A stretch of 64,000 nucleotides of DNA from Salinigranum marinum (GTDB taxonomy: Archaea; Halobacteriota; Halobacteria; Halobacteriales; Haloferacaceae): positions 1,426,001-1,490,000 of the forward strand of contig NZ_CP100461.1 in assembly GCF_024228675.1 (NCBI RefSeq), written 5' to 3'. Both the position numbers and the translations under genes were made by a program. This document shows positions 1 to 64,000 of the stretch, in pieces. The notes beneath the pieces were generated by a model. That model did no database searches. It was not told the origin of the DNA and saw only the letters and a list, made by a program, of their open reading frames with translations. How positions within the stretch are numbered: position 1 is the stretch's first letter; each line of letters starts with the position of its first letter.

Positions 1-175
1 GCCGGGCCTGGAGGAGGTCGTCCGCGAACACGTCCGCGGCCATCTGTTTCTCGCCGCTCGGGTTCTCCGACCCGCTCTTCAGCCGCCGACTCGGGAGGCC
101 GGCACGGATCTCCGGGGACGCCTCGGCGACCGTCTCGAAGATTTCCTCGACGCCCGCACGGGTCTTGCCGTCCAT
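1..175 (-). CDS. fbp: class I fructose-1,6-bisphosphatase, N-terminal part (cut by window edge)
   Basis: Only the first 58 codons are in the window; the gene continues beyond position 1. The product would hydrolyse fructose-1,6-bisphosphate to fructose-6-phosphate in gluconeogenesis. Seen: a start ATG at 175 and an N-terminal stretch with the sequence EIRAGLP followed by an NPSGE segment and MAADVFADDLL. These match what I remember of the start of haloarchaeal class I FBPases. The catalytic metal-binding part lies outside the window. The nearby class II aldolase gene catalyses the preceding gluconeogenic step, which supports the assignment. An inositol monophosphatase-like phosphatase is the main alternative. 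Confidence 0.65.
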   Translation of the reverse strand, partial: MDGKTRAGVEEIFETVAEASPEIRAGLPSRRLKSGSENPSGEKQMAADVFADDLLQAR

Positions 176-457
176 CTCAGACCACCCGCCCCGAGCGGCA
201 CACGCGTCGTCGACTCTCGATACCCCTGGCCGTCGGGTGTGCGTCCCGACCCGCCGTTCGGACGCCCTCTGAGTACATCCCCTGTCACTGGGGCAACAGC
301 ACATATAGTTCTGTGGGGAACGCCAACGGGGAGCGGGGTCGCTCGGGCGCGTCGCCCTCGCGGTCGGGCGACCACGGGGGCCGCGAGTGGTCACCGGCGG
401 TGACCGTCAGTTTCCCCCGACGCCAGCCTTACGTCACCCCCGACAGGAGTGAGACGT

Positions 458-1318
458 ATGCGTACTCTCGAAGACATCGACACGGTCGGCGTCGTCGGCG
501 CGGGAACGATGGGCAACGGCATCGCACAGGTCGCCGCCGTCGCCGGCTACGACGTCGTCATGCGCGACATCGAGACGGGGTTCGTCGAGAACGGGCTCGA
601 CAGCATCGACGACTCGCTCTCGCGGCTCGTTCGCAAGGAGAAGCTCTCCGAGAGCGAAGCCGACGCGGCCCGCGACCGCATCACGGGTACCACGGCGTTC
701 GACGACCTCGCCGCGACCGACTTCGTCGTCGAGGCGGCCGTCGAGAACATGGACGTCAAGCAGGATATCTTCGCAGACCTCGACGACCTCCTCACCGAGG
801 ACGTCGCGCTGGCGACGAACACCTCGACGCTCTCGATCACCTCCATCGCGGCGGCAACAGAGCGCCCCGAACACGTCGTCGGTCTGCACTTCATGAACCC
901 CGTCCCGGTGATGAAAGGCGTCGAGGTCGTCCGGGGCGAGTTGACCGACGACGCGGTCGTCGACCTCGCACACCGCTTCGCGGAGAGCCTGGAGAAAGAG
1001 ACGTGGGAGTCCGACGACAAGCCCGGCTTCGTCACCAACCGGATCCTGATGCCGTGGCTCAACGAGGGCATCCGCGCGTACGACGAGGGCGTCGCCTCGA
1101 AGGAGGACATAGACAGGGGAATGACGCTCGGGACGAACGTCCCGATGGGGCCGTTGACCCTCGCCGACCACATCGGGCTCGACATCTGTCTGCACGCCTC
1201 CGAGACGCTGTACGAGGAGCTGGGCGACCGCTACAAGCCGGCGTACCTGCTGAAGCGGAAAGTCGAGGCGGGCGAGCTGGGCAAGAAGACGGGCAGCGGC
1301 TTCTACGACTACGAATGA
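458..1318 (+). CDS. hbd: 3-hydroxyacyl-CoA / 3-hydroxybutyryl-CoA dehydrogenase
   Basis: A cytoplasmic NAD-dependent enzyme that oxidises (3S)-3-hydroxyacyl-CoA to 3-oxoacyl-CoA in fatty-acid breakdown or butanoate metabolism. The 286-aa product has the usual single-domain family length. The N-terminal Rossmann motif is G14-x-G16-x-x-G19 (GVVGAGTMGNG). A catalytic-histidine segment LHFMNP lies at about 143-148 (H144), and NTSTLSI at 121-127 is the usual substrate-site stretch. The C-terminal helical domain ends in the typical GKKTGSGFYDYE. I chose ATG 458 over an in-frame GTG at 449 because homologues start just before the Rossmann strand. It stands alone, with a 700-base intergenic region downstream. 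Confidence 0.93.
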   Translation: MRTLEDIDTVGVVGAGTMGNGIAQVAAVAGYDVVMRDIETGFVENGLDSIDDSLSRLVRKEKLSESEADAARDRITGTTAFDDLAATDFVVEAAVENMDVKQDIFADLDDLLTEDVALATNTSTLSITSIAAATERPEHVVGLHFMNPVPVMKGVEVVRGELTDDAVVDLAHRFAESLEKETWESDDKPGFVTNRILMPWLNEGIRAYDEGVASKEDIDRGMTLGTNVPMGPLTLADHIGLDICLHASETLYEELGDRYKPAYLLKRKVEAGELGKKTGSGFYDYE

Positions 1319-1471
1319 CATCCTCCTCGCGGTAAACGGCGGGACTCTCTCCTTGAGTCAGGCAGTGTCGAGCGTTCGCGTACGGCGACGCGACAGCGAA
1401 CGCAACGACGACGCGACAGCGAACGCGAACGGTCGCCAGGGCGGTGTGACCTCGCCCTCCCCAGCCGACTC

Positions 1472-1644
1472 GTTCGCTCCCTTCGGTCGCTCACTCGCCC
1501 CTCGCGCGTCGGGTCGCGGCTCCAGCCGCGACCGTCACGCGCCACCGCACCGCCTCCGCTTGTGGCGCGGGTGGCGCGTGGGAGCGAGCGACCAGCGGGA
1601 GCGAGCGAACGCGCGAGGGCCGGCTCGCGCTGTATGCGCGAGCC
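1472..1644. repeat. cluster of GC-rich inverted repeats in the 1319-2030 intergenic gap
   Basis: The 712-base gap between hbd and fba holds no convincing gene. It contains a nested set of inverted repeats. An imperfect arm pair lies at 1472-1492 and 1586-1610. Inside it is a perfect 9-bp stem with a 2-nt loop at 1513-1532 (GTCGCGGCT/AGCCGCGAC). Just outside is a perfect 9-bp stem with a 5-nt loop at 1622-1644 (GGCTCGCGC/GCGCGAGCC). Upstream, around 1384-1430, the phrase gacgcgacagcgaacgc recurs nearly exactly. The role is unknown: it could terminate hbd transcription, or be a repeat of the type common in haloarchaeal intergenic DNA. Confidence 0.6.
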
Positions 1645-2030
1645 AGCGGCTGGGGAGGGACGCGGCTGCGGGTCACCGCTCTGGCACTCCCGGGGTCCGG
1701 TCGGTCACCGATCCACTCACCGAAGCGTCTGTCAGACAACGGATGGACGAACTCGCAGACCGTAGTGGTTCTTCTTATCGTGAGCCGACTCGGGATGAGA
1801 TGAGTCGGGTCCGTGAGCGATTCGCGACGCGTATGCAACGAATCCGAAACCAACCGCCGCTCGCGGGGTTACCGAAACCGTCTATTCACGTAAAACCCGT
1901 CTGCTCACGTCTCCGTCTCGCGTTCCTGTCTTCGTTCCGGACCCAGTTCTCGCTCCAACGCGCTCTCGTGAGCGCGTGCCGCCGCATGAATTATTACGCT
2001 GTCATCTGATGGGGGAACCGAGGACCACAC

Positions 2031-3023
2031 ATGCCATTCTATAGCGGGGACGAACTCAGTGCAGTGTACGACGAAGCGCTCGACGAGGGGTTCGGCCTCG
2101 TCGCGAGCAACATCGCGGAGCCCAACGTCATGATGGGGCTCATGGAGGGGGCGTCGGAGGTGAACTCCGACCTGCTCATGCAACTGAGCGGCGGTGCGTG
2201 CTCGTTCGCCGGCGACGGCGACCCCGTCGCGGGGCTGAAAGCGATGGGCACGTACATCGAGACCATCGCCGAGCGGTACGACATCGGCGTCTTCCTCAAC
2301 ATGGACCACCAGACCGACATGGAATTCATCGAGGCGCAGATCGACCTCGACATCCCCTCGTCGATCATGATCGACGCCTCCCACGAGTCGTTCGAGGAGA
2401 ACGTCCGGCAGTCGAAACAGGTCGTCGAGATGATCGAGGACGCCGGCCGCGACATCCTCGTCGAGGCCGAGCTGGGGCGGATCAAGGGCGTCGAGGACGA
2501 GATCGTCTCCGAGGAGGCCTTCTACACCGACCCCGAGGAGGCCGTCGAGTTCGTCGATCGGACCGGCTGTGATCTGCTCGCCATCTCCGTCGGCACCCAA
2601 CACGGGGTCGCCAAGGGGAAGAACCTCGAACTCAGACCCGACATCGCCCAGGACATCCGCCAGGAGCTCCGCGACCACGGTCTCGACACGCCGCTCGTGT
2701 TGCACGGCTCGTCGGGTATCCTCCCCGAACAGCTCCAGCAGATGCTCCAGTACGGCATCTGCAAGGTGAACAAGGACACCCGCTACCAGTACGAGTACAC
2801 CCGCACGCTGTTCGATCTGTACCGCGAGGAGCCGACGAACATCGTCCCGCCAGAGGGCGTCGAGGACGACCGCGACGCGTTCTACAACGCCGTGGAGTGG
2901 TCGCCGAACAAGGACGTGTTCGACCCGCGCGTCGGCGGCCGACAGGTCCGCGACCGCATCGCCGAGGTCTACGGCGACCTCGCCGAGATCGCGGGCAGCG
3001 CCGGCAAGAGCCGCTACGCGTAG
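2031..3023 (+). CDS. fba: class II fructose-bisphosphate aldolase
   Basis: Cleaves fructose-1,6-bisphosphate to dihydroxyacetone phosphate and glyceraldehyde-3-phosphate, and runs in reverse during gluconeogenesis. It is a zinc-dependent TIM-barrel enzyme of 330 aa, normal for the haloarchaeal family. Visible metal and active-site elements are D92-H93 in the MDHQTD segment, the VEAELG segment (E145/E147), H191 in VGTQHG, and H225 in LHGSSG, followed by the phosphate-binding serines and glycines. A TATA-like attattacg lies around 1988-1996. The next strong plus-strand gene is 1.4 kb away, so it is probably monocistronic. The partial FBPase gene is about 2 kb upstream on the other strand. Confidence 0.95.
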
Positions 3024-3100
3024 TCACGTCGACCGAACGGCCGTGGGTTCGCGGGCCGCCACCCGCCCCCGTCTGCCGCCTCGTTTCTATCTCCTCCCGG

Positions 3101-3256
3101 CTACCACGTACACGTCGGACAGCGTTCGAGATCCGACAGCGCGGCGCGGTCGACGGTTCGTTCCTCGTCGACCGGCGCGACGTCGACGTACGAACAGCCG
3201 AGGATGTCCGTGCGGTGCCAGATACCGTCGGCGCGGACGAGCCTGAGGTCCCCCAT
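3101..3256 (-). CDS. small CPxC haloarchaeal protein, 51 aa
   Basis: A short reading frame from ATG 3256 to TAG 3101. The product is acidic, with a C-terminal C-P-T-C motif three residues from its end and a cysteine at position 21. Small one-domain proteins with CPxC pairs are very common in haloarchaea and usually bind zinc. Codon use (G/C at third positions) and acidic content fit a real gene, but I do not recognise a named family. It lies between fba and the SnoaL-like gene, on the same strand as the latter, with about 110 bases between them. Confidence 0.5.
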   Translation of the reverse strand: MGDLRLVRADGIWHRTDILGCSYVDVAPVDEERTVDRAALSDLERCPTCTW

Positions 3257-3366
3257 ACGTGTCAGTCCGCTGTCTACCCTCTTGTGTCTGTCGGCGGACC
3301 GACACGCTCGTCGACCGAGGACGTTCCGACGGAGCCCGCTGTCGGACAGTCGAGTCCGATCCGTCC

Positions 3367-4254
3367 CTACCAGTACGGCGGCGCTGCGGGGAGCGCCGCC
3401 TCGCAGGTGGGGCAGGTGTCGGCCTCCACCTCGTACGTCATCTCAAGACACTCGGGACACCGGAGCATCCGGCCGTTCATCCGTTCGAGCGTCCAGACGC
3501 TCGTCATCCCCGCGGCTCCCAACCCGTCCCGTGCGAACAGTTCCTGCGCCGCCTCTTTGTGTGTGCCCCCACGCATGAGCTGTCGGGCGTCCTCGGGTTC
3601 TTCCCACGCCGTGATCGTGTAGCCGCGGTCGTCGTCGCGTGCGGTGACGGCGCTGATGACGCCGTCCATCTCGGTCATCTCCCCGAAGATCTCCCGAACG
3701 CGGTCGTTGACGGCTTCTCTGTCCTCCTCGTCGCGGAAGGAGATCGACGTCAAGCTGAACGCCCCCGGTTCCGTCTTCTCCCCGAGGTCCAGCCGTGTCG
3801 AGATCCCGAAGGAGACGGGGCCGAGCTGTTCGGGCTGGACGTCGACGCGAAGTCCGAGCTGTCGCAGCATCGTGCCCCCGTCGAAGTAGCCGCGGACCGA
3901 GGTGATGCCGTCGTCGGCCACCTCGATCACGTCCATCCCCGGGAGTGCGACCGTCTCGCCCGTCGGCGGCAGACCCTCTAGAGGACCCTCCTGCGTGCCG
4001 TGCATCGTCCACTGGAGGAGCACGGCCCCGTCGTCGGTCGCGGTCAGTCGGTCGACGTCGAACGAGAGATCCGGGAACGTCTCCCACAGGCTGGCCGCGT
4101 GCTCCCCGATCGCGTCGCCGGCCACCGCCTCGGGGAGCGTCGGATCGGTGTACGTGCCGCCCTCGGCGAACGTCTCGACGATCGCGTCGGGGTCGTGTGC
4201 GTTCCACGCGTCGACGTAGGCCCTGACAGCCGGCTTCTTGGTATGTGTAGACAT
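3367..4254 (-). CDS. SnoaL-like domain protein with C-terminal zinc ribbon
   Basis: A 295-aa product with three parts. Residues 1-125 are a SnoaL/NTF2-like ester-cyclase fold (VRAYVDAWNAHDPDAIVETFAEGGTY start; a later GPLEGLPPTG and VALPGMDVIEVADDGI pattern). Residues about 155-250 resemble a ferredoxin-like mono-oxygenase (ABM) domain. The last 35 residues hold two CPxC pairs (CPEC and CPTC) typical of a zinc ribbon. Small-molecule binding or turnover is likely, but the substrate cannot be read from sequence. ATG 4254 is preceded on the minus strand by an AT-rich promoter segment around 4278-4300. The product is probably cytoplasmic. Confidence 0.7.
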   Translation of the reverse strand: MSTHTKKPAVRAYVDAWNAHDPDAIVETFAEGGTYTDPTLPEAVAGDAIGEHAASLWETFPDLSFDVDRLTATDDGAVLLQWTMHGTQEGPLEGLPPTGETVALPGMDVIEVADDGITSVRGYFDGGTMLRQLGLRVDVQPEQLGPVSFGISTRLDLGEKTEPGAFSLTSISFRDEEDREAVNDRVREIFGEMTEMDGVISAVTARDDDRGYTITAWEEPEDARQLMRGGTHKEAAQELFARDGLGAAGMTSVWTLERMNGRMLRCPECLEMTYEVEADTCPTCEAALPAAPPYW

Positions 4255-4484
4255 ACCATGTACTTCGACGCAGACCGTTAAATGATTAATTATCCGATAA
4301 TAACTGGTTTCGACGTCGAACGAACAGGTAGTCGCCCCGTCTCGGGCGGCTCAGGTTCGTCCGGCGTGTGGCCGAAGGCCGTGGGCCGATCGAAGGCGCC
4401 CGACACGGCACCGACGCGTGGCGGTTCTCATCGCTGAGAGACGGCGGGTGAGATTAAACAGGGTCGGCGGACAGCCACGAGTCA

Positions 4485-5383
<899 letters not shown>

Positions 5384-5387
<4 letters not shown>

Positions 5388-7183
5388 GACCGCGCGCGAT
5401 CGCCCGCATCGCGCGCTGGGAGGTCGACCGCTCGGCCGCCGTCGTCGACCGCCGGACGCTCGTGCTCGGCCTCCTCGCGCTCGTCGTCGTCGGGAGTGTG
5501 ATCGGGGTCGGCGTGCTCTCGAGCGGGGTCGCCCTGGACCGCGACCTCTACCGCGTCGGCGTCGCCGAGTCGAGCCCGTACCACGACCCGGTCGCGTCGT
5601 CGACGAGTCTCGCGGCCCGACCACCCAGCGAGGACGCCTTCCGCGCGGGCGACCTCGACCTGCTCGTCCGCGAGGGGGGTGTCGTCGCCCGCGACACGCG
5701 GAAGGGCGAGGCCGCGCTGTCGGCGTTCCGCGCGAGCGTCGAACGCCACAACGCGGCGCTGATGCGGGCCGAGGAGAACCGGAGCGCCGCGTTCCCCGTC
5801 GTCGTCTCGCTGTCGTACGCGACGCGGGCGGAGGCCCAGGCGGCCTCGACGGTGAGCGGCGGAGACGCCGGCGACGGTGGCGACGGCGGGGGCGGCGGAG
5901 CGGACGGCACCGCCGCCGGCGACGGTGGTGGCGATCGGCTGGCCGGGCCCGACGCCAGCACGGGGAGCGATGGCGGCCCGCTCGCGGTCCCCGGGATCGG
6001 CGGGAGCGTCTTCGCGCAGGACTCCGTCGGTTCGCCCGCCGACATCGACCCGCCCTTTCCGTTCGGCTCGCTCGTGCTCGCCTTCGCGTTTCTCGTCCCG
6101 ATGAACTTCGTCATCCAGGCGTACGGGTCGACCGTGCTCAACGAGCGGGTCAACCGGCGGGGGGAACTCCTCCTCGTCGCACCCGTCTCCCCGACCGACA
6201 TCGTCGCCGGGAAGACGCTCCCGTACTTCGCCGCGATGGTCGGCGTCACGGCGCTCATCGCGGTCGCGGTCGGCGGCGGTCCCGTCTCGGTCGCCGCGGT
6301 GGTCCCACTCGCGCTGTTGTTCCTCGCGGCGACGTTCGTCGGCGCGATGTTCGCCCGGTCGTTCAAGGAACTCACGTTCGTCACGGTCACCGTCTCGGTG
6401 TTTCTCACCTCCTACGCGTTCGTCCCAGCCATCTTCACTAACGTGACGCCGATCGCGCTCATCTCGCCGCTGTCGCTCGTGGTCCGGGATCTCCAGGGTT
6501 CTGCCGTCGGTCTCGCGTCGTACGCGTTCTCGACCGGGCCGCTCTACCTCTCCGCCGGCGTCCTGTTCGGCCTCGGCGTCGGCGTCTACCGCGAGGAGGA
6601 CATGTTCACCCAGCGGCCCGTCCCCCTGAAGTTCCTCGACGCGCTCGACGCACGCCTGTCGGGGGCGTGGTCTGTGGCGCTTCTGTCGGCGCTTTTCATC
6701 CCGTTCGTCTTCGTCGCCGAACTGCTCGGCGTCGCCGTGCTGTTCGCCCTGCCGATCTCCGTCTCGATCCCGCTCGTGCTCTGTGTGGTCGCGCTCGTCG
6801 AGGAGGTCGCAAAGAGCCTCCACGTGCTGGCGGGCTTCGAGAAGGGGCGGTTCGCGCCGACGGTCGGCTCCGCGCTCGCCCTCGGGACGGCCTCGGGTGC
6901 GGGCTTTTTCGTCGGCGAGAAGGCGACGGCGGTCGTCCAACTCGTCGGGCTGCCCGAACTCGCCGTCGGGCGCGCCGCCTTCGCGCCCGCCGGAACCGTG
7001 GGCGTTGAGGCGCTCCCGCTCGCGCTCGGACTCCTGCTTGCGCCGCTCGTGGTCCACGCCGTCACGGCGTCGCTCTCCGCGCTCGGTGCCAGAGGCGGGT
7101 TCCGACCGTATGTCGCCGGACTCGGTGCCGCCGTCGTCGTTCACACGGCGTACAACCTCACGGTGGTGACGCTCCTTGGCTGA
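5384..7183 (+). CDS. ABC permease fused to a PrsW-family intramembrane metalloprotease
   Basis: A 599-aa membrane protein starting at GTG 5384, overlapping the ATPase stop. The N-terminal part (about 1-400) is an ABC-2/NatB-like permease. It has one transmembrane segment near residue 30, a long extracytoplasmic region with a Gly/Asp-rich low-complexity stretch at about 150-200, then several membrane helices. The C-terminal part (about 430-599) resembles PrsW/CPBP-type membrane proteases. It has a glutamate pair E473-E474 in VEEVAKS, an FEKGRF segment, and H587 in VVHTAYN, all expected to lie in or near the membrane. Such a protease could process the exported peptide or its regulator. The fusion is read directly; activity is inferred. 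Confidence 0.85.
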
Positions 7184-8234
7184 CGGCTCGCTCACCGTGG
7201 CCCGGCGCGAACTCGCCGTCCTCCGCGCCGAGAAGACGATCGTGCTCGCGCTTCTCATCCAGCTGTTCATCGCCGCCTTCTCGTCGTTTCTCGTCGTCGG
7301 CCTCGTCTCGCTGTACGATCCCGGGAGCGTCCAGGGCTACCAGGTCGAGGTCGCGCTCTCGGGCCCCGACGAGGAGGCGCGCGAACTCGCCGCGGTGGTG
7401 CGCGACCAGCCCGGGATGCAGGCGATCGACTTCGACACCCAGGAGGCGGCGGTCGAGTCGTTCAAACGGGGCGACGTCGACGCGGTGCTCGTCGTTCAGC
7501 GGCGCGACGGGCGGACGTTCGTCCGCGCGACCGTCCCCGACTCGAACGTCGCGACGACCGTGACGGTCGTGCAGGTCCGCGAGGCGCTCCGGGCGTTCGA
7601 GCGGGCCGAGCGGACCGAACGCGCCGCCTCCCTCGAACGCACGCCGCTCGCCCTCCCCGCCGAAGGGGTGACGAGCCCGTACTTCGGATTCACGTACACC
7701 GTGCTCGTGCCGCTGTTGTTGTTCCTCCCGGTGTTCATCAGCGGCTCGGTCGCCGTCGACTCGCTCACCGAGGAGATCGACCGGGGAACGCTCGAACTGC
7801 TCCGCGTCGCGCCGGTGTCGTTCGGCGACATCGTGAACGGGAAGCTCCTCGCGGCGGCGGGACTCGCGCCGGTCCAGGCGGCACTCTGGATCGCGCTCCT
7901 CCGCGCAAACGGGACCGCTGTCGCCCACCCGGCACTGCTCGTCGCTCTCGTCGGGTCGCTCGGGGTACTCGTGGTGTCGCTCGCGCTCGCGATCGGTGTC
8001 GTCACCCCCGACCGCCGCACCGCGCAGTTGCTGTACTCCGTCGCCGTGCTCGTCGTCTTCGGTGGCACAGCAGTGCTCCCGGTCAACCCCACGACCGTCG
8101 CTGCGCGGCTCGCGATCGACAGCGCGGACCCGACGAGCGCCGCGGCGGTCGCCGTCCTCGCGGTCGTCGCGCTCGCGGCGTACCTCGGGCTCCGGTGGAT
8201 CACCCGCCGGGTCGACCCCGCCGCGCTCGGCTGA
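7176..8234 (+). CDS. ABC transporter permease (NatB-like)
   Basis: A 352-aa integral membrane protein and second permease of the exporter. The reading frame opens at TTG 7176 inside the end of the preceding gene, giving an 8-base overlap and an N-terminus ADGSLTVARRELAVLRAEKT typical of these permeases. The first transmembrane helix is at about 25-48, an extracytoplasmic loop spans 50-165, and five more hydrophobic segments follow between 170 and 340. The EEIDRGTLELL segment at about 195 is the conserved cytoplasmic coupling element of the ABC-2 family. It forms an operon with the two genes before it. Confidence 0.88.
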   Translation: MADGSLTVARRELAVLRAEKTIVLALLIQLFIAAFSSFLVVGLVSLYDPGSVQGYQVEVALSGPDEEARELAAVVRDQPGMQAIDFDTQEAAVESFKRGDVDAVLVVQRRDGRTFVRATVPDSNVATTVTVVQVREALRAFERAERTERAASLERTPLALPAEGVTSPYFGFTYTVLVPLLLFLPVFISGSVAVDSLTEEIDRGTLELLRVAPVSFGDIVNGKLLAAAGLAPVQAALWIALLRANGTAVAHPALLVALVGSLGVLVVSLALAIGVVTPDRRTAQLLYSVAVLVVFGGTAVLPVNPTTVAARLAIDSADPTSAAAVAVLAVVALAAYLGLRWITRRVDPAALG

Positions 8235-8285
8235 GGCCGAAGCACAAGCGGAACGCACTCAAGGCCGGCGGTCACACGCGGAGGT

Positions 8286-8645
8286 ATGGGAATCGGTGGA
8301 ACCGCGAAGAAGCTCCAGAAGGTCGCGGAGATGGGCGAGGAACTGTACAAGCGGATGAACGACCTCCGCGCGCAGGTCAGCGAGATGCGCGAGACCGTCA
8401 CCGCGACGCACGAGCGCGTCGACGGGCTCGAGCGCGAGGTGGCCGAACAGCGCGCGATCCTCGAAGCGCTCGCCGAGCGCGAGGGGATCGACCTCGACGC
8501 CGTCGTCGCCGAGACACACATCGAAGAGGCCGAGGGTGCCGCCGGCGACGGCGACGGCGATGGTGATAGTGACGGGGACGAGGATGCGGACATCGCTCCC
8601 GACGCAGACACGGCGGCCGCGGACGACACCCCGTCGCAGAACTGA
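8286..8645 (+). CDS. small coiled-coil haloarchaeal protein (DUF5798-like)
   Basis: A 119-aa protein. Residues 1-80 form a probable coiled coil (KLQKVAEMGEELYKR, then heptad-like leucines through LEREVAEQRAILEALAE). Residues 84-115 are a low-complexity Asp/Gly/Ala tail. It resembles the haloarchaeal family I recall as DUF5798, which has no known function. It starts 51 bases after the permease stop and could belong to that transcript. Confidence 0.75.
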   Translation: MGIGGTAKKLQKVAEMGEELYKRMNDLRAQVSEMRETVTATHERVDGLEREVAEQRAILEALAEREGIDLDAVVAETHIEEAEGAAGDGDGDGDSDGDEDADIAPDADTAAADDTPSQN

Positions 8646-8728
8646 GTCGTCGTCGCCGGTGGGCGTGAGACGCGAGAACGAAGCTCGGTGACCGGTGGCC
8701 GCTGATCGCCGGACCCGTCTCCGACCGT

Positions 8729-9151
8729 TCAACCGAGCAGCCGGGCGTGTTCGACCTTCATACACCGATCCTGGACGATATCGAGGCCGCCGGCCTCGGC
8801 GCGCACCGCGGCGTCGTCGTCGCGGATCCCGAGCTGGAGCCAGATCGCCTCGGCGTCGTCGCGCGACTCGTTCCGGTCGAGCACCCGATCGACGACCCCG
8901 CTCACTTCTCGACTCGGGCGGAACACGTTGACGAGTTCGACCTCGTTGGGGACCGCGGCCAGGGAGTCGTACGCCGTCTCGCCGAGTATCTCGTCGGCCA
9001 TCGGGTTGACCGGAACGATTCGGTAGCCGTGGCGCTGGAGGTAGCGCGGGATCTCGTGGGCGGCCTTCCCTGCGGTGCGCGAACAGCCGACGATCGCGAT
9101 CGGATCCCGTTCGAGCAGGCGCGACAGTCCCGCGTCGCTGGTAACTGGCAT
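8729..9151 (-). CDS. CoA-binding domain protein (YccU-like)
   Basis: A 140-aa single-domain Rossmann-fold protein of the CoA_binding_2 type. Visible are the N-terminal strand-loop IAIVGCSRTAGKAAHEI, the central YRIVPVNP strand, ETAYDSLAAVP, LVNVFRPS, and the late IWLQLGI motif. Length and order fit the family. The precise role is unknown in archaea; members bind CoA or nucleotides and are related to the N-domain of acyl-CoA synthetase (ADP-forming). Transcribed alone on the minus strand. Confidence 0.88.
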   Translation of the reverse strand: MPVTSDAGLSRLLERDPIAIVGCSRTAGKAAHEIPRYLQRHGYRIVPVNPMADEILGETAYDSLAAVPNEVELVNVFRPSREVSGVVDRVLDRNESRDDAEAIWLQLGIRDDDAAVRAEAGGLDIVQDRCMKVEHARLLG

Positions 9152-9209
9152 CGTCGGATCGACGACCCCGGCGGATAAAAACGACCGGTCGACAGAGGGG
9201 CCCTGACCG

Positions 9210-9821
9210 TCAGTTCCCGGGGAGTCTGACGGTCGGCTCGCCCTCCTCGTGCGTGGTGACGATGCCGTCGAACAGCTGTTTGAGGGTGTTCATCGTCTTG
9301 TCGTCGTGAGCGGTCGAGTCGATGGCGAACAACCCGAGGCCGTCGACGCTCTGGATCCGGCCGGTGAACACGTGGAGGAAGCGGAAGACGGTCTGGAGGT
9401 CAGAGTACATCAGGAGCGTCGACAGCGAGTGGAGCATGACGCGGTTGTGTTTGATCTCCCTGGTCTGGTAGAACTCCTCGAGGATCTCCGAGAGCTTGAT
9501 TCCGATGCCGGTCATGTCGACGGGCGAGGAGACGTACTTGATCCGTTCGTCCTCTGTGACGTCGTTGATCCCCTGCTGTCGCGTCACGCAGTCGACGACG
9601 GCGACGGGTTGGTTCTCGTAGTCGAACCGGCGTTCGAGATCGGACAGCACGCGCTGTGCGCTGTCTTTCGTACTCACGACGACGGCACCGTCTCCCGCGT
9701 CGACGCCGGCGGCGAGGATGTCGAAGCCGAGCGCGCGCTTGCCGGTCAGTGGTGGACCAGCGAGCAGGATGTTGGTTCCTGGCTGAACCTCGGCATCGAG
9801 CGCAGGCGAGAGGTCATACAT
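9210..9821 (-). CDS. RecA/KaiC-superfamily ATPase-like protein (haloarchaeal RAD55 type)
   Basis: A 203-aa cytoplasmic protein with a RecA-like core. The P-loop LLAGPPLTGKRALG at about 19-32 lacks the usual Ser/Thr after the lysine, so nucleotide hydrolysis may be weak. A later strand, NRVMLHSLSTLL, fits the Walker B region. Related haloarchaeal proteins are often signal-transduction-associated ATPases, but no sensor or kinase domain is attached here. It is the last clear chromosomal protein gene before the tRNA attachment site. Confidence 0.75.
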   Translation of the reverse strand: MYDLSPALDAEVQPGTNILLAGPPLTGKRALGFDILAAGVDAGDGAVVVSTKDSAQRVLSDLERRFDYENQPVAVVDCVTRQQGINDVTEDERIKYVSSPVDMTGIGIKLSEILEEFYQTREIKHNRVMLHSLSTLLMYSDLQTVFRFLHVFTGRIQSVDGLGLFAIDSTAHDDKTMNTLKQLFDGIVTTHEEGEPTVRLPGN

Positions 9822-9945
9822 GGACGACCCTCCGGGTAGTCATCCCCGTTGGTAGACAGACGTTCGTGTGACGGGTCGACTCTCCGGGAGTCATTAGATG
9901 ATACCAAGATGCAGTGTGCCGGTAATATTCTTTTTGCTTCCCTTA

Positions 9946-10128
9946 CTAGTCATCACGATTTTCGGCTGTCACCGACTCAAACAGCCAGTAGAGCGGCGGG
10001 TACAACGGTCTGTCGGCTTCCTCTCGGCTCCCCGAGAAGAACGAGGGGAACGCCGCTGACACCCCCACGCGCTCGGGCTGCGCGTCCGTGGCCCGCCTCG
10101 AAACGACGGGTATCCCGGGGGAAACCAC
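9946..10128 (-). CDS. possible small protein, 60 aa
   Basis: A reading frame from an ATG at 10128 to 9946, just before the tRNA-Arg gene on the opposite strand. The product has an aromatic-rich C-terminal half (FPSFFSGS, LYPPLYWLFES) and no recognised domain. Third-position G/C use is suggestive, but no upstream promoter is clear. I list it as uncertain. Confidence 0.3.
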   Translation of the reverse strand: MVSPGIPVVSRRATDAQPERVGVSAAFPSFFSGSREEADRPLYPPLYWLFESVTAENRDD

Positions 10129-10132
10129 GAGG

Positions 10133-10138
10133 TTTAAC
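10133..10138 (+). promoter_or_regulatory. probable TATA element of the tRNA-Arg gene
   Basis: The hexamer tttaac lies 30 bases before the first base of the mature tRNA, the usual spacing for an archaeal box A. Confidence 0.5.
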
Positions 10139-10165
10139 AGGGCGTGTCTCGCTACGTTCGGATAC

Positions 10166-10240
10166 GGGCGCTTAGCTCAGTTTGGACAGAGTGCTTGGCT
10201 TCGGACCAAGTTGTCGCGGGTTCAAATCCTGCAGCGCCCA
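10166..10240 (+). tRNA. tRNA-Arg (anticodon TCG)
   Basis: The acceptor stem GGGCGCT pairs with AGCGCCC and is followed by discriminator A (10240). The D stem is GCTC/GAGT. The anticodon stem CTTGG/CCAAG holds loop CTTCGGA, giving anticodon TCG. The T stem GCGGG/CCTGC carries loop TTCAAAT. CCA is not encoded and there is no intron. Its 3' end is the attachment site of the element that begins here; the integrated element leaves the tRNA intact. Confidence 0.96.
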
Positions 10241-10242
10241 TC
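10228..10242 (+). other. attL, left attachment site of the integrated element
   Basis: The 15-mer cctgcagcgcccatc covers the last 13 bases of tRNA-Arg plus two. An identical 15-mer occurs at 63779-63793. Integration into the 3' end of a tRNA, with duplication of that end, is the standard outcome of archaeal tyrosine integrases. The bases on either side (tccttca-type on the tRNA side) differ between the copies. Confidence 0.85.
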
Positions 10243-10370
10243 CTCTTACAACTTGCTTAGGAATCACAGTACGGCGGAGGGGTATTTATAAATACTATCA
10301 GTTCCCAGAGAGGTGAACCCAACCTGCGACGGGTTGACGCCTTCTTGTCTGGCGATTATCTGCGCTAAAT

Positions 10371-10441
10371 ATATTTTAAAATATGTATTGGGTAATAAAC
10401 ATCGTCGCGCGCGCTACATGAGATCCTTAGTATCTACTAAG
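10371..10441. promoter_or_regulatory. AT-rich segment with two perfect palindromes upstream of mre11
   Basis: In the 278-base gap between attL and the mre11-like gene, ATATTTTAAAATAT (10371-10384) is a perfect 14-bp palindrome, and CTTAGTA-tc-TACTAAG (10426-10441) is a perfect 7-bp inverted repeat. Either could be an operator controlling the four-gene operon, or part of the excision/att region. No protein-coding frame is evident here. Confidence 0.4.
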
Positions 10442-10520
10442 ATTCGTAGTTAGCGTCCGTTCCACTTTCACTCCGGTTGAAGTGCTCTTATGTGTCACGC
10501 CAGACCAAAGTCACCACTGC

Positions 10521-11681
10521 ATGACAACGCGTCTCCTCCACGTCAGCGACACCCACCTCGGCAACCGCCAGTACGGAAGCGACGTACGGCGCGAGGACTT
10601 CGCCGAGGCGTTCGAGCAGGCCATCGAGTATGCCATCGACGAGAACGTCGACGCCGTCATCCACACGGGTGACCTGTTCGACTCGCGCGACCCCAGTCTT
10701 CCCGACCTGAACCGGTGTATCGATATCCTCGGACGACTCCGAGAAGCCGACATCCCCTTCTATGGAATCGTCGGCAACCACGAGCGTAAGATGGACGACC
10801 AGTACCTCGACCTCATCAACAAGACGAGGACAGCCGAGCGACTGGACAGGAACCCTCGGCTGGTCAACGGCGAAGTCGCCCTCTACGGCATCGATGCCGT
10901 GACGAAGCCCGCGTGGCACGCCGAGGACTTCGAACTCGAAGCGCCGCCCGAGGACGCGTTCACGATCCTCTGTATGCACCAGTTGCTGGATCCGCCCGTT
11001 CCCGAACTCTTCGCCAATCACCCGCTCGGCGACGTCATCGAACGAGTCAACGTCGACCTCGACGCGCTCGCGCTCGGCGACTACCACGAAACCGTTGGGA
11101 CAGTTGAGGAAGGAACACAGGTCTGGTATGCCGGGTCGACCGAGCGGTGCGCGAAGGACGAAGCCTCACCCCGCACGGTGAGTCTCCTCGAAATCGACGA
11201 CGGGGAACTGATTCGACGGGAGAAGGAACTCGACACCCGCGACTTCATCCACATCGACATCGAGTTCGCCGAGGGTGACGGGCACGCGTACGCGGAAGAT
11301 GTCGTCGACCGCCACAACGTGGAGGAGAAGGTCGTCTCTGTTGCGCTCGATGGCGAATCGACGACAGTCACCTCACGCGACGTTCGTGGGGTGGTGATGG
11401 ATCGAGGAGCAGCAGTCTGTCGGGTCAACGATCAGCGTGGCGGCCCAGACCTAGACCTCTCCGGAGGGCCGAGCGGTGACATCGAGAGTGCAGACAACCT
11501 GATCGAAGAGAAGCTCGCCGAGAGCAATCTCAGCAGCGTTGCCGTCGAGATCGAGGAACGCGTCCGGGAAGGGAAAGCCACGCCCACTGGATTCGACGAC
11601 GAGGTCGAGGAGTACCTGATGGAGGCACAAGACGAGGCGTTCGACGAGGATGGCTCCGCCGAAGAGGAGGGAGCCGAATGA
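10521..11681 (+). CDS. mre11: Mre11-like DNA repair exonuclease
   Basis: Calcineurin-like metallophosphoesterase of 386 aa, first gene of a four-gene operon. It would process DNA ends together with Rad50. Metal-binding motifs are visible in order: D10-x-H12 (SDTHLG), G50-D51 (HTGDLFD), G85-N86-H87-E88, then H in LCMHQLL, and G-D-Y-H in LGDYHE. A C-terminal acidic tail probably contacts Rad50. I chose ATG 10521 because the HVSDTHLG strand normally begins at residue 7-8; the frame extends a few codons upstream. The stop overlaps the rad50 ATG (ATGA). Haloarchaea normally carry a chromosomal Mre11, so this is likely an accessory paralogue. Confidence 0.93.
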   Translation: MTTRLLHVSDTHLGNRQYGSDVRREDFAEAFEQAIEYAIDENVDAVIHTGDLFDSRDPSLPDLNRCIDILGRLREADIPFYGIVGNHERKMDDQYLDLINKTRTAERLDRNPRLVNGEVALYGIDAVTKPAWHAEDFELEAPPEDAFTILCMHQLLDPPVPELFANHPLGDVIERVNVDLDALALGDYHETVGTVEEGTQVWYAGSTERCAKDEASPRTVSLLEIDDGELIRREKELDTRDFIHIDIEFAEGDGHAYAEDVVDRHNVEEKVVSVALDGESTTVTSRDVRGVVMDRGAAVCRVNDQRGGPDLDLSGGPSGDIESADNLIEEKLAESNLSSVAVEIEERVREGKATPTGFDDEVEEYLMEAQDEAFDEDGSAEEEGAE

Positions 11682-14600
11682 GAGTCAAACAACTCCACCT
11701 GCAGAACATCCGCAGCTACGCTGACCAGACCGTCGACTTCCCGGAGGGGACAATCCTCATCCACGGCGATAACGGGGCGGGGAAGACTTCGCTCCTGATG
11801 GGGCTGTTCGGTGGCCTCTTCCTCTCAGAGATCCGCAACGTGGGCACCAATTCGTTCAAACTCGACGAATTCGTCCGCCGTGGTGAGACGAAGGGCGTCG
11901 TCGAGTTAGTGTTCGAGGCGGACGGTGTCGACTACACTGTCGAGTGGGAGCTATACACGACCAGCACGCCCAACAGCGCGACGCTGACGTCGCCCGCTCT
12001 TTCGCGCACGGTTTCGGGTATCGGTGATGTCCGCGAGGAAGTACAACGGATCCTCGGCATGGACGAAGACGACTTCGCGAACTCCGTCTACGTCAAACAG
12101 GGCGAGATCGACCGCCTCATCGAGGCGAGCAATCGGGCACAGATGATCGACGGTCTCCTCGGACTGGACGAGATCGACGACTACATCCAGACAATGAAGA
12201 TGGCCCGGCGAGGCGCGGGACGCGTAAGCGACCGAAACAGCGACAACGCCGATAGCCGCCGGCAGGAACTCCGTGAGAAATTCGACCGCAGTGAGGACGA
12301 GTTCGAGGACGAGATCACCGAACTGGACGAAGAGATTCGGGAGACCGAGGGCAAAATCGAGCAAGTAGAGGAGTACTTGGACACACTGCGCGAGACGCGT
12401 GCAGACCTCGGGAGCGATATCAAGAGCTACGAGGATCTCGTCGATCAAAAGCAGGAAACTGAGAACGAGATACACGAGGTAAACGAGAACCGAACCGACA
12501 GACAGCAACTGATCGAGGAGTGTGAGGCGCGCATCGAGGAGTTAGAGGACGAAATCGAGGCGCTCGAAGACGAAATCGAGGATCTCTCCGCGGAAGTCGA
12601 GTACGAAGTCGGGACAGCCACTGCCGCAGAGACCGCACTCGAGGAGGTGCAGAGCGAGGTGCAGGACGCGTCTGTCGAGCAGGCCAGCCGTGAGAAGGAA
12701 CTGGAACGCGCACGCGACGAGATAAACGACCTCAAGAGTGAGCTGGATGACGCCCGTGACGAGCTAGATAGCCTTCGCAAGGAGCGTGAGTCCATCGAGG
12801 AGACGCTTGACGACCGAGCAGATGACCTCGACTCGGCGAACACCGAACTCGATGCCTCGATCGAGGAGCGCAACGAGATGGCCGTCGATTTCCTCCCAGA
12901 CCTCGACTCGGTCGAGACGGTGGATGACTCGACGCTCGACCAAGTCAAGGAGCGGCTGGAGACTCTCGACGACGAGCACGGGGAGGCCGAGACGACGTTG
13001 GCGCAGCGCGAAACGACACTCGGCGAACGAGAGAAAGACCTCGAAGGCGAGCGCGACGAACTGGAAACGACACGCACCTCACTCGACGAGAAGAGAGACG
13101 AACTCGACGACCTTCACACCGAAATCGATACTGCACAAGAGCGAGCCACGGAAGCAACCGACGAGTTCGAGGAGCGTCTCTCGTCACTTGCGGAGCGCGC
13201 AGAAGCACACGGCATCGATCTCTCTGAGGCGGAGTTGGAGTCAACAGCGAGTGAACAGCTCCCCGATAGACTGGACGAGGTCAACGTCGAAATCGACGAG
13301 GTCGGGAACAGTATCGCTGCACTCGACCAGCAGAAGGACACCCTCCTCGCCGATCTCGAAGAGCTGCGGGAACTCGAAGCCGAGAGCAAGTGTCCCCGAT
13401 GCAAACAGCCAGTCAATGAGGCCCATATCGACGAGGAGGCCGAGGAACTGGAATCAGAGATAACCGAGACGCGTGATCGGCTGGAGGCACGACGAATCGA
13501 GCGCGAGGAACTCGAAGAGCAACAAGCGGAGATTCGCGACCTCCGTAGCGACATCAACGACCTCATCGAGTTCCGTCGTGAGGAGGTCGAAGTCGCAGAG
13601 GAGGCTCTCGCCGACCTTCGCGAGCGTGAGGACGAACTCGAGGGAGAAATCGCCGATATCGAAGCGGATATTGAATCGTACGAGGAGGCAATCGACGCTC
13701 TCGAAACAGAGGTCGACGACCTCGCAGCAGAGATCGAAGAACTGGAAACAGAGCGCGACCGACTGGAGACAGAGATAAAGGCCGGTGAGGCGGTCGTCGC
13801 CCAATTCGAGGCAGTCGAAGAAGAGCGTGAGGACGTCGAGGAGATCGCGGCGGAGATCGACGACCTCCGCGAGGAACTCGACGAGCTGGATGAGCGTATC
13901 AAATCGACCGAAGAACAGATCGCGTCGCTCGAAACCGATGTCGACGAACAGACAGAGACTGTCGATGAGCGTCATGTCGCTCTCGAAGAGGTCGAGTCAC
14001 GCGTTGAGGAGCTCGGATCCCACAAGGAGACGGTGAAGAGGATCACTGACCTCTACGACGACATCGAAGACAAGCAGTCTCAAATCGCTGACGAGCGCCA
14101 GAGCATCGACACTCACCGTCAGATGATCGACAGCCTCAACGAGCGCCTCTCCAGTCTACAGGAGGAGCAAGACGAACTCGAAGACCAGCTGGGAGATACC
14201 GATATCGACCAGCTGGAAGACAAGCTCTCACAGGTCAGGGAGAAAATCCAACAGCGGAAGGAGACGCGTGGTGACCTACAGGAGGAGGCACAGACCCTCC
14301 GCGACGAGCGCAGCACGCTCGAGAACGAGCTATCGAACCTCCGGGAGCTGAAACAGCGAATCGACGAGTTCGAGCGGAGAGCCGAGTGGGCGAAAGCCGT
14401 CCACGACGAGCTGAACACCACTCTCAACATCTACGAGAGCGTCAAATCGGAGCTTCGGGAGAAGTACCTCGCGTACATCAACGAGTACACGAACGACATC
14501 TTCCAAGACATCTATCTCAACAGCAGCTACCAGCGGGTGGTCATCACCGAGACCTACAAGGAGCGGAGTGACAGCTACGACTACGACATCCAGTTACTCC

Positions 14601-14950
14601 GCGACGACGGCACGACAGAAGACCCGAGCAACGCGAGCGGTGGCGAACGCGCCATCGTAAATCTCGCGCTCCGAGCGGGAATCTACAAGCTCATCGCCGA
14701 GTTGGAGGGGGGCGACCGCGGCCGGTTGCCTCCGTTCATCCTCGACGAGCCGACGACGTTCCTTGACCAAGGACACGTGGGACAGCTCGAACAGATGCTC
14801 GACCGGATTCGGGACTGGGACGTCCCACAGGTGATCGTCGTCTCGCACGACGAGGCCCTGATTCACGGTGCTGACCACGAGTGCTACGTCGAGATGGACG
14901 AGGCGACGAACACCAGCCGAGTCACCATGCGCTCGGCGGGGGCGGACTGA
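11678..14950 (+). CDS. rad50: Rad50-like SMC-family ATPase
   Basis: A 1090-aa ATPase with a zinc hook. The N-terminal half-domain has Walker A GDNGAGKTS at 30-38. A long coiled coil of about 170-900 is broken in the middle by the hook C572-P-R-C575. The C-terminal half-domain has the ABC signature SGGER at 987-991 and Walker B ILDEP (D1023-E1024), followed by a D-loop and an SHDE switch. Rad50 dimers tether DNA ends and regulate Mre11. Start and spacing are set by the 4-base overlap with mre11. Two bases separate its stop from the next gene's ATG at 14953. Confidence 0.95.
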   Translation: MRVKQLHLQNIRSYADQTVDFPEGTILIHGDNGAGKTSLLMGLFGGLFLSEIRNVGTNSFKLDEFVRRGETKGVVELVFEADGVDYTVEWELYTTSTPNSATLTSPALSRTVSGIGDVREEVQRILGMDEDDFANSVYVKQGEIDRLIEASNRAQMIDGLLGLDEIDDYIQTMKMARRGAGRVSDRNSDNADSRRQELREKFDRSEDEFEDEITELDEEIRETEGKIEQVEEYLDTLRETRADLGSDIKSYEDLVDQKQETENEIHEVNENRTDRQQLIEECEARIEELEDEIEALEDEIEDLSAEVEYEVGTATAAETALEEVQSEVQDASVEQASREKELERARDEINDLKSELDDARDELDSLRKERESIEETLDDRADDLDSANTELDASIEERNEMAVDFLPDLDSVETVDDSTLDQVKERLETLDDEHGEAETTLAQRETTLGEREKDLEGERDELETTRTSLDEKRDELDDLHTEIDTAQERATEATDEFEERLSSLAERAEAHGIDLSEAELESTASEQLPDRLDEVNVEIDEVGNSIAALDQQKDTLLADLEELRELEAESKCPRCKQPVNEAHIDEEAEELESEITETRDRLEARRIEREELEEQQAEIRDLRSDINDLIEFRREEVEVAEEALADLREREDELEGEIADIEADIESYEEAIDALETEVDDLAAEIEELETERDRLETEIKAGEAVVAQFEAVEEEREDVEEIAAEIDDLREELDELDERIKSTEEQIASLETDVDEQTETVDERHVALEEVESRVEELGSHKETVKRITDLYDDIEDKQSQIADERQSIDTHRQMIDSLNERLSSLQEEQDELEDQLGDTDIDQLEDKLSQVREKIQQRKETRGDLQEEAQTLRDERSTLENELSNLRELKQRIDEFERRAEWAKAVHDELNTTLNIYESVKSELREKYLAYINEYTNDIFQDIYLNSSYQRVVITETYKERSDSYDYDIQLLRDDGTTEDPSNASGGERAIVNLALRAGIYKLIAELEGGDRGRLPPFILDEPTTFLDQGHVGQLEQMLDRIRDWDVPQVIVVSHDEALIHGADHECYVEMDEATNTSRVTMRSAGAD

Positions 14951-14952
14951 GG

Positions 14953-16233
14953 ATGGACTCGGAGGCAATCGGTGCCGTCCGCGAACTGTTCGCCGAAATC
15001 GACGCCGCCGTCCCACGCGACCGAGAGTCACAGGCCGAACACGCTCGTCGGCTGTTTGGCCTGTTGGAGCGTGAGGGTGGTATCGTCGAGGCCGTCGACG
15101 AACCAGCCTTTCACCGCACGCGTCTCGCCGAACTGGGCACGTGGATGGATGACCCGTGGGATGGGGCTACCTACGGAGTCGACGCCAGCACGACGCGTCC
15201 GCTCGAATACAACAACGGGCTGGTCGTCGACGCAGCCCATGCGAAAACGGGGGTTACCGGCGGGAGTGCCGATCGAACGCTGGAACGGTCTGGCCGGGTC
15301 GTTGGTGTCGCATATCTCGATGACGGCGACAGTACCCTTCATGAGAAGACCCTCGAAGGAGAGTACGTCACGGCGGATCTAGTGCGATTTCCCGAGGCGA
15401 CCGAGGAGCCCCGGAACATCTCCAAATCCGTCGCCGCGGTAGCACAGCGATTGAGTGAGAGCCGACAGGCAGTCGAGTCGTTGGATGCTCTGGATGGTGC
15501 GCTGTTCCTCGATGGATCCGTCCTGCCGCTGGGTATCGTCTACTGGGTACTGCTCGACCATGCTGGCGGCCGGTCTCCTGCTGGGTCGTGGAACTTACCC
15601 GCAGAAATCGTCGGCAACTACATCGAGGTCATCGACCGGCAGTACGAGCGCGAACAACCCGTGCTCGGAGTCGTCAAGACCTCCTCGATGTCGCAGGTTC
15701 TCGACGCGCTCCGCGAGAAGATCGAACAACACGACGTCCGAGGCGACAACGGGAGACTGCTCGACGTCCCGTGGGTACGTGATCATCAGTTCATGGCCGA
15801 GGTGCTCCGATTTGACGATCTGGATTACCTCACGTACACGTCGTGGTTCGTAAGTGCCGGACAGGAGATCAACGGACAACGGTACGAGCTGCTTGAGCCA
15901 CTGGCCGACCGGCTGGAACACGGAAGTCCGTCAGACTACCGCCGAGCGTTCTGCTTTGTCCGGCTGCCGAAGACGGGCGACCTCCTCCGAGTCGAAGCTC
16001 CGTATCTGATGGTACAGGACAGCGAGATGCGCGAACGCGTTCAACTGAAGGCCTTGAAAGAGATCGCACAGCAACAGGGCGTCCCTCGCGCCATCGAGCG
16101 TGCCGATAAACTCGCTCGCATCAGCCGGGAGAACCGGCGGAAGATTCGTGATCTGATCGAGCGCACCGAAGCAACGTACGACCACAACTGGGACGGTCGC
16201 TGGCGCGACCTCGACGACGACACTGACCTATGA
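14953..16233 (+). CDS. nurA: NurA-domain 5'-3' nuclease
   Basis: A 426-aa RNase-H-like nuclease of the NurA family, which acts with the HerA translocase in DNA end resection. Visible catalytic-site segments are YGVDAST (D77) early in the protein and ALFLDGS (D187) in the middle. A VVKTSSM segment at about 240 and FVRLPKTGDLLRVEAP near 340 also fit the family. The length is normal. The stop overlaps the herA start by four bases (ATGA at 16230-16233). It is the third gene of the operon. Confidence 0.9.
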   Translation: MDSEAIGAVRELFAEIDAAVPRDRESQAEHARRLFGLLEREGGIVEAVDEPAFHRTRLAELGTWMDDPWDGATYGVDASTTRPLEYNNGLVVDAAHAKTGVTGGSADRTLERSGRVVGVAYLDDGDSTLHEKTLEGEYVTADLVRFPEATEEPRNISKSVAAVAQRLSESRQAVESLDALDGALFLDGSVLPLGIVYWVLLDHAGGRSPAGSWNLPAEIVGNYIEVIDRQYEREQPVLGVVKTSSMSQVLDALREKIEQHDVRGDNGRLLDVPWVRDHQFMAEVLRFDDLDYLTYTSWFVSAGQEINGQRYELLEPLADRLEHGSPSDYRRAFCFVRLPKTGDLLRVEAPYLMVQDSEMRERVQLKALKEIAQQQGVPRAIERADKLARISRENRRKIRDLIERTEATYDHNWDGRWRDLDDDTDL

Positions 16234-18122
16234 CCGACGACGTAGACAAATTACTCGACGACGATCCCTTCGCTGATGAACAGTCCGCAGACCAAACTGA
16301 AGAATCCGAGTCTGCTGAGGAGCCCGATTCGGACTCCCCCGATGACGTGGACGCGTCCATCCCCGAGAGACAAGTCGCGAACGAAACCTCAGAACCAAGC
16401 GATGATGAAGTGGGGCACGTTCTCGCGAGTGAAGAGATTCGTGTCGCCCGAGACGAGTACAACGTCAACGCGTTCGTGATGACTGGACAGCGAGACGCTG
16501 TTCGCGTCGGCGACTACGTCGAGATTCCGTACCCAGTCGACGACAATCTGCTCTTTTCGGTCATCGATGGACTACGGTACGAGCCGTACACGGAACTCGA
16601 CGACAAGTCGGACACGCACAACCAGATCAGCAAGAGCCGCGAACTAGACGAGTCCGAATTCGTGCTGGTCGCCGAACTTGACCCTCTCGCAATCCTCCGA
16701 CAGCGGGCGGGCGGAGAACTGGAGCGCGGTATCGTCAACCGTATCCCGAAACCGAACACGTCGGTTAGCCTCTCGCGGGACGAAGATCACCTCCGGACGG
16801 GGCTGAACATACCTAAGGAGGGTGTCTTCGCCGGCTATCTCTCGGTCGGCGGAGATGCGATGATTATCGATGACGAGGAGTTCGCGTACTACATCCAGAA
16901 TCCGGGTATCGACCCGGATACCGGAGAGCCCGAAGACGGAGAACCAGCCGTATTCAGGCACGCGCTCGTCGCCGGATCAACTGGTACGGGGAAGACGCAC
17001 TTTACGAAAAATCTCCTCCGTCAGTTCGTCGACAGCAAGCGATACCCGGTAGAGGTGAGTGCCGATGACGATGTCCAGCACAGCCGGCTCAACACCGTCA
17101 TCTTCGACCCCGAAAACGAATACTGGGAGATGCGGGAGGATAACCCGAGCCTGACCGACGAGCAACGTCGGAAACTCCGTCGACAGGGCGTCGAGTTTGA
17201 CGGAGTCGACGACCTGCAAGTGTTCGTCCCTGAGGTCGACCGAACTCGAAGCCCGTCGACCTCGGAAAGCATCCCGCTGACGATCCCGTTCTCCGTCGTC
17301 GAGCACGAGCCTCGGCTGTTGATGCCGTTCGCCCAGATGTCGGATGTGACACGCGGGGCGATCACCAGTTGCATCGAGGCGTACTTCAGCTGCTTCGACG
17401 AGGACAACGCGGAGTGGCCGTCACGGTCGGTCGGCGAGCCACGTTACAGAGACTTCATCGACTTCCTCGAGGAGCACGACGACGCCGAGAGTCGGCTTCG
17501 AGAGCGGAACAGCATTGGCGACGGAACGTGGGACGCGGTGTGGAGACGCGCCAAGCAGAGCGAGTACTTCGACGTGTTCGACGGTGGCACGAACCCGTTC
17601 CCGGAGATGACGGATCAACTCTTCCGCGAGGGGCAGGTTACAGTCATCCCCACGAGCCACCTCCGCGGAGAGAAGGAGTATCTCGTCGTGCTCTCGCTGC
17701 TCTCGTACATCATCGAGAACAAGATCGACGACTTCGACGTCGATCCAGCTGTCAAGCACACACCGATGCTCGTGGCGGTGGACGAGGCTCACAACTACTT
17801 CTCACGGCCGTCCAACGTTCGGGAGGCATACATTGTTGGACGAGCACGCGAGGCCGCCAAGCAGGGGCGGAAGGACAAATTGGGGCTGATGATGATTACG
17901 CAGAACCCGGGCGACATCGACGGGGACATCCTGAAACAGATCAACACCAACGTGTTCCTGCAGCTGCGTGACGAGGTTATTGAGGATGTCCCCTCGGTTC
18001 CACGGAGTTATCGGAAGGACATTCCGAAGTTCGCGAAGGGCCAAGCCGTCATCAAGGCACCGGACGTCGAGGCCGTCGAGGTTGTGGGGCTCCCGTACTG
18101 CCTGACGCGTCACGATAGTTGA
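16230..18122 (+). CDS. herA: HerA-like DNA translocase/helicase
   Basis: A 630-aa FtsK/HerA-family hexameric ATPase. An N-terminal acidic segment of about 70 residues precedes a HAS-barrel-like domain (residues 70-200). The ATPase core has Walker A GSTGTGKT at 249-256, a Walker B MLVAVDEAHNYFS at about 512-524, an arginine-rich AREAAKQGRK helix, and sensor segment MMITQNPGDID. HerA drives NurA along DNA. It is the last gene of the Mre11-Rad50-NurA-HerA operon; no further gene follows on this strand for 1.3 kb. Confidence 0.93.
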   Translation: MTDDVDKLLDDDPFADEQSADQTEESESAEEPDSDSPDDVDASIPERQVANETSEPSDDEVGHVLASEEIRVARDEYNVNAFVMTGQRDAVRVGDYVEIPYPVDDNLLFSVIDGLRYEPYTELDDKSDTHNQISKSRELDESEFVLVAELDPLAILRQRAGGELERGIVNRIPKPNTSVSLSRDEDHLRTGLNIPKEGVFAGYLSVGGDAMIIDDEEFAYYIQNPGIDPDTGEPEDGEPAVFRHALVAGSTGTGKTHFTKNLLRQFVDSKRYPVEVSADDDVQHSRLNTVIFDPENEYWEMREDNPSLTDEQRRKLRRQGVEFDGVDDLQVFVPEVDRTRSPSTSESIPLTIPFSVVEHEPRLLMPFAQMSDVTRGAITSCIEAYFSCFDEDNAEWPSRSVGEPRYRDFIDFLEEHDDAESRLRERNSIGDGTWDAVWRRAKQSEYFDVFDGGTNPFPEMTDQLFREGQVTVIPTSHLRGEKEYLVVLSLLSYIIENKIDDFDVDPAVKHTPMLVAVDEAHNYFSRPSNVREAYIVGRAREAAKQGRKDKLGLMMITQNPGDIDGDILKQINTNVFLQLRDEVIEDVPSVPRSYRKDIPKFAKGQAVIKAPDVEAVEVVGLPYCLTRHDS

Positions 18123-18282
18123 GTGCGATAGCGGTGTAGCACCACCGGCCGTGGTAGGGGCTCGTCCACGATCCGCTTGACAATCCCCATGGAGTCCTTG
18201 TTGATTGACTCACTGTTCTGTCCCCCTCGTCACTGACATACGTCGTAAATCTGCCAGCGGGGCCAGATTGAAAATGAGATGC

Positions 18283-19041
18283 TCAGTCCCGCAGGTCGTA
18301 GACGATTTCTTCGTACTCCTCGTCCATCTCACCAATTGCCGCACGAAGGAGTGTCTCGTTCGTTTCGTCGTGGGCACTGGCGACTCGCTTAATATATGGA
18401 TCCTCTACGTAGATCCCATCACCAAGCCTACCCTCATCATCCTTGTGCGTCTCACAGTACAGTCGAACGAGATTGATTGCCTCCTCACGGGTGTCTCCGA
18501 CCCGTTTCTCCCAATCCTCCGGGACGACCTGCGATTTGAACGGTGACGCCTGTCTCTCTGTGATCCGAGGATCCAAGATGTAGACGTCCCGGAGTACGTC
18601 AATAGGTTCCTCGCGCCATCTTTCACTGACGCGTTGAATGACTTCCCAATTTTCGGAGATGACGTGTTCATTTTCTACGACCCGGTCGGCGACTTCTCTG
18701 ACGGCTTCCTCGTACGACTCTGCCCCTGCCACTTGTTGTTCATCAACGACCTGTGCGAGCTCGGCCTCTTCATCATCAAGCTCGTTTAGTCGGTCACGCA
18801 TCTGTTTCAGCTCTTCCGACGCCTCCTCGATGTCGTTCCGAAGCATGGCTTTTTGACGCCGGATTTCTTCGAGTTCGTCTCTTGGATCATCGAGCGTGAC
18901 GTCGCGAATGTCTTCCAACACCACTTCGTGGAGATACTCCTGCTTGCTATCATATTCGCTCTGTTCGATGAAGCGGTCGAGTTGCTTCTGTTGGATCTCG
19001 GGTAGTCTGAACCCGATGATCTTCCATTCGTTCTTTGCCAT
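18283..19041 (-). CDS. coiled-coil protein with possible ribbon-helix-helix start
   Basis: A 252-aa product starting at ATG 19041. A TATA-like ttttattc (minus strand, 19066-19075) lies about 27 bases upstream, supporting a leaderless start there rather than further out. Residues 1-45 (basic strand IIGFRLP, then a helical segment) resemble a ribbon-helix-helix DNA-binding start. Residues 55-100 are a strong coiled coil. The remainder is mixed and unrecognised. It is convergent to herA and faces the PLD gene, so it may regulate one of them. No assigned family. Confidence 0.65.
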   Translation of the reverse strand: MAKNEWKIIGFRLPEIQQKQLDRFIEQSEYDSKQEYLHEVVLEDIRDVTLDDPRDELEEIRRQKAMLRNDIEEASEELKQMRDRLNELDDEEAELAQVVDEQQVAGAESYEEAVREVADRVVENEHVISENWEVIQRVSERWREEPIDVLRDVYILDPRITERQASPFKSQVVPEDWEKRVGDTREEAINLVRLYCETHKDDEGRLGDGIYVEDPYIKRVASAHDETNETLLRAAIGEMDEEYEEIVYDLRD

Positions 19042-19283
19042 CGTGGCGCCCCTCCCTATACCGGTGCTGAATAAAAGTGCAAACACCGAGAGGGTGTGTT
19101 AGCTAATGAGTATCGAACCGTTCGGAACACTGTGTCCTCTTCAGAACTATCAACCGCCCCTCGCGGTGAAGTTACGGAGTGAGGCGATACGATCGAGGAC
19201 GCATCAAATTCACGTCCTCGGTCGGGGGAGTCGCTAGTCGTCCACGGCCCTCGTCATCGGGAGGAAGACAACAAGCGTGTTAC

Positions 19284-19303
19284 CATAACATAATCATGTT
19301 ATG
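19284..19303. promoter_or_regulatory. palindromic site in the 19042-19471 gap
   Basis: CATAACAT-aatc-ATGTTATG is a perfect 8-bp inverted repeat about 170 bases upstream of the PLD/P-loop gene and 240 bases upstream of the coiled-coil gene. It looks like an operator for a dimeric repressor. The rest of this 430-base divergent gap has no gene that I can support, apart from a TATA-like ttattaac (19441-19448) placed correctly for the ATG at 19472. Confidence 0.45.
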
Positions 19304-19471
19304 TTAACAGAAGAAGCGTCTAGATGGTGTTTTTGAGAAAGCACCTCGAAGTGTGGCTACTCCTGTCAAAAGGTCGTCGGGCTGTGACGTTCCAGTCGTG
19401 TTGCAGGCGGTTCTCGACGGCTGATAATCATTCACCAACCATTATTAACAGCCTCTTCAACTTTCAGTTAG

Positions 19472-21613
19472 ATGAACTGGTCGACGACCATCAATCTGGG
19501 TGGATTCGGGAACTCCGCCGGGATGGAGTGGCAGACCGTCAAGAGTTGGGAGTCGTTCACCAACTTCTTCGAGGGAGCCGTACATATAGACGCGGTGACT
19601 TACTGTGAGTCCCCCGGTCTTCTCCTCGACCTGTTCGATCAACGTGGGTCACAATTGGAGACGATGGACGTTCTCGTCGGCAACCGAGAGGAGTATCAAT
19701 CCTCGGTCAACGACGTGAACGTCGCTCGGCAACTCGAACAGTACTACCGTGACGACAAGCTCATTATCCGGCTGAAGAACCGGAAAGTCGTCCACTCGAA
19801 GCTCTATCGAATCGTCAAGGAGGACGAGGAGGTCACGCTCATCTCAGGAAGCGCCAATTTCTCCTACAACAGCTGGAAGAACCAGACCAACAGTGTCGTC
19901 GTGTTCGATACGGAGGTGGGATCCCAACTCGACCAACAGTTCCAGCAGTGGATCGACGACCATCGTGATAACTACGCAAACGAGATCTTCATGGAGGACT
20001 TGGTGAAGGAACTGGAGCAACTTGACGACGAGGAGGAGAAGGAGCGACGAATCGAACTATGGATCGACAATCGCGACACTCAGCTCTCGGAACAAGGGGA
20101 GTTTCACTCCAACGTCGGCAACGAGTTGGAGAAGCTTGGTGGCGAGGTCGACCGCGTGGTCGGGGTAACTGACGACCCCGACGAGGCGGACGAGGTTGTC
20201 ACAATCCAACACGAAGAGGTCGTGCCAGAAGACGAGGAGACCGGATCCAGCTCGGATGGATCAGGCGATAACGCCGAGAGTACTCCGGAAGGAGTCACCG
20301 CAGCAAGGACGCCCGAGTACACCATCACGCTCTCGACCCAAGGATACGAGAACGATGGCTACGTCAACCAGATGAAAACCGACCTCAAGCGCCGAGGCGC
20401 AGACGTCGGCTCCGACGCCATCACGACACCCATCGAGGGCTACACGAACTACCTACAGACACGCTACGACGTGCCAAAGATGTGGGTGGACGAGGGTGCA
20501 GGACGCGTTCACCTCCAGCACGGAGAACACCACCGAATTCTCACTGCCGACCACGATCCGGATCCAGCGGTACTCGATGCCGCTCTCTCGAATATCGAGG
20601 ACTACGTGGAGACGGTCGATAGGTGGGGAGAAACGAACAACAGCCGAGCGGTGAAGGCCCACATGTACGAGGGGATACTCTACGGGCTGTGGGCACCCTT
20701 CGTCAATCTGTACGCTCGTCAGTTCTATGGGAACGTGACCCTCGACAACGCCCTACAGTATCTGTACATCTTCGGCGAGTCCGACGCCGGCAAGGACATG
20801 TTCACCGAGTTCGTTCTGCGTCTCGTCTCGGACGACCTCGTTACGGGTGGGGCAGATGCCGACAACGTGGGGAAGAACCAGATTCGGGCACTTCGGAACA
20901 TCGACACCGTGTTTCCCTACATGATCTCCGACATCTCGAAGCAGAAGATCGAACGCATCGACACCCTGCGGAACTTCTGGCAGGACTCGTGGCATCCGAC
21001 GAACGACATCGCCTACCCGTCGATCATCTTCACGAGTAACGACTCCCGGCCGAATGACTGGTTCCGCAACCGGACGAAGATGCTTCACTTTGACGTGGCG
21101 TTCCCCTCAAATCCCGAGGATGAGGGGTTCTACGAGGCACAACAGGATTTGAACGAGATCCTCGACGAGCGCAATCCGATATTCGCCTACGTCTCTCGTC
21201 GTATCCTCGAAAACGAGATGTACCTCGATGCGGCTGGGACAGTCGAAGACGTTCGACGCGTCTTCCTCGACTTCTACGATCAGGCCGGCAGAAAGATCCC
21301 GGAGTACTTCCCAAGGGAGCCTGCGAATCGCCGGTACAATATCGGGAAACGAAAGTGGCGTCAGGCGTACGAACGGGGCGATGTCGAATTCGAGCGTCGT
21401 GAAGACCAGCTCATCGCCGAGTTCAGTCTGGAGCCACATGAACTCTACAGCTACCGCAAGACGCTCCCGACGAAGATGCGACCCGAGAAGAGCGGTCGGA
21501 ACATTATCGTCAAGAATCCCGACGACTTCAGCGAGTGGCTCAATCTAAACGAACTGACTGCCCCTGACGACGCTGATACCGAAGGTGGGTTCCTGAGCCG
21601 CCTCTTTGGGTGA
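19472..21613 (+). CDS. PLD-like nuclease fused to a P-loop ATPase domain
   Basis: A 713-aa two-part protein. Residues 1-170 form a phospholipase-D-type nuclease-like domain with one HxK motif (H108-S-K110) followed by SGSANFS near 127. An acidic linker with low complexity spans 220-280. Residues 430-600 form a P-loop domain. Its Walker A-like sequence GESDAGKD (435-442) ends in Asp instead of Ser/Thr. A later SIIFTSNDS resembles a sensor-1 asparagine of AAA+ or superfamily-3 viral helicases. A leaderless start at ATG 19472 is supported by the TATA element at 19441-19448. It follows the herA operon and may be a partner effector. I know of no named family with this exact order. Confidence 0.7.
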   Translation: MNWSTTINLGGFGNSAGMEWQTVKSWESFTNFFEGAVHIDAVTYCESPGLLLDLFDQRGSQLETMDVLVGNREEYQSSVNDVNVARQLEQYYRDDKLIIRLKNRKVVHSKLYRIVKEDEEVTLISGSANFSYNSWKNQTNSVVVFDTEVGSQLDQQFQQWIDDHRDNYANEIFMEDLVKELEQLDDEEEKERRIELWIDNRDTQLSEQGEFHSNVGNELEKLGGEVDRVVGVTDDPDEADEVVTIQHEEVVPEDEETGSSSDGSGDNAESTPEGVTAARTPEYTITLSTQGYENDGYVNQMKTDLKRRGADVGSDAITTPIEGYTNYLQTRYDVPKMWVDEGAGRVHLQHGEHHRILTADHDPDPAVLDAALSNIEDYVETVDRWGETNNSRAVKAHMYEGILYGLWAPFVNLYARQFYGNVTLDNALQYLYIFGESDAGKDMFTEFVLRLVSDDLVTGGADADNVGKNQIRALRNIDTVFPYMISDISKQKIERIDTLRNFWQDSWHPTNDIAYPSIIFTSNDSRPNDWFRNRTKMLHFDVAFPSNPEDEGFYEAQQDLNEILDERNPIFAYVSRRILENEMYLDAAGTVEDVRRVFLDFYDQAGRKIPEYFPREPANRRYNIGKRKWRQAYERGDVEFERREDQLIAEFSLEPHELYSYRKTLPTKMRPEKSGRNIIVKNPDDFSEWLNLNELTAPDDADTEGGFLSRLFG

Positions 21614-21727
21614 TGGAACCGGACGACTGGTTTGTTCGTCGAATCGAGGCTCGTTTCGTGCAACAATATGAGTCATACGCTGCCGCCGTGTTCAACATTT
21701 ATTTATATCGAATGGTGTCAGTCGACC

Positions 21728-21952
21728 GTGCCGTCTATCGTCGACAATTGCGACGCGTGCGACGCCGAGGTCGAATGGGAAGTCGATGAAGACCTACAAC
21801 ATTCCTCCTGTTCCAAGTGTGGGACAAGACACATCGTGTCTGTCCACGAGCAGATGGTGTCTGAGCATGAAGAAAAGACCGAAGCAGAACGCCAAGAGAT
21901 GTTCAATCGCCTGAACGAGTGGATGGACGAGAGGAGAATCGGACGTCAGTGA
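21728..21952 (+). CDS. small zinc-ribbon protein, 74 aa
   Basis: Reading from GTG 21728 gives a 74-aa protein with two CxxC pairs (CDAC at 8-11 and CSKC at about 29-32), then a charged helix rich in Glu and Arg. A TATA-like tttatata at about 21699-21707 lies about 25 bases upstream, which is why I chose this GTG over in-frame starts further upstream. Likely a DNA- or protein-binding zinc finger. Function unknown. Confidence 0.6.
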   Translation: MPSIVDNCDACDAEVEWEVDEDLQHSSCSKCGTRHIVSVHEQMVSEHEEKTEAERQEMFNRLNEWMDERRIGRQ

Positions 21953-22124
21953 TCACCCAGTCGTACATAGCATAGACACGAACACGCGTGGAACAGATGG
22001 TTTCAGGCGGCCTCATGAATCAATGTCCCTTTTTCAGTTGCTCTCGCTACGACGATCGACCAGAGAGACAGCAGCCTGCGGGTTAGAGTATATACCAGAA
22101 GGTTGGCTACGGGAGGGGTGCAGA

Positions 22125-22343
22125 ATGACCGATTACGTCAGAGCACTGCACCCGTGCCCAGAACACGAGGGATGGTCAGACGATATCCCGGACGAACAGC
22201 TCCCCGGATGCGGAGAGACAGTACTAATCGAGTACCGTGATGCACCCCCGGTCGAGGAGGGTGACGTATTCCGAGACACCTGTCCGTCCTGCAAACGTCA
22301 CAACGCTCGTCTGGAGGTACTCGTCGTCCACAGAGAGGATTAG
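22125..22343 (+). CDS. small zinc-binding protein, 72 aa
   Basis: A small acidic protein with ATG at 22125 and a tatata element about 33 bases upstream. Cysteines occur as C-P-E-H near residue 11, a C in PGCGE, and C-P-S-C-K near 53, suggesting one zinc site. It resembles no family I can name. It is one of two consecutive small zinc proteins between the PLD fusion and the methyltransferase gene. Confidence 0.55.
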   Translation: MTDYVRALHPCPEHEGWSDDIPDEQLPGCGETVLIEYRDAPPVEEGDVFRDTCPSCKRHNARLEVLVVHRED

Positions 22344-22462
22344 TCGAGAACCTCTCCTCGAGACGATCCCGCTCGGCAAAACGGCGATGCAATGGCCGGA
22401 TACAACCGGTCACTTAATACTTAGGGTTATATTTCCAAACCGAGAGGTAGTATTGTCGCTTA

Positions 22463-22484
22463 GAATGGGTATATAAGCCCATTC
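22463..22484. promoter_or_regulatory. palindrome enclosing a TATA box, upstream of the ParB-methyltransferase gene
   Basis: GAATGGG-tatataag-CCCATTC has perfect 7-bp arms around a loop that reads as a TATA box. A second TATA-like ttatatat (22503-22510) lies 21-28 bases before the chosen GTG start at 22531. A protein bound to the palindrome would block the upstream promoter, so two start points, one repressible, are possible. Confidence 0.5.
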
Positions 22485-22530
22485 ATAGGCGATGTTGACT
22501 GGTTATATATTATTGCTTATAATAGTTGCT

Positions 22531-23859
22531 GTGGCTTTCGAAGAACATCAGATCGAGTTCGTTCCAATTGACCGGCCGACCCTCAATCCACGAAACGAGG
22601 AGGTGTACTCTGACCGTGAGGACTTGAGCGACTCTTTCGTCGAAAGTATCCGGAAGGACGGCATCCTCCAACCATTAGTGGTAGCGGCCGACTGGCTACT
22701 CATATCGGGTCACCGACGTCTTGAGGCCGCTAAGAGGGTCGGATTCGACGAAGTCCCGGTGATCATGAGGGAGTTTACAGGCGAGCTTGAACGCCTCGAA
22801 GCCCTTGTTCAATACAACCTCCACCGGGAGAAAACGTACAGCCAGAAGATGCGGGAGGCAGAATTACTGGCCGAGGTAGAAGCCGAACGAGCGAAACGAC
22901 GGCAGGGCACCCGTACAGACCTTCGGGAAAATCTTCCCACAAGTGGTCAACGTGAGTACGGACGTACCCGTGATAAGGTCGCTTCGGCAGTCGGGCTGGG
23001 TAGCGGAAAGACGTACGAAAAGGCTCTTGCCGTATGGAACGCAGCAGAGTTGGGCGATCCGGTCGCGAAAGGTGCGGTCACGCGTCTCGACACAGGTGAC
23101 AGTTCTATCGAGAGCGCATGGCGGAAAGTCCGCAAACGGCATCCCACGGACGGCACTCCAAACACGAGAGAGACAGCAAAGAGCAACGGCGAACAGATAG
23201 ACCCCAACGACCTAATCCTATCCGCGCACCAAGCTCATAACGACGTTGTGTTCAAAAAAATCCTTGACCTCCACGTCGAGCGAGGATCTGTTGTCGCCGA
23301 CGTGACGTTCAACGAGGGGACGTTCTGGAAGCAGGTACCCCACGACGCGTACACCATACTTGCGACCGACATTAATCCGAAGTACTCTCCGTACTGTGAG
23401 GCGGTTGTCGATTATCGTGACCTACCTTACGAGGACAACAATATTGACGCAGTCGTACTGGATCCACCGTACGCGGAGGGCTTCTATTCCCCATCGGAAC
23501 CATCTGACGAGGATGACTACTGGATCAAAGAGCGATACGGGGATGGGTCGAGAAGTGAGTTCACTTACCATGAGGCAGTCATCAACGAGTACGTTCTGGC
23601 TGGTCGGGAAGCCCACCGAGTTCTGGCGGACGATGGTGTCCTAATCGTCAAACTCCAAGACGAGGTGTCCCGTAACCAGCAACGACTCACGCACGTCGAA
23701 GTGACCAACATCTACGAGCAACAACTCGGGTTCACTGCAGAGGATCTATTTGTAGTCGTGAGGCCGGACAGGCCCACCTTCTCGAACATCAAGCGTCAGC
23801 GACGAGCGAGAAAGAACCACTCGTACTTCATCGTTTACAAGAAGCAGACCGTGAGCTAG
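22531..23859 (+). CDS. ParB/Srx-like domain fused to a DNA methyltransferase
   Basis: A 442-aa protein. Residues 1-100 form a ParB/sulfiredoxin-like domain with the GHRRL motif (about 58-62) and a KDGILQPLVV strand-turn. The C-terminal half is an amino-methyltransferase. Motif IV is D311-P-P-Y314 and the motif-I region is DVTFNEGTFW, a form seen in methylases of haloviruses and plasmids. Substrate is N6-adenine or N4-cytosine; the site is unreadable. GTG 22531 fits the TATA at 22503-22510; an upstream ATG at 22492 would add a hydrophobic 13-residue leader. No matching restriction gene is adjacent, so it may be a solitary modification enzyme. The stop overlaps the end of the convergent next gene. 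Confidence 0.85.
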   Translation: MAFEEHQIEFVPIDRPTLNPRNEEVYSDREDLSDSFVESIRKDGILQPLVVAADWLLISGHRRLEAAKRVGFDEVPVIMREFTGELERLEALVQYNLHREKTYSQKMREAELLAEVEAERAKRRQGTRTDLRENLPTSGQREYGRTRDKVASAVGLGSGKTYEKALAVWNAAELGDPVAKGAVTRLDTGDSSIESAWRKVRKRHPTDGTPNTRETAKSNGEQIDPNDLILSAHQAHNDVVFKKILDLHVERGSVVADVTFNEGTFWKQVPHDAYTILATDINPKYSPYCEAVVDYRDLPYEDNNIDAVVLDPPYAEGFYSPSEPSDEDDYWIKERYGDGSRSEFTYHEAVINEYVLAGREAHRVLADDGVLIVKLQDEVSRNQQRLTHVEVTNIYEQQLGFTAEDLFVVVRPDRPTFSNIKRQRRARKNHSYFIVYKKQTVS

Positions 23860-24359
23860 ACCTCGATATAGCCTCGTTTCTTGAGATACCGGTATTGGTC
23901 GTCGCGATCGCGGAGGATCCCATACGTCTTCATAGCCTTGTCTGCGTGGCGTTGGAGAGCGTCGACATCCTCGATGACGGCACCGTCGTAATAATCGAAC
24001 TCCGTGGTGACGTCGACGAGCTTCTCACTGTCCAGCATACACCACGCGTGTTCGAGACCGCCGATGTCGAGGTCGAAAACACCGGCGAACCCATCCGTGT
24101 ACCAGAATCGACTATCGTACTCCCACATCTTGAGAGAATTAGCCCAGCAGGCCTTCGTTTGAGGTTCCGTCTCTTCAATCGCCTCGGCGACCAGTTCACG
24201 TTCGGCCTCGGTCAACTCCTTCGAGACGGTAACCGGTCTCCCCGCAATCTGGTCGTGTTCGATACCACTACTGTTCACTGACTGACCGTGGTCGGCGACG
24301 AACTTGTGGACTGGAGATCGGCTCTTCGATGCGTGGACGAATTCCGTGGCGAGGTTCAA
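23856..24359 (-). CDS. hypothetical protein, 167 aa
   Basis: An acidic protein of 167 aa ending inside the tail of the methyltransferase gene (4-base convergent overlap). Visible are a helical ELTEAERELVAEAIEETEPQ segment, a tryptophan/tyrosine-rich middle (WEYDSRFWYTDGFAG), and a CMLDSEKLVD segment. No catalytic motif is evident. I do not recognise the family. Confidence 0.6.
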   Translation of the reverse strand: MNLATEFVHASKSRSPVHKFVADHGQSVNSSGIEHDQIAGRPVTVSKELTEAERELVAEAIEETEPQTKACWANSLKMWEYDSRFWYTDGFAGVFDLDIGGLEHAWCMLDSEKLVDVTTEFDYYDGAVIEDVDALQRHADKAMKTYGILRDRDDQYRYLKKRGYIEV

Positions 24360-24498
24360 CTACACGTGGAGGGACTCCCCGGTTTAGTCCCGTTGTCTCG
24401 GGGGGCCAGAACTGTAGACAACTCACATTGCCGAGATGACTACAACGATTCGCTTTCGGTACGGTGGATTAACAGTAGTCGGTGGGGAACGAGGTGTA

Positions 24499-25203
24499 AT
24501 GAGTGCCGGCAACGACCAACTCCGGAGAGAGCTCGATGCGAAATTCCGTCCCCCACTGGACGTACTGCTTGACCCATCCCTCCTCGTCGCTCATAGCTCA
24601 CTCAAGCGCCTGACCGGCTCCAAGATCTTCGAATCACAGACGCAAGCGACGCTCGGAGAAATGCCCACGAAGCCGCGAATCGGAGACCTGTGTGTCCCTG
24701 CGACCTTTCGAGAGCTACTCGAAAGCGGGGACGAACAAGTCGTCGAAAACACCGGTGTGTGGAGTTTCTATCGAGGACAGGCTGAGGCTGCGTCCCGTGA
24801 CCAAATCATCGACTCGCTCGACAGAAACAGTGTAACCGGGTACTCGGTAGACTCCAGCCCCACGAAACTGCAGTGGGAGGAGGCACTGGACGGGTCGGTT
24901 CCGGACGAACAGCTACAGAACACGCTCAACGAAGAGTGTGGGTTCCTTCGGTCTGGTGGAATTGTCCTGTCGAGGACACCGACGTTCGTCAAAACGCTAC
25001 GTGATGCAGGCTTGCCGACGGTCGATATCGGAAATGCACCTCTGGACGGTGATGTCAGCGAAAAATTGGCAGACATCGGGTACAGGAGTCCAGCAAGCGT
25101 CTGCGTGTTCAGTGTCTCGACGGCAGGGTCGACGGTCGATGCGCTCGTCGGTAACATCCTTTCGACTAATACCGATATGCTCCTCTACCGGCTTGGTACG
25201 TGA
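24499..25203 (+). CDS. hypothetical protein, 234 aa, possibly PIN-like
   Basis: An unrecognised acidic protein. The early segment VLLDPSLLVAHSS has the look of a PIN-domain first strand (hydrophobic strand, Asp, Ser/Thr, small hydrophobics). A second strand IVLSRTPTFVKTLRDAGL follows in the middle, but the other conserved acids cannot be placed with confidence. I chose ATG 24499; an upstream ATG at 24436 is in frame and possible. It is convergent to the coiled-coil/zinc gene with 8 bases between stops. Confidence 0.5.
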   Translation: MSAGNDQLRRELDAKFRPPLDVLLDPSLLVAHSSLKRLTGSKIFESQTQATLGEMPTKPRIGDLCVPATFRELLESGDEQVVENTGVWSFYRGQAEAASRDQIIDSLDRNSVTGYSVDSSPTKLQWEEALDGSVPDEQLQNTLNEECGFLRSGGIVLSRTPTFVKTLRDAGLPTVDIGNAPLDGDVSEKLADIGYRSPASVCVFSVSTAGSTVDALVGNILSTNTDMLLYRLGT

Positions 25204-25211
25204 CACCCCAC

Positions 25212-26375
25212 TCAGTTACTGCAACACTCAATCCCAATCAGCCGTCTACCGTCGATTATCACAGGGTTCTCTGCCGTCAGCTCCCGACCACACCAGTCAC
25301 ACGCCGGATCCTCCATGACTCCAGAGCCGACTGCATACGGATACGACACTGTCGTTGAGGCGTCGTCGAGTCGGAGTGAAAGTTCGAGGTCGCCCCGTTC
25401 GTACATGACCGACGTCGCAGTAACGGGCCGAATCCGAACGGTGAGGGAGTGACGTTCTCGTATTTCTGCACGTTTCTCCGGAAACCCTCTCTCGATCTGG
25501 ATCGTCAGATCGTCCAGCTCCGATCTGACATCGTCCAGTTCGGCACGAAGCTCCTTGCGCTTCCGAAGTGCCTCCACGCGTTCGGTCTGTTCAGCAGCCG
25601 TATCGATGGTGTCTGTCACCTCGGCGATTCGGTCGGTCAACGAGTCGATGTCCTCCTCTAGCTCGGAGCGTCGTTGACGTGCGAACTGCCTGTACTCGTC
25701 GAGTTCCACATCAGCGGCACGCGTCGCCCGCTCTCGCGTGTCCCGGACAACCGGAGCTATTGCGTCCTCGGCGTGGTTACGAGCGGTGTCGAGGCTATCC
25801 AACAGCTCTCGCTCGTCGACGTTCCGGCCTTCAGAGGGTGTCTGTCGGTCGCTTCCCTCGGTCAGGTCGAGATACGTCTCGGCCAGTCGAGGACGTCGCT
25901 CGTCGTCGCCGAGGTCGACAGCGACAGCGTGGAGATCTTCAGTCTGGTACTCGCTGACCGTCTCTATCCCGACGTGGAAGAGCGTACAGAGCGCCCGTCG
26001 GTCGTAGTACGGCGTGAACTTCTGGTCGGTGACCTCGGCCGGCCCCTCTGTGATCCACGGTGGGAGTCGGGGTTCACAGTCCTGCCATGTGAGAGCGACC
26101 GACCCGACTGGGGTTCGATTTGCGGCTTCGTCGATTAGTCGTTCGACGAAGGCGCTCTCTGGGGCGACGGCGAGTGCTCCCTCGCCGACCTCGGCCGGAT
26201 CGTTTGCAATCTCCAGAACTGCGCCGTCCAGCTCGAGGTCAGTCTCGGCGTCGTCCGGGAGAGTGACTCTCCATCGCCGTCCCTCCTTCGTGATTTCGGC
26301 TCCGAGGCAGGTTAGATACGCTTCGGTGAGCCGCTCGACTGCCCGCTCCGTCACGGCCATCGCGGCATCAGTCAT
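25212..26375 (-). CDS. coiled-coil protein with C-terminal zinc site, partner of the SNF2 helicase
   Basis: A 387-aa protein whose start overlaps the SNF2 helicase stop by eight bases, so the two are translationally coupled. Residues 1-140 are a mixed alpha/beta domain. Residues 190-290 are a long coiled coil (repeated Glu/Arg/Leu heptads). The last 35 residues hold C-D-W-C and a terminal C-C pair, consistent with one zinc ion. Its position implies it works with the helicase, perhaps as a specificity or clamp subunit. I do not know a named family. Confidence 0.75.
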   Translation of the reverse strand: MTDAAMAVTERAVERLTEAYLTCLGAEITKEGRRWRVTLPDDAETDLELDGAVLEIANDPAEVGEGALAVAPESAFVERLIDEAANRTPVGSVALTWQDCEPRLPPWITEGPAEVTDQKFTPYYDRRALCTLFHVGIETVSEYQTEDLHAVAVDLGDDERRPRLAETYLDLTEGSDRQTPSEGRNVDERELLDSLDTARNHAEDAIAPVVRDTRERATRAADVELDEYRQFARQRRSELEEDIDSLTDRIAEVTDTIDTAAEQTERVEALRKRKELRAELDDVRSELDDLTIQIERGFPEKRAEIRERHSLTVRIRPVTATSVMYERGDLELSLRLDDASTTVSYPYAVGSGVMEDPACDWCGRELTAENPVIIDGRRLIGIECCSN

Positions 26376-28119
26376 CGCTGGCCCCCAGATCGAATCCCTC
26401 GAACACGCCGCTGTTGAAGTCGTTCAGCTTGTCGGCGAGGTCACGCTGTTCCTGCAGGTCGATCGCCATCGCGTCGAAGTCGTTCTCCAACTCGACCTCT
26501 GAGCCCGCGTTGACCAGCCGATCGAACACGTCGTCCTCGAAATTCCGGCCAGTCTCTTCCAGCCGGGTCAGTATCTCGCTCAGCTCGCCGACGGACTGCT
26601 GGAACAGGTCGATTTTGTGGTAGAGCCGCTCCAGCACGTACTCCTCGATGGTATCCTTGAGCGCGATGTTGAAGACGTAGACTTCCCGATCCTGTCCGAT
26701 ACGGTGGATCCGCCCGATGCGCTGCTCCACCTTCATCGGATTCCACGGGAGGTCGTAGTTGACCATCACGTTGCAGAACTGGAGGTTGCGGCCCTCGTTC
26801 ATCGCGTCCGTCGAGACGAGCACACCGCCTTCCTCCTCGAACCGCTTGACGATCTCTTCCTTCTGGTCGCTGGTGTGCCCACCGTGGAATGGGTGGGTCG
26901 TGTATCCCGCCTCGTCGAGCCGATCAAGTATCGCCTGCTGGGTGGCTCGGAACTGCGTAAAGACGATTACCCGGCCTTTGTCGACTCGTTCGCGGGCCTC
27001 CTCGGTGATATGCTGGACGCGTTCCAACTTCGTCGGGGTCTCGACAGCGTCAACGCGTTCGAGGATCTGTTCGAGCTGGTCAGTGTGGGCTGGCTGCTTC
27101 CCCTCCTCCAGTTGTTTCTCGACCGTCCCTCGGAGCGCAGCTGGGCTGCTGACGACTTCCTTCTGGAGAGTCATCAGCACCAGCTTCTGTCCCCCGCTCT
27201 CGCTGTACGCCGCTCTCACGTAGTCTGTGACGGACTGGTAGAGGTCGCGCTCGGCTGGCGACGGATCGAAGGTACGCGTCGTCACGTTGCGCGGCGTGAA
27301 GTCGATGTCCGTCTCCTCTCGGCGATTGCGGATCATCACCTTGCGCAACCGGTTCTGGAGTTCGTTGCGATTGACCAGCGTCTCCTGCGAGGAGTTGATG
27401 AAGTAGTGGTGGAACGACTCACGCGTCCCGAACAGACCCGGCCGCAGGAGAGAGACAATATTGTAGAGGTCGGTGACGTCGTTCTGTATCGGCGTCGCCG
27501 TGAGGAAGAACGCGTAGTCGTACGAGAGCTTCTGGAGGAGTTCGTAGCGGTCGGTGTCCTCGTTCTTGACGTAGTGGGCCTCGTCGAGCACGAGGACGTC
27601 CCAGTCGCGACTGAGGACGGTCGTGCGGTTGCTCTCACTCTTCGCGGTGTCTATGCTGGCGATGATGTGGTCGTGGGCGTCGAAGCCGGCGAAGTCGTCG
27701 TCGTAGTTGCAGGTAAAGTCGAGACCGAACTTCTCCAGCATCTCGGCCTGCCACTGCTGGGCGAGCTGTGCCGGCGTGAGGATCAACACGGCGTCGTCGG
27801 TGCCGCGATAGTGCATCTCCTTCAGAATCATCCCGACCTCGATGGTCTTGCCGAGGCCGACCTCGTCGGCGAGGAGGGCTTTGCCGTCCATCTCGAAGAG
27901 CGCCCGGTGGGCGGCGTTCACCTGATGTTCGAGGAGCTTGACGTTCTCCTCATCGAGGTGCGAGAGCGAGCGGAGTTCGGTATCGGGCTGGCCAGCCTTG
28001 AGTCGGTTGGCCTGTACCGTGAGGAGGTGGTCGCCGAGGGACGACGCGTCGGCGAGACGGTCGGTCAGATCGGTGTCCTCGTGGCGGATTTCGACGTCCA
28101 CGAGGTCGTCTGTCGTCAT
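26368..28119 (-). CDS. SNF2/RapA-type superfamily 2 DNA translocase
   Basis: A 583-aa SF2 ATPase of the SNF2 family. Motif I DEVGLGKT is at 85-92, motif II DEAH at 179-182, motif III LTATPIQND follows, and the second RecA domain contains VFTQFRAT and the motif VI stretch QRIGRIHRIGQ. It lacks a nuclease domain; the C-terminal 80 residues are helical. Such stand-alone translocases are core parts of DISARM-class-1 and DUF499/DUF1156 defence systems. A decayed copy of its first 31 codons lies at 35635-35727, next to the PIN/partner genes, which suggests its original position in the operon. Confidence 0.93.
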   Translation of the reverse strand: MTTDDLVDVEIRHEDTDLTDRLADASSLGDHLLTVQANRLKAGQPDTELRSLSHLDEENVKLLEHQVNAAHRALFEMDGKALLADEVGLGKTIEVGMILKEMHYRGTDDAVLILTPAQLAQQWQAEMLEKFGLDFTCNYDDDFAGFDAHDHIIASIDTAKSESNRTTVLSRDWDVLVLDEAHYVKNEDTDRYELLQKLSYDYAFFLTATPIQNDVTDLYNIVSLLRPGLFGTRESFHHYFINSSQETLVNRNELQNRLRKVMIRNRREETDIDFTPRNVTTRTFDPSPAERDLYQSVTDYVRAAYSESGGQKLVLMTLQKEVVSSPAALRGTVEKQLEEGKQPAHTDQLEQILERVDAVETPTKLERVQHITEEARERVDKGRVIVFTQFRATQQAILDRLDEAGYTTHPFHGGHTSDQKEEIVKRFEEEGGVLVSTDAMNEGRNLQFCNVMVNYDLPWNPMKVEQRIGRIHRIGQDREVYVFNIALKDTIEEYVLERLYHKIDLFQQSVGELSEILTRLEETGRNFEDDVFDRLVNAGSEVELENDFDAMAIDLQEQRDLADKLNDFNSGVFEGFDLGASDD

Positions 28120-28235
28120 CTATTCGCCCATCAATACGACGTTACTTGTAACTCAATGGTCGTCGCTGTATTAATTGGGAAGAAACGTCGCTTCCATCGA
28201 AATCAACCAGCACTATTTGGCGGTGAAATGATATA

Positions 28236-29045
28236 TTATCCAAGCCACTCAGACATATCTCGGAATTCAGGAGCAGGCGAGTCACGAGGACTGCCCGGGT
28301 CAACGCCAATCAGCTCAAGAATGTTCGCGAGGAAGGCGATTAGGTGTCCTTTCTGGCGGCAGACTTCTCCCTTCGCTGCCCACGTTTCTTCCTCTACTCC
28401 ACTGACGTTCCAGTTCTCAATGCCGTGTTCCTGACAAACGAACACCCAGTGAACTACGGTCGGGGTCTCCTCGTCGAGAGGATCACCTGCGGACAGTCCG
28501 ATGGTGACTCCCAAGAGTCCGTTCTCTATCTCGTCACTCACATCCACGACGTCAGCGAATGTCTCAATTTCTTCAGAGGCCACTCCATTTAGCGTTTCTT
28601 CCGTCGGAAAACATTCATGCTGAACCTGATCTGGGAGTAGAACAGTCAACCCTGCTTTTATTTTCTCAATATCGAGCAGTGGGGGCTCAATGCCTAGAAT
28701 CGAACATATATTTTCAATCTCTTCGGAGGAGAGTTGCCGATGTTCGCGAATTGTCTTCAGTAGTCTCTTCGCCTCGGTCTCAGATAGAGAGGTTTCTTTT
28801 ACTTGATCCGGGTCGGGTTCAAATTCGTCGTCGACTAACGTCCCGGAGCCATCGGTGTATATCAAGCGTAAGGCTTTGAGCGTCTTGATGGTATCCCACG
28901 AGATGTCGTCCTCGTGGCAGAGGCCGTAGCTCTCCACAATTCGATGTCCCTCTTCTCGAATTTTGTAGGTGATGTTCCCCGTGTTCGGCGTCCAAGCACG
29001 TATATAATAACCTCGTTTGCTCTGATATTCGTTTATTGTAGGCAT
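28236..29045 (-). CDS. hypothetical protein, paralogue of the 56.6-kb cold-shock-domain protein
   Basis: A 269-aa protein of unknown function. Its first 70 residues match the start of the protein at 56643-58364. Both begin MP-x-I-x-x-Y and share a repeat-like strand pattern, then SW-x-x-I-K-x-L and a Y-T-x-G-S-G turn. The middle and C-terminal regions share an aromatic/histidine motif around VHWVFVCQEHGIENWNV. The C-terminus includes a short cysteine-containing stretch (EVCRQKGHLIAFL). It is AT-richer than its neighbours. Possibly a substrate- or RNA-binding defence protein; function not assignable. Confidence 0.6.
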   Translation of the reverse strand: MPTINEYQSKRGYYIRAWTPNTGNITYKIREEGHRIVESYGLCHEDDISWDTIKTLKALRLIYTDGSGTLVDDEFEPDPDQVKETSLSETEAKRLLKTIREHRQLSSEEIENICSILGIEPPLLDIEKIKAGLTVLLPDQVQHECFPTEETLNGVASEEIETFADVVDVSDEIENGLLGVTIGLSAGDPLDEETPTVVHWVFVCQEHGIENWNVSGVEEETWAAKGEVCRQKGHLIAFLANILELIGVDPGSPRDSPAPEFRDMSEWLG

Positions 29046-29290
29046 AATATGAACTTACGAGAAATTATCTAATGCAATAATCAACTAACCAGTATATAAT
29101 GGATTTTGAAACGGCAAAGGGCGATGGGAGCGAAGCATAGTCGCTTCCATTTGCAGTTCCAAATGACGAGATAGCCGGCATCAGTTATCGGCAATTTGCA
29201 TGGGGTATTGCTTAGTACCCTACCGTGAGACCAATTGCATAGGAGGTGCCCATTCCCCCGAACTGATGGGGGTAATGCGGCCAATCAACT

Positions 29291-29496
29291 ATGACAGGAG
29301 AGGATCGATCAAAGAGTGGCAACACTCGTCCGCGTTTGAACCAAGCAGCACAATTAACCACGGTTCTGTCAGCAGTCGTGGTTACTGCGATGTCGGCGAC
29401 GAAGGCGGTCACTATGTCGACAGCTCACTATCCCTGTTTGTGTCTCTAGCAGTCGCAGTGAGTTTCGGACTGTACCTACTGACTCAGCCTCATTGA
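29291..29496 (+). pseudogene. frameshifted small two-helix membrane protein remnant
   Basis: In the 494-base gap between two minus-strand genes, a frame from ATG 29291 encodes a charged start and one hydrophobic segment (LTTVLSAVVTAMSATKA). A different frame then continues with a second one (LFVSLAVAVSFGLYLL) to a stop at 29496. Joined by one frameshift near 29425 they would give a protein of about 68 aa with two membrane helices. It is either a decayed gene or chance; nothing else is evident in this gap. Confidence 0.3.
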
Positions 29497-29539
29497 ATCA
29501 GACAAAGATCAGCTATCAGCAGGTGGCACGGTTCTCAAA

Positions 29540-30676
29540 CTACTTGATAGGGCCACCAGCATCGCGAATAAACATTCGCGCATCCATCAGTGTTACAAAC
29601 TTCACCTTAGCCAGTTCGTCAGGGTCTGCTACGGCGATATCTCCAACTGAATGAAATCCAGCCGCATTCAATCGTTTCTCTCTCCCAGAACCAAGTTCCT
29701 CAATCTCAGTGAGTGGTGCAGTGGGACGTTCGCTTGTTTGCTTGATCCATTCTTCGCAGGTAGTTTCACCGTACTTGATTTTTCCAGCTAATTCTTTTGC
29801 ATTCGCCTGCGCAAGGTCTCCAATGGTGGTGATTCCAGCTTTAGCTAGCTCCTCTGATTTTGCTGAACCAATACCATTCAGCGTGTCAACTGGAGCGTTG
29901 TCAAAACATTTTGCTTGAGCGATAAATGCAGTTGACTCTTTTAATGAATGACCAGTGTGTTCAGCAACCCACTCTGCTCCCGCGTCACCCAAAGCCGCAA
30001 ACGAATTGACCCCATACTTTGCTAATTGTTCTACGCCTTCGGGTTCGAGTCCATTGATGAGGAGCAGTTCAGAGTCTCCGATCTCTACGATAGGAGTCGA
30101 AGGTTCCTCGGCACGTTTGGTACTGGCCGTGGAAGATGGGGACTCTTCGCCCTCTCCAGATTCATTCATCAAATTGCGTATGTCGGATCCGATATATTTG
30201 TTGACATTCATTGTCGACACATCATGAGTCCGTATGAACTCCTCAACCAGCGGCTCGGCTTCAAGACGAAGGATTAGATCGTATAATGACTCCCCGTCGA
30301 CTAGCTTTACTCGTCTACGCTTTGCCTCACGCACCGCTGTTGAATGGAACGAATTGAGGGTCACTAATACAGAAAGGTCAACCGTTGATGTCGGGGGAGG
30401 CGCACACTTCCGCACATCTGGTGAGCCGAGCTTAGCCTTTGGGTTAAACGGGTCGTACTGCTTGGCTTCAATATGAGTCACAGCCTCGTATGGAAATGTC
30501 TGCTTTGCTATGACATCAACACCTCCGTCACGGCTCCCCTTTGTTACTTCAGTTTGGTAACCTTGTAGCGTCCAGAGGGCTGCGACAAATTCCTCAAATT
30601 CGGTCGATGTCAGGTTCTTATGGATCGCCGAGAGCATCTCATCTCTGCCATCTTCCCTCTCATCATCACTGGACAT
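29540..30676 (-). CDS. Mrr-like restriction endonuclease with C-terminal helix-hairpin-helix repeats
   Basis: A 378-aa protein. Residues 20-130 form a PD-(D/E)xK nuclease domain of the Mrr/restriction-endonuclease type. FEEFVAALWTLQGY opens it, the catalytic Asp sits in GGVDVIA, and the E-A-K triplet is in THIEAKQY. Residues about 200-378 contain three helix-hairpin-helix-like units, each with an L-x-G-I/L-G-like turn (LLLINGL, LNGIGSAKSEELAKAG, IEELGSGREKRLNAAG), which would bind DNA without sequence preference. ATG 30676 is preferred over a TTG two codons upstream. Mrr-type enzymes often cut methylated foreign DNA; that role is inferred here. Confidence 0.85.
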   Translation of the reverse strand: MSSDDEREDGRDEMLSAIHKNLTSTEFEEFVAALWTLQGYQTEVTKGSRDGGVDVIAKQTFPYEAVTHIEAKQYDPFNPKAKLGSPDVRKCAPPPTSTVDLSVLVTLNSFHSTAVREAKRRRVKLVDGESLYDLILRLEAEPLVEEFIRTHDVSTMNVNKYIGSDIRNLMNESGEGEESPSSTASTKRAEEPSTPIVEIGDSELLLINGLEPEGVEQLAKYGVNSFAALGDAGAEWVAEHTGHSLKESTAFIAQAKCFDNAPVDTLNGIGSAKSEELAKAGITTIGDLAQANAKELAGKIKYGETTCEEWIKQTSERPTAPLTEIEELGSGREKRLNAAGFHSVGDIAVADPDELAKVKFVTLMDARMFIRDAGGPIK

Positions 30677-30810
30677 TTCCAATTGATCCCTCCCCTCTTC
30701 TGCTCTTGTACTACTGTAATGTCAGATGAAGAAGATAGCTTTGTCGATTAACCTAACAGTCGCGTTGACTATCGCCGACACTCCACGCGTTCGGGCGTAA
30801 TCATCGACTC

Positions 30811-31071
30811 CTATGACCGAACTGCGAGCGACACCACGTCCTCAAGCATAGTCTGCTCCAGAATCAGCTCCCGGTACCCATCGTCGACCAAATCCGTGGG
30901 GTTTGTCGTCGCCAGCTCCGTTATATAACCTGTCTCCTCGTCAATGTCGGGATGGTTCTCGTCACGTTCCCAGATTTCGGCCTGCTCGACGAGCTGTATC
31001 CAATTTTCAATCACATTCTGCTCAATATCCCGTGCGAGGTCTCGGAGACGCCCGACAAGGGCGTCTACCAT
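30811..31071 (-). pseudogene. truncated duplicate of the PIN-domain gene at 33990-34652
   Basis: Eighty-six codons correspond to the last third of the PIN protein at 33990-34652: LVGRLRDLARDIEQN, then ELATTNPTDLVDDGYRELILEQ and the same C-terminus. It lacks the N-terminal catalytic part and has an internal loss of about 21 codons covering the LDAHDVA acidic motif. Nucleotide identity remains high. Its ATG overlaps the TGA of the OLD gene (TGATG), so it could still be translated. It marks one edge of the cargo block holding the OLD nuclease and its neighbour. Confidence 0.8.
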
Positions 31072-32771
31072 CAGCTGATTCTCTCAACTACCTCATCAAG
31101 AAAGCTTTCCAAAGTCTCGATGCTTTGTCCTTCTCGATACATGGCTTCTACAATCGATTTTCCCTGAGACTTCTTGTAACTATTTCCTACACGATGAATA
31201 CGTCCGCACTCACTGCAAGTGCGCTCTTCTTGTGAGGGGACATCTCTTCCAGTATATTGTCGAGCTATTTCTGCACAGAGTTTGTCGGGGATGTCCACAT
31301 AATGAGATACGAACCCCTCGCTAACTTCCAAGCCAAGTGCCTCATTGATTCCTTCCGGAGTGAAATAGTTCTCAATTTCACGTCGCTCAAGAACACGAAT
31401 TAGCACATCCGACTCGCAGGTATCACATTGCTCTCGGAGGTCACGTATGTATGGTTTTTCAGAATCGTCGGGACTTGACCGATCACTATCGAGTAGGAAA
31501 CCGAAGTTCCGGTTAATTTCGGCTAATTCAGCAGGGTCGCATTGTCGAATATTTCCACTGCCACCAAGATGCTGAATGGTAATTCTTGCTCTATCTGCCT
31601 CCGAGAGGTGATTATCTGCGACGACTCTCAACATCTGTACGTCAGTGCTACCTTCGACATAGACCACAAAGTCACTCTGGAGAATGTCACTATTGCGAGC
31701 ACCCAGTTCTTCAATGACCGATAGATAGTCCTCCTCAATTTGTCTGACCGATGTTCTGCCAGCATCCCGCTGTACAAGTATAACATCTCCGTGTCCACGC
31801 CGATCAATGAATTCCGGGGAATGAGTAGACAGCATAACTTGTCCACCGTTCGTTGAGATCTGCTTCAGTGCCCCGAGCATCCGGCGTTTTGCTTCGGGGT
31901 GTAGCCAATTTCCGGGTTCTTCGAACAACAGCAGGTAACCTTCTCCAATGTGGCGCTCTCTATACGTTTCGACTAGTGAAAGAACCAGCATACTTCCGAC
32001 GCCTGATCCCCTCTGATCAATGGGAACGGACATCTCTGAATACTGATCAGTAATTCGAATAGAGGGTGTGAACGCCTTACCCAGATTAATTTCACCGGTA
32101 TCAAGCTCTAGGTGTCTTATGGAATCCATTCGGCTCACTAGGCCCTCTTCGATCTGTTCCTGAACCGCCCCCACCTCTCTATTCAATTCACTCTCTAGTT
32201 CTTTCCTCGCCTGTCGAAGAGCATCGCTCTCCTCAAGTAGTGGAGTGAGTAGCTGATCGATTAGTGTATTTGACTTAAAAGTAGTCTCCTCTGTTACATT
32301 CCTCTCGGCAGGAATATAAACCGGCTCGGGGAGATATTCCCAAAGGAAGTCACGCGTGTCTGGTTTTCCGAGTGAATCGTATTCTCCGACTAGGGTATCA
32401 GCCCCGATCGCAACCTCATCAGGCCCAAGATAGGTTTCGGCCATGCTTCTCCGTGGATCAGGGTACTCCCACTTCCGTGTGATCTGGAGTGTATTATCGG
32501 GAATCTCGATTGAGTCATCGAGAGCGTCGGCCAATTCATCAGGAACTGGGCTAAACAACGCTGAAATGATTATATCGTCCTCAGTGCCCATGTGGAACTG
32601 ATTGGTTGTAGGCTTCCCTTTCTCGGTTAGGAACATTTCAATAGCCTCTAAAAGTGAGGACTTTCCTGCATCGTTTTTACCGACAAGTACCGAGAGATCT
32701 GAGACTGACTCGATTTGGGTGCGCTCAATTGATTTGAAGTTCTTAATCTGAATACCGGAGAGTCGCATCAT
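31071..32771 (-). CDS. OLD-family ATP-dependent nuclease (ABC ATPase + TOPRIM)
   Basis: A 566-aa protein. The N-terminal SMC-like ATPase has Walker A GKNDAGKS at 31-38 and a Walker B LLLFEEPGNWLHPEA with the LSTHSPEF switch. The C-terminal TOPRIM nuclease has its glutamate at E373 (VVYVEGSTD) and D428-S-D430 (LLDSDRS). A late CSECG and a CDTCE pair suggest a zinc site, unusual in the family. ATG 32771 is favoured over a TTG at 32828. OLD proteins act in anti-phage defence, for example GajA of Gabija, but the UvrD-like GajB is absent nearby. The gene at 32945, transcribed divergently, is the likely partner. Confidence 0.88.
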   Translation of the reverse strand: MMRLSGIQIKNFKSIERTQIESVSDLSVLVGKNDAGKSSLLEAIEMFLTEKGKPTTNQFHMGTEDDIIISALFSPVPDELADALDDSIEIPDNTLQITRKWEYPDPRRSMAETYLGPDEVAIGADTLVGEYDSLGKPDTRDFLWEYLPEPVYIPAERNVTEETTFKSNTLIDQLLTPLLEESDALRQARKELESELNREVGAVQEQIEEGLVSRMDSIRHLELDTGEINLGKAFTPSIRITDQYSEMSVPIDQRGSGVGSMLVLSLVETYRERHIGEGYLLLFEEPGNWLHPEAKRRMLGALKQISTNGGQVMLSTHSPEFIDRRGHGDVILVQRDAGRTSVRQIEEDYLSVIEELGARNSDILQSDFVVYVEGSTDVQMLRVVADNHLSEADRARITIQHLGGSGNIRQCDPAELAEINRNFGFLLDSDRSSPDDSEKPYIRDLREQCDTCESDVLIRVLERREIENYFTPEGINEALGLEVSEGFVSHYVDIPDKLCAEIARQYTGRDVPSQEERTCSECGRIHRVGNSYKKSQGKSIVEAMYREGQSIETLESFLDEVVERIS

Positions 32772-32944
32772 TGGATGATTCCTTGAAATCCACTCAACCA
32801 GTAACCCAGAATGTTTCGGTGAATCCAAGTGCTACAGGCATGCTTGGCGGGTAGATGCAGTAGACTGGCTACTTTGCTCGGTATAGTTACTTCACATGAT
32901 ATTCAGCCCAAAGAGACTATGAGCGGAGAGGGTAGGCCCTATGT

Positions 32945-33853
32945 ATGAGTCAATATTCCGAACTGAACGTGTATTTTCATCGGCTTGCCCCCGGAAGTCC
33001 AACCGATGAGACATTGTTCAAATTCTACGACGAGGGATACATCCTCTGCCACTACGACGACGTCGCGAGCTTCTCTGCAGACGAGTACGAGAACGGAGCG
33101 GCCGATCTGGAAGACATTGTTGATTTCGCCGAGTCCGGAGGTATCTGTCTCATCCAATTAGACGCAGATAACGACTACTACGACCGGGGACGAAAGCTTG
33201 GCGTTGTAACGCCCGAGACCGAGCCGTTCATCATCGGAGTTGACGAGGACGGGACGCGTACCGAGGAATTCACCGATCCGAAAGAAGCAAAGAACCACCT
33301 CGAAGGACACGAAGAGGTCACAAAAATCTACAAAGGAGTTGAGCTGCAGACCGAGATACGCGAGCTGACCTCCCACGAGTACCTTCTCAGTGCATACGAA
33401 CCACCGTCAACGACTTTCTGCAGGTGGCGAGTCGTGGAAGATCAGATCAAGGCACTCCTTAGTGGTGAGCAGCTACCTATCGATGAATCGACTTCATACT
33501 CCCCTGACCAAACAGAGAGGCTTTGTGAGGAGTACCTCCGCGAAGAGTACCAGTATTACCCACTGATTCAGCCCGGTGGGTCTTCTGGAATCAACCAGAG
33601 CTTCGATTTAATCGGCGGGATTGGCGATGATTCTGTATTCGGCGAAGTGAAGAATACGAAAGGTACCTCTCAGTCCGCATTAGACGATCTTGAGGACGAG
33701 GCAAATGGCCAGACGAGGACGTTCTATTTTTCTCGTAACCCCGTCAAGGAAACTCGGGAAGGAGTCGAAATTGTGCTGCTAGAGGAAGTTTTGGAGGGAC
33801 TCTCCGGGATAGATCGCACACATCGTATGATGGAGCGAATGACGACGTGGTAG
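32945..33853 (+). CDS. PD-(D/E)xK nuclease-like protein, divergent from OLD
   Basis: A 302-aa protein. The first 200 residues are unrecognised and very acidic. The C-terminal part contains a plausible nuclease core: FDLIGGIGDDSVFGEVKNTKG gives the Asp followed by the E-x-K triplet of the PD-(D/E)xK fold, and a strand-helix FYFSRNPVKETREGVEIV follows. It is separated from the OLD gene by a 173-base shared promoter region, a common layout for two-gene defence modules. Residues 1-200 could be a sensor. Confidence 0.6.
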   Translation: MSQYSELNVYFHRLAPGSPTDETLFKFYDEGYILCHYDDVASFSADEYENGAADLEDIVDFAESGGICLIQLDADNDYYDRGRKLGVVTPETEPFIIGVDEDGTRTEEFTDPKEAKNHLEGHEEVTKIYKGVELQTEIRELTSHEYLLSAYEPPSTTFCRWRVVEDQIKALLSGEQLPIDESTSYSPDQTERLCEEYLREEYQYYPLIQPGGSSGINQSFDLIGGIGDDSVFGEVKNTKGTSQSALDDLEDEANGQTRTFYFSRNPVKETREGVEIVLLEEVLEGLSGIDRTHRMMERMTTW

Positions 33854-33989
33854 CGAGTGTGGATCAACAATCCCCTCGAACATAGAGCGTTCTTGTAAGC
33901 GTTATCGTCGGGGATTCAGGCAACCTCTCGGACGAATTCCGTTGATTGACCACGACTGTGGCTTACGCGTCAGGGCACCCTCACCAAAG

Positions 33990-34652
33990 CTACGACCGAA
34001 CTGCGAGAGACACAACGTCCTCAAGCACGGTCTGCTCAAGAATCAGTTCCCGGTATCCATCATCGACTAAATCCGTGGGGTTCGTCGTCGCCAGCTCCGT
34101 CGCGTGACCCGTTTCCTCGGCGACGTCGTGGGCATCGAGACAGATTCGTCGGTCATCCCACGGAATCTTTTCCAGTGCCTCGTCAATGTCGGAATAATCC
34201 TCGTCACGTTCCCAGATCTCGGCCTGCCCAACGAGCTGATTTCGATTCTCGATGGCATTCTGCTCGATGTCCCGTGCGAGGTCTCGGAGACGCCCGACGA
34301 GGTCGTCGAGTCGGATGAAGTTCGGAACCTCGTCCTGATAGAACGTGTTGAGTGTCCTCCCGGCCTTGTTGCCGCCACGAATCAGGTTCTGCCGTATCTG
34401 GGACGTGTCCATCGAGTCGAGCTGGCCCTCGTAGTCCGAGCGCCGGAGGCGACTGACATGGTCGAGGACTCCGTCGGCGATTTCATCGGCGAGGCTGGGC
34501 TCACGATTCAGGTACTCCGACTCGACGTGGTTCGAGATGTAGAGTGCGAAGTCGTGGTCTTCCAGATACTGCCGGCACTTGTGGTGATGGGAGTCGTCTC
34601 GGAAGCAGAACCCGAGGACGACGCCAGTGTCGAGGAACGACGCGTCCGGCAT
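33990..34652 (-). CDS. PIN-domain nuclease (VapC-like), module 1
   Basis: A 220-aa PIN protein. The first acidic residue is D8 in SFLDTGVVLG. A second acid is in SNHVESEYL (about 43-47), and the late motif TTNPTDLVDD near 195 is the typical fourth acidic/asparagine site. A separate LDAHDVA segment lies near 178. PIN proteins cut RNA. Its ATG directly abuts the stop of the 309-aa partner gene (34653), implying co-translation. The C-terminal third is duplicated at 30811-31071. Confidence 0.82.
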   Translation of the reverse strand: MPDASFLDTGVVLGFCFRDDSHHHKCRQYLEDHDFALYISNHVESEYLNREPSLADEIADGVLDHVSRLRRSDYEGQLDSMDTSQIRQNLIRGGNKAGRTLNTFYQDEVPNFIRLDDLVGRLRDLARDIEQNAIENRNQLVGQAEIWERDEDYSDIDEALEKIPWDDRRICLDAHDVAEETGHATELATTNPTDLVDDGYRELILEQTVLEDVVSLAVRS

Positions 34653-35582
34653 CTATTCCCGTGCGAGCAGCTGGTCGATCTGCTCTTCGACGGTCAGGGA
34701 GTACGCGTCCGAGACTCCGTCGAGTTCCGTGCTTCGGGAGCGGTTCTGGAGGAGCTCCTCCCGCTCCTCTCGCAGACGCGTGGCGAACTCCGATTTCTCC
34801 TCGGCGGCGTCCTCCTCCCAAGCGGCGAGCCGCTCGTCAGAGATGTGGTGGTTGTAGGTGAACCGGAGCACGACCTTGCTGAGTGCTCGAATGAAGTCGT
34901 CGAGGAACTCGGCGATGCGGCTGTACTCGACCGACTGCTCCACCATGAGGCGAACCGTGTCGTCCCACCGCAGGTAGAGCCGCTTCATCTCCCCATAGCG
35001 TTCCTCGTCCTCGGGGTACGCCGTCAGCATCTCGTCCAGTTGGCGCTTGAGGTACTCCTCGTTGGATTCCCCGCCGCTGCTGTAACTCTGCAGGCGCTGT
35101 TGTTCCCCCAAGTCGATGGTATTCAGTAGCCACCGGAGTTCGCTATACGCCCGAATGAACTCGTTCTCGGCGTACTCCTCGTACTGGTGCTGCTTGATGG
35201 CCTCGACGTTCTTCTTTCCGAACTCGCGTACAGTCCACCTGACAGCCATCGGAATGAGTTCGAGGCCCTCCTCGGAGACGTCGAACTCGTCCACCCGCAT
35301 CGGCTTGGGGATGTACTGCTGGCCGTCCCAGCCGATTGCCTGTGGGGCGTTGTAGAACCGCCCGGCGAACTCGTGTTCGTTCGTGAGTTCCCCGTACATG
35401 TACCAGTAGCGCGGCAGGCCGACCTCGTAGTCGTGGACATCGAGTAGCCGGCGGTCGGCGATGCAGCAGAGCTTCAGGAACTTCGAGCGCGAGATCTGGT
35501 CGTCACTCTGATCCTTCAGCTTCCGCAAGAGGAACCAACCCAAGAACTCGGGCTCGCCGAACTCCGGCTCCTCTTGGGTCAT
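34653..35582 (-). CDS. partner of PIN module 1, possible antitoxin/sensor, 309 aa
   Basis: A helical, acidic 309-aa protein immediately upstream of the PIN gene. Residues 30-66 contain KFLKLCCIAD followed by LPRYWYMYG, a layout reminiscent of the Panacea (DUF4065) domain that neutralises diverse toxins. The 311-aa protein at 36464-37399 has LPYYWYIDG in the same place. The remainder (about 120-309) is mostly charged helix. The antitoxin role is a hypothesis based on position and this short resemblance. Confidence 0.6.
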   Translation of the reverse strand: MTQEEPEFGEPEFLGWFLLRKLKDQSDDQISRSKFLKLCCIADRRLLDVHDYEVGLPRYWYMYGELTNEHEFAGRFYNAPQAIGWDGQQYIPKPMRVDEFDVSEEGLELIPMAVRWTVREFGKKNVEAIKQHQYEEYAENEFIRAYSELRWLLNTIDLGEQQRLQSYSSGGESNEEYLKRQLDEMLTAYPEDEERYGEMKRLYLRWDDTVRLMVEQSVEYSRIAEFLDDFIRALSKVVLRFTYNHHISDERLAAWEEDAAEEKSEFATRLREEREELLQNRSRSTELDGVSDAYSLTVEEQIDQLLARE

Positions 35583-35634
35583 AGTCTCTTGAGAAGTTTG
35601 GCCGGCGGGTGGTTAATTTTTCCCTCGAAGCGAG

Positions 35635-35727
35635 ATGGTCGTCGAGGGAGGACGCGTCGGCAAGACGGTCGGTCAGATCAGTGTCCTCGTGGTGAAGTTC
35701 GACGTCCACGAGGTCATCTGTCGTCAT
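35635..35727 (-). pseudogene. 5'-end fragment of a second SNF2 helicase gene
   Basis: The 93 bases translate to the same first 31 residues as the intact helicase at 26368-28119 (MTTDDLVDVE, then HEDTDLTDRLADASSL), with a few substitutions. Identity continues a few bases beyond both ends (about 35628-35731 against about 28025-28123). After that the frame is unrelated and there is no ATPase core. It lies 21 bases after the stop of PIN module 2, so a helicase gene once followed that PIN gene directly. It is a scar of duplication or recombination. Confidence 0.85.
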
Positions 35728-35747
35728 CTACTGGCAAGTGGGCATAA

Positions 35748-36449
35748 TCAGACAGTGGTCGGGTGTTCAATATCCACCGAACCAAGACAAGACTCCAACC
35801 GTGACTCGTTATCAAGGAAGTCACCATCCATGGTCACGAAATACAGTGGATTGAGGCTCTCTTCTTGAGTCAGGTGGTAGGAATCCAATAGAATGTCCCT
35901 GTCGTTCGACTTGCCGGACAGGATACTGTCGACGGTACCAAATACAGAGAGGGTGCTGTAATCTTGCTTGATATTGGCAAATACTGAACAATTGAGCCCA
36001 TCGCAGTTGTGGTTTCTAATGCTGGTTATTATCGATATGACCGCATCGAAGTCATCATCAATATCGTCAGTCGTTCGCTCCAATACTGTCCGGGTGTCTA
36101 CCTGTGTTAGTCCTATGTAGTATTGTTCGTGATCCCGAATGTGCTGTACGACATGAGAAACTACAGAGTCCCTGTAGTGACTCAACTCTCTCCAGACAAA
36201 GTCCACAATTTGCTGGATTGGTGGTTGGCGTCTTCCTGTGTCAAAATCTTGAAATATGAGTCGAGCAGCCTGCTTTGTGAGCCGCCTACGATCGTTGACG
36301 ACATCCTCGGCTTCGGTCAAGACTCGGGGACTCGTATGGATATCTATGCGGGTGATTGAGTCAAGGTATTGTTTGACGACAGGGGCCTGTTGATCCCAAT
36401 CAACCGTATATCCGATGATGATATTGGTCTCAATGAAGTGGTCTGGCAT
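35748..36449 (-). CDS. PIN-domain-like protein, module 2
   Basis: A 233-aa protein with a PIN-like outline. The opening HFIETNIIIGYTVDWD has Glu where Asp is usual. Middle acids occur in LTEAEDVVND, later acids in RDILLDSYHL, and a final VTMDGDFLDN. It is AT-richer and unrelated in detail to module 1, but has the same order and strand: partner first, then PIN, 14 bases apart. Likely an RNase acting with or controlled by the 311-aa partner. Confidence 0.65.
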   Translation of the reverse strand: MPDHFIETNIIIGYTVDWDQQAPVVKQYLDSITRIDIHTSPRVLTEAEDVVNDRRRLTKQAARLIFQDFDTGRRQPPIQQIVDFVWRELSHYRDSVVSHVVQHIRDHEQYYIGLTQVDTRTVLERTTDDIDDDFDAVISIITSIRNHNCDGLNCSVFANIKQDYSTLSVFGTVDSILSGKSNDRDILLDSYHLTQEESLNPLYFVTMDGDFLDNESRLESCLGSVDIEHPTTV

Positions 36450-36463
36450 TAGTAGATGGAAGA

Positions 36464-37399
36464 TTACTCAGATAGTTCGGCTTCGTCAAGATAATCTGCA
36501 GCGATTTTACCCCAAGTACTCTCCTCGGAAACCCTCGGAGCCTCCTCGCCGCCCTCAAATTCTAAATCAAGAAGCTGCCTAAATTCGACTAAGTCGTTTG
36601 CGACAAGCTGTTTGGTTCTCTCGTACTCTTCACTCCAATCATCGGCCTTTGAGTCGTAGTAGGGGTCGTGTTCCTGTAGTCGAAGTTGCTGGCAGTACAA
36701 TCGCCAAACACTCTCTGAAAGCTGCTTGAAGCGGTCTGCGAACTCACGAGTGTCACCATTTACAAGTTTGAGATACCTTTTTGAAGTGTTCACGTATCGA
36801 CTGAAAATTCTATTGAACCCCTCAAATGCTGGATGGAGCGGGAGATACGCTTCTGCAGTACCGATCTCTGATGCCAAGTTTTCTGTCCCAAGGTATAGTG
36901 GTCTGCCGCTAGCAAATTGCTCTATCGCGAACAGGATATTCAACTTGAAGTAACGCTGGAAGTCGTACGGAGCATCCTCGTAGATTCCCTCAATCTTCTC
37001 CTCGTGATTCGCGAAGATATTATAGTCCTCCTCAAGAGTCCGTTCTATTTCCCGCTTGGCAGCTTCGAGGTCGTCTCGGGCGAATCCCTCAGCCGACGGG
37101 GTACGCTCTGCCGACAATTCGTACCACTCCCCGGCTCCGGTGCGAGTTGTTGGGCTCGCTTCGAGAACTCCAGTTTCAAGACCATGGTTGACGGCTTCTT
37201 GGACAGTATCGCTGACCGTCCCATCTATGTACCAGTAGTAGGGAAGCAGTTCTCTAACCGCGTTATCGTCGTCAAGGCGCTCTCGGAGATGGTAGAGGAT
37301 TTTCTGAATATCCAGATATACGAGTCCGTCAATGTCGTCATTGGACTCAAACACGTGGGACAATAGTTCCAACAGTGCGTCCCTCTCCTCTGGATTCAT
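36464..37399 (-). CDS. partner of PIN module 2, 311 aa
   Basis: A helical acidic protein of 311 aa that shares with the module-1 partner (309 aa) its length, its place just upstream of a PIN gene, and the segment L-P-x-Y-W-Y-x-x-G (52-60 here, 56-64 there). Otherwise it has diverged. It begins 90 bases after the DUF1156 methylase stop, on the same strand, so it is plausibly part of the methylase operon. Function unknown; antitoxin or regulator is inferred. Confidence 0.6.
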   Translation of the reverse strand: MNPEERDALLELLSHVFESNDDIDGLVYLDIQKILYHLRERLDDDNAVRELLPYYWYIDGTVSDTVQEAVNHGLETGVLEASPTTRTGAGEWYELSAERTPSAEGFARDDLEAAKREIERTLEEDYNIFANHEEKIEGIYEDAPYDFQRYFKLNILFAIEQFASGRPLYLGTENLASEIGTAEAYLPLHPAFEGFNRIFSRYVNTSKRYLKLVNGDTREFADRFKQLSESVWRLYCQQLRLQEHDPYYDSKADDWSEEYERTKQLVANDLVEFRQLLDLEFEGGEEAPRVSEESTWGKIAADYLDEAELSE

Positions 37400-37488
37400 G
37401 GTGACTGTCCGTAACCTTCGGTGGGCTCATGAAAAAACTTTCTCACTAATTACCACCCCCGATATAATAGCCCGGAACAGTTCTGGTT

Positions 37489-40146
37489 TCAGTAGTCGCT
37501 CAGCCGCGACTCCAGAATGTTCCGGTAGGTGTCGTCGCCGGTCGCGTCGGCGAGCCCCTCACACAGTTCGCGCAGACTGTCGGTGATCTCCCACGCGTTG
37601 AGGTACTCGGAGACGGACTTCCCGTGTTCCCAGCGGTAGCGGAGGAACTGCGCCTTGTCGAGTTCGGTGAGTTCCTCGTCGCCGTTGACGCGTCCCTGCA
37701 CGTAGGCGATACGCTTCTCGTCGTCCCACGTTCCGAGTTTGAAGCCGTCGTCCATCCGGTAGAGGCGCATGTCCTTCATGCGCTCAGGGGTAGCGTTCGT
37801 TCCACGGCAGAGCTTGTTGAGGTCGTCGTAGGAAGCTCCGGCCGTCTCCAGAAGATCAAGGAACACGTCGATCTCGCCGATATCGCTACCGTGCTGAATG
37901 ACTCCGTAAATCTCGTCCACGACCTCTTTAGCAGTCATTGTTTCACCAGCGCGTTCCACCTTGCCATGGTGCTTCGAGTACTCGTGAAAACATCGGCCCA
38001 TTTCTACTACACCGATATCTCCACGAGATAAATCACGGTTTTCTTCAAGGCGCTTACGGGTCTTCTGGGCTGTTCGATAGATTTCGCGACGAAGACTATT
38101 CCACGAGATCGGTTCACGTTGACCAGCCGGACGAGCAACTATTATGATATCAAACGAGACCGATTCTCCCTTAACGAGTTTGTTAATGTCTGCAGTAATT
38201 GGGTAAGTGGCAGTTACCTCAAACCCTTCATCACATAAGGCTTCTAGCAATTCACCCCACGATTCTGAATCACTGTGATGGTAAGTGAATACCAATGAGC
38301 CATCTTCTTTCAGAACCCTCGAAATGCGTGCAAAGGCTTCGCGCATTTCTTTTTCAAATTCTTTGGCGCCTTTCTGTGTAGCCGGATTCGCAACAATGCT
38401 TTCTTCTCTCGGACTTTTTTCCGGCTTGAAATGATCATAATCTTTTTTTAGTACAGTCCGTAGCCATACATAAAAGTAATCAGATAATTCAGAATATATC
38501 ACGTTATCGTAATATGGTGGATCGGTAATTACGACATCGACATCTGAATCTTGTATCTTCCTTGCATCTCCACAATACACCGTTGAATTCTCGCCGATTG
38601 GTTTGCCAAACGGATCTGTCTTATGTGTGTCACCGTCCTCAACATACCGTTCTGTAGGCCGGTTCGCGTACTCGACTCCACTTTTTACTAGATCCCACAT
38701 CGCCTCAAAAGTGCCACTACCGTCTTCTGCTCCCCAAACATTATTTTCAATTGGATATAATGGGGGATTAAAAGAGTTACTCCGGAAAATATCTCCAATC
38801 TTGTTGTATGAAGTATTATAAGAAACCATCATTGAGTTATATCTGAGTGCTCCAGACGCCGCAAGTAGGAGAAACTCTTTGTGTGACTGATTTTCCACTT
38901 GGTCAATCGATTCAAGTAATTTAGAAAGCGATAACAACTGACGAGAATTAAACATGTCTGTCCAATCAGAATATCCCTGACGCAGTAGACTATGCCCCCC
39001 ACTGATATTGCCCTCAAATTTTGAGCTATCTGTTTTTATTCCGAGAGGGATCGGGTGATTGGGTACATATTTTTTCAGCTCATCTGAGTTTTCCCACTCT
39101 TGTTTGGCTGAGCTAAACTGTTCTTGATCGTAGTTTTTAGCCTGCATGTACCCTTTGTGTACGGACTTTGGATTGCCTTGTTCCTTACAATGAGAACAAA
39201 AGTACTCTATTGCATATAACCGGGTATCGAACCCGTCTTGTTCCTGAATTGCATCAATTATCGGATACTTTTGACCACAGGAGGGGCAGTTCAAATTGCC
39301 TCTCTTCGCATTCCCGGTCGATGGGTCAAAAGTAGCCCCGCACTCGCTACAGTCAGACTCTGTCTGCCAATCATCAACTAATTCGATTGATTCGCATGAC
39401 GGGCATAACACATTATATTTGCCTTTATTATCATACCGTCCACTTCCGATCCGATAATCACGAAACAGAGGTACGGTATGGTCACACGAGGGACAATCAA
39501 GTTCCTTTACCCAAAAGTGGTACATAACTTCCGCGTCATGATCGTTGTCCCCATTTGGACAATGTGTTTTGTAATATTGTTTAATGTCGTCAGACACCCG
39601 CTCCTTTACTTTCTCAAAGCTTTCCTCTAATTTGTCAGGGCTCACACGACCTGCTTCCAGCTCTTTCTTACACACAAACCATGCAACAGGGTTTAGATCG
39701 TATCCCACGGACTCCACTCCGAAGCGGGACGCCTCAACGAGGGACGTCCCGCCACCCATGAAGGGGTCTAGAATTTTCTTGTCATCTACCCGGACGTCCT
39801 TGGTGTAGAGTTTCCAGAGTGAGCTTGGGTCTGAAATATCGACGCCGTCGATAAGTTCTTTGACTTCATCCGCATCACCGACGAAGTCTGAGAGTGACTC
39901 GTTTTTTCCGGGCTCACGGACAGACACATTCTCTGGATCGTCAAGGAGGGTGTAAAGACAGATTGCTCGGAAAACACAACCGAGACGACGTGCCCACCAT
40001 TTATGCATGGTGTAGACGGGCCGGTAGTGCATCTTCGCTCGGCCTTCTTTTTCAGCAATCTCATTTACGCGTTCAATAGGGAATCCTCTCTCTATGGGCA
40101 GCATTTTTCGCTCACTCTCTTCAGATAGACCGATTTCCCGGGACAT
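37489..40146 (-). CDS. DUF1156 (COG1743) adenine-specific DNA methylase with zinc ribbons
   Basis: An 885-aa methyltransferase. The DUF1156 start is visible (FPIERVNEIAEKE, then HYRPVYTMHKWWARRL). Motif I DPFMGGGT is at 127-134. A region with five CxxC pairs (CPSC, CPSC, CSEC, CPSC, CSHC) follows at about 250-390. Motif IV D542-P-P-Y545 comes later. ATG 40146 is supported by a TATA-like gctatac about 27 bases upstream; the frame is open 44 codons further. The middle of the gene (about 38.05-39.7 kb) is visibly AT-richer than its ends. It is the modification enzyme of the candidate DUF499 system. Confidence 0.92.
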   Translation of the reverse strand: MSREIGLSEESERKMLPIERGFPIERVNEIAEKEGRAKMHYRPVYTMHKWWARRLGCVFRAICLYTLLDDPENVSVREPGKNESLSDFVGDADEVKELIDGVDISDPSSLWKLYTKDVRVDDKKILDPFMGGGTSLVEASRFGVESVGYDLNPVAWFVCKKELEAGRVSPDKLEESFEKVKERVSDDIKQYYKTHCPNGDNDHDAEVMYHFWVKELDCPSCDHTVPLFRDYRIGSGRYDNKGKYNVLCPSCESIELVDDWQTESDCSECGATFDPSTGNAKRGNLNCPSCGQKYPIIDAIQEQDGFDTRLYAIEYFCSHCKEQGNPKSVHKGYMQAKNYDQEQFSSAKQEWENSDELKKYVPNHPIPLGIKTDSSKFEGNISGGHSLLRQGYSDWTDMFNSRQLLSLSKLLESIDQVENQSHKEFLLLAASGALRYNSMMVSYNTSYNKIGDIFRSNSFNPPLYPIENNVWGAEDGSGTFEAMWDLVKSGVEYANRPTERYVEDGDTHKTDPFGKPIGENSTVYCGDARKIQDSDVDVVITDPPYYDNVIYSELSDYFYVWLRTVLKKDYDHFKPEKSPREESIVANPATQKGAKEFEKEMREAFARISRVLKEDGSLVFTYHHSDSESWGELLEALCDEGFEVTATYPITADINKLVKGESVSFDIIIVARPAGQREPISWNSLRREIYRTAQKTRKRLEENRDLSRGDIGVVEMGRCFHEYSKHHGKVERAGETMTAKEVVDEIYGVIQHGSDIGEIDVFLDLLETAGASYDDLNKLCRGTNATPERMKDMRLYRMDDGFKLGTWDDEKRIAYVQGRVNGDEELTELDKAQFLRYRWEHGKSVSEYLNAWEITDSLRELCEGLADATGDDTYRNILESRLSDY

Positions 40147-40317
40147 TGATGATAACCTACCCTGTTGGTGGGAGGGTTGTATAGCTTTCCGCTCCGGGCA
40201 ATCGGACTCATATCGTATATCTGACCATTCCAACTGGATTATCCCCTTCAGTTCACTATTGTCTCCGAGAATCACCACAGCAGTTATGTTAGTCTTGACT
40301 AGTCACCTGACAACAGA

Positions 40318-40605
40318 ATGGCCAGTACGGAGTCTCTCTCACGAACTATCGTGGACACGGTCACAATCAGTCGTGAACTCCGCGAGGAAGGCCAGATAGA
40401 CGGCCGGGTCAAACTCCACAACGTCGACGACGAGGCAAGGCCGACGCGTCGACCTTCTTCGACCGTACTCTGATGACCCATAGCTCTGCGAGGCATTCGT
40501 CGACCTCCGGGACACCCACCCTCAACGGCGACGCCAACTACGGGAGCCACACATTCTACGGGCCGTACGGTTCAGGGGAAGTCCCACCAAATGGTCGTCA
40601 TGTAA
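40318..40605 (+). pseudogene. decayed 5' fragment of the DUF499 gene
   Basis: From ATG 40318 this stretch matches the first 290 or so bases of the intact DUF499 gene at 43029. It has the start MASTESLSRTI, the EGQIDG segment, and through to the YGPYG Walker A region. It carries a deletion near 40440, further indels, and then diverges. It cannot encode a functional ATPase. It lies 172 bases from the methylase start on the opposite strand and marks the left edge of the inserted GmrSD-type gene. The rest of the 40147-40751 gap shows no other gene. Confidence 0.85.
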
Positions 40606-40751
40606 CACTGCCTCACCCCATCGAAAGACATGAATCACTGAAGAGTTGGTGTATCAGTAGCCCGTGATCTGACCATGATGGAAGTTGTTAATTTCGAGAA
40701 CCAACTGTCCACGTCAGTGGTTATAATACAGGGCCGAGAGGATGCCACTCC

Positions 40752-42887
40752 ATGGAATCAGGCAAAAAATCTCTTGAAGAACTGACTACCGCCGGTGTTT
40801 TCCACATTCCAGATTACCAACGATATTACTCATGGCGAAAGTCGGAGTGGGACGATCTCTGGACGGATCTCTACACCCTGCCTGAAGGGAAGCAACACTA
40901 CTTTGGCACAGTCATTATCCAAAAGACGACTCGGAAAGAAAGGGCAGAAAATATCGAGGGATATGGTGGTAGCACAACCAAGCGAATCAATCTCCTTATC
41001 GACGGACAACAGCGTCTGACGTCTTTGACGTTATTGGTGAAAGCAATCAGTGAGTGCCTCAGAGATATCGCTCCAGAAACAGAGCACTCTGACGCAATTC
41101 TCAATGACGTGGAGGAAATGGAGGAAAAGTTCCTCGTTGAGGATAACATCTACTTCCTCAAGCTACTTGACGAAGAGGACTGGAAGTACCTCAAACGGAT
41201 AATAGAAGAGAACCCGCAGCGCGACCCCGAGCGCCCCTCTCAGCAGCTGATGGTCGATGCTAAGGAGTACTTTGATACGTGTCTCGAAGAAATCCGCGAG
41301 GATCCAAGTCTCAAACCTGTGGATGTTGCCACGAGACTCCGGCAGCTCTGGAAGTCGATACTGAATCTGGAACTCATGGTCTATGTCGTGGATGAAAACA
41401 GCCCTGAAAAGGCGACACTCATCTTCGATAGCGTCAACGACCGTGGCCGGGCACTATCTACCTTCGATAAAACGAAGTCGTTCTTGATGCGGATGGTGTA
41501 CCTCGCTGCACAGGACGAAGACGAGGGGCAAAAACTCATTAATCGAATCCGGGATGCGTTTGGGGAGATGTACAACGATCACCAGCGTATGCTAAATTCA
41601 CCATATGTTGAGGACATCAGTGACGATGCCGTGCAGCGGTACCATTTTATGACATTCTTCGACTGGTCAAAAAGAGAAGATCATCAGACACCAAGGTTTC
41701 TCGACCTCCTCAAGGCTCACATTCGGAATCTCCGTGAAGAGGATCCCGATGAGTGTCTGAAATACATCAGTGATTACACTGATAGTCTTGAGAACGCGTT
41801 CGATGCACTAGGAGATATCCTATCTCACCGTGACAATGACGATATCGCGGATTTGATCGACCGTATTCACAAACTCCGACACGCGACAAAGTTCTATCCT
41901 CTCCTTATCAAGGCATGGCCCCAATTAGAAGAAGCCGAACGAAGAAGCCTACTCGATGCTATCGAGACGTTCATTTTCCGGGTCTATTCGATTGGTAATC
42001 ATCCCAACTACACAGGTCGTTCGTCAGTACAGACGCTGGCTAGAGACGCTGACAAGGAAAGCTCGCTGGATTTCTGGATCCGAGAGATAGTCGAGATAAT
42101 GAACCAGTACGAGGACGATGCCCAATTCCGACGAACACTTTCGTTATCTGATCTCTATACAAAGAGTTCTTCACAGGATCTTCGATACCTCTTCTACTTC
42201 TACAATGAGCATCGGGCTGAAGAGGAGGGTGAGAGCGGATCGATTTCATTAGACGAAGCTATGAGTGATAAATACACCATCGAGCACATCTGGCCTCGGA
42301 ACCCCGAGGTCTTACCAATCGATGAAGAAGGCGAGTACGCAAGCGCAGAGCAGCGGTATGACGCGTACATCGATCGGCTCGGGAATCTCACCTTGGCAAG
42401 CCGCTCATGGAACTCTACTTGGGGAAATGTCGAATTCGATAAGAAGCGGGCTAGCGGGTATGAGAAATCGAAGCTCTGGGCGCAGTGGGAGCTCCAAGAG
42501 TACGACGAATGGTCGATTGATGCCATTGAAACTCGAGGACGAGAGTTGGCAGAAGAATTCATAATTGAGGTCTGGGAGACACCGGAAACCCGCTTTACAG
42601 ATGTCGATACTCCCGAAGACACTATTTCTGAACTCACGGAGGAGGAACAATACGTGTTCCAAGCACTCTGCAAGTATTCAGATGGACGCGCTCGTCGAGT
42701 CATACATCGTAAATCGACTGAGCTGGATGGGTCGCCCTTTACAGACCCTGAGAGCAGCAGTGAGCGGGGCCGGGTTGGTACGATTCTGAGCAGGCTTACC
42801 AAGCTAGGTCTAGCCGAAAGACAAAATCGTACATGGTACCCTAGCGATGATGCGATTGCTGCTCAGTCCAAACTGCTCGGGTCATAA
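40752..42887 (+). CDS. DUF262/DUF1524 (GmrSD-type) modification-dependent restriction enzyme
   Basis: A 711-aa single-chain enzyme. The N-terminal DUF262 has IPDYQRYYSW and the nucleotide-binding motif D84-G-Q-Q-R88. The C-terminal DUF1524 is an HNH-like nuclease with IEHIWPRNPE (H512) and the LGNLTLASRSWNSTWGN asparagine segment. The last 100 residues look like a winged helix (FQALCKYSDGRARRVIHRK). GmrSD family members cut glucosylated or otherwise modified phage DNA. It is AT-richer than the DUF499 gene it interrupts. The fused S/D form is usual in archaea. Confidence 0.92.
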   Translation: MESGKKSLEELTTAGVFHIPDYQRYYSWRKSEWDDLWTDLYTLPEGKQHYFGTVIIQKTTRKERAENIEGYGGSTTKRINLLIDGQQRLTSLTLLVKAISECLRDIAPETEHSDAILNDVEEMEEKFLVEDNIYFLKLLDEEDWKYLKRIIEENPQRDPERPSQQLMVDAKEYFDTCLEEIREDPSLKPVDVATRLRQLWKSILNLELMVYVVDENSPEKATLIFDSVNDRGRALSTFDKTKSFLMRMVYLAAQDEDEGQKLINRIRDAFGEMYNDHQRMLNSPYVEDISDDAVQRYHFMTFFDWSKREDHQTPRFLDLLKAHIRNLREEDPDECLKYISDYTDSLENAFDALGDILSHRDNDDIADLIDRIHKLRHATKFYPLLIKAWPQLEEAERRSLLDAIETFIFRVYSIGNHPNYTGRSSVQTLARDADKESSLDFWIREIVEIMNQYEDDAQFRRTLSLSDLYTKSSSQDLRYLFYFYNEHRAEEEGESGSISLDEAMSDKYTIEHIWPRNPEVLPIDEEGEYASAEQRYDAYIDRLGNLTLASRSWNSTWGNVEFDKKRASGYEKSKLWAQWELQEYDEWSIDAIETRGRELAEEFIIEVWETPETRFTDVDTPEDTISELTEEEQYVFQALCKYSDGRARRVIHRKSTELDGSPFTDPESSSERGRVGTILSRLTKLGLAERQNRTWYPSDDAIAAQSKLLGS

Positions 42888-43028
42888 TTGGCAGGATATT
42901 TGTGTGGTTTCCAACGAGAGGTCATCACCGACTACCCTGCCTGATTCGTCTTGTGGCCAAGTGTGTCGGGCGAAGTTGATAATTTGACCACAGTATTTAA
43001 GCGATACACATACACCACTCTTGATAAC

Positions 43029-46000
43029 ATGGCCAGCACGGAGTCTCTCTCACGAACTATCGCGGACACGGTCACGATAAGCCGTGAACTCCGCGAGGAA
43101 GGCCAGATCGACGGCCAAGTCAAGCTCTACAACGTCGACAACGAGGACGAGTTCGAGGCCGACGCGTCGACCTTCTTCGACCGCACCCTGATGACCCAAG
43201 GGCTCCGCGAGGCGTTCGTCGACCTCCGGGACACCCTCAACGGCGACGCCAACTACGGGAGCCACATCCTCTACGGGCCGTACGGCTCCGGGAAGTCGCA
43301 CCAGATGGTCGCTATGTACCACTGCTTCGCCTCGCCGACTGCCGCGGGCGAGTTCGCCGACCGGCACGTCGACGGCTTCGGGGACGCGTTACCCGACGAC
43401 GACAACTCACAGGCGATCACCGTCTCCCTGCAGGACTACCAGCCGGACTATCTCTGGGAACCCTTCTTCGACGCCCTCGACTACGACCCCGGCACGTACG
43501 AGAGCGGTGGCTATCCCGACCGCCAGACCATCCTTGACGCCGTCGGCGACCGAGCCGTCGCCTACCTCGTCGACGAACTGGAGGACTGGTTCGAGCCGCT
43601 CACCGGCGACCGGAAGAAGATGAACCGTGGCTTCCTACAGGCGCTCCTCGAAGCCGCGGACGACGACAACTCCGACCTCTTCGCGTTCGTCTCCGTCCTC
43701 CGCAAGGGCTCGGAGGTTCACAACATCCTCGAACGGGAGAACGCGTCCGAGGTCAATATGAACAGCAAGGTGAGCAAGCGCGAGGTGCTTCGCCACCGGC
43801 TCATCGACGACATCGACGAGGCCGCTGTCGCCGAGATCGTCGACGGCTACGTGGACGCGTACGCGGACAACGACCATGTCCCGGACTCAGACATCCCGAG
43901 CGACCTCGCACGGGACATGCGCGAGTCGTACCCCTTTCACCCCGTGCTCCTGCAGGCCCTCGAAACCCGCTACTACGCCGACGAGGGCAACCAGAACACC
44001 CGCGGGATGATCTATCTCTTCTCGAAGATCCTCACGACCGCTGCAGATCCTGAGGCCGACCCGGACGACGCGGACGCTGCGCTGCTCATCGAGGAGACCG
44101 ACCTCGTCACCCACGGCGACATCGACGCGGTCATCTTCGAGGACGAACTCTCGCGAATCAACTTCGACCGGCCGAACGTCTGCATCGAGGACATCGAGAA
44201 CCGTGTCGACCCGGACAAGATCCCCTACGGCCGGCGCATCCTCAACACGATCCTCCTCTACAGCCTGAAGCCAGACGAGGGCGAGGGCGCGGGCAAGGCC
44301 GAGATCGTGATGGGCTCCTACGAGACGGGCAATCTCGTCTCGGACATCGTCCTCAACCTCGAACAGCTCTACGGCGTCGCGTGGTACCTCCACAAGCTCA
44401 ACGGCAAGTACGCCATCCGCGACCGCCAGAACCCCAACGCGCTCATCCAGAACAAGGCCAGCGAGGTCGACGAGCAGGTCGCACTCGAACAGATCGCCGA
44501 GACGGTCACCGAGGTGTTCGGGCGGAACGCGTACCCCGCCGGCTTCACCGAGGGCGACCTGAAGCAGGTACCCGACAGCCGCGACATCAAAGTCGTCGTC
44601 AAGGCCGACAAGTGGACGCAGGAGGACATCGAGACCGTCATCAAGAACGCCAGCGGTACGCCCGGCCGTGAATGGCGCAACACGCTGGTGTTCGTCCAGA
44701 CGAAGGGTGACAAGGCAATCGAGTCCGGCACGGGCTTCATCGAGAAAGCCCGCTACATCGAGGGGGCCAAACTCGTCCTCAGAGACGAATCCCTCGACGA
44801 CGAGATTCGCTCCTCGGTCGAACGCCAGCGCGAGGACGAGCGGCGTGAACTCCGCGACCGGGTCGAACTCGCATACGGTGAGATTATCGACGGCGACGAC
44901 CTCCTCACCGACTTCGAGTTCGCCGCCGAGATGGATCTCGACGTGTTCGTCTCCGACGGTGAGCCGTTGAACGCAGACGGCATCGCCGCCAGCGTCTACG
45001 CCGAGGGAATCGACCTCCAGCGGTTCGTCTGGGAAATCGTCGAAGACCTCCTCGACCGACGAGGCGAGGCCAGTATCGAGGACGTCTACGAGCAGTTCCT
45101 CCGCCAACCGACCTACCCGATCCCCGGTAGTCCCGGCGATGTACTGGACGCAGCTGTCGAGGCCCTCGCCGACAAGCCGGTCATCACCCACGGCTCGAAC
45201 GGGTTCTCGGAGTCGCTGAAGGGCAGCTCCCTCGACACGACGATCCTCCACGAGCGCGACGTCCAGCGATGGACTGTCGACGACGTGGTCGACGAACTCC
45301 GACGCCGGTTCGGGAGCGGCGAGAAGTCCATCGACGTCGGAAACTTCGAACTCGAACTTCTCGAAGACACCGAGGTCTGGCTCGAAGGAGACAGCCACGA
45401 CACGGTGATGACCGCCGTCGGCATCCTCGGTCAGGACGACAAGTACGTCCTCTACAGCGGCACGGACATCGTCACGAAGGCACAATCCGACGCAACAATC
45501 CGTGACACCTCTGACGCCGAGCGAATCGGCACCCCCGAAGTGCGAGGTCGAATCCGCGACGCGTTGGAGTCGAGCGGTCGCGCGAACACTCGCCGAATCC
45601 TTGAGGATATCCGCCGCGACGACACAGTGTACCTCTCGGCGGACGACACCGCTCGCTCGTTCCGCGAGGCGGTGAACGACTTCCTCGTCGACGACTACGT
45701 CATCGACATCGACCGCGAGTACTTCGACTCACTCGACGACCGAGACCCGACCGACGTGACCCTCGTCCCCGTCGTGCCCGATGACGTCGGCGAGAAGATT
45801 ATCGAGTACATCAGCGGACTCGATGGCGGCGAGGAGTTCACCGTCGGGAGCGTGACCGACCGGTTCGATGCAACCGTCACAGAAAACGCTGTCCAGACGT
45901 TCCTCCTCCAACACCTCGGACGAGACGCCGAGCCAGAGTACGTCATCGCCTCCGACGGCTCGGGCGACCCGACGCGTTGGTCACCCGGCTACCAGTTCCG

Positions 46001-46289
46001 TGTTCCGAGCGGTGGCTGGCGGTTCGTGTTCAACGGCGACGACGTGGCCGAGCTGCGTCGAAAGTGGCGTAGCGAGGAGGACTCTGGCGAGGTCACGTAT
46101 GGAGAGGTCAGATTCAAACTGAACAACCGAATGGGGATTCCCGGCCCGCTTCAAGGAACCGCACGCGTCAAAGAGACGATGACGAAGCTGACGCTCGAGT
46201 CGGGCGAGGACTTCACGAAGGTTCGAAAACTGTTCGAGGAGATGCCCGACGAAGCGTCGAGTCTCTCCGTGGAGATCAACTTCGAGTAA
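43029..46289 (+). CDS. DUF499 (COG1483) AAA+ ATPase
   Basis: A 1086-aa P-loop ATPase. Walker A YGPYGSGKSHQ lies at about residues 76-86 and a Walker B-like VAYLVDELEDWFE at about 176-188. YPFHPVLLQALETRYYADEG is the family-typical segment after the core, followed by a large C-terminal region ending in a beta-rich domain. A TATA-like tatttaag at 42993-43000 fits the leaderless ATG 43029. Known family: DUF499 ATPases occur beside DUF1156 methylases in predicted defence systems. Here the methylase lies 2.9 kb away on the opposite strand because a GmrSD gene is inserted between them. The next gene starts two bases after its stop. Confidence 0.92.
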   Translation: MASTESLSRTIADTVTISRELREEGQIDGQVKLYNVDNEDEFEADASTFFDRTLMTQGLREAFVDLRDTLNGDANYGSHILYGPYGSGKSHQMVAMYHCFASPTAAGEFADRHVDGFGDALPDDDNSQAITVSLQDYQPDYLWEPFFDALDYDPGTYESGGYPDRQTILDAVGDRAVAYLVDELEDWFEPLTGDRKKMNRGFLQALLEAADDDNSDLFAFVSVLRKGSEVHNILERENASEVNMNSKVSKREVLRHRLIDDIDEAAVAEIVDGYVDAYADNDHVPDSDIPSDLARDMRESYPFHPVLLQALETRYYADEGNQNTRGMIYLFSKILTTAADPEADPDDADAALLIEETDLVTHGDIDAVIFEDELSRINFDRPNVCIEDIENRVDPDKIPYGRRILNTILLYSLKPDEGEGAGKAEIVMGSYETGNLVSDIVLNLEQLYGVAWYLHKLNGKYAIRDRQNPNALIQNKASEVDEQVALEQIAETVTEVFGRNAYPAGFTEGDLKQVPDSRDIKVVVKADKWTQEDIETVIKNASGTPGREWRNTLVFVQTKGDKAIESGTGFIEKARYIEGAKLVLRDESLDDEIRSSVERQREDERRELRDRVELAYGEIIDGDDLLTDFEFAAEMDLDVFVSDGEPLNADGIAASVYAEGIDLQRFVWEIVEDLLDRRGEASIEDVYEQFLRQPTYPIPGSPGDVLDAAVEALADKPVITHGSNGFSESLKGSSLDTTILHERDVQRWTVDDVVDELRRRFGSGEKSIDVGNFELELLEDTEVWLEGDSHDTVMTAVGILGQDDKYVLYSGTDIVTKAQSDATIRDTSDAERIGTPEVRGRIRDALESSGRANTRRILEDIRRDDTVYLSADDTARSFREAVNDFLVDDYVIDIDREYFDSLDDRDPTDVTLVPVVPDDVGEKIIEYISGLDGGEEFTVGSVTDRFDATVTENAVQTFLLQHLGRDAEPEYVIASDGSGDPTRWSPGYQFRVPSGGWRFVFNGDDVAELRRKWRSEEDSGEVTYGEVRFKLNNRMGIPGPLQGTARVKETMTKLTLESGEDFTKVRKLFEEMPDEASSLSVEINFE

Positions 46290-46291
46290 CA

Positions 46292-46678
46292 ATGCCAGAC
46301 CCCGGCCAACTACCCGGCGAGTACAACATCGTCGTCGAGGACGAGTACGACCTCTTCGACCACCGAGTCCCAATCGAGGAATTCGAGGAGATGCTCCGGG
46401 AGAACGACGTGCCAGACGAGGTGTGTGTCGTCGGTCTCGGAGCAGTGTTCGAGGACGAAGAGGCGGTGAACGAACTCTCGCGGTTGATGAATCGGAGCGC
46501 GAACAGTCTCGAAACGAGGCACCCGCTGCCGACCATCCAGTTCGCTGTAAAGGGGTCGTTTCAGCGCCGACAGCGTGACTTCGAGCTACAGGCTGGAGGA
46601 GATCTCTTCCGACTGAGTCGGGTCTTCGGCCCACAAATAGACCGCCGAAGCAGCGGTTGGCTTACTTCACCGTTTTGA
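46292..46678 (+). CDS. small protein coupled to DUF499, 128 aa
   Basis: ATG two bases after the DUF499 stop, giving a 128-aa acidic product. The first 65 residues are acidic (VVEDEYDLFDHRVP, then FEEMLRENDVPDE). The C-terminal part is basic with RRQRDFELQAG and RRSSGWL. No domain is recognised. Tight spacing implies co-translation with the ATPase, so it is probably a subunit or regulator of the same system. Confidence 0.6.
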   Translation: MPDPGQLPGEYNIVVEDEYDLFDHRVPIEEFEEMLRENDVPDEVCVVGLGAVFEDEEAVNELSRLMNRSANSLETRHPLPTIQFAVKGSFQRRQRDFELQAGGDLFRLSRVFGPQIDRRSSGWLTSPF

Positions 46679-46729
46679 GACATACGTACCCTTTAGCCGC
46701 GTTTCACCGAGATGTGGTTACGAACTGAA

Positions 46730-48505
46730 TCATAGTAGCCGGAAGTCACCGACCATAGAGACTTGCGTGGGGCTTCCGACCTCGTCACGCGTTACGAAGT
46801 ACAGGTCGATTCGGCCCTCACGTTCGTCTCGTCGGAAAACAGGTACACAAGTGGTCGAGTCAGGCGACCGCTTCCCACAATGGGTCTCGATTTGTTTTCG
46901 AGTCCACTGACCCTCATGCTCGAGGTCAGATCGTGATTTATGTTGAAACGACAATGTATCTGCGGCCGCGTTCACCACCCGAAGAGAGAACTCGTGGACG
47001 TTGCTGAAGTCGAACGGGCCATCTGGTTCAGTTAGCCGCTTCAGGTCAGAGATGTCGTGCTGGTCGAGACAGAGGGCGTGTTCCCTGACGGCCCTGTAGA
47101 CATCCAGAGCTGGATAGTGTCTCGCGAGAACGTCGTGCAGGTACTGCTGAATGCCCTCGTGATACTCCCCCAGTGAGAAATACTGGCTGTCGGGCGAGAT
47201 GACCTGCAGCTCAGCACCAGTCTGTGCAATAGCACGGGTGCGTGGTTCGTTGAGTGGCGTCAGGAACCCCATCCGATCCGTTGTGAGCAGGTACGCGTAG
47301 CTGAAGAGCCGTGACCGGGAGCCCCCACTCTTCACTGGATCCTTGCCCTCGGCATAGTACTTCGAGTCGAGGACAGCTAACGTATCGTCGCCTTCCTCGA
47401 CAGCGTGATCCGGCTGGTGGTACACCTGCGCCTCGTCCTCGAATGGTTTCACCGTCGGTGAGCGCACGGCGGAGACGTTCTCCGTCTGGTCGAGCCAGTC
47501 GTACCCCTTAATCGCGTCCAGTTCGACCTCGATTGCGACCTGCGAGTACTGCTCGAACAGCGACTCCATGTTCAGCACGTAGTCCACGACGAGTTCGCGG
47601 TCTCCGTGCATCGCGGGTGTCCCCAGAGACGATGCCACGATCGCCTTCGAGACCTCGATGGCCTGCTGGTAGTAGTGGCGCTGTTTCGGGAGGTCATGAA
47701 GTGAGAACCGTTGGTACTCGGGGATCCGGCGTCGACCGCTACCCACGTCCAACTTCTCCAAGTGTCGAACCTCCTGATGCACCTGCGAGAAGATGTGGTA
47801 GTACGCTTGGTGATCGTACTCGTCCTCGTACTGGCTGAACAACCGGAGGAGGTGTGTACCGGCGTAGTGGAGCAGGGAGTTCGCAGCGTTATCGTATTCC
47901 ACCTCTTTCAGGATGCAGTGTTGCTGCGCCCGGCCCTCGGCCTGATTGATGAGTGACTGCTCGACGTCGATAACACCGCGAGGCTGTTCGAGATCTGCCC
48001 GACGCGTCTCCAGCCGCCGGACGAATCCGTTACGGTGAATCGATTCGAGTCCGTTGAGGTAGTTGATGGCCAGAATCAGGAAGACGTCTTCGAGGTCGAC
48101 GTCCTCCGTGCGGAACTCGGACAGTGGGATGCCGTGATACTCGACCGATCGCTTTCGGCCGTGCACGGCGAGCAGCATGTCGAAGATGTAGTCCCAGTCG
48201 ATCTTCGGTTCGATTCGGAGCTTCGACCTCGGCGTTAGGCTGACGATTCCGACGTTGTCCCGAGCCGTGACGTGCATCACGCGTCCGTCGAGCCGGATTC
48301 GGACAACCCGGTACTCATCGTCGCTGTCGTCGAGCGACTTCTGAGTCTTGACGTAGATGTTGTCGGCTTCCTGCTCGAACGACGCTCGGCGAAGTTGCTC
48401 GCCGATCGTGGGAGGGCAGTTCTCGATCCGAATCTGGCCACGCTCCGGGATGCTGAACGTGCCGGGTTCGTACTCGTACGATTCGACAGGCTCGGCGGTA
48501 CTCAT
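46730..48505 (-). CDS. mcrC: McrC-family restriction subunit
   Basis: A 591-aa protein of the McrC/McrBC-specificity family. An N-terminal domain of about 130 residues is followed by the region typical of McrC (LLAVHGRKRSVEY near 110, then LIYLNGLESIHRNG-like helices). The nuclease-like core follows, with an aspartate in LAVLDSKYYAEG giving the D-x-K pattern of PD-(D/E)xK enzymes. The ATG shares one base with the McrB stop (48505). McrBC cuts DNA carrying modified cytosines; McrC activates McrB and supplies nuclease activity. Confidence 0.9.
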   Translation of the reverse strand: MSTAEPVESYEYEPGTFSIPERGQIRIENCPPTIGEQLRRASFEQEADNIYVKTQKSLDDSDDEYRVVRIRLDGRVMHVTARDNVGIVSLTPRSKLRIEPKIDWDYIFDMLLAVHGRKRSVEYHGIPLSEFRTEDVDLEDVFLILAINYLNGLESIHRNGFVRRLETRRADLEQPRGVIDVEQSLINQAEGRAQQHCILKEVEYDNAANSLLHYAGTHLLRLFSQYEDEYDHQAYYHIFSQVHQEVRHLEKLDVGSGRRRIPEYQRFSLHDLPKQRHYYQQAIEVSKAIVASSLGTPAMHGDRELVVDYVLNMESLFEQYSQVAIEVELDAIKGYDWLDQTENVSAVRSPTVKPFEDEAQVYHQPDHAVEEGDDTLAVLDSKYYAEGKDPVKSGGSRSRLFSYAYLLTTDRMGFLTPLNEPRTRAIAQTGAELQVISPDSQYFSLGEYHEGIQQYLHDVLARHYPALDVYRAVREHALCLDQHDISDLKRLTEPDGPFDFSNVHEFSLRVVNAAADTLSFQHKSRSDLEHEGQWTRKQIETHCGKRSPDSTTCVPVFRRDEREGRIDLYFVTRDEVGSPTQVSMVGDFRLL

Positions 48506-49746
48506 TACTGGTACGAGCCCATCTGCCGTTGTTCGGCCTCCAACTCTCGGCTGGCGAGTTCCGCCGCCGGCCCGAGTTCGAACCGCTCAAAGGACTTGTT
48601 CAGTGCTCGGTAGTGTTCCTCGATTTGCTCGATCTGGGGGAATGCCGCCGAGTTCAAGAGGCGCGGCACGATGAACGTACGAAATGCCTGCCCAACTGCC
48701 TCCTCGGGCTCGTCCATGTACAGGCTCTCATCTTGGAGCGCCTCGTGGAGGAAGATTGTGACGTCACGGTAGTGCATCGGGCCGAATCGCATGATTGGGC
48801 CACGCGATGCTTTCTCCGAGCCGTGATTGATGCCGTCGAAGTCCGCCTCGAAGAGGTCAAGTAGCTCTCCGTTGTCGAGTAGAGGAATGTCGCCGAGGTA
48901 GTCGTCGATCCACCCCTCGAACAGCGACCGTCGGTCTTCGTCCTCGTACTCGTCGAGTTCGACCATCGCGAACCGACGTGTGATGGCGTTATCCAGTTCG
49001 TTGACCGTCCGGTCGGACATGTTCATCGTGCAGATGATGCTCACCCGCTCGTCCAGCTCGATGGTCTCTCCGTCGTCGGTCTCGATGAGTGTCTGGTTGC
49101 GGTTCTCGATGGCAGTGTAGAGCGGCCCGAAGATCTGTGAGATGTCTGCTCGCGTGATCTCGTCCAGTATCACGGCGTAGGGGATTTCGAAATCGCGAGC
49201 CCGTTTGACGCCCTCCGAGACGGCACCAAGCTCCGTCTGATAGCCTAGCGAGCGAACACCGGTGGAACCCGTGAGCTTCGGGCCAATCCCGCCGATGATG
49301 TCCTTGGCTGTCCACGATGGCGTTGCGGTGTGGAGCGAGTAGCCGACACAGTGTTGGAGGGCGAGCTGCTTCGCAAAGGTGGTTTTCCCGGTGCCTGTTG
49401 GGCCGTAGAGAACGACTGGTTTCCCCGTGCGAAGGGCGGTTCGAGCGTTTCGTTCTACGTCATCGGGAACCAATATGCGCTCCGGAGTGTCGTCACCTCG
49501 AGTGCTGACCGTTCGCTTCAGTCCTTGGGACGCGTGGGGTGATTTGAGAACGGCCTGTCTGATGATCCCGACACCTTGGTCGCCCTCGTGGTACTTGTCC
49601 AATCCCTGTTCGCGGATGAGAAACTCGAGAACGTCGCTGCCGTTGGCATCTTCGACAGCTTCGACCACCTTGTCCGGGACGGCACGGAGGACGTCGAGAT
49701 TCTCCTTCGCGTCCTCTACCGTGTAGTTTCCCGCGGAACCATTCAT
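48505..49746 (-). CDS. mcrB: McrB-family AAA+ GTPase
   Basis: A 413-aa AAA+ motor. Walker A GPTGTGKT is at 115-122, Walker B AVILDEITRAD at 191-201, and the McrB signature M241-N-M-S-D245, the GTP-specific segment of this subfamily, follows. Arginines in ITRRFAMVEL fit the arginine finger region. The first 110 residues form a short N-terminal domain that would recognise modified DNA. It forms a two-gene operon with mcrC; the promoter region 49747-49863 is shared with the divergent small gene at 49864. Confidence 0.92.
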   Translation of the reverse strand: MNGSAGNYTVEDAKENLDVLRAVPDKVVEAVEDANGSDVLEFLIREQGLDKYHEGDQGVGIIRQAVLKSPHASQGLKRTVSTRGDDTPERILVPDDVERNARTALRTGKPVVLYGPTGTGKTTFAKQLALQHCVGYSLHTATPSWTAKDIIGGIGPKLTGSTGVRSLGYQTELGAVSEGVKRARDFEIPYAVILDEITRADISQIFGPLYTAIENRNQTLIETDDGETIELDERVSIICTMNMSDRTVNELDNAITRRFAMVELDEYEDEDRRSLFEGWIDDYLGDIPLLDNGELLDLFEADFDGINHGSEKASRGPIMRFGPMHYRDVTIFLHEALQDESLYMDEPEEAVGQAFRTFIVPRLLNSAAFPQIEQIEEHYRALNKSFERFELGPAAELASRELEAEQRQMGSYQ

Positions 49747-49863
49747 TTCTTGTTTGATTTCATGGTAGCTTGATAAAAGCGTGCCTCCAATTGTTTCTTC
49801 AACCTACACGCAGCCTGCGCACACACCCATTTAAGACAAGACTGGCTTTCTCGGAGACGGAAT

Positions 49864-50151
49864 ATGAGCGATATCCCGGACATCGAACCCACAGAAGAGG
49901 ACGTAAAGATGCTCGTATTTATGAAAGAGTTTGCAGCCCTGCTCAACAGATACGGACTCACACAAGCGAACGATGATTCTGAAGTTCCACACGAGCGAGC
50001 GGCTCACGTGATGATCAGCGAAGCCCATGACTGGTATCGGTCTGGGCGACTAGATGTCGGCGGAGACTCGTTTACAGGTTACTGTGAAATCGTACAGGAG
50101 GCGAACTACGAAGCCGATGATATAGAGGATGAATATTCTGCAGACTCATAG
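49864..50151 (+). CDS. hypothetical protein, 95 aa
   Basis: A small acidic protein with ATG 49864. A TATA-like atttaag at 49831-49837 is well placed for a leaderless start. Helical middle (MKEFAALLNRYGL, then AAHVMISEAHDWYRSGR); no metal or catalytic motif. It precedes rdfA on the same strand by 136 bases. Family not recognised. Confidence 0.6.
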   Translation: MSDIPDIEPTEEDVKMLVFMKEFAALLNRYGLTQANDDSEVPHERAAHVMISEAHDWYRSGRLDVGGDSFTGYCEIVQEANYEADDIEDEYSADS

Positions 50152-50287
50152 CAGGGTTCTATAGCCTGAGCCTATCCGACTGGGGGACTCTCCGACCCCT
50201 GAGGATGTGTTCAGTTCATCAACAAATCACTGCAATAACCGCGTCAACACCTCTGGATATATCATTGGGTGTTGTTAGCTGTGAGTA

Positions 50288-50905
50288 ATGCCGAAAAGCG
50301 GCGGATGCAAGGTTGATCGTGTCAGTGACAAATATGCGTTATTGGATCTCGATGATAGAATATTGACACGCCGAACAGAAGATGGTGCAGGAGGGCGAAG
50401 ACTAGCGTCATATATTAACCATTGGTTGCTCAGAAGGGCAATGTTCTCCGAGGGGATGTCTGTAATCGACGGTGCCGAAAGGAACTACTATCGACTACTG
50501 ACCGACGATGACGTAGCTGAAACATCACGCAATGATGCCCGCCGAAGACTTCGTCTAGCGGGTGTTGATGTTGAGGAGGTGGAAGACGATTTCGTATCCC
50601 ACAAGGCCGTATATCATCATCTGAATAAGTGTCTCGGAGTAGATACGAGCCGCAACTATACCCCAGATCTCAGTAAAGGTCTTGTCGACATTGAGAAATT
50701 CATAGGTCGAATAAAAATTGTTGTTTCAGGCGAAATAAGTCGGCTCAGTAAATACGGTCGTGTTGCAATCAGCGAACCAGATGTTATCGTCTCAGTTAAG
50801 ATTCGGTGCAGTGACTGCGGCCGCTCACACAATATCGTTCACTTTATGCGCAACCCCAAATGTCATTGTATTGGTAGTTCCTCCGATTTGACTGAGAGTG
50901 AGTGA
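50288..50905 (+). CDS. rdfA: rod-determining factor RdfA-like protein
   Basis: A 205-aa protein matching the haloarchaeal RdfA family as I recall it: an N-terminal KVDRVSDKY segment, YRLLTDDDV, ARRRLRLAGVDVEEVEDDFVS, and a C-terminal zinc site C-S-D-C...C-H-C. In Haloferax volcanii RdfA is needed for rod shape. Many copies lie in integrated elements, so regulatory roles tied to the element are also possible. AT-rich relative to neighbours. A gatatatc at about 50257-50264 serves as a TATA-like element for ATG 50288. Confidence 0.8.
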   Translation: MPKSGGCKVDRVSDKYALLDLDDRILTRRTEDGAGGRRLASYINHWLLRRAMFSEGMSVIDGAERNYYRLLTDDDVAETSRNDARRRLRLAGVDVEEVEDDFVSHKAVYHHLNKCLGVDTSRNYTPDLSKGLVDIEKFIGRIKIVVSGEISRLSKYGRVAISEPDVIVSVKIRCSDCGRSHNIVHFMRNPKCHCIGSSSDLTESE

Positions 50906-51095
50906 ACATATCCGGAGAAAGATGTTTGCGATTCTGCGTGCTTCACAGTTCTAGTTTAGCCATTCTTGATGAGAGAAATACCGGGACACAAAAGTGGAGT
51001 AACCACCCATAACCGGGCAGTGACTCTCCCTGAATCCACCACCGAAGTGGCAGTCGCGATTGCCCCTTTCGGGGCACGCGTATAATAGAACACCC

Positions 51096-51130
51096 GGGCG
51101 AAAAAGGCTGCCCCGGGGGTATTTTCGCCC
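51096..51130. terminator. inverted repeat just after the integrase stop codon
   Basis: GGGCGAAAA (51096-51104) and TTTTCGCCC (51122-51130) form a 9-bp stem directly beyond the stop of the minus-strand integrase gene, with the stem in line for a hairpin terminator. A second small hairpin GCCCC-tttc-GGGGC lies near 51061-51075. It may instead be a recombination site. Confidence 0.45.
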
Positions 51131-51131
51131 G

Positions 51132-51806
51132 TTAGCGGTTAGCGTGCTGAATTGAGGACGATGAGGGAGGCATCACGCTCCCCGCCGAGTCGGCTTCGAG
51201 CGCATCACCGTCAGCGAGGTAGTCCACCTTCTGACGCTCCCTGTCGAGCACCTCGGGACTGAACTCGCCCAAATAGTGCTTCCTGAACGTGTCCCAGTCG
51301 TGCCACCCACCCCACGACATCACGACCGAGGGAAGAACCCCCTCGCCGAGGATGTGGGTGGCCCACGAACGGCGGAGGTCATGGACATCGACGCGAGACC
51401 AACCCTCGTCCTGCGTCCGCTCCTCGATGCGGTCGGTCGCCCTGTTGAGCCACCGATACACCGTCCGGTCGGAGACCGAGACGAACGGGTCGTCTCTATC
51501 CATCGCAGTGAGATCGGCCATCGTCTCCATCTTGTCCGCCAACAGGTCGGGAACCGGCGGTTCGCGGTAGTGGCCCTTCTTCGCCACATCCTCCCAGACG
51601 CGGAGGTGGTAGTTCTCCTTCTCCGAGGTGACCAAGTCCGCCGGCGTAATCTGGACGATCTCCTTTCGACGGAGGCCACACCTCGCTGCGAGGGAGAGTG
51701 CGATGTGCTGTTCGGTGTCTTTTGCCTCGTCGATGACCTGCTCAATCTCGTCGGTCGAGAGCCAGACGCGTTTCCCCTCTCGGTTCTCGTAGGGTTTCAT
51801 TCGCAT
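51132..51806 (-). CDS. tyrosine recombinase/integrase, compact form, 224 aa
   Basis: A short integrase without the usual N-terminal core-binding domain. Catalytic motifs are visible: arginine I in CGLRRKEI (about 45-53), H-x-x-R in VDVHDLRRSW, and the tyrosine in KHYLGEF. The size and layout remind me of the compact integrases of pleolipovirus SNJ2 and related haloarchaeal elements. It is not next to any att repeat I can find, so it may belong to a second element now embedded in the island, or control excision. A stem-loop follows its stop. Confidence 0.88.
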   Translation of the reverse strand: MRMKPYENREGKRVWLSTDEIEQVIDEAKDTEQHIALSLAARCGLRRKEIVQITPADLVTSEKENYHLRVWEDVAKKGHYREPPVPDLLADKMETMADLTAMDRDDPFVSVSDRTVYRWLNRATDRIEERTQDEGWSRVDVHDLRRSWATHILGEGVLPSVVMSWGGWHDWDTFRKHYLGEFSPEVLDRERQKVDYLADGDALEADSAGSVMPPSSSSIQHANR

Positions 51807-52210
51807 GTTGTCGAACGCGGGGTGTCCGCGTTATGCAAAAGGAGGACGTTTTGGGTAAGTGCTCCCCAGATAGAGGGTGGTGAGCAGCGGTCGGCGGGGT
51901 GGTTTTGTCCTCGTTCACCGGAATCCCGGACACACACTTCAGCGAAACTCTCCTGCTTGTCCGAGCTGCCCAGTCGATGAGGGACAATTAACACACGGTG
52001 TGATTCGACCCTACGCCGAGGAAGTATCGGTTGCGATTCAGCTCAAACCAGATATTCAGCAATTTCGGCCTACACAAATGCGATAACGCACTCAAGGCCG
52101 TATTCTCGGATAGATAGCTCTTGCTGGAACGTGCAGGCTAAGCAATTCACTTGGCAAAAACGCCCTCAATTACCCACAACTTTATACACGTGCGGCACGT
52201 GGCCCAAAAC
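51807..52210. other. 404-base gap between the compact integrase and the PadR-like gene
   Basis: No gene can be supported here. The right end holds a TATA-like ttata at about 52179-52188, placed 27 bases before ATG 52211. A short palindrome, CACAC-g-GTGTG, lies at 51992-52002. The gap is a candidate place for an integrase promoter or operator; no tRNA-like sequence is seen. Confidence 0.4.
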
Positions 52211-52768
52211 ATGGCGGAACTCGTTAAATTAGATATCTCGGGCAAAAATCCCGCTGCACACGCCCGTCGCATCTTAGACCAATACGATGACGTGGAGGAC
52301 ATTTCGTCCATCACCATCCAAATCAACACCCCCGACAAGGAAGGTACCGGGGGTAGCGTCCAAGTGCCCACTTCAGCGTTCACGGAGGAGGAAGAGAGCA
52401 AAAGTGAAGCCGAGACGAGCATCACCGATGAATCATCATCGAAGGAACAAACCACCGAAGAACGCGAGGCTCGGAAGGAGGAGAAACGAAAGAAAGGTAC
52501 AATCAAGCCGAACACTAGCCACCACCGCGTCCTTCAAAAACTCGCTGAACTCGGGGAGAGCGGGAAGATCCCCGGGAGCGAGGTCAAAGAGAAGGTCACG
52601 GGTGTCTCTGACTCCAGTGTTTATCCAGCGCTGACGCAGCTCTGGGAACGCATGCTTGTCGACCGCGAACGCGTCGACGACGTGGCGAACCCCTACTACA
52701 AGTATGAACTCACCGACTTCGGACACCAGCAACTCGAAGAACTCGGCGAACCGCAGGAGGGCGAGTGA
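52211..52768 (+). CDS. PadR-like winged-helix transcriptional regulator
   Basis: A 185-aa protein. Residues 1-60 are mixed alpha/beta and unrecognised. A charged linker rich in Glu and Lys spans 60-115. A winged-helix domain at 118-185 has HHRVLQKLAELGES, then SSVYPALTQLWERML and a C-terminal wing YYKYELTDFGHQQLEEL, typical of PadR-family repressors. ATG 52211 is supported by a TATA-like ttata 27 bases upstream. It starts a plus-strand series of four small genes beside the compact integrase and may control it. Confidence 0.78.
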   Translation: MAELVKLDISGKNPAAHARRILDQYDDVEDISSITIQINTPDKEGTGGSVQVPTSAFTEEEESKSEAETSITDESSSKEQTTEEREARKEEKRKKGTIKPNTSHHRVLQKLAELGESGKIPGSEVKEKVTGVSDSSVYPALTQLWERMLVDRERVDDVANPYYKYELTDFGHQQLEELGEPQEGE

Positions 52769-52772
52769 AGAC

Positions 52773-53075
52773 ATGAACGTCGTGGACAAGGACGACTACG
52801 TCGAACTCCTTCTCGCACACGCCAGTCAAGGAACGTGGGAAGTTACCGGCCACGTCCGCCACCGCACCGACAACGAGGCCATCATCGATGTCAAATCACC
52901 AGCCCATCTCGGTGTCATCACAATCTCCGATCTTGGCCCGTGGGATGAGAAGCTTACCGCGTTCCGTGATCAAACATCAATACGTATCGGTTCAGTCGAG
53001 GTTGTTCGCCTCCTCAAGATCACATCTCTCCAATCCTCCAATCGACGATTGAGCGCCACTGTAGGTGATAAATGA
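52773..53075 (+). CDS. hypothetical protein, 100 aa
   Basis: ATG five bases after the PadR-like stop, giving 100 aa. Sequence pattern: helix DDYVELLLAHASQG, then beta strands (HVRHRTDNEAIIDVKSPAH, VVRLLKITS), possibly an OB-like or barrel fold. No family recognised. Co-transcription with the preceding gene is likely from the spacing. Confidence 0.6.
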   Translation: MNVVDKDDYVELLLAHASQGTWEVTGHVRHRTDNEAIIDVKSPAHLGVITISDLGPWDEKLTAFRDQTSIRIGSVEVVRLLKITSLQSSNRRLSATVGDK

Positions 53076-53127
53076 CCTGCCCTATCACAACAGAGACCGT
53101 CGTTCAACATATTCACACGTAGTATCT

Positions 53128-53364
53128 ATGCCAGAGCAAGCACCTGATTTGCCCTCGGTCTTCCTCACCCTCCTTGTTGTCAGCATCATCGTGTACACCG
53201 GAATGCTCCTTCTGAACGCGACCGCTGAAGCCAGTACCATCTCCGCTCCATTCCACTCGGCTGAGATTGCTCTCTCCAATTCGCTTGGTATCGCTCTACT
53301 CCTTGCCATCCCCTCAGGTATTGCGACAGTCATCGGCTATCTCGTCTGGTTCTCCGGCCGGTAA
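53128..53364 (+). CDS. small membrane protein, 78 aa
   Basis: Two hydrophobic segments are obvious (about 12-32 and 50-72: LTLLVVSIIVYTGMLL and GIALLLAIPSGIATVIGYLV), separated by a short polar loop. The product is a two-helix membrane protein of unknown role. Third gene of the small plus-strand series. Confidence 0.6.
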   Translation: MPEQAPDLPSVFLTLLVVSIIVYTGMLLLNATAEASTISAPFHSAEIALSNSLGIALLLAIPSGIATVIGYLVWFSGR

Positions 53365-53579
53365 CTCTCGTAGTCATGTCGTGACCACGCACGCCCATAC
53401 GAGATGAAGAGTACTCACCCCGGATGCGGCCCCGACAATTGATCGTGCTTGGCCCCGTCGAATCGCAGCACGCGAAATTCGTCCTCTTTTGCCTCTCGAA
53501 GAGAGCCTTCGTCACCTCGAACAGTTAACTAGCAAAAAAGTCAAGACATCGTATGAATTCCCACGAGGGAGATGGGTAG

Positions 53580-54323
53580 ATGGTCGACACACCACTTGGA
53601 GTCGCCAGCGGCATCGTCATCGGTGCGACTGGTGGGATCCTCGTCCAACGCTACCGATACCGACTTGACCGCAAACAGACTGTCAAGGAGTGGTTCGGCG
53701 ACAGCCTTGGCCTCATCGCACGCGTCGAACACCTCGGACGACGGGTCACCGAGTTTCAAACAGAGACGAACACCGAGACACTTCGCTCGGAACTGGAACC
53801 ACTCTCCGAAGAAATCAAGGAACACGCCGGGAGGGCACCCGATGGCGTACCGCCGGAGGCCCAAGAACGGATGAACAATCTCGCCAACATCGCCAATGGC
53901 CTCGTCATCATCACCGAACAAGGCGACGACTCGTCACCCACGGAACTCCTTTCCATTCTCCAAAGCACCGCCAAACAGCGCGACGAGCCCAATCCTGACA
54001 TCGAACAGGTCAACCAACTTATCGCCGGGATCGACACCGAAGCCATCCACGAGAAACTCCCCACGGAGGAGGTTGACTACGACGAGGAGATGCTGGACGA
54101 CATCCTCGGCGAGCTAAGCGAAGAAACGCGAGAGACGATGCAGATACAGTCTGTTGAGGACGCGCTCAACTTCGACTTTGGAGTGGCGAACGAAGTCGTG
54201 GACGGTCTCGATGTCGTCGACGATGTAATGGATGGCACGATGCGTGAATACGTCCGAGTCTGGACTCTGGACGTTACGGAAGGCCTCTACGACGAAATCG
54301 AAGCTCGCCGAGACCGCGTGTGA
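53580..54323 (+). CDS. membrane-anchored acidic protein, 247 aa
   Basis: A single N-terminal hydrophobic segment (about 6-23, LGVASGIVIGATGGILVQ) is followed by a basic patch and a long, mostly helical acidic region, with no recognised enzyme motif. It might be a membrane-tethered coiled-coil protein of a virus-like or plasmid-like module. ATG 53580 is the first in frame. Confidence 0.6.
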   Translation: MVDTPLGVASGIVIGATGGILVQRYRYRLDRKQTVKEWFGDSLGLIARVEHLGRRVTEFQTETNTETLRSELEPLSEEIKEHAGRAPDGVPPEAQERMNNLANIANGLVIITEQGDDSSPTELLSILQSTAKQRDEPNPDIEQVNQLIAGIDTEAIHEKLPTEEVDYDEEMLDDILGELSEETRETMQIQSVEDALNFDFGVANEVVDGLDVVDDVMDGTMREYVRVWTLDVTEGLYDEIEARRDRV

Positions 54324-54499
54324 TCTTAAGACGCATTAAACCCAGTACGCGGTTGCCACGAATCCGAAAATAACGGACGGCAGCTGAAGACCACAAGAGC
54401 CACACACCGACAAATTGGGTCGCCAGACTCGGCAGTAAGACACGCTTGCCGAGGCACGCGAGAGGCTCGACGCGTGAACCCGGAGAAAGAGCAACCAAA

Positions 54500-55027
54500 T
54501 TAGTCGCGGTCGAAGTCAAATTCTTCAACACTCATCGTTGGCATCGGGTCGTTCTCCATCAGCTGCTTCACACGCCCGAGATTTTCCCGCACCTCGCGTA
54601 TCTCCTCATCGTGTTCGTCAAGCTGCTGCTCTGCCTCAACGATTCGTTTCTTTACTTTCCCGTACGTCTCCTCAAACCGCTCCAATCGTTGTTCGACTCT
54701 GTCAAGCCGCTCTTCAATATCCTTCGAGCTCTCGTCACGCTCCACGTCGGCGAGTAGGGCCTCACCCGCATCGGTGTTGGTCGCTCTGCGTGGATCCAAG
54801 GGGCCACGCGTCTGTGTCTCCTCGTCCGTCCATGTCTCGACGAGGCCACGCTCTTCGAGCTTGTCCAGCCTATAGTGGATGTGCTGGTTCTTCGAGGCCC
54901 AGTAGAGAGCCTCTCGAATCGTCGTCACGGTCGGCCGAGGAAACTGTTCCACGAGTTCGAGCACTCGCAGATCTCGATCGGCAAGGTCTGTTTCGTTCGT
55001 CACCTTCACTCGTACCTCTGGCCCCAT
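54500..55027 (-). CDS. winged-helix and coiled-coil regulator, 175 aa
   Basis: Residues 20-75 form a winged helix (LRVLELVEQFPRPTVTTIREAL, then IHYRLDKLEERGLVETW). Residues 95-160 form a long coiled coil (RLDRVEQRLERFEE and following). Such haloarchaeal regulators are common next to integrases and transposons. It faces the preceding plus-strand genes. The adjacent 55028-55566 region has no gene I can support. Confidence 0.72.
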   Translation of the reverse strand: MGPEVRVKVTNETDLADRDLRVLELVEQFPRPTVTTIREALYWASKNQHIHYRLDKLEERGLVETWTDEETQTRGPLDPRRATNTDAGEALLADVERDESSKDIEERLDRVEQRLERFEETYGKVKKRIVEAEQQLDEHDEEIREVRENLGRVKQLMENDPMPTMSVEEFDFDRD

Positions 55028-55546
55028 AACATAAAATATCTTACAAAAAATTAGATTCCTCCTCCGAATTCAATTTCTATTTCAAATTTCAACTCTATTT
55101 GAAGCCGACCGGTGCGCCGTCAACATATAGAGGGGGAGTCTCGCCGGTAATACTCCCGGGCCGCATGGCCTCAATGCCGAGCAAGGTACTCTTTGAAAAG
55201 GTGACCGTGCCCCGTATCTCTCGGGATCATAGATATCAATCCCGACAAATAACATCGGTTCACTGCTCCACTGGAACTGTAGGGGGTTCCTCGTCGCCGC
55301 CGAAGGCCGAATTTGCATCGGAATCCACGCTTTGTGGGTATTTGATTCATCACGCGAACCAAGGGTAGAATTCTCTTGAGACCGTTTAGTGGGGACAGAG
55401 CCTTTGGCTAATCATCGAAATACACTGGGGTATTTTACTAATTAGAATTGTCTCGGGGAGACGAAATCAAGCATTAGAGAAAGTGTAGTACAGCGAGGAT
55501 TAAAATAGAAGATAGGTTTGGTTCCCTCGGGTTAAAAGCTATATAG
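55028..55546. other. gap before the insertion sequence, no supported gene
   Basis: Frames are short and their codon use is poor. The right end of the gap carries the 8-bp target-site copy ctatatag (55539-55546) of the insertion sequence. There may be traces of a decayed gene around 55100-55350, but I cannot identify it. Confidence 0.4.
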
Positions 55547-56612
55547 AGGGTGTCATAGAAGAGTTCTCACACCGTGATCACGGTGCTACCCGGATTGTCT
55601 CCGCGTTCGTAGTTGGTGATTGCGACGACGAGGCGAAGACACAGCGCAAGAAACACCTGCGCTCGTGCGTGGACGCGGCCTCGGGCGTGCGTTCGCCCGA
55701 GGCCGCAGTCCTTCACTGATTCGTTGGTTCGTTCAACTCCTGTGCGGCGATTGTACGTCTCATCCAACGTGGACTGCTTCAACTGAACGTCCTCACTGTG
55801 TTGTTCGATGCGGTCTTCGACCCTGTACTCGATATCTTTCGGCTCGTCGGTGTTTCGCGCGTTGTACGGAGCGACTGGCACGACCCCTGCGGCCAGCAGG
55901 TGGTCGTGCCAGTCAAGCGTGTCGTAGGCGCTGTCACCGACCATCCAGATCGGCTTGGCGACGGCGAGCGCGTCACGCGTGACGCGCATCGCCGTCTCCT
56001 CTGGCGCTTGTTTGCTCTCGGTGAACTCGGCTGCAATCGGGATCTTTTGCCCGGTCGAGACGATCGTACAGCCGTAGCCGTAGTAGTACTCGTCGTCGGT
56101 TGGATCATAGCACTTTGACGCGTCCTGATCGGCAGGCATCGCCCTCACGTCAGTTGAATCGATACAGTAGGTCAAGTCGAGCAGGCCGCGGCGGGCGGCC
56201 TGCTCGACGAGTCGGTTAAAGACCTCGTCAACGACGTGTTCGAGGTCGGTGAGAAACCGATCGACCGCGTCTCTCGACGGCGGTCGATCGAAGCCACAGC
56301 TCAGCCAAACGACCGTGTTCCGAAGCTCTCGTTCAACGGGACGAATCCCGTAGATGTCGTGGTAGTAGCAATGGAGGAAACCACGCATCAACTCTGGTGG
56401 TTCGTGCTCTCGTGTTCGCCCCGTCTCCGCCGGGGCGAACACGTCGAACTCTTCGAGAAACTCGAAGGAAAGGTGTTCAAACAGCGCCAGTGTCTCGGTC
56501 TCCGCGACATTGAAGAACGATTCTACCGAAGGATCATCCTGCAGGGTCGCTGAACTCATCCACCTCAGCGTTCACCCTGCTCTTTGGTGTGGTAACCGTT
56601 CTATGACACCCT
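55547..56612. mobile_element. insertion sequence of about 1.07 kb with 14-bp terminal inverted repeats
   Basis: Left terminus AGGGTGTCATAGAA (55547-55560) is exactly mirrored by TTCTATGACACCCT (56599-56612). Both sides carry ctatatag (55539-55546 and 56613-56620), an 8-bp target duplication. That octamer is palindromic, so the boundary could shift a few bases. A single transposase gene fills the element on the minus strand. The target lay in the promoter region of the following gene. Confidence 0.9.
55567..56559 (-). CDS. IS transposase (DDE family, haloarchaeal IS4/IS5-like)
   Basis: A 330-aa transposase. Visible acidic residues of the DDE triad are the first Asp in YCIDSTDVRA (about 142-147), the second in MVGDSAYDTL (about 215-220), and the Glu in GVERTNESVKD (about 286). 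A Y-x-x-x-R-x-x-x-E-like stretch is in the same area. I cannot name the exact IS family. The full gene is intact between perfect inverted repeats, so this copy could be active. Confidence 0.85.
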   Translation of the reverse strand: MSSATLQDDPSVESFFNVAETETLALFEHLSFEFLEEFDVFAPAETGRTREHEPPELMRGFLHCYYHDIYGIRPVERELRNTVVWLSCGFDRPPSRDAVDRFLTDLEHVVDEVFNRLVEQAARRGLLDLTYCIDSTDVRAMPADQDASKCYDPTDDEYYYGYGCTIVSTGQKIPIAAEFTESKQAPEETAMRVTRDALAVAKPIWMVGDSAYDTLDWHDHLLAAGVVPVAPYNARNTDEPKDIEYRVEDRIEQHSEDVQLKQSTLDETYNRRTGVERTNESVKDCGLGRTHARGRVHARAQVFLALCLRLVVAITNYERGDNPGSTVITV

Positions 56613-56620
56613 CTATATAG
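56613..56620 (+). promoter_or_regulatory. TATA element formed by the insertion's target-site copy
   Basis: The ctatatag octamer lies about 26 bases before the GTG at 56643. This is the spacing of an archaeal TATA box for a leaderless transcript. It is also one copy of the insertion's duplicated target. Confidence 0.6.
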
Positions 56621-56642
56621 GGTGGCCAAATTTGAGAGGATA

Positions 56643-58364
56643 GTGCCAGTCATTCACGACTACACAGATGGATCCGGCATATATCTCAATAGCAACATCG
56701 ATGGTTCGTTTATTACTCTACAGGCAACTCCGGCCGCAGAGTCCTTTCTACGTGACTTAGGGTACACAGACAGCGACAGTGTCAGTTGGCAGTTGATTAA
56801 ACCGCTTTGGGAGCAAGGGCATATCTATACTGGAGGAAGCGGGAAGACCGCTGAGGTGGCTGATATTACGAAAAGCCAGCTTAATTCCAGTTCGCTTAAT
56901 CGAAGGGAGAAAGACAAGCTTGAGGAGTTCCTCTCTAATGACTCCCTGAGTGTCGATGTGCCGAAGGACATCCACGGTGCCCTGAGGAAGTGGAGTACTA
57001 ACCCCAACTACAGCAATAAAGAGACAGCCGAGTTTCTTGACGGAGCTGCTAATCAAGCAGGTACGATAAAATCGATCAGACACCTCGCTTGGGATCTCCC
57101 GATTAACGTTAAGGAGGCCCGGATGTCGGGTAGCGGAAATCCCGTGTATTCGTTCAGTACAGGCGGTCGCAAGTGGACGGCTACTGACCTCCGCTGGATT
57201 GATCATCCGTGTGACTGGGTGTTTACCGTCTGCCCGGGAGATGGGTTTACACAACTGTTCAATATCTCACCGAAAGGAGTTGACTGGGTAGCCGTCGATA
57301 ACGGAGAATTTCAAGAAAAGAACGTAAGGGACGCACTGCTTGTCTATGCCGACGTTGTCTGGTTCTGTAATGAGGTTTCGGGGCACCACCCCGAAACGTC
57401 ATCGTGGGATCTCACTGACAGAGTTCCCGAAGAACTCCCAGACGAGTATCTCGCCGCCGTGGAGGAGGTATCTACAGCAGCGACAACAGGTACACGAGAC
57501 GGGGAGACGGAAGGCATCGTCCTCTCGTTCGACGAGAAGGAGGGATACGGGCGTCTGCAGACAGTGGACTATCAAACTATCCCGTTCAGTGAGCAGGAGT
57601 ATGATGACCCGGATGAACAGTTCGAGTTGCAAGAGGGATTGGCTGTGTCATTAAAAATACAACCACATCGAGGAACCGAGTATGCATTCGACATCGAACC
57701 AACTAGGTTCGATGGCAAACACCTGTTCGTCCACGGCCTGCCTCAGAATGACGAGAATGACTCCAGTTTTGCGGATACAACTTCAGGTTCAGATACTGAG
57801 ATTCCCGAGAAAGTCCACAATACGCTTGCCGACTGGTGCGGTGATACCGATGACATTCGCTTGGTGGAGGAACAGGTAGCAAAGTGGGTAAATCAAGAAG
57901 GTGCCCTATACGAGTCAGTCAGAGACTTTGAGTCGTGCGATCGAATCGTGGTCAAATCATTCACAATCACAAGAAATGGAACGCCTCGGTACCAGATTGG
58001 GTTTCAGGAACAAGGAGTCTCTGACACGTGGGAAGTGACTCACGACATCACTGAGGGGCCGATCAAGCTCGACATCAAACTCTTCCCGTCACAGGCACCG
58101 GTACAGGAAGCCCGGTTGGCGGAGGGGCTTGTCGAGTACTGGAGATTGGCTCCTCTCTCAGAGGAGCTCAACAGTGGAGAACAGTTCAGAACAGATCCGC
58201 GAATCCGACGCCACCGATATAACCTATGTCGGAGCCAGTCCGTCCGTTTGTTCAAGCGCCTCGTTCGCGATCTCGAAACCGTGTCGCTTGCTGTGGATGT
58301 TAACCAGAGTGAGTCTCATATCGACTCTATTCCTGACGTTGAGAGACTCAACAACGGTGAGTAG
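56643..58364 (+). CDS. cold-shock-domain-containing protein of unknown function
   Basis: A 573-aa protein starting at GTG 56643. The start was chosen because a TATA element (56613-56620) is correctly spaced and the paralogue at 28236-29045 begins the same way (MP-x-I-x-x-Y). Residues 1-260 form the shared, unrecognised domain. Residues about 290-345 resemble a cold-shock domain (EGIVLSFDEKEGYGRL; then a VSLKIQP strand), suggesting nucleic-acid binding. The rest (350-573) is mixed. The short paralogue lacks this extension. An insertion sequence sits directly upstream. Confidence 0.65.
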   Translation: MPVIHDYTDGSGIYLNSNIDGSFITLQATPAAESFLRDLGYTDSDSVSWQLIKPLWEQGHIYTGGSGKTAEVADITKSQLNSSSLNRREKDKLEEFLSNDSLSVDVPKDIHGALRKWSTNPNYSNKETAEFLDGAANQAGTIKSIRHLAWDLPINVKEARMSGSGNPVYSFSTGGRKWTATDLRWIDHPCDWVFTVCPGDGFTQLFNISPKGVDWVAVDNGEFQEKNVRDALLVYADVVWFCNEVSGHHPETSSWDLTDRVPEELPDEYLAAVEEVSTAATTGTRDGETEGIVLSFDEKEGYGRLQTVDYQTIPFSEQEYDDPDEQFELQEGLAVSLKIQPHRGTEYAFDIEPTRFDGKHLFVHGLPQNDENDSSFADTTSGSDTEIPEKVHNTLADWCGDTDDIRLVEEQVAKWVNQEGALYESVRDFESCDRIVVKSFTITRNGTPRYQIGFQEQGVSDTWEVTHDITEGPIKLDIKLFPSQAPVQEARLAEGLVEYWRLAPLSEELNSGEQFRTDPRIRRHRYNLCRSQSVRLFKRLVRDLETVSLAVDVNQSESHIDSIPDVERLNNGE

Positions 58365-58530
58365 ATTCAATACGTAGAATTATTTGCACTCGCACACTTC
58401 GGCGAGGAACTTTTCCAACAGCCGCGTGAAGGCATCTGGCTCGTGCATCGGTGCTAAATACCCTTCCTGCAGCCACCGGAGCTCGGCATCTACGCGTCCC
58501 GCTATTTGCTCAGTGTGCTCGGCGTTGTAT

Positions 58531-59574
58531 AGTGACAATCAAAAATAGTTGCTCATATTTGAAACAGAGACACGGTCGAGTGCTTTGTCGATCGCAGCGG
58601 TAAGCTCGTCGAGAGAATCAAAGAATCGGTTGCCGAGAGCTTCTTTCAGTTGTCTCCAGCACTCTTCAACTGGGTTCAATTCAGGTGAATACGCCGGCAA
58701 TCTCACGAGGGCAAGGTCGTCACGGGCCGTCAAGTCCGTGACGGCCGACGCCCGGAAGTATGGCGCACCATCGAGGACAACGATTAGATTTCCTTGGAAT
58801 TCTTCACACAGTGCGAGAATGAAATGCTTCGCGTGTTCGGCGGTCACGTACTCCTCGAATCGGGAGAAGAAGCGATCACCGTTCTCGGTGATCGCGCCAA
58901 GCACGCACGTCCAATCACGTTGGCCAGAGAGTTCGACCGACGGCCGCGTGCCGCGCGGAAACCACGCGGCTCAGTTCGTACAGATTTCTTGGTTTGGTCG
59001 ATACAGACTACCGTGGCGTCCATCTCTCGTCGCTTTTTTTTTTGAGTTTTTTATAGAACTCGTCTCGGTCGTCAGGCTCAGCTTCGGCGGCTGTTCGACG
59101 AGGCTTCTGATAACTCAATCCCGCTTCTTTCATCAACCGCCGACAACTGGGGATTGAGTAGTCAACGTCGAACGTTTCTTGGAGAAATTCGTCGAGAAGC
59201 GCCGGCGTCCACGCCGGCGCGTCAATTCCTGCTTCGGTAGGTGGCTGCTGGAGCGTTTGTTCCAACTCTTTTTGTTGTTCTTCGGTGAGTTTACGCGGTC
59301 TTCCTGACCGGTGGTCGTCCTGAACAGCCTGCTCAAGCGGCTCTGTTTCGAGCCGCTTGAGCCAGCTGTAGATCGTTCGTCTCCCCACACCGTACCACTC
59401 AGCAAGTTCAGTTTGTGTGACGCCGTTTTTGTACGCTATCGCCGCAGTCAGCCGCTGTGTCGGCTTGTTTCCCTCAACGTTGTTGAGTGCGCGTTGAAGT
59501 TCCTCGACAGAAATCTCGTCGGGATGATCCATGAATAACCACTAGTGCTTGGGTAGAAAGTTCTAACGCTTACT
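58531..59574. mobile_element. IS630-like insertion inside the hydrolase pseudogene
   Basis: Boundaries are approximate. The insert interrupts the hydrolase gene between TA dinucleotides near 58529 and 59572, the usual IS630 target. Its ends begin similarly (gtgacaatc and, on the other strand, gtaagcgtt), but a clear long inverted repeat is not seen. It carries one broken transposase gene. Confidence 0.6.
58539..59532 (-). pseudogene. IS630-family transposase, two frameshifts
   Basis: The N-terminal half (59532-59008) carries helix-turn-helix segments (GVTQTELAEWYGVGRRTIYSW) and an arginine-rich linker. The C-terminal half (58904-58539) carries the DDE catalytic end with LVVLDGAPYF and YSPELNPVEECW. 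A first frameshift falls in the poly-A run at about 59034-59044 and a second at about 58965, where one base seems lost (around the WFPRGTRPS segment). The first run is long enough for programmed slippage, but the second makes the gene a pseudogene. Confidence 0.8.
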
Positions 59575-60293
59575 ATATTCGTCGTTGCCATGAACGATGA
59601 GCTCGACTCGTCGTACGCCTCAACGTGCAGCCGCGTCCGGCGATAGGTGCTCTCTAGCATCGATTTTGCCCTTCCTCGAAGGGTACTGTGGACGCCTTCA
59701 TCTGCAGGAGGCTGGGCAACCTCCTCGTTGTGATCAATCGCACGCTCAAACCGCTCGGAGTACAAGAGTGCCTGACACATGTACAAAAGGTGGCAAAAGA
59801 GGGAACCGAACACGAGCATCCCCGGCGAGCGTCAGTTGTGGGCAGAACCGGCCAGCACCAGCCCATCGGTGCGTGTCTCGTACGCCGCGGCCGCTCTGAT
59901 CACGACGTATCCACGCATCAAGTGACAGACGAGGTGTACTTCCCACCTCGTCGAGAATGTCGCTGACGTCGTCGACTGCACGCCCGAAGTTGAAGTCAGC
60001 GTTGGGACGGTTACCATGCGCTGGCAGGTTGATGGAGACGACGCGGAAGTCGTCTGCCAGCAGGTCGACGTGCGGTTTCCACGCGTCTCGGGTCTCACCA
60101 GCAGGATAGAGCAGTACGACCTGAGGTCGTCCTCTTCGCCAACATCTGCCGTCCACTTCAGCATACGAAAATATGGAACATTTGACTAATCAAATAATCA
60201 AAAGTATCGATAAGTCGTAGCACAACAGAGAGTAGTAATCGTGCAGTATTATTGATAGGATGGATTTTAGCAGTCGGCTATACCACGACCAAT

Positions 60294-60959
60294 ATGACCC
60301 AAACACGGGAGGCACTTGACCTCGCCATCGAAACGACGGCAGAGTCATTCATGCGGAACCCGGCCAACTACAGCGACGAACGGGCACTCGCAGAGGATGT
60401 TCGGCGACGGGTGTGTTCGGTAATGACACCAGCATCAGTCGGGACAGTCATCGTCGAAGAATCCTCCCGCGCCAGCGGCGACATACCCGATCACGAGGCA
60501 TACACCGCCCGGTATCGGGACGTTACTGAAATCGACCGCGTACAATGTGAGGTGGGGGGCGTCGACTTCCCATTCGGAGGCCGCGAGCGACTCGACTTGG
60601 GAGTGTTTGCCGACGGCCTGCGAATAACCGTCATCGGCGGCACACAGGAATTCGCTCCGACAGACTTGATCGGAGCAGCCGAATTCAAGTACGTCAAGAA
60701 TACCAACTATCTTCGGTACCGAACGGATGACGACGCCAGTAAGTATCGGGACATCGCAGACGACATTGAGCGGCTGGGAGAGTTGCCCGATGGCATTGAT
60801 CGTCGGTGTGTAGTTTTCGCCAACTACAATCTACTTCGTCGAGAGTCGGATGCCGAGGCCGAGCGAAAGTTGCGCGAGCTGGCCGAGGAGTGTGGCGTTG
60901 GCCTTCGACTCGTCCTGCCAGCCACTCGCAGCTCATGGAGTGAAAGCGATGTCTCTTGA
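60294..60959 (+). CDS. possible PD-(D/E)xK-type nuclease, 221 aa
   Basis: An acidic protein of 221 aa. Middle strands LDLGVFADGLRITVIGG and IGAAEFKYVKN show the Asp followed by E-x-K pattern of PD-(D/E)xK nucleases, and a C-terminal helix-strand (RRCVVFANYNLL) follows. ATG 60294 chosen as the first in-frame ATG. I cannot place it in a family. It is the first of two consecutive nuclease-like genes before the integrase. Confidence 0.55.
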   Translation: MTQTREALDLAIETTAESFMRNPANYSDERALAEDVRRRVCSVMTPASVGTVIVEESSRASGDIPDHEAYTARYRDVTEIDRVQCEVGGVDFPFGGRERLDLGVFADGLRITVIGGTQEFAPTDLIGAAEFKYVKNTNYLRYRTDDDASKYRDIADDIERLGELPDGIDRRCVVFANYNLLRRESDAEAERKLRELAEECGVGLRLVLPATRSSWSESDVS

Positions 60960-61006
60960 ACTCAGTCGTGGGATTAAATAATATAGAATTATGAAATATC
61001 ATCGGT

Positions 61007-62122
61007 ATGCCAGCTTGGGTGGAAGGAGAAGTCCGAAATCGCCTGTGGATGTGGCTTGAGGAAGAACAGGGATACAAAGTTTGGCCAGAGGTGGAACTGA
61101 AGGAGGGAAAGATCGATTTGGTAGCAAAGACTCCAGAGGAGGATTATATTGGATTTGAAACCAAAGGCTGTCCTAAAACCTCCCCATCCATATTAAAACA
61201 GCTTAAAAGGTACATGGAAAGTGAATACCTTGACAGAGTCTATTTTGTCTCTAATAATGTTGAGTATTTAATTGACCTATTTGAAGACACAAACGGAGAG
61301 GCTTTTATTGATTGGAAACTTGGAATCCCAAGAGACTGCGTAGACCTCGGTATCGAACTTGCCTCACCGGATGTTGACAAACCAGCGATTGAATTAGTTG
61401 AAGAGTGGGTGAACGGGGATTGGAATTTTCAATCGCTGGTTGACGAACTCGGTATAATACACGTCCCAATAGATGTTAGACGTCAAGATGAGCACCGGAC
61501 AAAAATCAATGAAATGTGTGAATCTATTCTCGCGTCAGAGTTGGGACAAGAACCAACAGTAATTCGGGAAGCTGAAAGGATCCCAAGAACAGGCGTTCCG
61601 AACACGTTACAAAACGAGGTTTGGCTTCATTATCGGTTATGGCGGGAATTTGGTGGACTAGTGGAAGGAGCGATTCCGAATCCAAATTCCGGCTACGGTT
61701 CTAAGTCTTTAAATATCGATTTAGTCACTTTTGAATCTGCTGAAACGGCAACAGAGGCGCTTCAGACAGATGGAGAAGTCATCGGTGTTGAAGCTAAAAC
61801 AGAAGAAGGGCTGAAGAACACAGATAGGTTGCGAGAACAACTGGAGAAGTACAAAGAATCAAGTGTTCTCGATCGGATATATCTTGCAGTTCCTGCATCG
61901 GTCAGCGGACGGGCAAAGAAGATCATAACCAGTACGGGCGACATCGGCGAATGTGTCGGAGTCATTGGAATACACGATAATGAAATAGAAGAAGTGAGAG
62001 AAGCAACACCCCTTAGCCCAGAGTTTGATGGATACGGAACCGATGAATACCCGTACTATGTTGGATATGGCAACACGTACATTCCAGATATGCCAGATCC
62101 AAACACTATATATTCAAATTAA
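61007..62122 (+). CDS. protein with two tandem PD-(D/E)xK-like nuclease domains
   Basis: A 371-aa protein with an internal repeat. The first unit (about 8-110) has KIDLVAKTPEEDYIGFETKGCPK (Asp and E-x-K), then LKQLKRYMESEYLDRVYFVS. The second (about 205-310) has LNIDLVTFES, then VIGVEAKTEEGL and LREQLEKYKESSVLDRIYLAV. Both units repeat the same order, so the gene arose by duplication. The product is probably a nuclease or a DNA-binding derivative. ATG 61007 has a TATA-like ttaaataata 27-34 bases upstream. AT-rich composition suggests recent transfer. Confidence 0.7.
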   Translation: MPAWVEGEVRNRLWMWLEEEQGYKVWPEVELKEGKIDLVAKTPEEDYIGFETKGCPKTSPSILKQLKRYMESEYLDRVYFVSNNVEYLIDLFEDTNGEAFIDWKLGIPRDCVDLGIELASPDVDKPAIELVEEWVNGDWNFQSLVDELGIIHVPIDVRRQDEHRTKINEMCESILASELGQEPTVIREAERIPRTGVPNTLQNEVWLHYRLWREFGGLVEGAIPNPNSGYGSKSLNIDLVTFESAETATEALQTDGEVIGVEAKTEEGLKNTDRLREQLEKYKESSVLDRIYLAVPASVSGRAKKIITSTGDIGECVGVIGIHDNEIEEVREATPLSPEFDGYGTDEYPYYVGYGNTYIPDMPDPNTIYSN

Positions 62123-62275
62123 CCAGACTTTTATCTTGTTCATATTGTCCAAGAGTTAGTAGCCGTCACAGACCGCGAGGAGTAGTTGTAGTAAGCGACG
62201 AAAATAATCAGGAGACAACAGGAGTACTCGCCAGTGATAGCGTTAATCGAACAACCAACCAGCGTGATGGTGTAA

Positions 62276-63373
62276 CTACTCGTAGTCGTCCTCGAAGTAG
62301 TCGCGTAAGACCTCGGCCTTCTCGTCTTCGTCGAGTTCGACGTAGTGTTCCTCCAGCACCTTCTCGCTGCAGTCGACCCGGCGACTGATGGCCCACGGTG
62401 GGATGTCGTTCTCCATCATACGCGTCAACGCACCCGAGCGGAGAGCGTGGGGGGCCATGCTGGCCGGGCAACCGTACGCCTTGCTCTTCGACTGCGCAGC
62501 CGAGCACGTTTTAGGGTCGCGATCTTCGCAGGGACAGCCGTCTTCGGTCAGGCATGGACGCGTGACCGAGTAGCAGAGATCGCGGAGATACTGCTTGTGC
62601 CGCCGTCCCGTGCCGTCTTCGTTGCAGAAGAGCGGCGTCCGACCATACTCGTCTTCGACGTTGTCCGGGCGATCAGGCCGCTCAAGGAAGTCCTCGATGG
62701 CGTCGACGACAGTTCCGTGGATAGTGACCGTGCGCTCGCCGACTTTGCCGTTCTTGAGTGTGGTGCCCTGATCGGGACGGTGGCGAAGCCGGATGAGGTT
62801 CTCGTCGAAGTCGATGTCATCGACGTCGATACCGTGGGCAGCACCGATGCGCATCCCCGTCGACCAGATTACCTCGTGGAAGATGTGGCGCTCACTGGCC
62901 CACGCGTACTTGCGAAGGTGGTCACGGATCTGATTGCCGCGTTCAGTCGGGAGGTGTTGCGACCGTTGTCCCTCCCCATCCTCGAGGTTCGGTGACTCCG
63001 CAAACTGGTGCATCCCGTCCGGGAGTGCGCCATACGATTCGAGGTTCCGGAAGAACACGCGAATCGTGTCCATCTGGGTTTTGAGCGTCGTTTTGGCAAC
63101 CTCGTTGCTCCGCTTGAGCTTGTAGTCCTGAATGTGGTGACGCTTGAGTTCGGTGGTCTTGCAGATGCGAGGCCCCTCGTCTTCTTCGGGCTCGAGAAGA
63201 GCCTTTGGCGTGAGCCACTCGATGAAGAGACTGAGACGGTACTGGTGAGACTCGATAGTAGCCCGGCGGCGGTTGTTGGCGCGCTGAATATCGGCGTGCT
63301 TCTCAAGCGCACTGTCCCACGTGAGCGGGATGAGATCGCTGTCGCGGCTGCCGTGCGGGCTGTCGATGCTCAT
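62276..63373 (-). CDS. tyrosine recombinase/integrase of the island, 365 aa
   Basis: A full-length tyrosine integrase. The N-terminal part (about 15-150) includes a core-binding-type helical domain. The catalytic domain shows arginine I in STGMRIGAAHGI (about 170-181), H-x-x-R in APHALRSGAL (about 308-317), and the tyrosine in EEHYVELDEDEK (about 344-349). It lies 406 bases from attR and points inward, the common position for the enzyme that inserted the element. A C-terminal acidic stretch follows the tyrosine. Confidence 0.92.
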   Translation of the reverse strand: MSIDSPHGSRDSDLIPLTWDSALEKHADIQRANNRRRATIESHQYRLSLFIEWLTPKALLEPEEDEGPRICKTTELKRHHIQDYKLKRSNEVAKTTLKTQMDTIRVFFRNLESYGALPDGMHQFAESPNLEDGEGQRSQHLPTERGNQIRDHLRKYAWASERHIFHEVIWSTGMRIGAAHGIDVDDIDFDENLIRLRHRPDQGTTLKNGKVGERTVTIHGTVVDAIEDFLERPDRPDNVEDEYGRTPLFCNEDGTGRRHKQYLRDLCYSVTRPCLTEDGCPCEDRDPKTCSAAQSKSKAYGCPASMAPHALRSGALTRMMENDIPPWAISRRVDCSEKVLEEHYVELDEDEKAEVLRDYFEDDYE

Positions 63374-63778
63374 TCGCGAGCACCTCCAGTATCATCGCGG
63401 TTGTTCTGCGTCGATTCGTGCCGTGGCGGGTTGTGTTTGCCGTTCATCTTCAACCTCCAGCCCCCCGGTATCCAGTCCTCATATAAATGGTTCTGCGCCG
63501 AGGCTGGGATCGGTGATCTCAGCAGGTAGGAACCTCAACGCCGGCAAATCCGCATTACTGTCCGGATGATTTCGGCTATTTGCAACGGAGTAACCAGCTG
63601 CGAATTGGCATCGGTCTCGATCCGGCTGACCAGCAGGACGGGCAGAATTTTAAGTGGTATGAGATAATAGAAACATGTGACGCGACAAACGGTTTCGTCA
63701 CGGCTTGTGACGGGTATTTTTCCTCTCGGATAAAGGTAATTGGGCAGACACGCGGCCTAACCAATCCCCGATATCGTG
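63374..63778. other. integrase-to-attR gap
   Basis: No gene can be supported in these 405 bases. The notable content is a repeat cluster at 63677-63712, described separately, and a shift to lower GC. Promoter sequences for the integrase gene are expected near 63374-63420, but I see no clear TATA box. Confidence 0.4.
63677..63712. repeat. triple gtgacg repeat near attR
   Basis: The hexamer GTGACG occurs at 63677-63682, its reverse complement CGTCAC at 63696-63701, and GTGACG again at 63707-63712. The first pair encloses an AAAC/GTTT arm, and the second pair forms a small palindrome. Such an array beside an att site may bind the integrase, a repressor or an excisionase. Confidence 0.45.
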
Positions 63779-63793
63779 CCTGCAGCGCCCATC
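63779..63793 (+). other. attR, right attachment site
   Basis: The 15-mer cctgcagcgcccatc is identical to the 3' end of tRNA-Arg at 10228-10242. It has no complete tRNA around it and lies at the end of the AT-richer island. Beyond it, 63794-64000, no gene is recognised. Confidence 0.85.
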
Positions 63794-64000
63794 TTTTCAC
63801 GGCTCGATTCGGCGCAAAAATGAAACACCTGGGAGAGCCGTCTATTCGCCGGATTTCGGGCGATGCGAATTTTTCGGCGAACCGCGCTCAAACAATACAA
63901 CTCCGTCACAACTCGCGTCCCTTCGCCGTCCGTCGATTTTGCTCGCAAACGGAGGTGACCTGGATTGAACGCCGTTCCAGGTCATCACATCGAGTATCGC

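What the first reader, a model, noticed from the sequence alone, without database searches (positions are those of the whole stretch)
10521..18122. Complete Mre11-Rad50-NurA-HerA operon on a mobile island
Four genes overlap or nearly touch (4-base, 2-base and 4-base junctions) in the order known from thermophilic archaea. Haloarchaea normally carry only chromosomal mre11-rad50. On an island this suggests that DNA end-resection machinery is used as a mobile nuclease, for defence or for the element's own processing.
Basis: partly seen in the sequence, partly recalled or inferred. Interest (0 to 1): 0.65.

Follow-up and report, generated by a model that had tools for sequence, protein, structure and literature searches.

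The report
Mobile DNA-end nuclease set near Argonaute
A salt-loving archaeon carries, on a DNA element inserted into a tRNA gene, a second and clearly different set of DNA-end-trimming enzymes, and across many relatives such mobile sets repeatedly sit beside an Argonaute-based immune system, which suggests that repair-type machinery has been recruited for defence against foreign DNA.

Summary
The four intact, tightly packed genes mre11-rad50-nurA-herA ("MRNH") are confirmed at 10521-18122. They lie on an integrated element: a 15-bp repeat of the tRNA-Arg 3' end recurs at 63779-63793 beside an integrase. Trees separate mobile Mre11 and NurA from chromosomal ones. The mobile set occurs in 34/292 genomes across families, on plasmids, and in 0/3 congeners, nearly always as the complete block.
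The new result is its company. The gene at 19472-21613 belongs to the AgaP (PLD nuclease) family of published haloarchaeal Argonaute-PLD (APAP) immunity. Within 10 kb, 12/36 mobile MRNH sets have AgaP or Argonaute, against 0/94 control defence loci. Conversely, about 29 of 41 haloarchaeal Argonaute loci sit beside an end-processing machine: MRNH, a second Mre11-Rad50-NurA-HerA type, AddAB-like, or Mre11-Rad50. No held paper describes this. Best reading: a mobile end-processing nuclease used in defence, often coupled to Argonaute/AgaP. Coupling is inferred; the window has no Argonaute (nearest about 77 kb away).

The parts
10166..10240 (+). tRNA-Arg (TCG), integration site
   Evidence: ARAGORN
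10228..10242 (.). attL core CCTGCAGCGCCCATC (tRNA 3' end + TC)
   Evidence: 15-bp exact repeat
10521..11681 (+). mobile Mre11 (386 aa)
   Evidence: Pfam Metallophos; phmmer to Mre11 1ii7 E 2e-18
11678..14950 (+). mobile Rad50 (1090 aa, zinc hook CPRC)
   Evidence: Pfam AAA_23 E 3e-21; motifs
14953..16233 (+). mobile NurA nuclease (426 aa)
   Evidence: Pfam NurA E 7e-15; mobile clade separate from chromosomal NurA
16230..18122 (+). mobile HerA translocase (630 aa)
   Evidence: Pfam DUF87 E 6e-12; PDB HerA matches
18283..19086 (-). protein of unknown function between herA and the AgaP-family gene
   Evidence: no family above its cut-off
19472..21613 (+). AgaP-family protein: N-terminal PLD (HKD) nuclease + C-terminal P-loop region (713 aa)
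   Evidence: Pfam PLDc_2 and RE_NgoFVII; invariant HSK...GSxN and GK; the related L159 copy matches the N. pellirubrum AgaP locus at E 7e-85; fold match of the PLD part to NgoAVII R protein and Nuc
62276..63373 (-). tyrosine integrase beside attR
   Evidence: Pfam Phage_integrase E 6e-12
63779..63793 (.). attR core CCTGCAGCGCCCATC; element spans about 10.24-63.79 kb

Best explanation
The operon is a horizontally mobile DNA-end-processing machine (Mre11-Rad50 end binder/nuclease plus NurA-HerA helicase-nuclease), distinct from the host's repair genes, that serves in anti-invader defence, often together with the haloarchaeal AgaP/Argonaute system. Proposed working: Mre11-Rad50 recognises and opens free, hairpin or protein-blocked ends of foreign replicons (or breaks made by AgaP/Argonaute); HerA then drives the duplex into NurA, which degrades it, destroying the DNA and possibly yielding fragments that load Argonaute. 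Shown here: gene integrity, integration into tRNA-Arg, separation from the chromosomal copies, sporadic spread, statistical linkage to AgaP and Argonaute, and the presence of AddAB-like or other Mre11-Rad50 sets in its place at sister Argonaute loci. Inferred: biochemical activity, defence function, and cooperation with AgaP/Argonaute. In the window the candidate partner is an AgaP-family gene 1.35 kb from herA; the nearest Argonaute is about 77 kb away (with its own AgaP and AddAB-like genes), and another lies on contig C4.
For: Second set: chromosomal mre11-rad50 at C1:2102 kb and nurA/herA at C1:895-898 kb. Mobile NurA and chromosomal NurA on opposite sides of a branch with support 100; mobile Mre11 95, chromosomal 91. 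34/292 genomes, 0/3 congeners, on plasmids. Four-gene block complete in nearly every locus. Within 10 kb 12/36 MRNH have Argonaute or AgaP versus 0/94 DUF1156-methylase defence loci, Fisher 4e-8; 20 kb 13/36 vs 5/94, 3e-5; the label changes 8 times on the NurA tree, so it is not one inherited cluster. The Argonaute is CbAgo-like (E 5e-86) with an invariant D-E-D-D tetrad. Argonaute loci: MRNH 8, type B 4, AddAB-1 12 more, AddAB-2 4, Mre11-Rad50+AAA 1, of 41. AgaP/Argonaute immunity is experimentally shown for N. pellirubrum genes (PMC11442185).
Against: Two thirds of mobile MRNH sets, including three of the window's four closest relatives, have neither AgaP nor Argonaute within 10 kb. The window has no Argonaute. 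herA and the AgaP-family gene are not one operon here (an opposite-strand gene lies between), and in the sibling locus L043 the AgaP gene is inverted. Many AgaP-family genes (about 45 of 72) have no Argonaute nearby. PADLOC has no model for this set. The N. pellirubrum APAP genes work in H. hispanica without an MRNH in their locus, so MRNH is not strictly required.
Confidence: 0.55

Rival explanations
1. Stand-alone RecBCD-like defence nuclease: MRNH destroys invading linear DNA on its own, and its nearness to AgaP/Argonaute only reflects shared defence islands.
For: Most MRNH loci lack AgaP/Argonaute; other defence genes (OLD nuclease, KTSC, DUF262, McrBC, Hma-like) lie nearby. HerA-NurA degrades both strands and a defensive role has been proposed for it (PMC12977600).
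Against: Control defence loci do not show the AgaP/Argonaute association; Argonaute loci sit beside several unlike end-processing machines, which plain clustering does not predict.
Confidence: 0.25
2. Element-borne replication or repair aid: the operon helps the integrated element or plasmid process its own ends or recombine.
For: It lies on integrated elements and plasmids; Mre11-Rad50 and HerA-NurA are recombination proteins.
Against: Not found in phage records or viral contigs; no replication gene family recurs among the neighbours, whereas AgaP and Argonaute do.
Confidence: 0.12
3. Spare housekeeping repair set that boosts resistance to radiation or desiccation.
For: Same gene set as archaeal repair operons.
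Against: Host already has both complexes; absent from 3/3 congeners and about 88% of sampled genomes; deep separation from chromosomal proteins.
Confidence: 0.08

Closest known systems
Archaeal HerA-Mre11-Rad50-NurA repair operon (Thermococcus, Sulfolobus)
   Same: Same four protein families in one operon; motifs intact.
   Different: Order may differ (nurA-herA adjacent here); extra to chromosomal copies; mobile; neighbours are immune genes.
APAP system (long-A pAgo + AgaP PLD nuclease, Natrinema pellirubrum; PMC11442185)
   Same: AgaP-family gene near the operon; some sister MRNH loci hold both an Argonaute and an AgaP gene.
   Different: The paper mentions only a helicase gene near some loci, not Mre11/Rad50/NurA/HerA; the window lacks an Argonaute.
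RecBCD working with Argonaute (CbAgo in E. coli; PMC10164581)
   Same: End-processing helicase-nuclease cooperating with a related Argonaute at DNA breaks.
   Different: There host RecBCD is supplied in trans; here end-processing genes of several types are neighbours of Argonaute genes.
HerA-based phage defence (HerA-Sir2, HerA-DUF4297)
   Same: HerA motor plus effector enzyme.
   Different: Here HerA is paired with NurA and Mre11-Rad50; no Sir2 or DUF4297.

Membership tests
Archaeal Mre11-Rad50-NurA-HerA end-resection set | All four families present and intact in one operon | tested here: met
Archaeal Mre11-Rad50-NurA-HerA end-resection set | Gene order as in thermophiles | tested here: inconclusive
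   nurA-herA adjacent here; T. kodakarensis locus tags read from a paper leave two genes between them; only one thermophile compared
Archaeal Mre11-Rad50-NurA-HerA end-resection set | Vertical, housekeeping inheritance | tested here: not met
   34/292 genomes, 0/3 congeners, clades separate from chromosomal copies
Archaeal Mre11-Rad50-NurA-HerA end-resection set | Coupled helicase-nuclease activity | not testable with these tools
   needs purified proteins
APAP (Argonaute-PLD) system | AgaP-family PLD protein | tested here: met
   window 19472-21613 and the L159 copy fall in one family by profile search; L159 matches the N. pellirubrum AgaP locus at E 7e-85. The HxK-GSxN spacing is short here, unlike about 50 aa in N. 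pellirubrum
APAP (Argonaute-PLD) system | Catalytic long-A Argonaute in the same operon | tested here: not met
   no pAgo match in the window; nearest at C1:1523587, about 77 kb from the AgaP-family gene. The window is therefore not filed as an APAP system
Known PADLOC defence systems | A model set covering the four genes | tested here: not met
   only generic HerA and SMC-like matches
Integrated element at a tRNA gene | tRNA-end direct repeat and integrase | tested here: met

The most novel reading that the evidence does not exclude
Haloarchaeal Argonaute immunity uses an interchangeable DNA-end-processing module: Mre11-Rad50-NurA-HerA (two types), AddAB-like helicase-nucleases (two types) or Mre11-Rad50 with a large AAA protein fill the same genomic slot, supplying the break processing or guide DNA that Argonaute/AgaP need; the window carries one such module together with an AgaP-family gene and may serve Argonautes encoded elsewhere in the genome.
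Probability: 0.42. Interest if true: 0.8.

Novelty: new variant of a known kind. Interest (0 to 1): 0.6.

Why it matters
How archaeal Argonautes obtain guides, and how they tell invader from self, is open. In E. coli, CbAgo, the closest solved relative of this Argonaute family, works with RecBCD at breaks. If haloarchaea encode a dedicated, swappable end-processing machine beside Argonaute, guide supply and target destruction can be tested genetically by deleting one neighbouring module. It would also show the archaeal repair set Mre11-Rad50-NurA-HerA recruited to immunity as a mobile unit.

Tried and rejected
Only Mre11-Rad50 copy in the genome: rejected. Virus-encoded set: no NurA relative in IMG/VR or phage records. 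PADLOC naming as a known system: only generic HerA/SMC matches. Mobile type outside haloarchaea: in a phylum sample of 197 genomes the matches outside the class scored like chromosomal NurA. The NurA profile against PDB gave nothing at 0.01, so NurA active-site residues were not mapped on a structure. Structure of the AgaP-family protein: mean pLDDT 61; only the PLD part is trustworthy and the C-terminal fold stays unassigned. The control set (Hma methylase) is itself part of a large cluster, which depresses its 10-kb count, so the 20-kb test is the fairer one. An attR search with 25 bases of the tRNA missed the repeat; the 15-base core was found by k-mer comparison.

Full report
Observation. 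The four ORFs are real and intact: mre11 10521-11681, rad50 11678-14950, nurA 14953-16233, herA 16230-18122, joined by ATGA overlaps and a 2-base gap. Pfam assigns Metallophos, AAA_23, NurA and HerA domains, and the catalytic or ATP-binding motifs of Mre11, Rad50 (with zinc hook) and HerA are present. NurA has invariant acidic positions in the family alignment, but these were not mapped to a structure.

Setting. GC falls from about 0.70 to about 0.60 around tRNA-Arg(TCG) 10166-10240. A 15-base exact copy of the tRNA 3' end (CCTGCAGCGCCCATC) recurs at 63779-63793, 0.4 kb from an integrase (62276-63373), and again at 80962-80976 (window numbering continued beyond the window), close to a second integrase-like gene at 79770-80810; shuffled sequence gave at most 12 matching bases. 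So the operon is the first cargo of a roughly 53.5-kb integrated element, with a second element behind it.

Second set, not the only set. The genome has a separate chromosomal mre11-rad50 (C1:2102 kb) and a separate chromosomal nurA and herA (C1:895-898 kb). A NurA match occurs in 287 of 292 class genomes, mostly at 29-35% identity to the window protein, so the premise that haloarchaea lack NurA/HerA is wrong, although a review states that H. volcanii lacks them. The mobile type occurs in 34 of those genomes (36 loci), spread over many families, on four plasmid records at over 50% identity and in none of three congeners. Mre11 and NurA trees split mobile and chromosomal proteins cleanly. The window's nearest relatives come from other genera and families, as expected for transfer.

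Conserved block. In nearly all mobile loci examined the order mre11-rad50-nurA-herA is intact. A few have a split herA or lack genes at the locus or contig end.

Company. Clustering the neighbours showed one most recurrent extra partner, the gene family of window 19472-21613, in 10 of the mobile loci. It is a PLD nuclease with a C-terminal P-loop region. A related copy (L159) matches the N. pellirubrum locus that encodes AgaP, the PLD partner of the experimentally tested Argonaute-PLD (APAP) system. Another recurrent neighbour was identified as Argonaute (PADLOC pAgo E 4e-298; closest solved structure 6qzk, which I know as CbAgo) with an invariant catalytic tetrad in the eight rows aligned.

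Statistics. Within 10 kb 12 of 36 mobile MRNH sets have Argonaute or AgaP, against 0 of 94 DUF1156-methylase defence loci from the same genomes (Fisher 4e-8); within 20 kb 13/36 versus 5/94 (3e-5). Genomes with MRNH also hold Argonaute more often than expected (13 vs 4.7, p 1e-4). The neighbour label changes eight times on the NurA tree and partner types are mixed on the AgaP tree, so this is not one inherited cluster; near-identical or similar loci (G003/G065; G083/G279/G061/G242) still reduce independence.

From the Argonaute side. Of 41 Argonaute loci in the sample, 8 lie within 15 kb of mobile MRNH, 4 inspected ones beside a second type (Mre11-Rad50-NurA'-small gene-HerA), 12 more beside an AddAB-like trio (UvrD helicase, PD-(D/E)XK nuclease and a third, AddB-position protein without a Pfam match), 4 beside another AddAB-like pair and 1 beside Mre11 with a large AAA protein; the last arrangement, with Rad50, is also on a Salinigranum plasmid. 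That is about 29 of 41. More distant relatives of the AddB-position protein (59 loci) are never near AgaP or Argonaute. Only one locus (G254:C34) has both MRNH and AddAB. The published paper notes only a helicase gene near some ago-agaP operons, and no held paper contains both 'prokaryotic Argonaute' and Rad50.

Reading. The most economical explanation is a mobile end-processing machine used in defence, often with AgaP/Argonaute. In the window, AgaP is near but Argonaute is not: the nearest is an Argonaute matched only over its C-terminal part (about 560 of 895 aa) about 77 kb downstream, with AgaP and AddAB-like genes, and a full one lies on contig C4. Whether the window's MRNH works with either is unknown. 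Stand-alone defence is the main rival.

Limits. The sample is 292 drawn genomes; there is one control family; neighbour genes were called by a simple ORF score; there are no expression or biochemical data.

Noticed in passing
window 26368-28119, 37489-46289: SNF2 helicase, DUF1156 methylase, DUF262 and DUF499 ATPase genes resembling the Hma candidate defence system.
   Followed up: partly
window 46730-49746: McrBC-like restriction pair.
   Followed up: partly
window 31071-32828; L047, L049, L050, L052, L054, L098: OLD-type nuclease gene in the window; in several other MRNH loci a 70-aa KTSC-domain gene and an OLD-type gene lie directly after herA.
   Followed up: partly
L057, L058, L059, L066 (also L164, L167): An MBL-fold protein of about 800 aa is divergent from mre11 in these MRNH loci; relatives of it also lie beside ago-agaP on Natrinema and Halomontanus plasmids.
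   Followed up: partly
own genome C1:1489.8-1507.0 kb (L013, L162): Second element in tandem at the same tRNA site, with membrane and pilin-like genes and its own integrase-like gene.
   Followed up: partly
L157, L264, L268, L269, L142, L144, L149: A second Mre11-Rad50-NurA-HerA type with a small extra gene, near AgaP or Argonaute.
   Followed up: partly
L070, L073, L074, L265, L272: A DUF2797 protein of about 300 aa sits immediately upstream of one Argonaute clade.
   Followed up: no
L158 (C1:1523587-1525266): Argonaute copy in this genome matches only the C-terminal two thirds, so it may be truncated.
   Followed up: no
window 22492-23859: ParB-N domain fused to a DNA methyltransferase; a 50% identical relative lies near the MRNH locus L073.
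   Followed up: no
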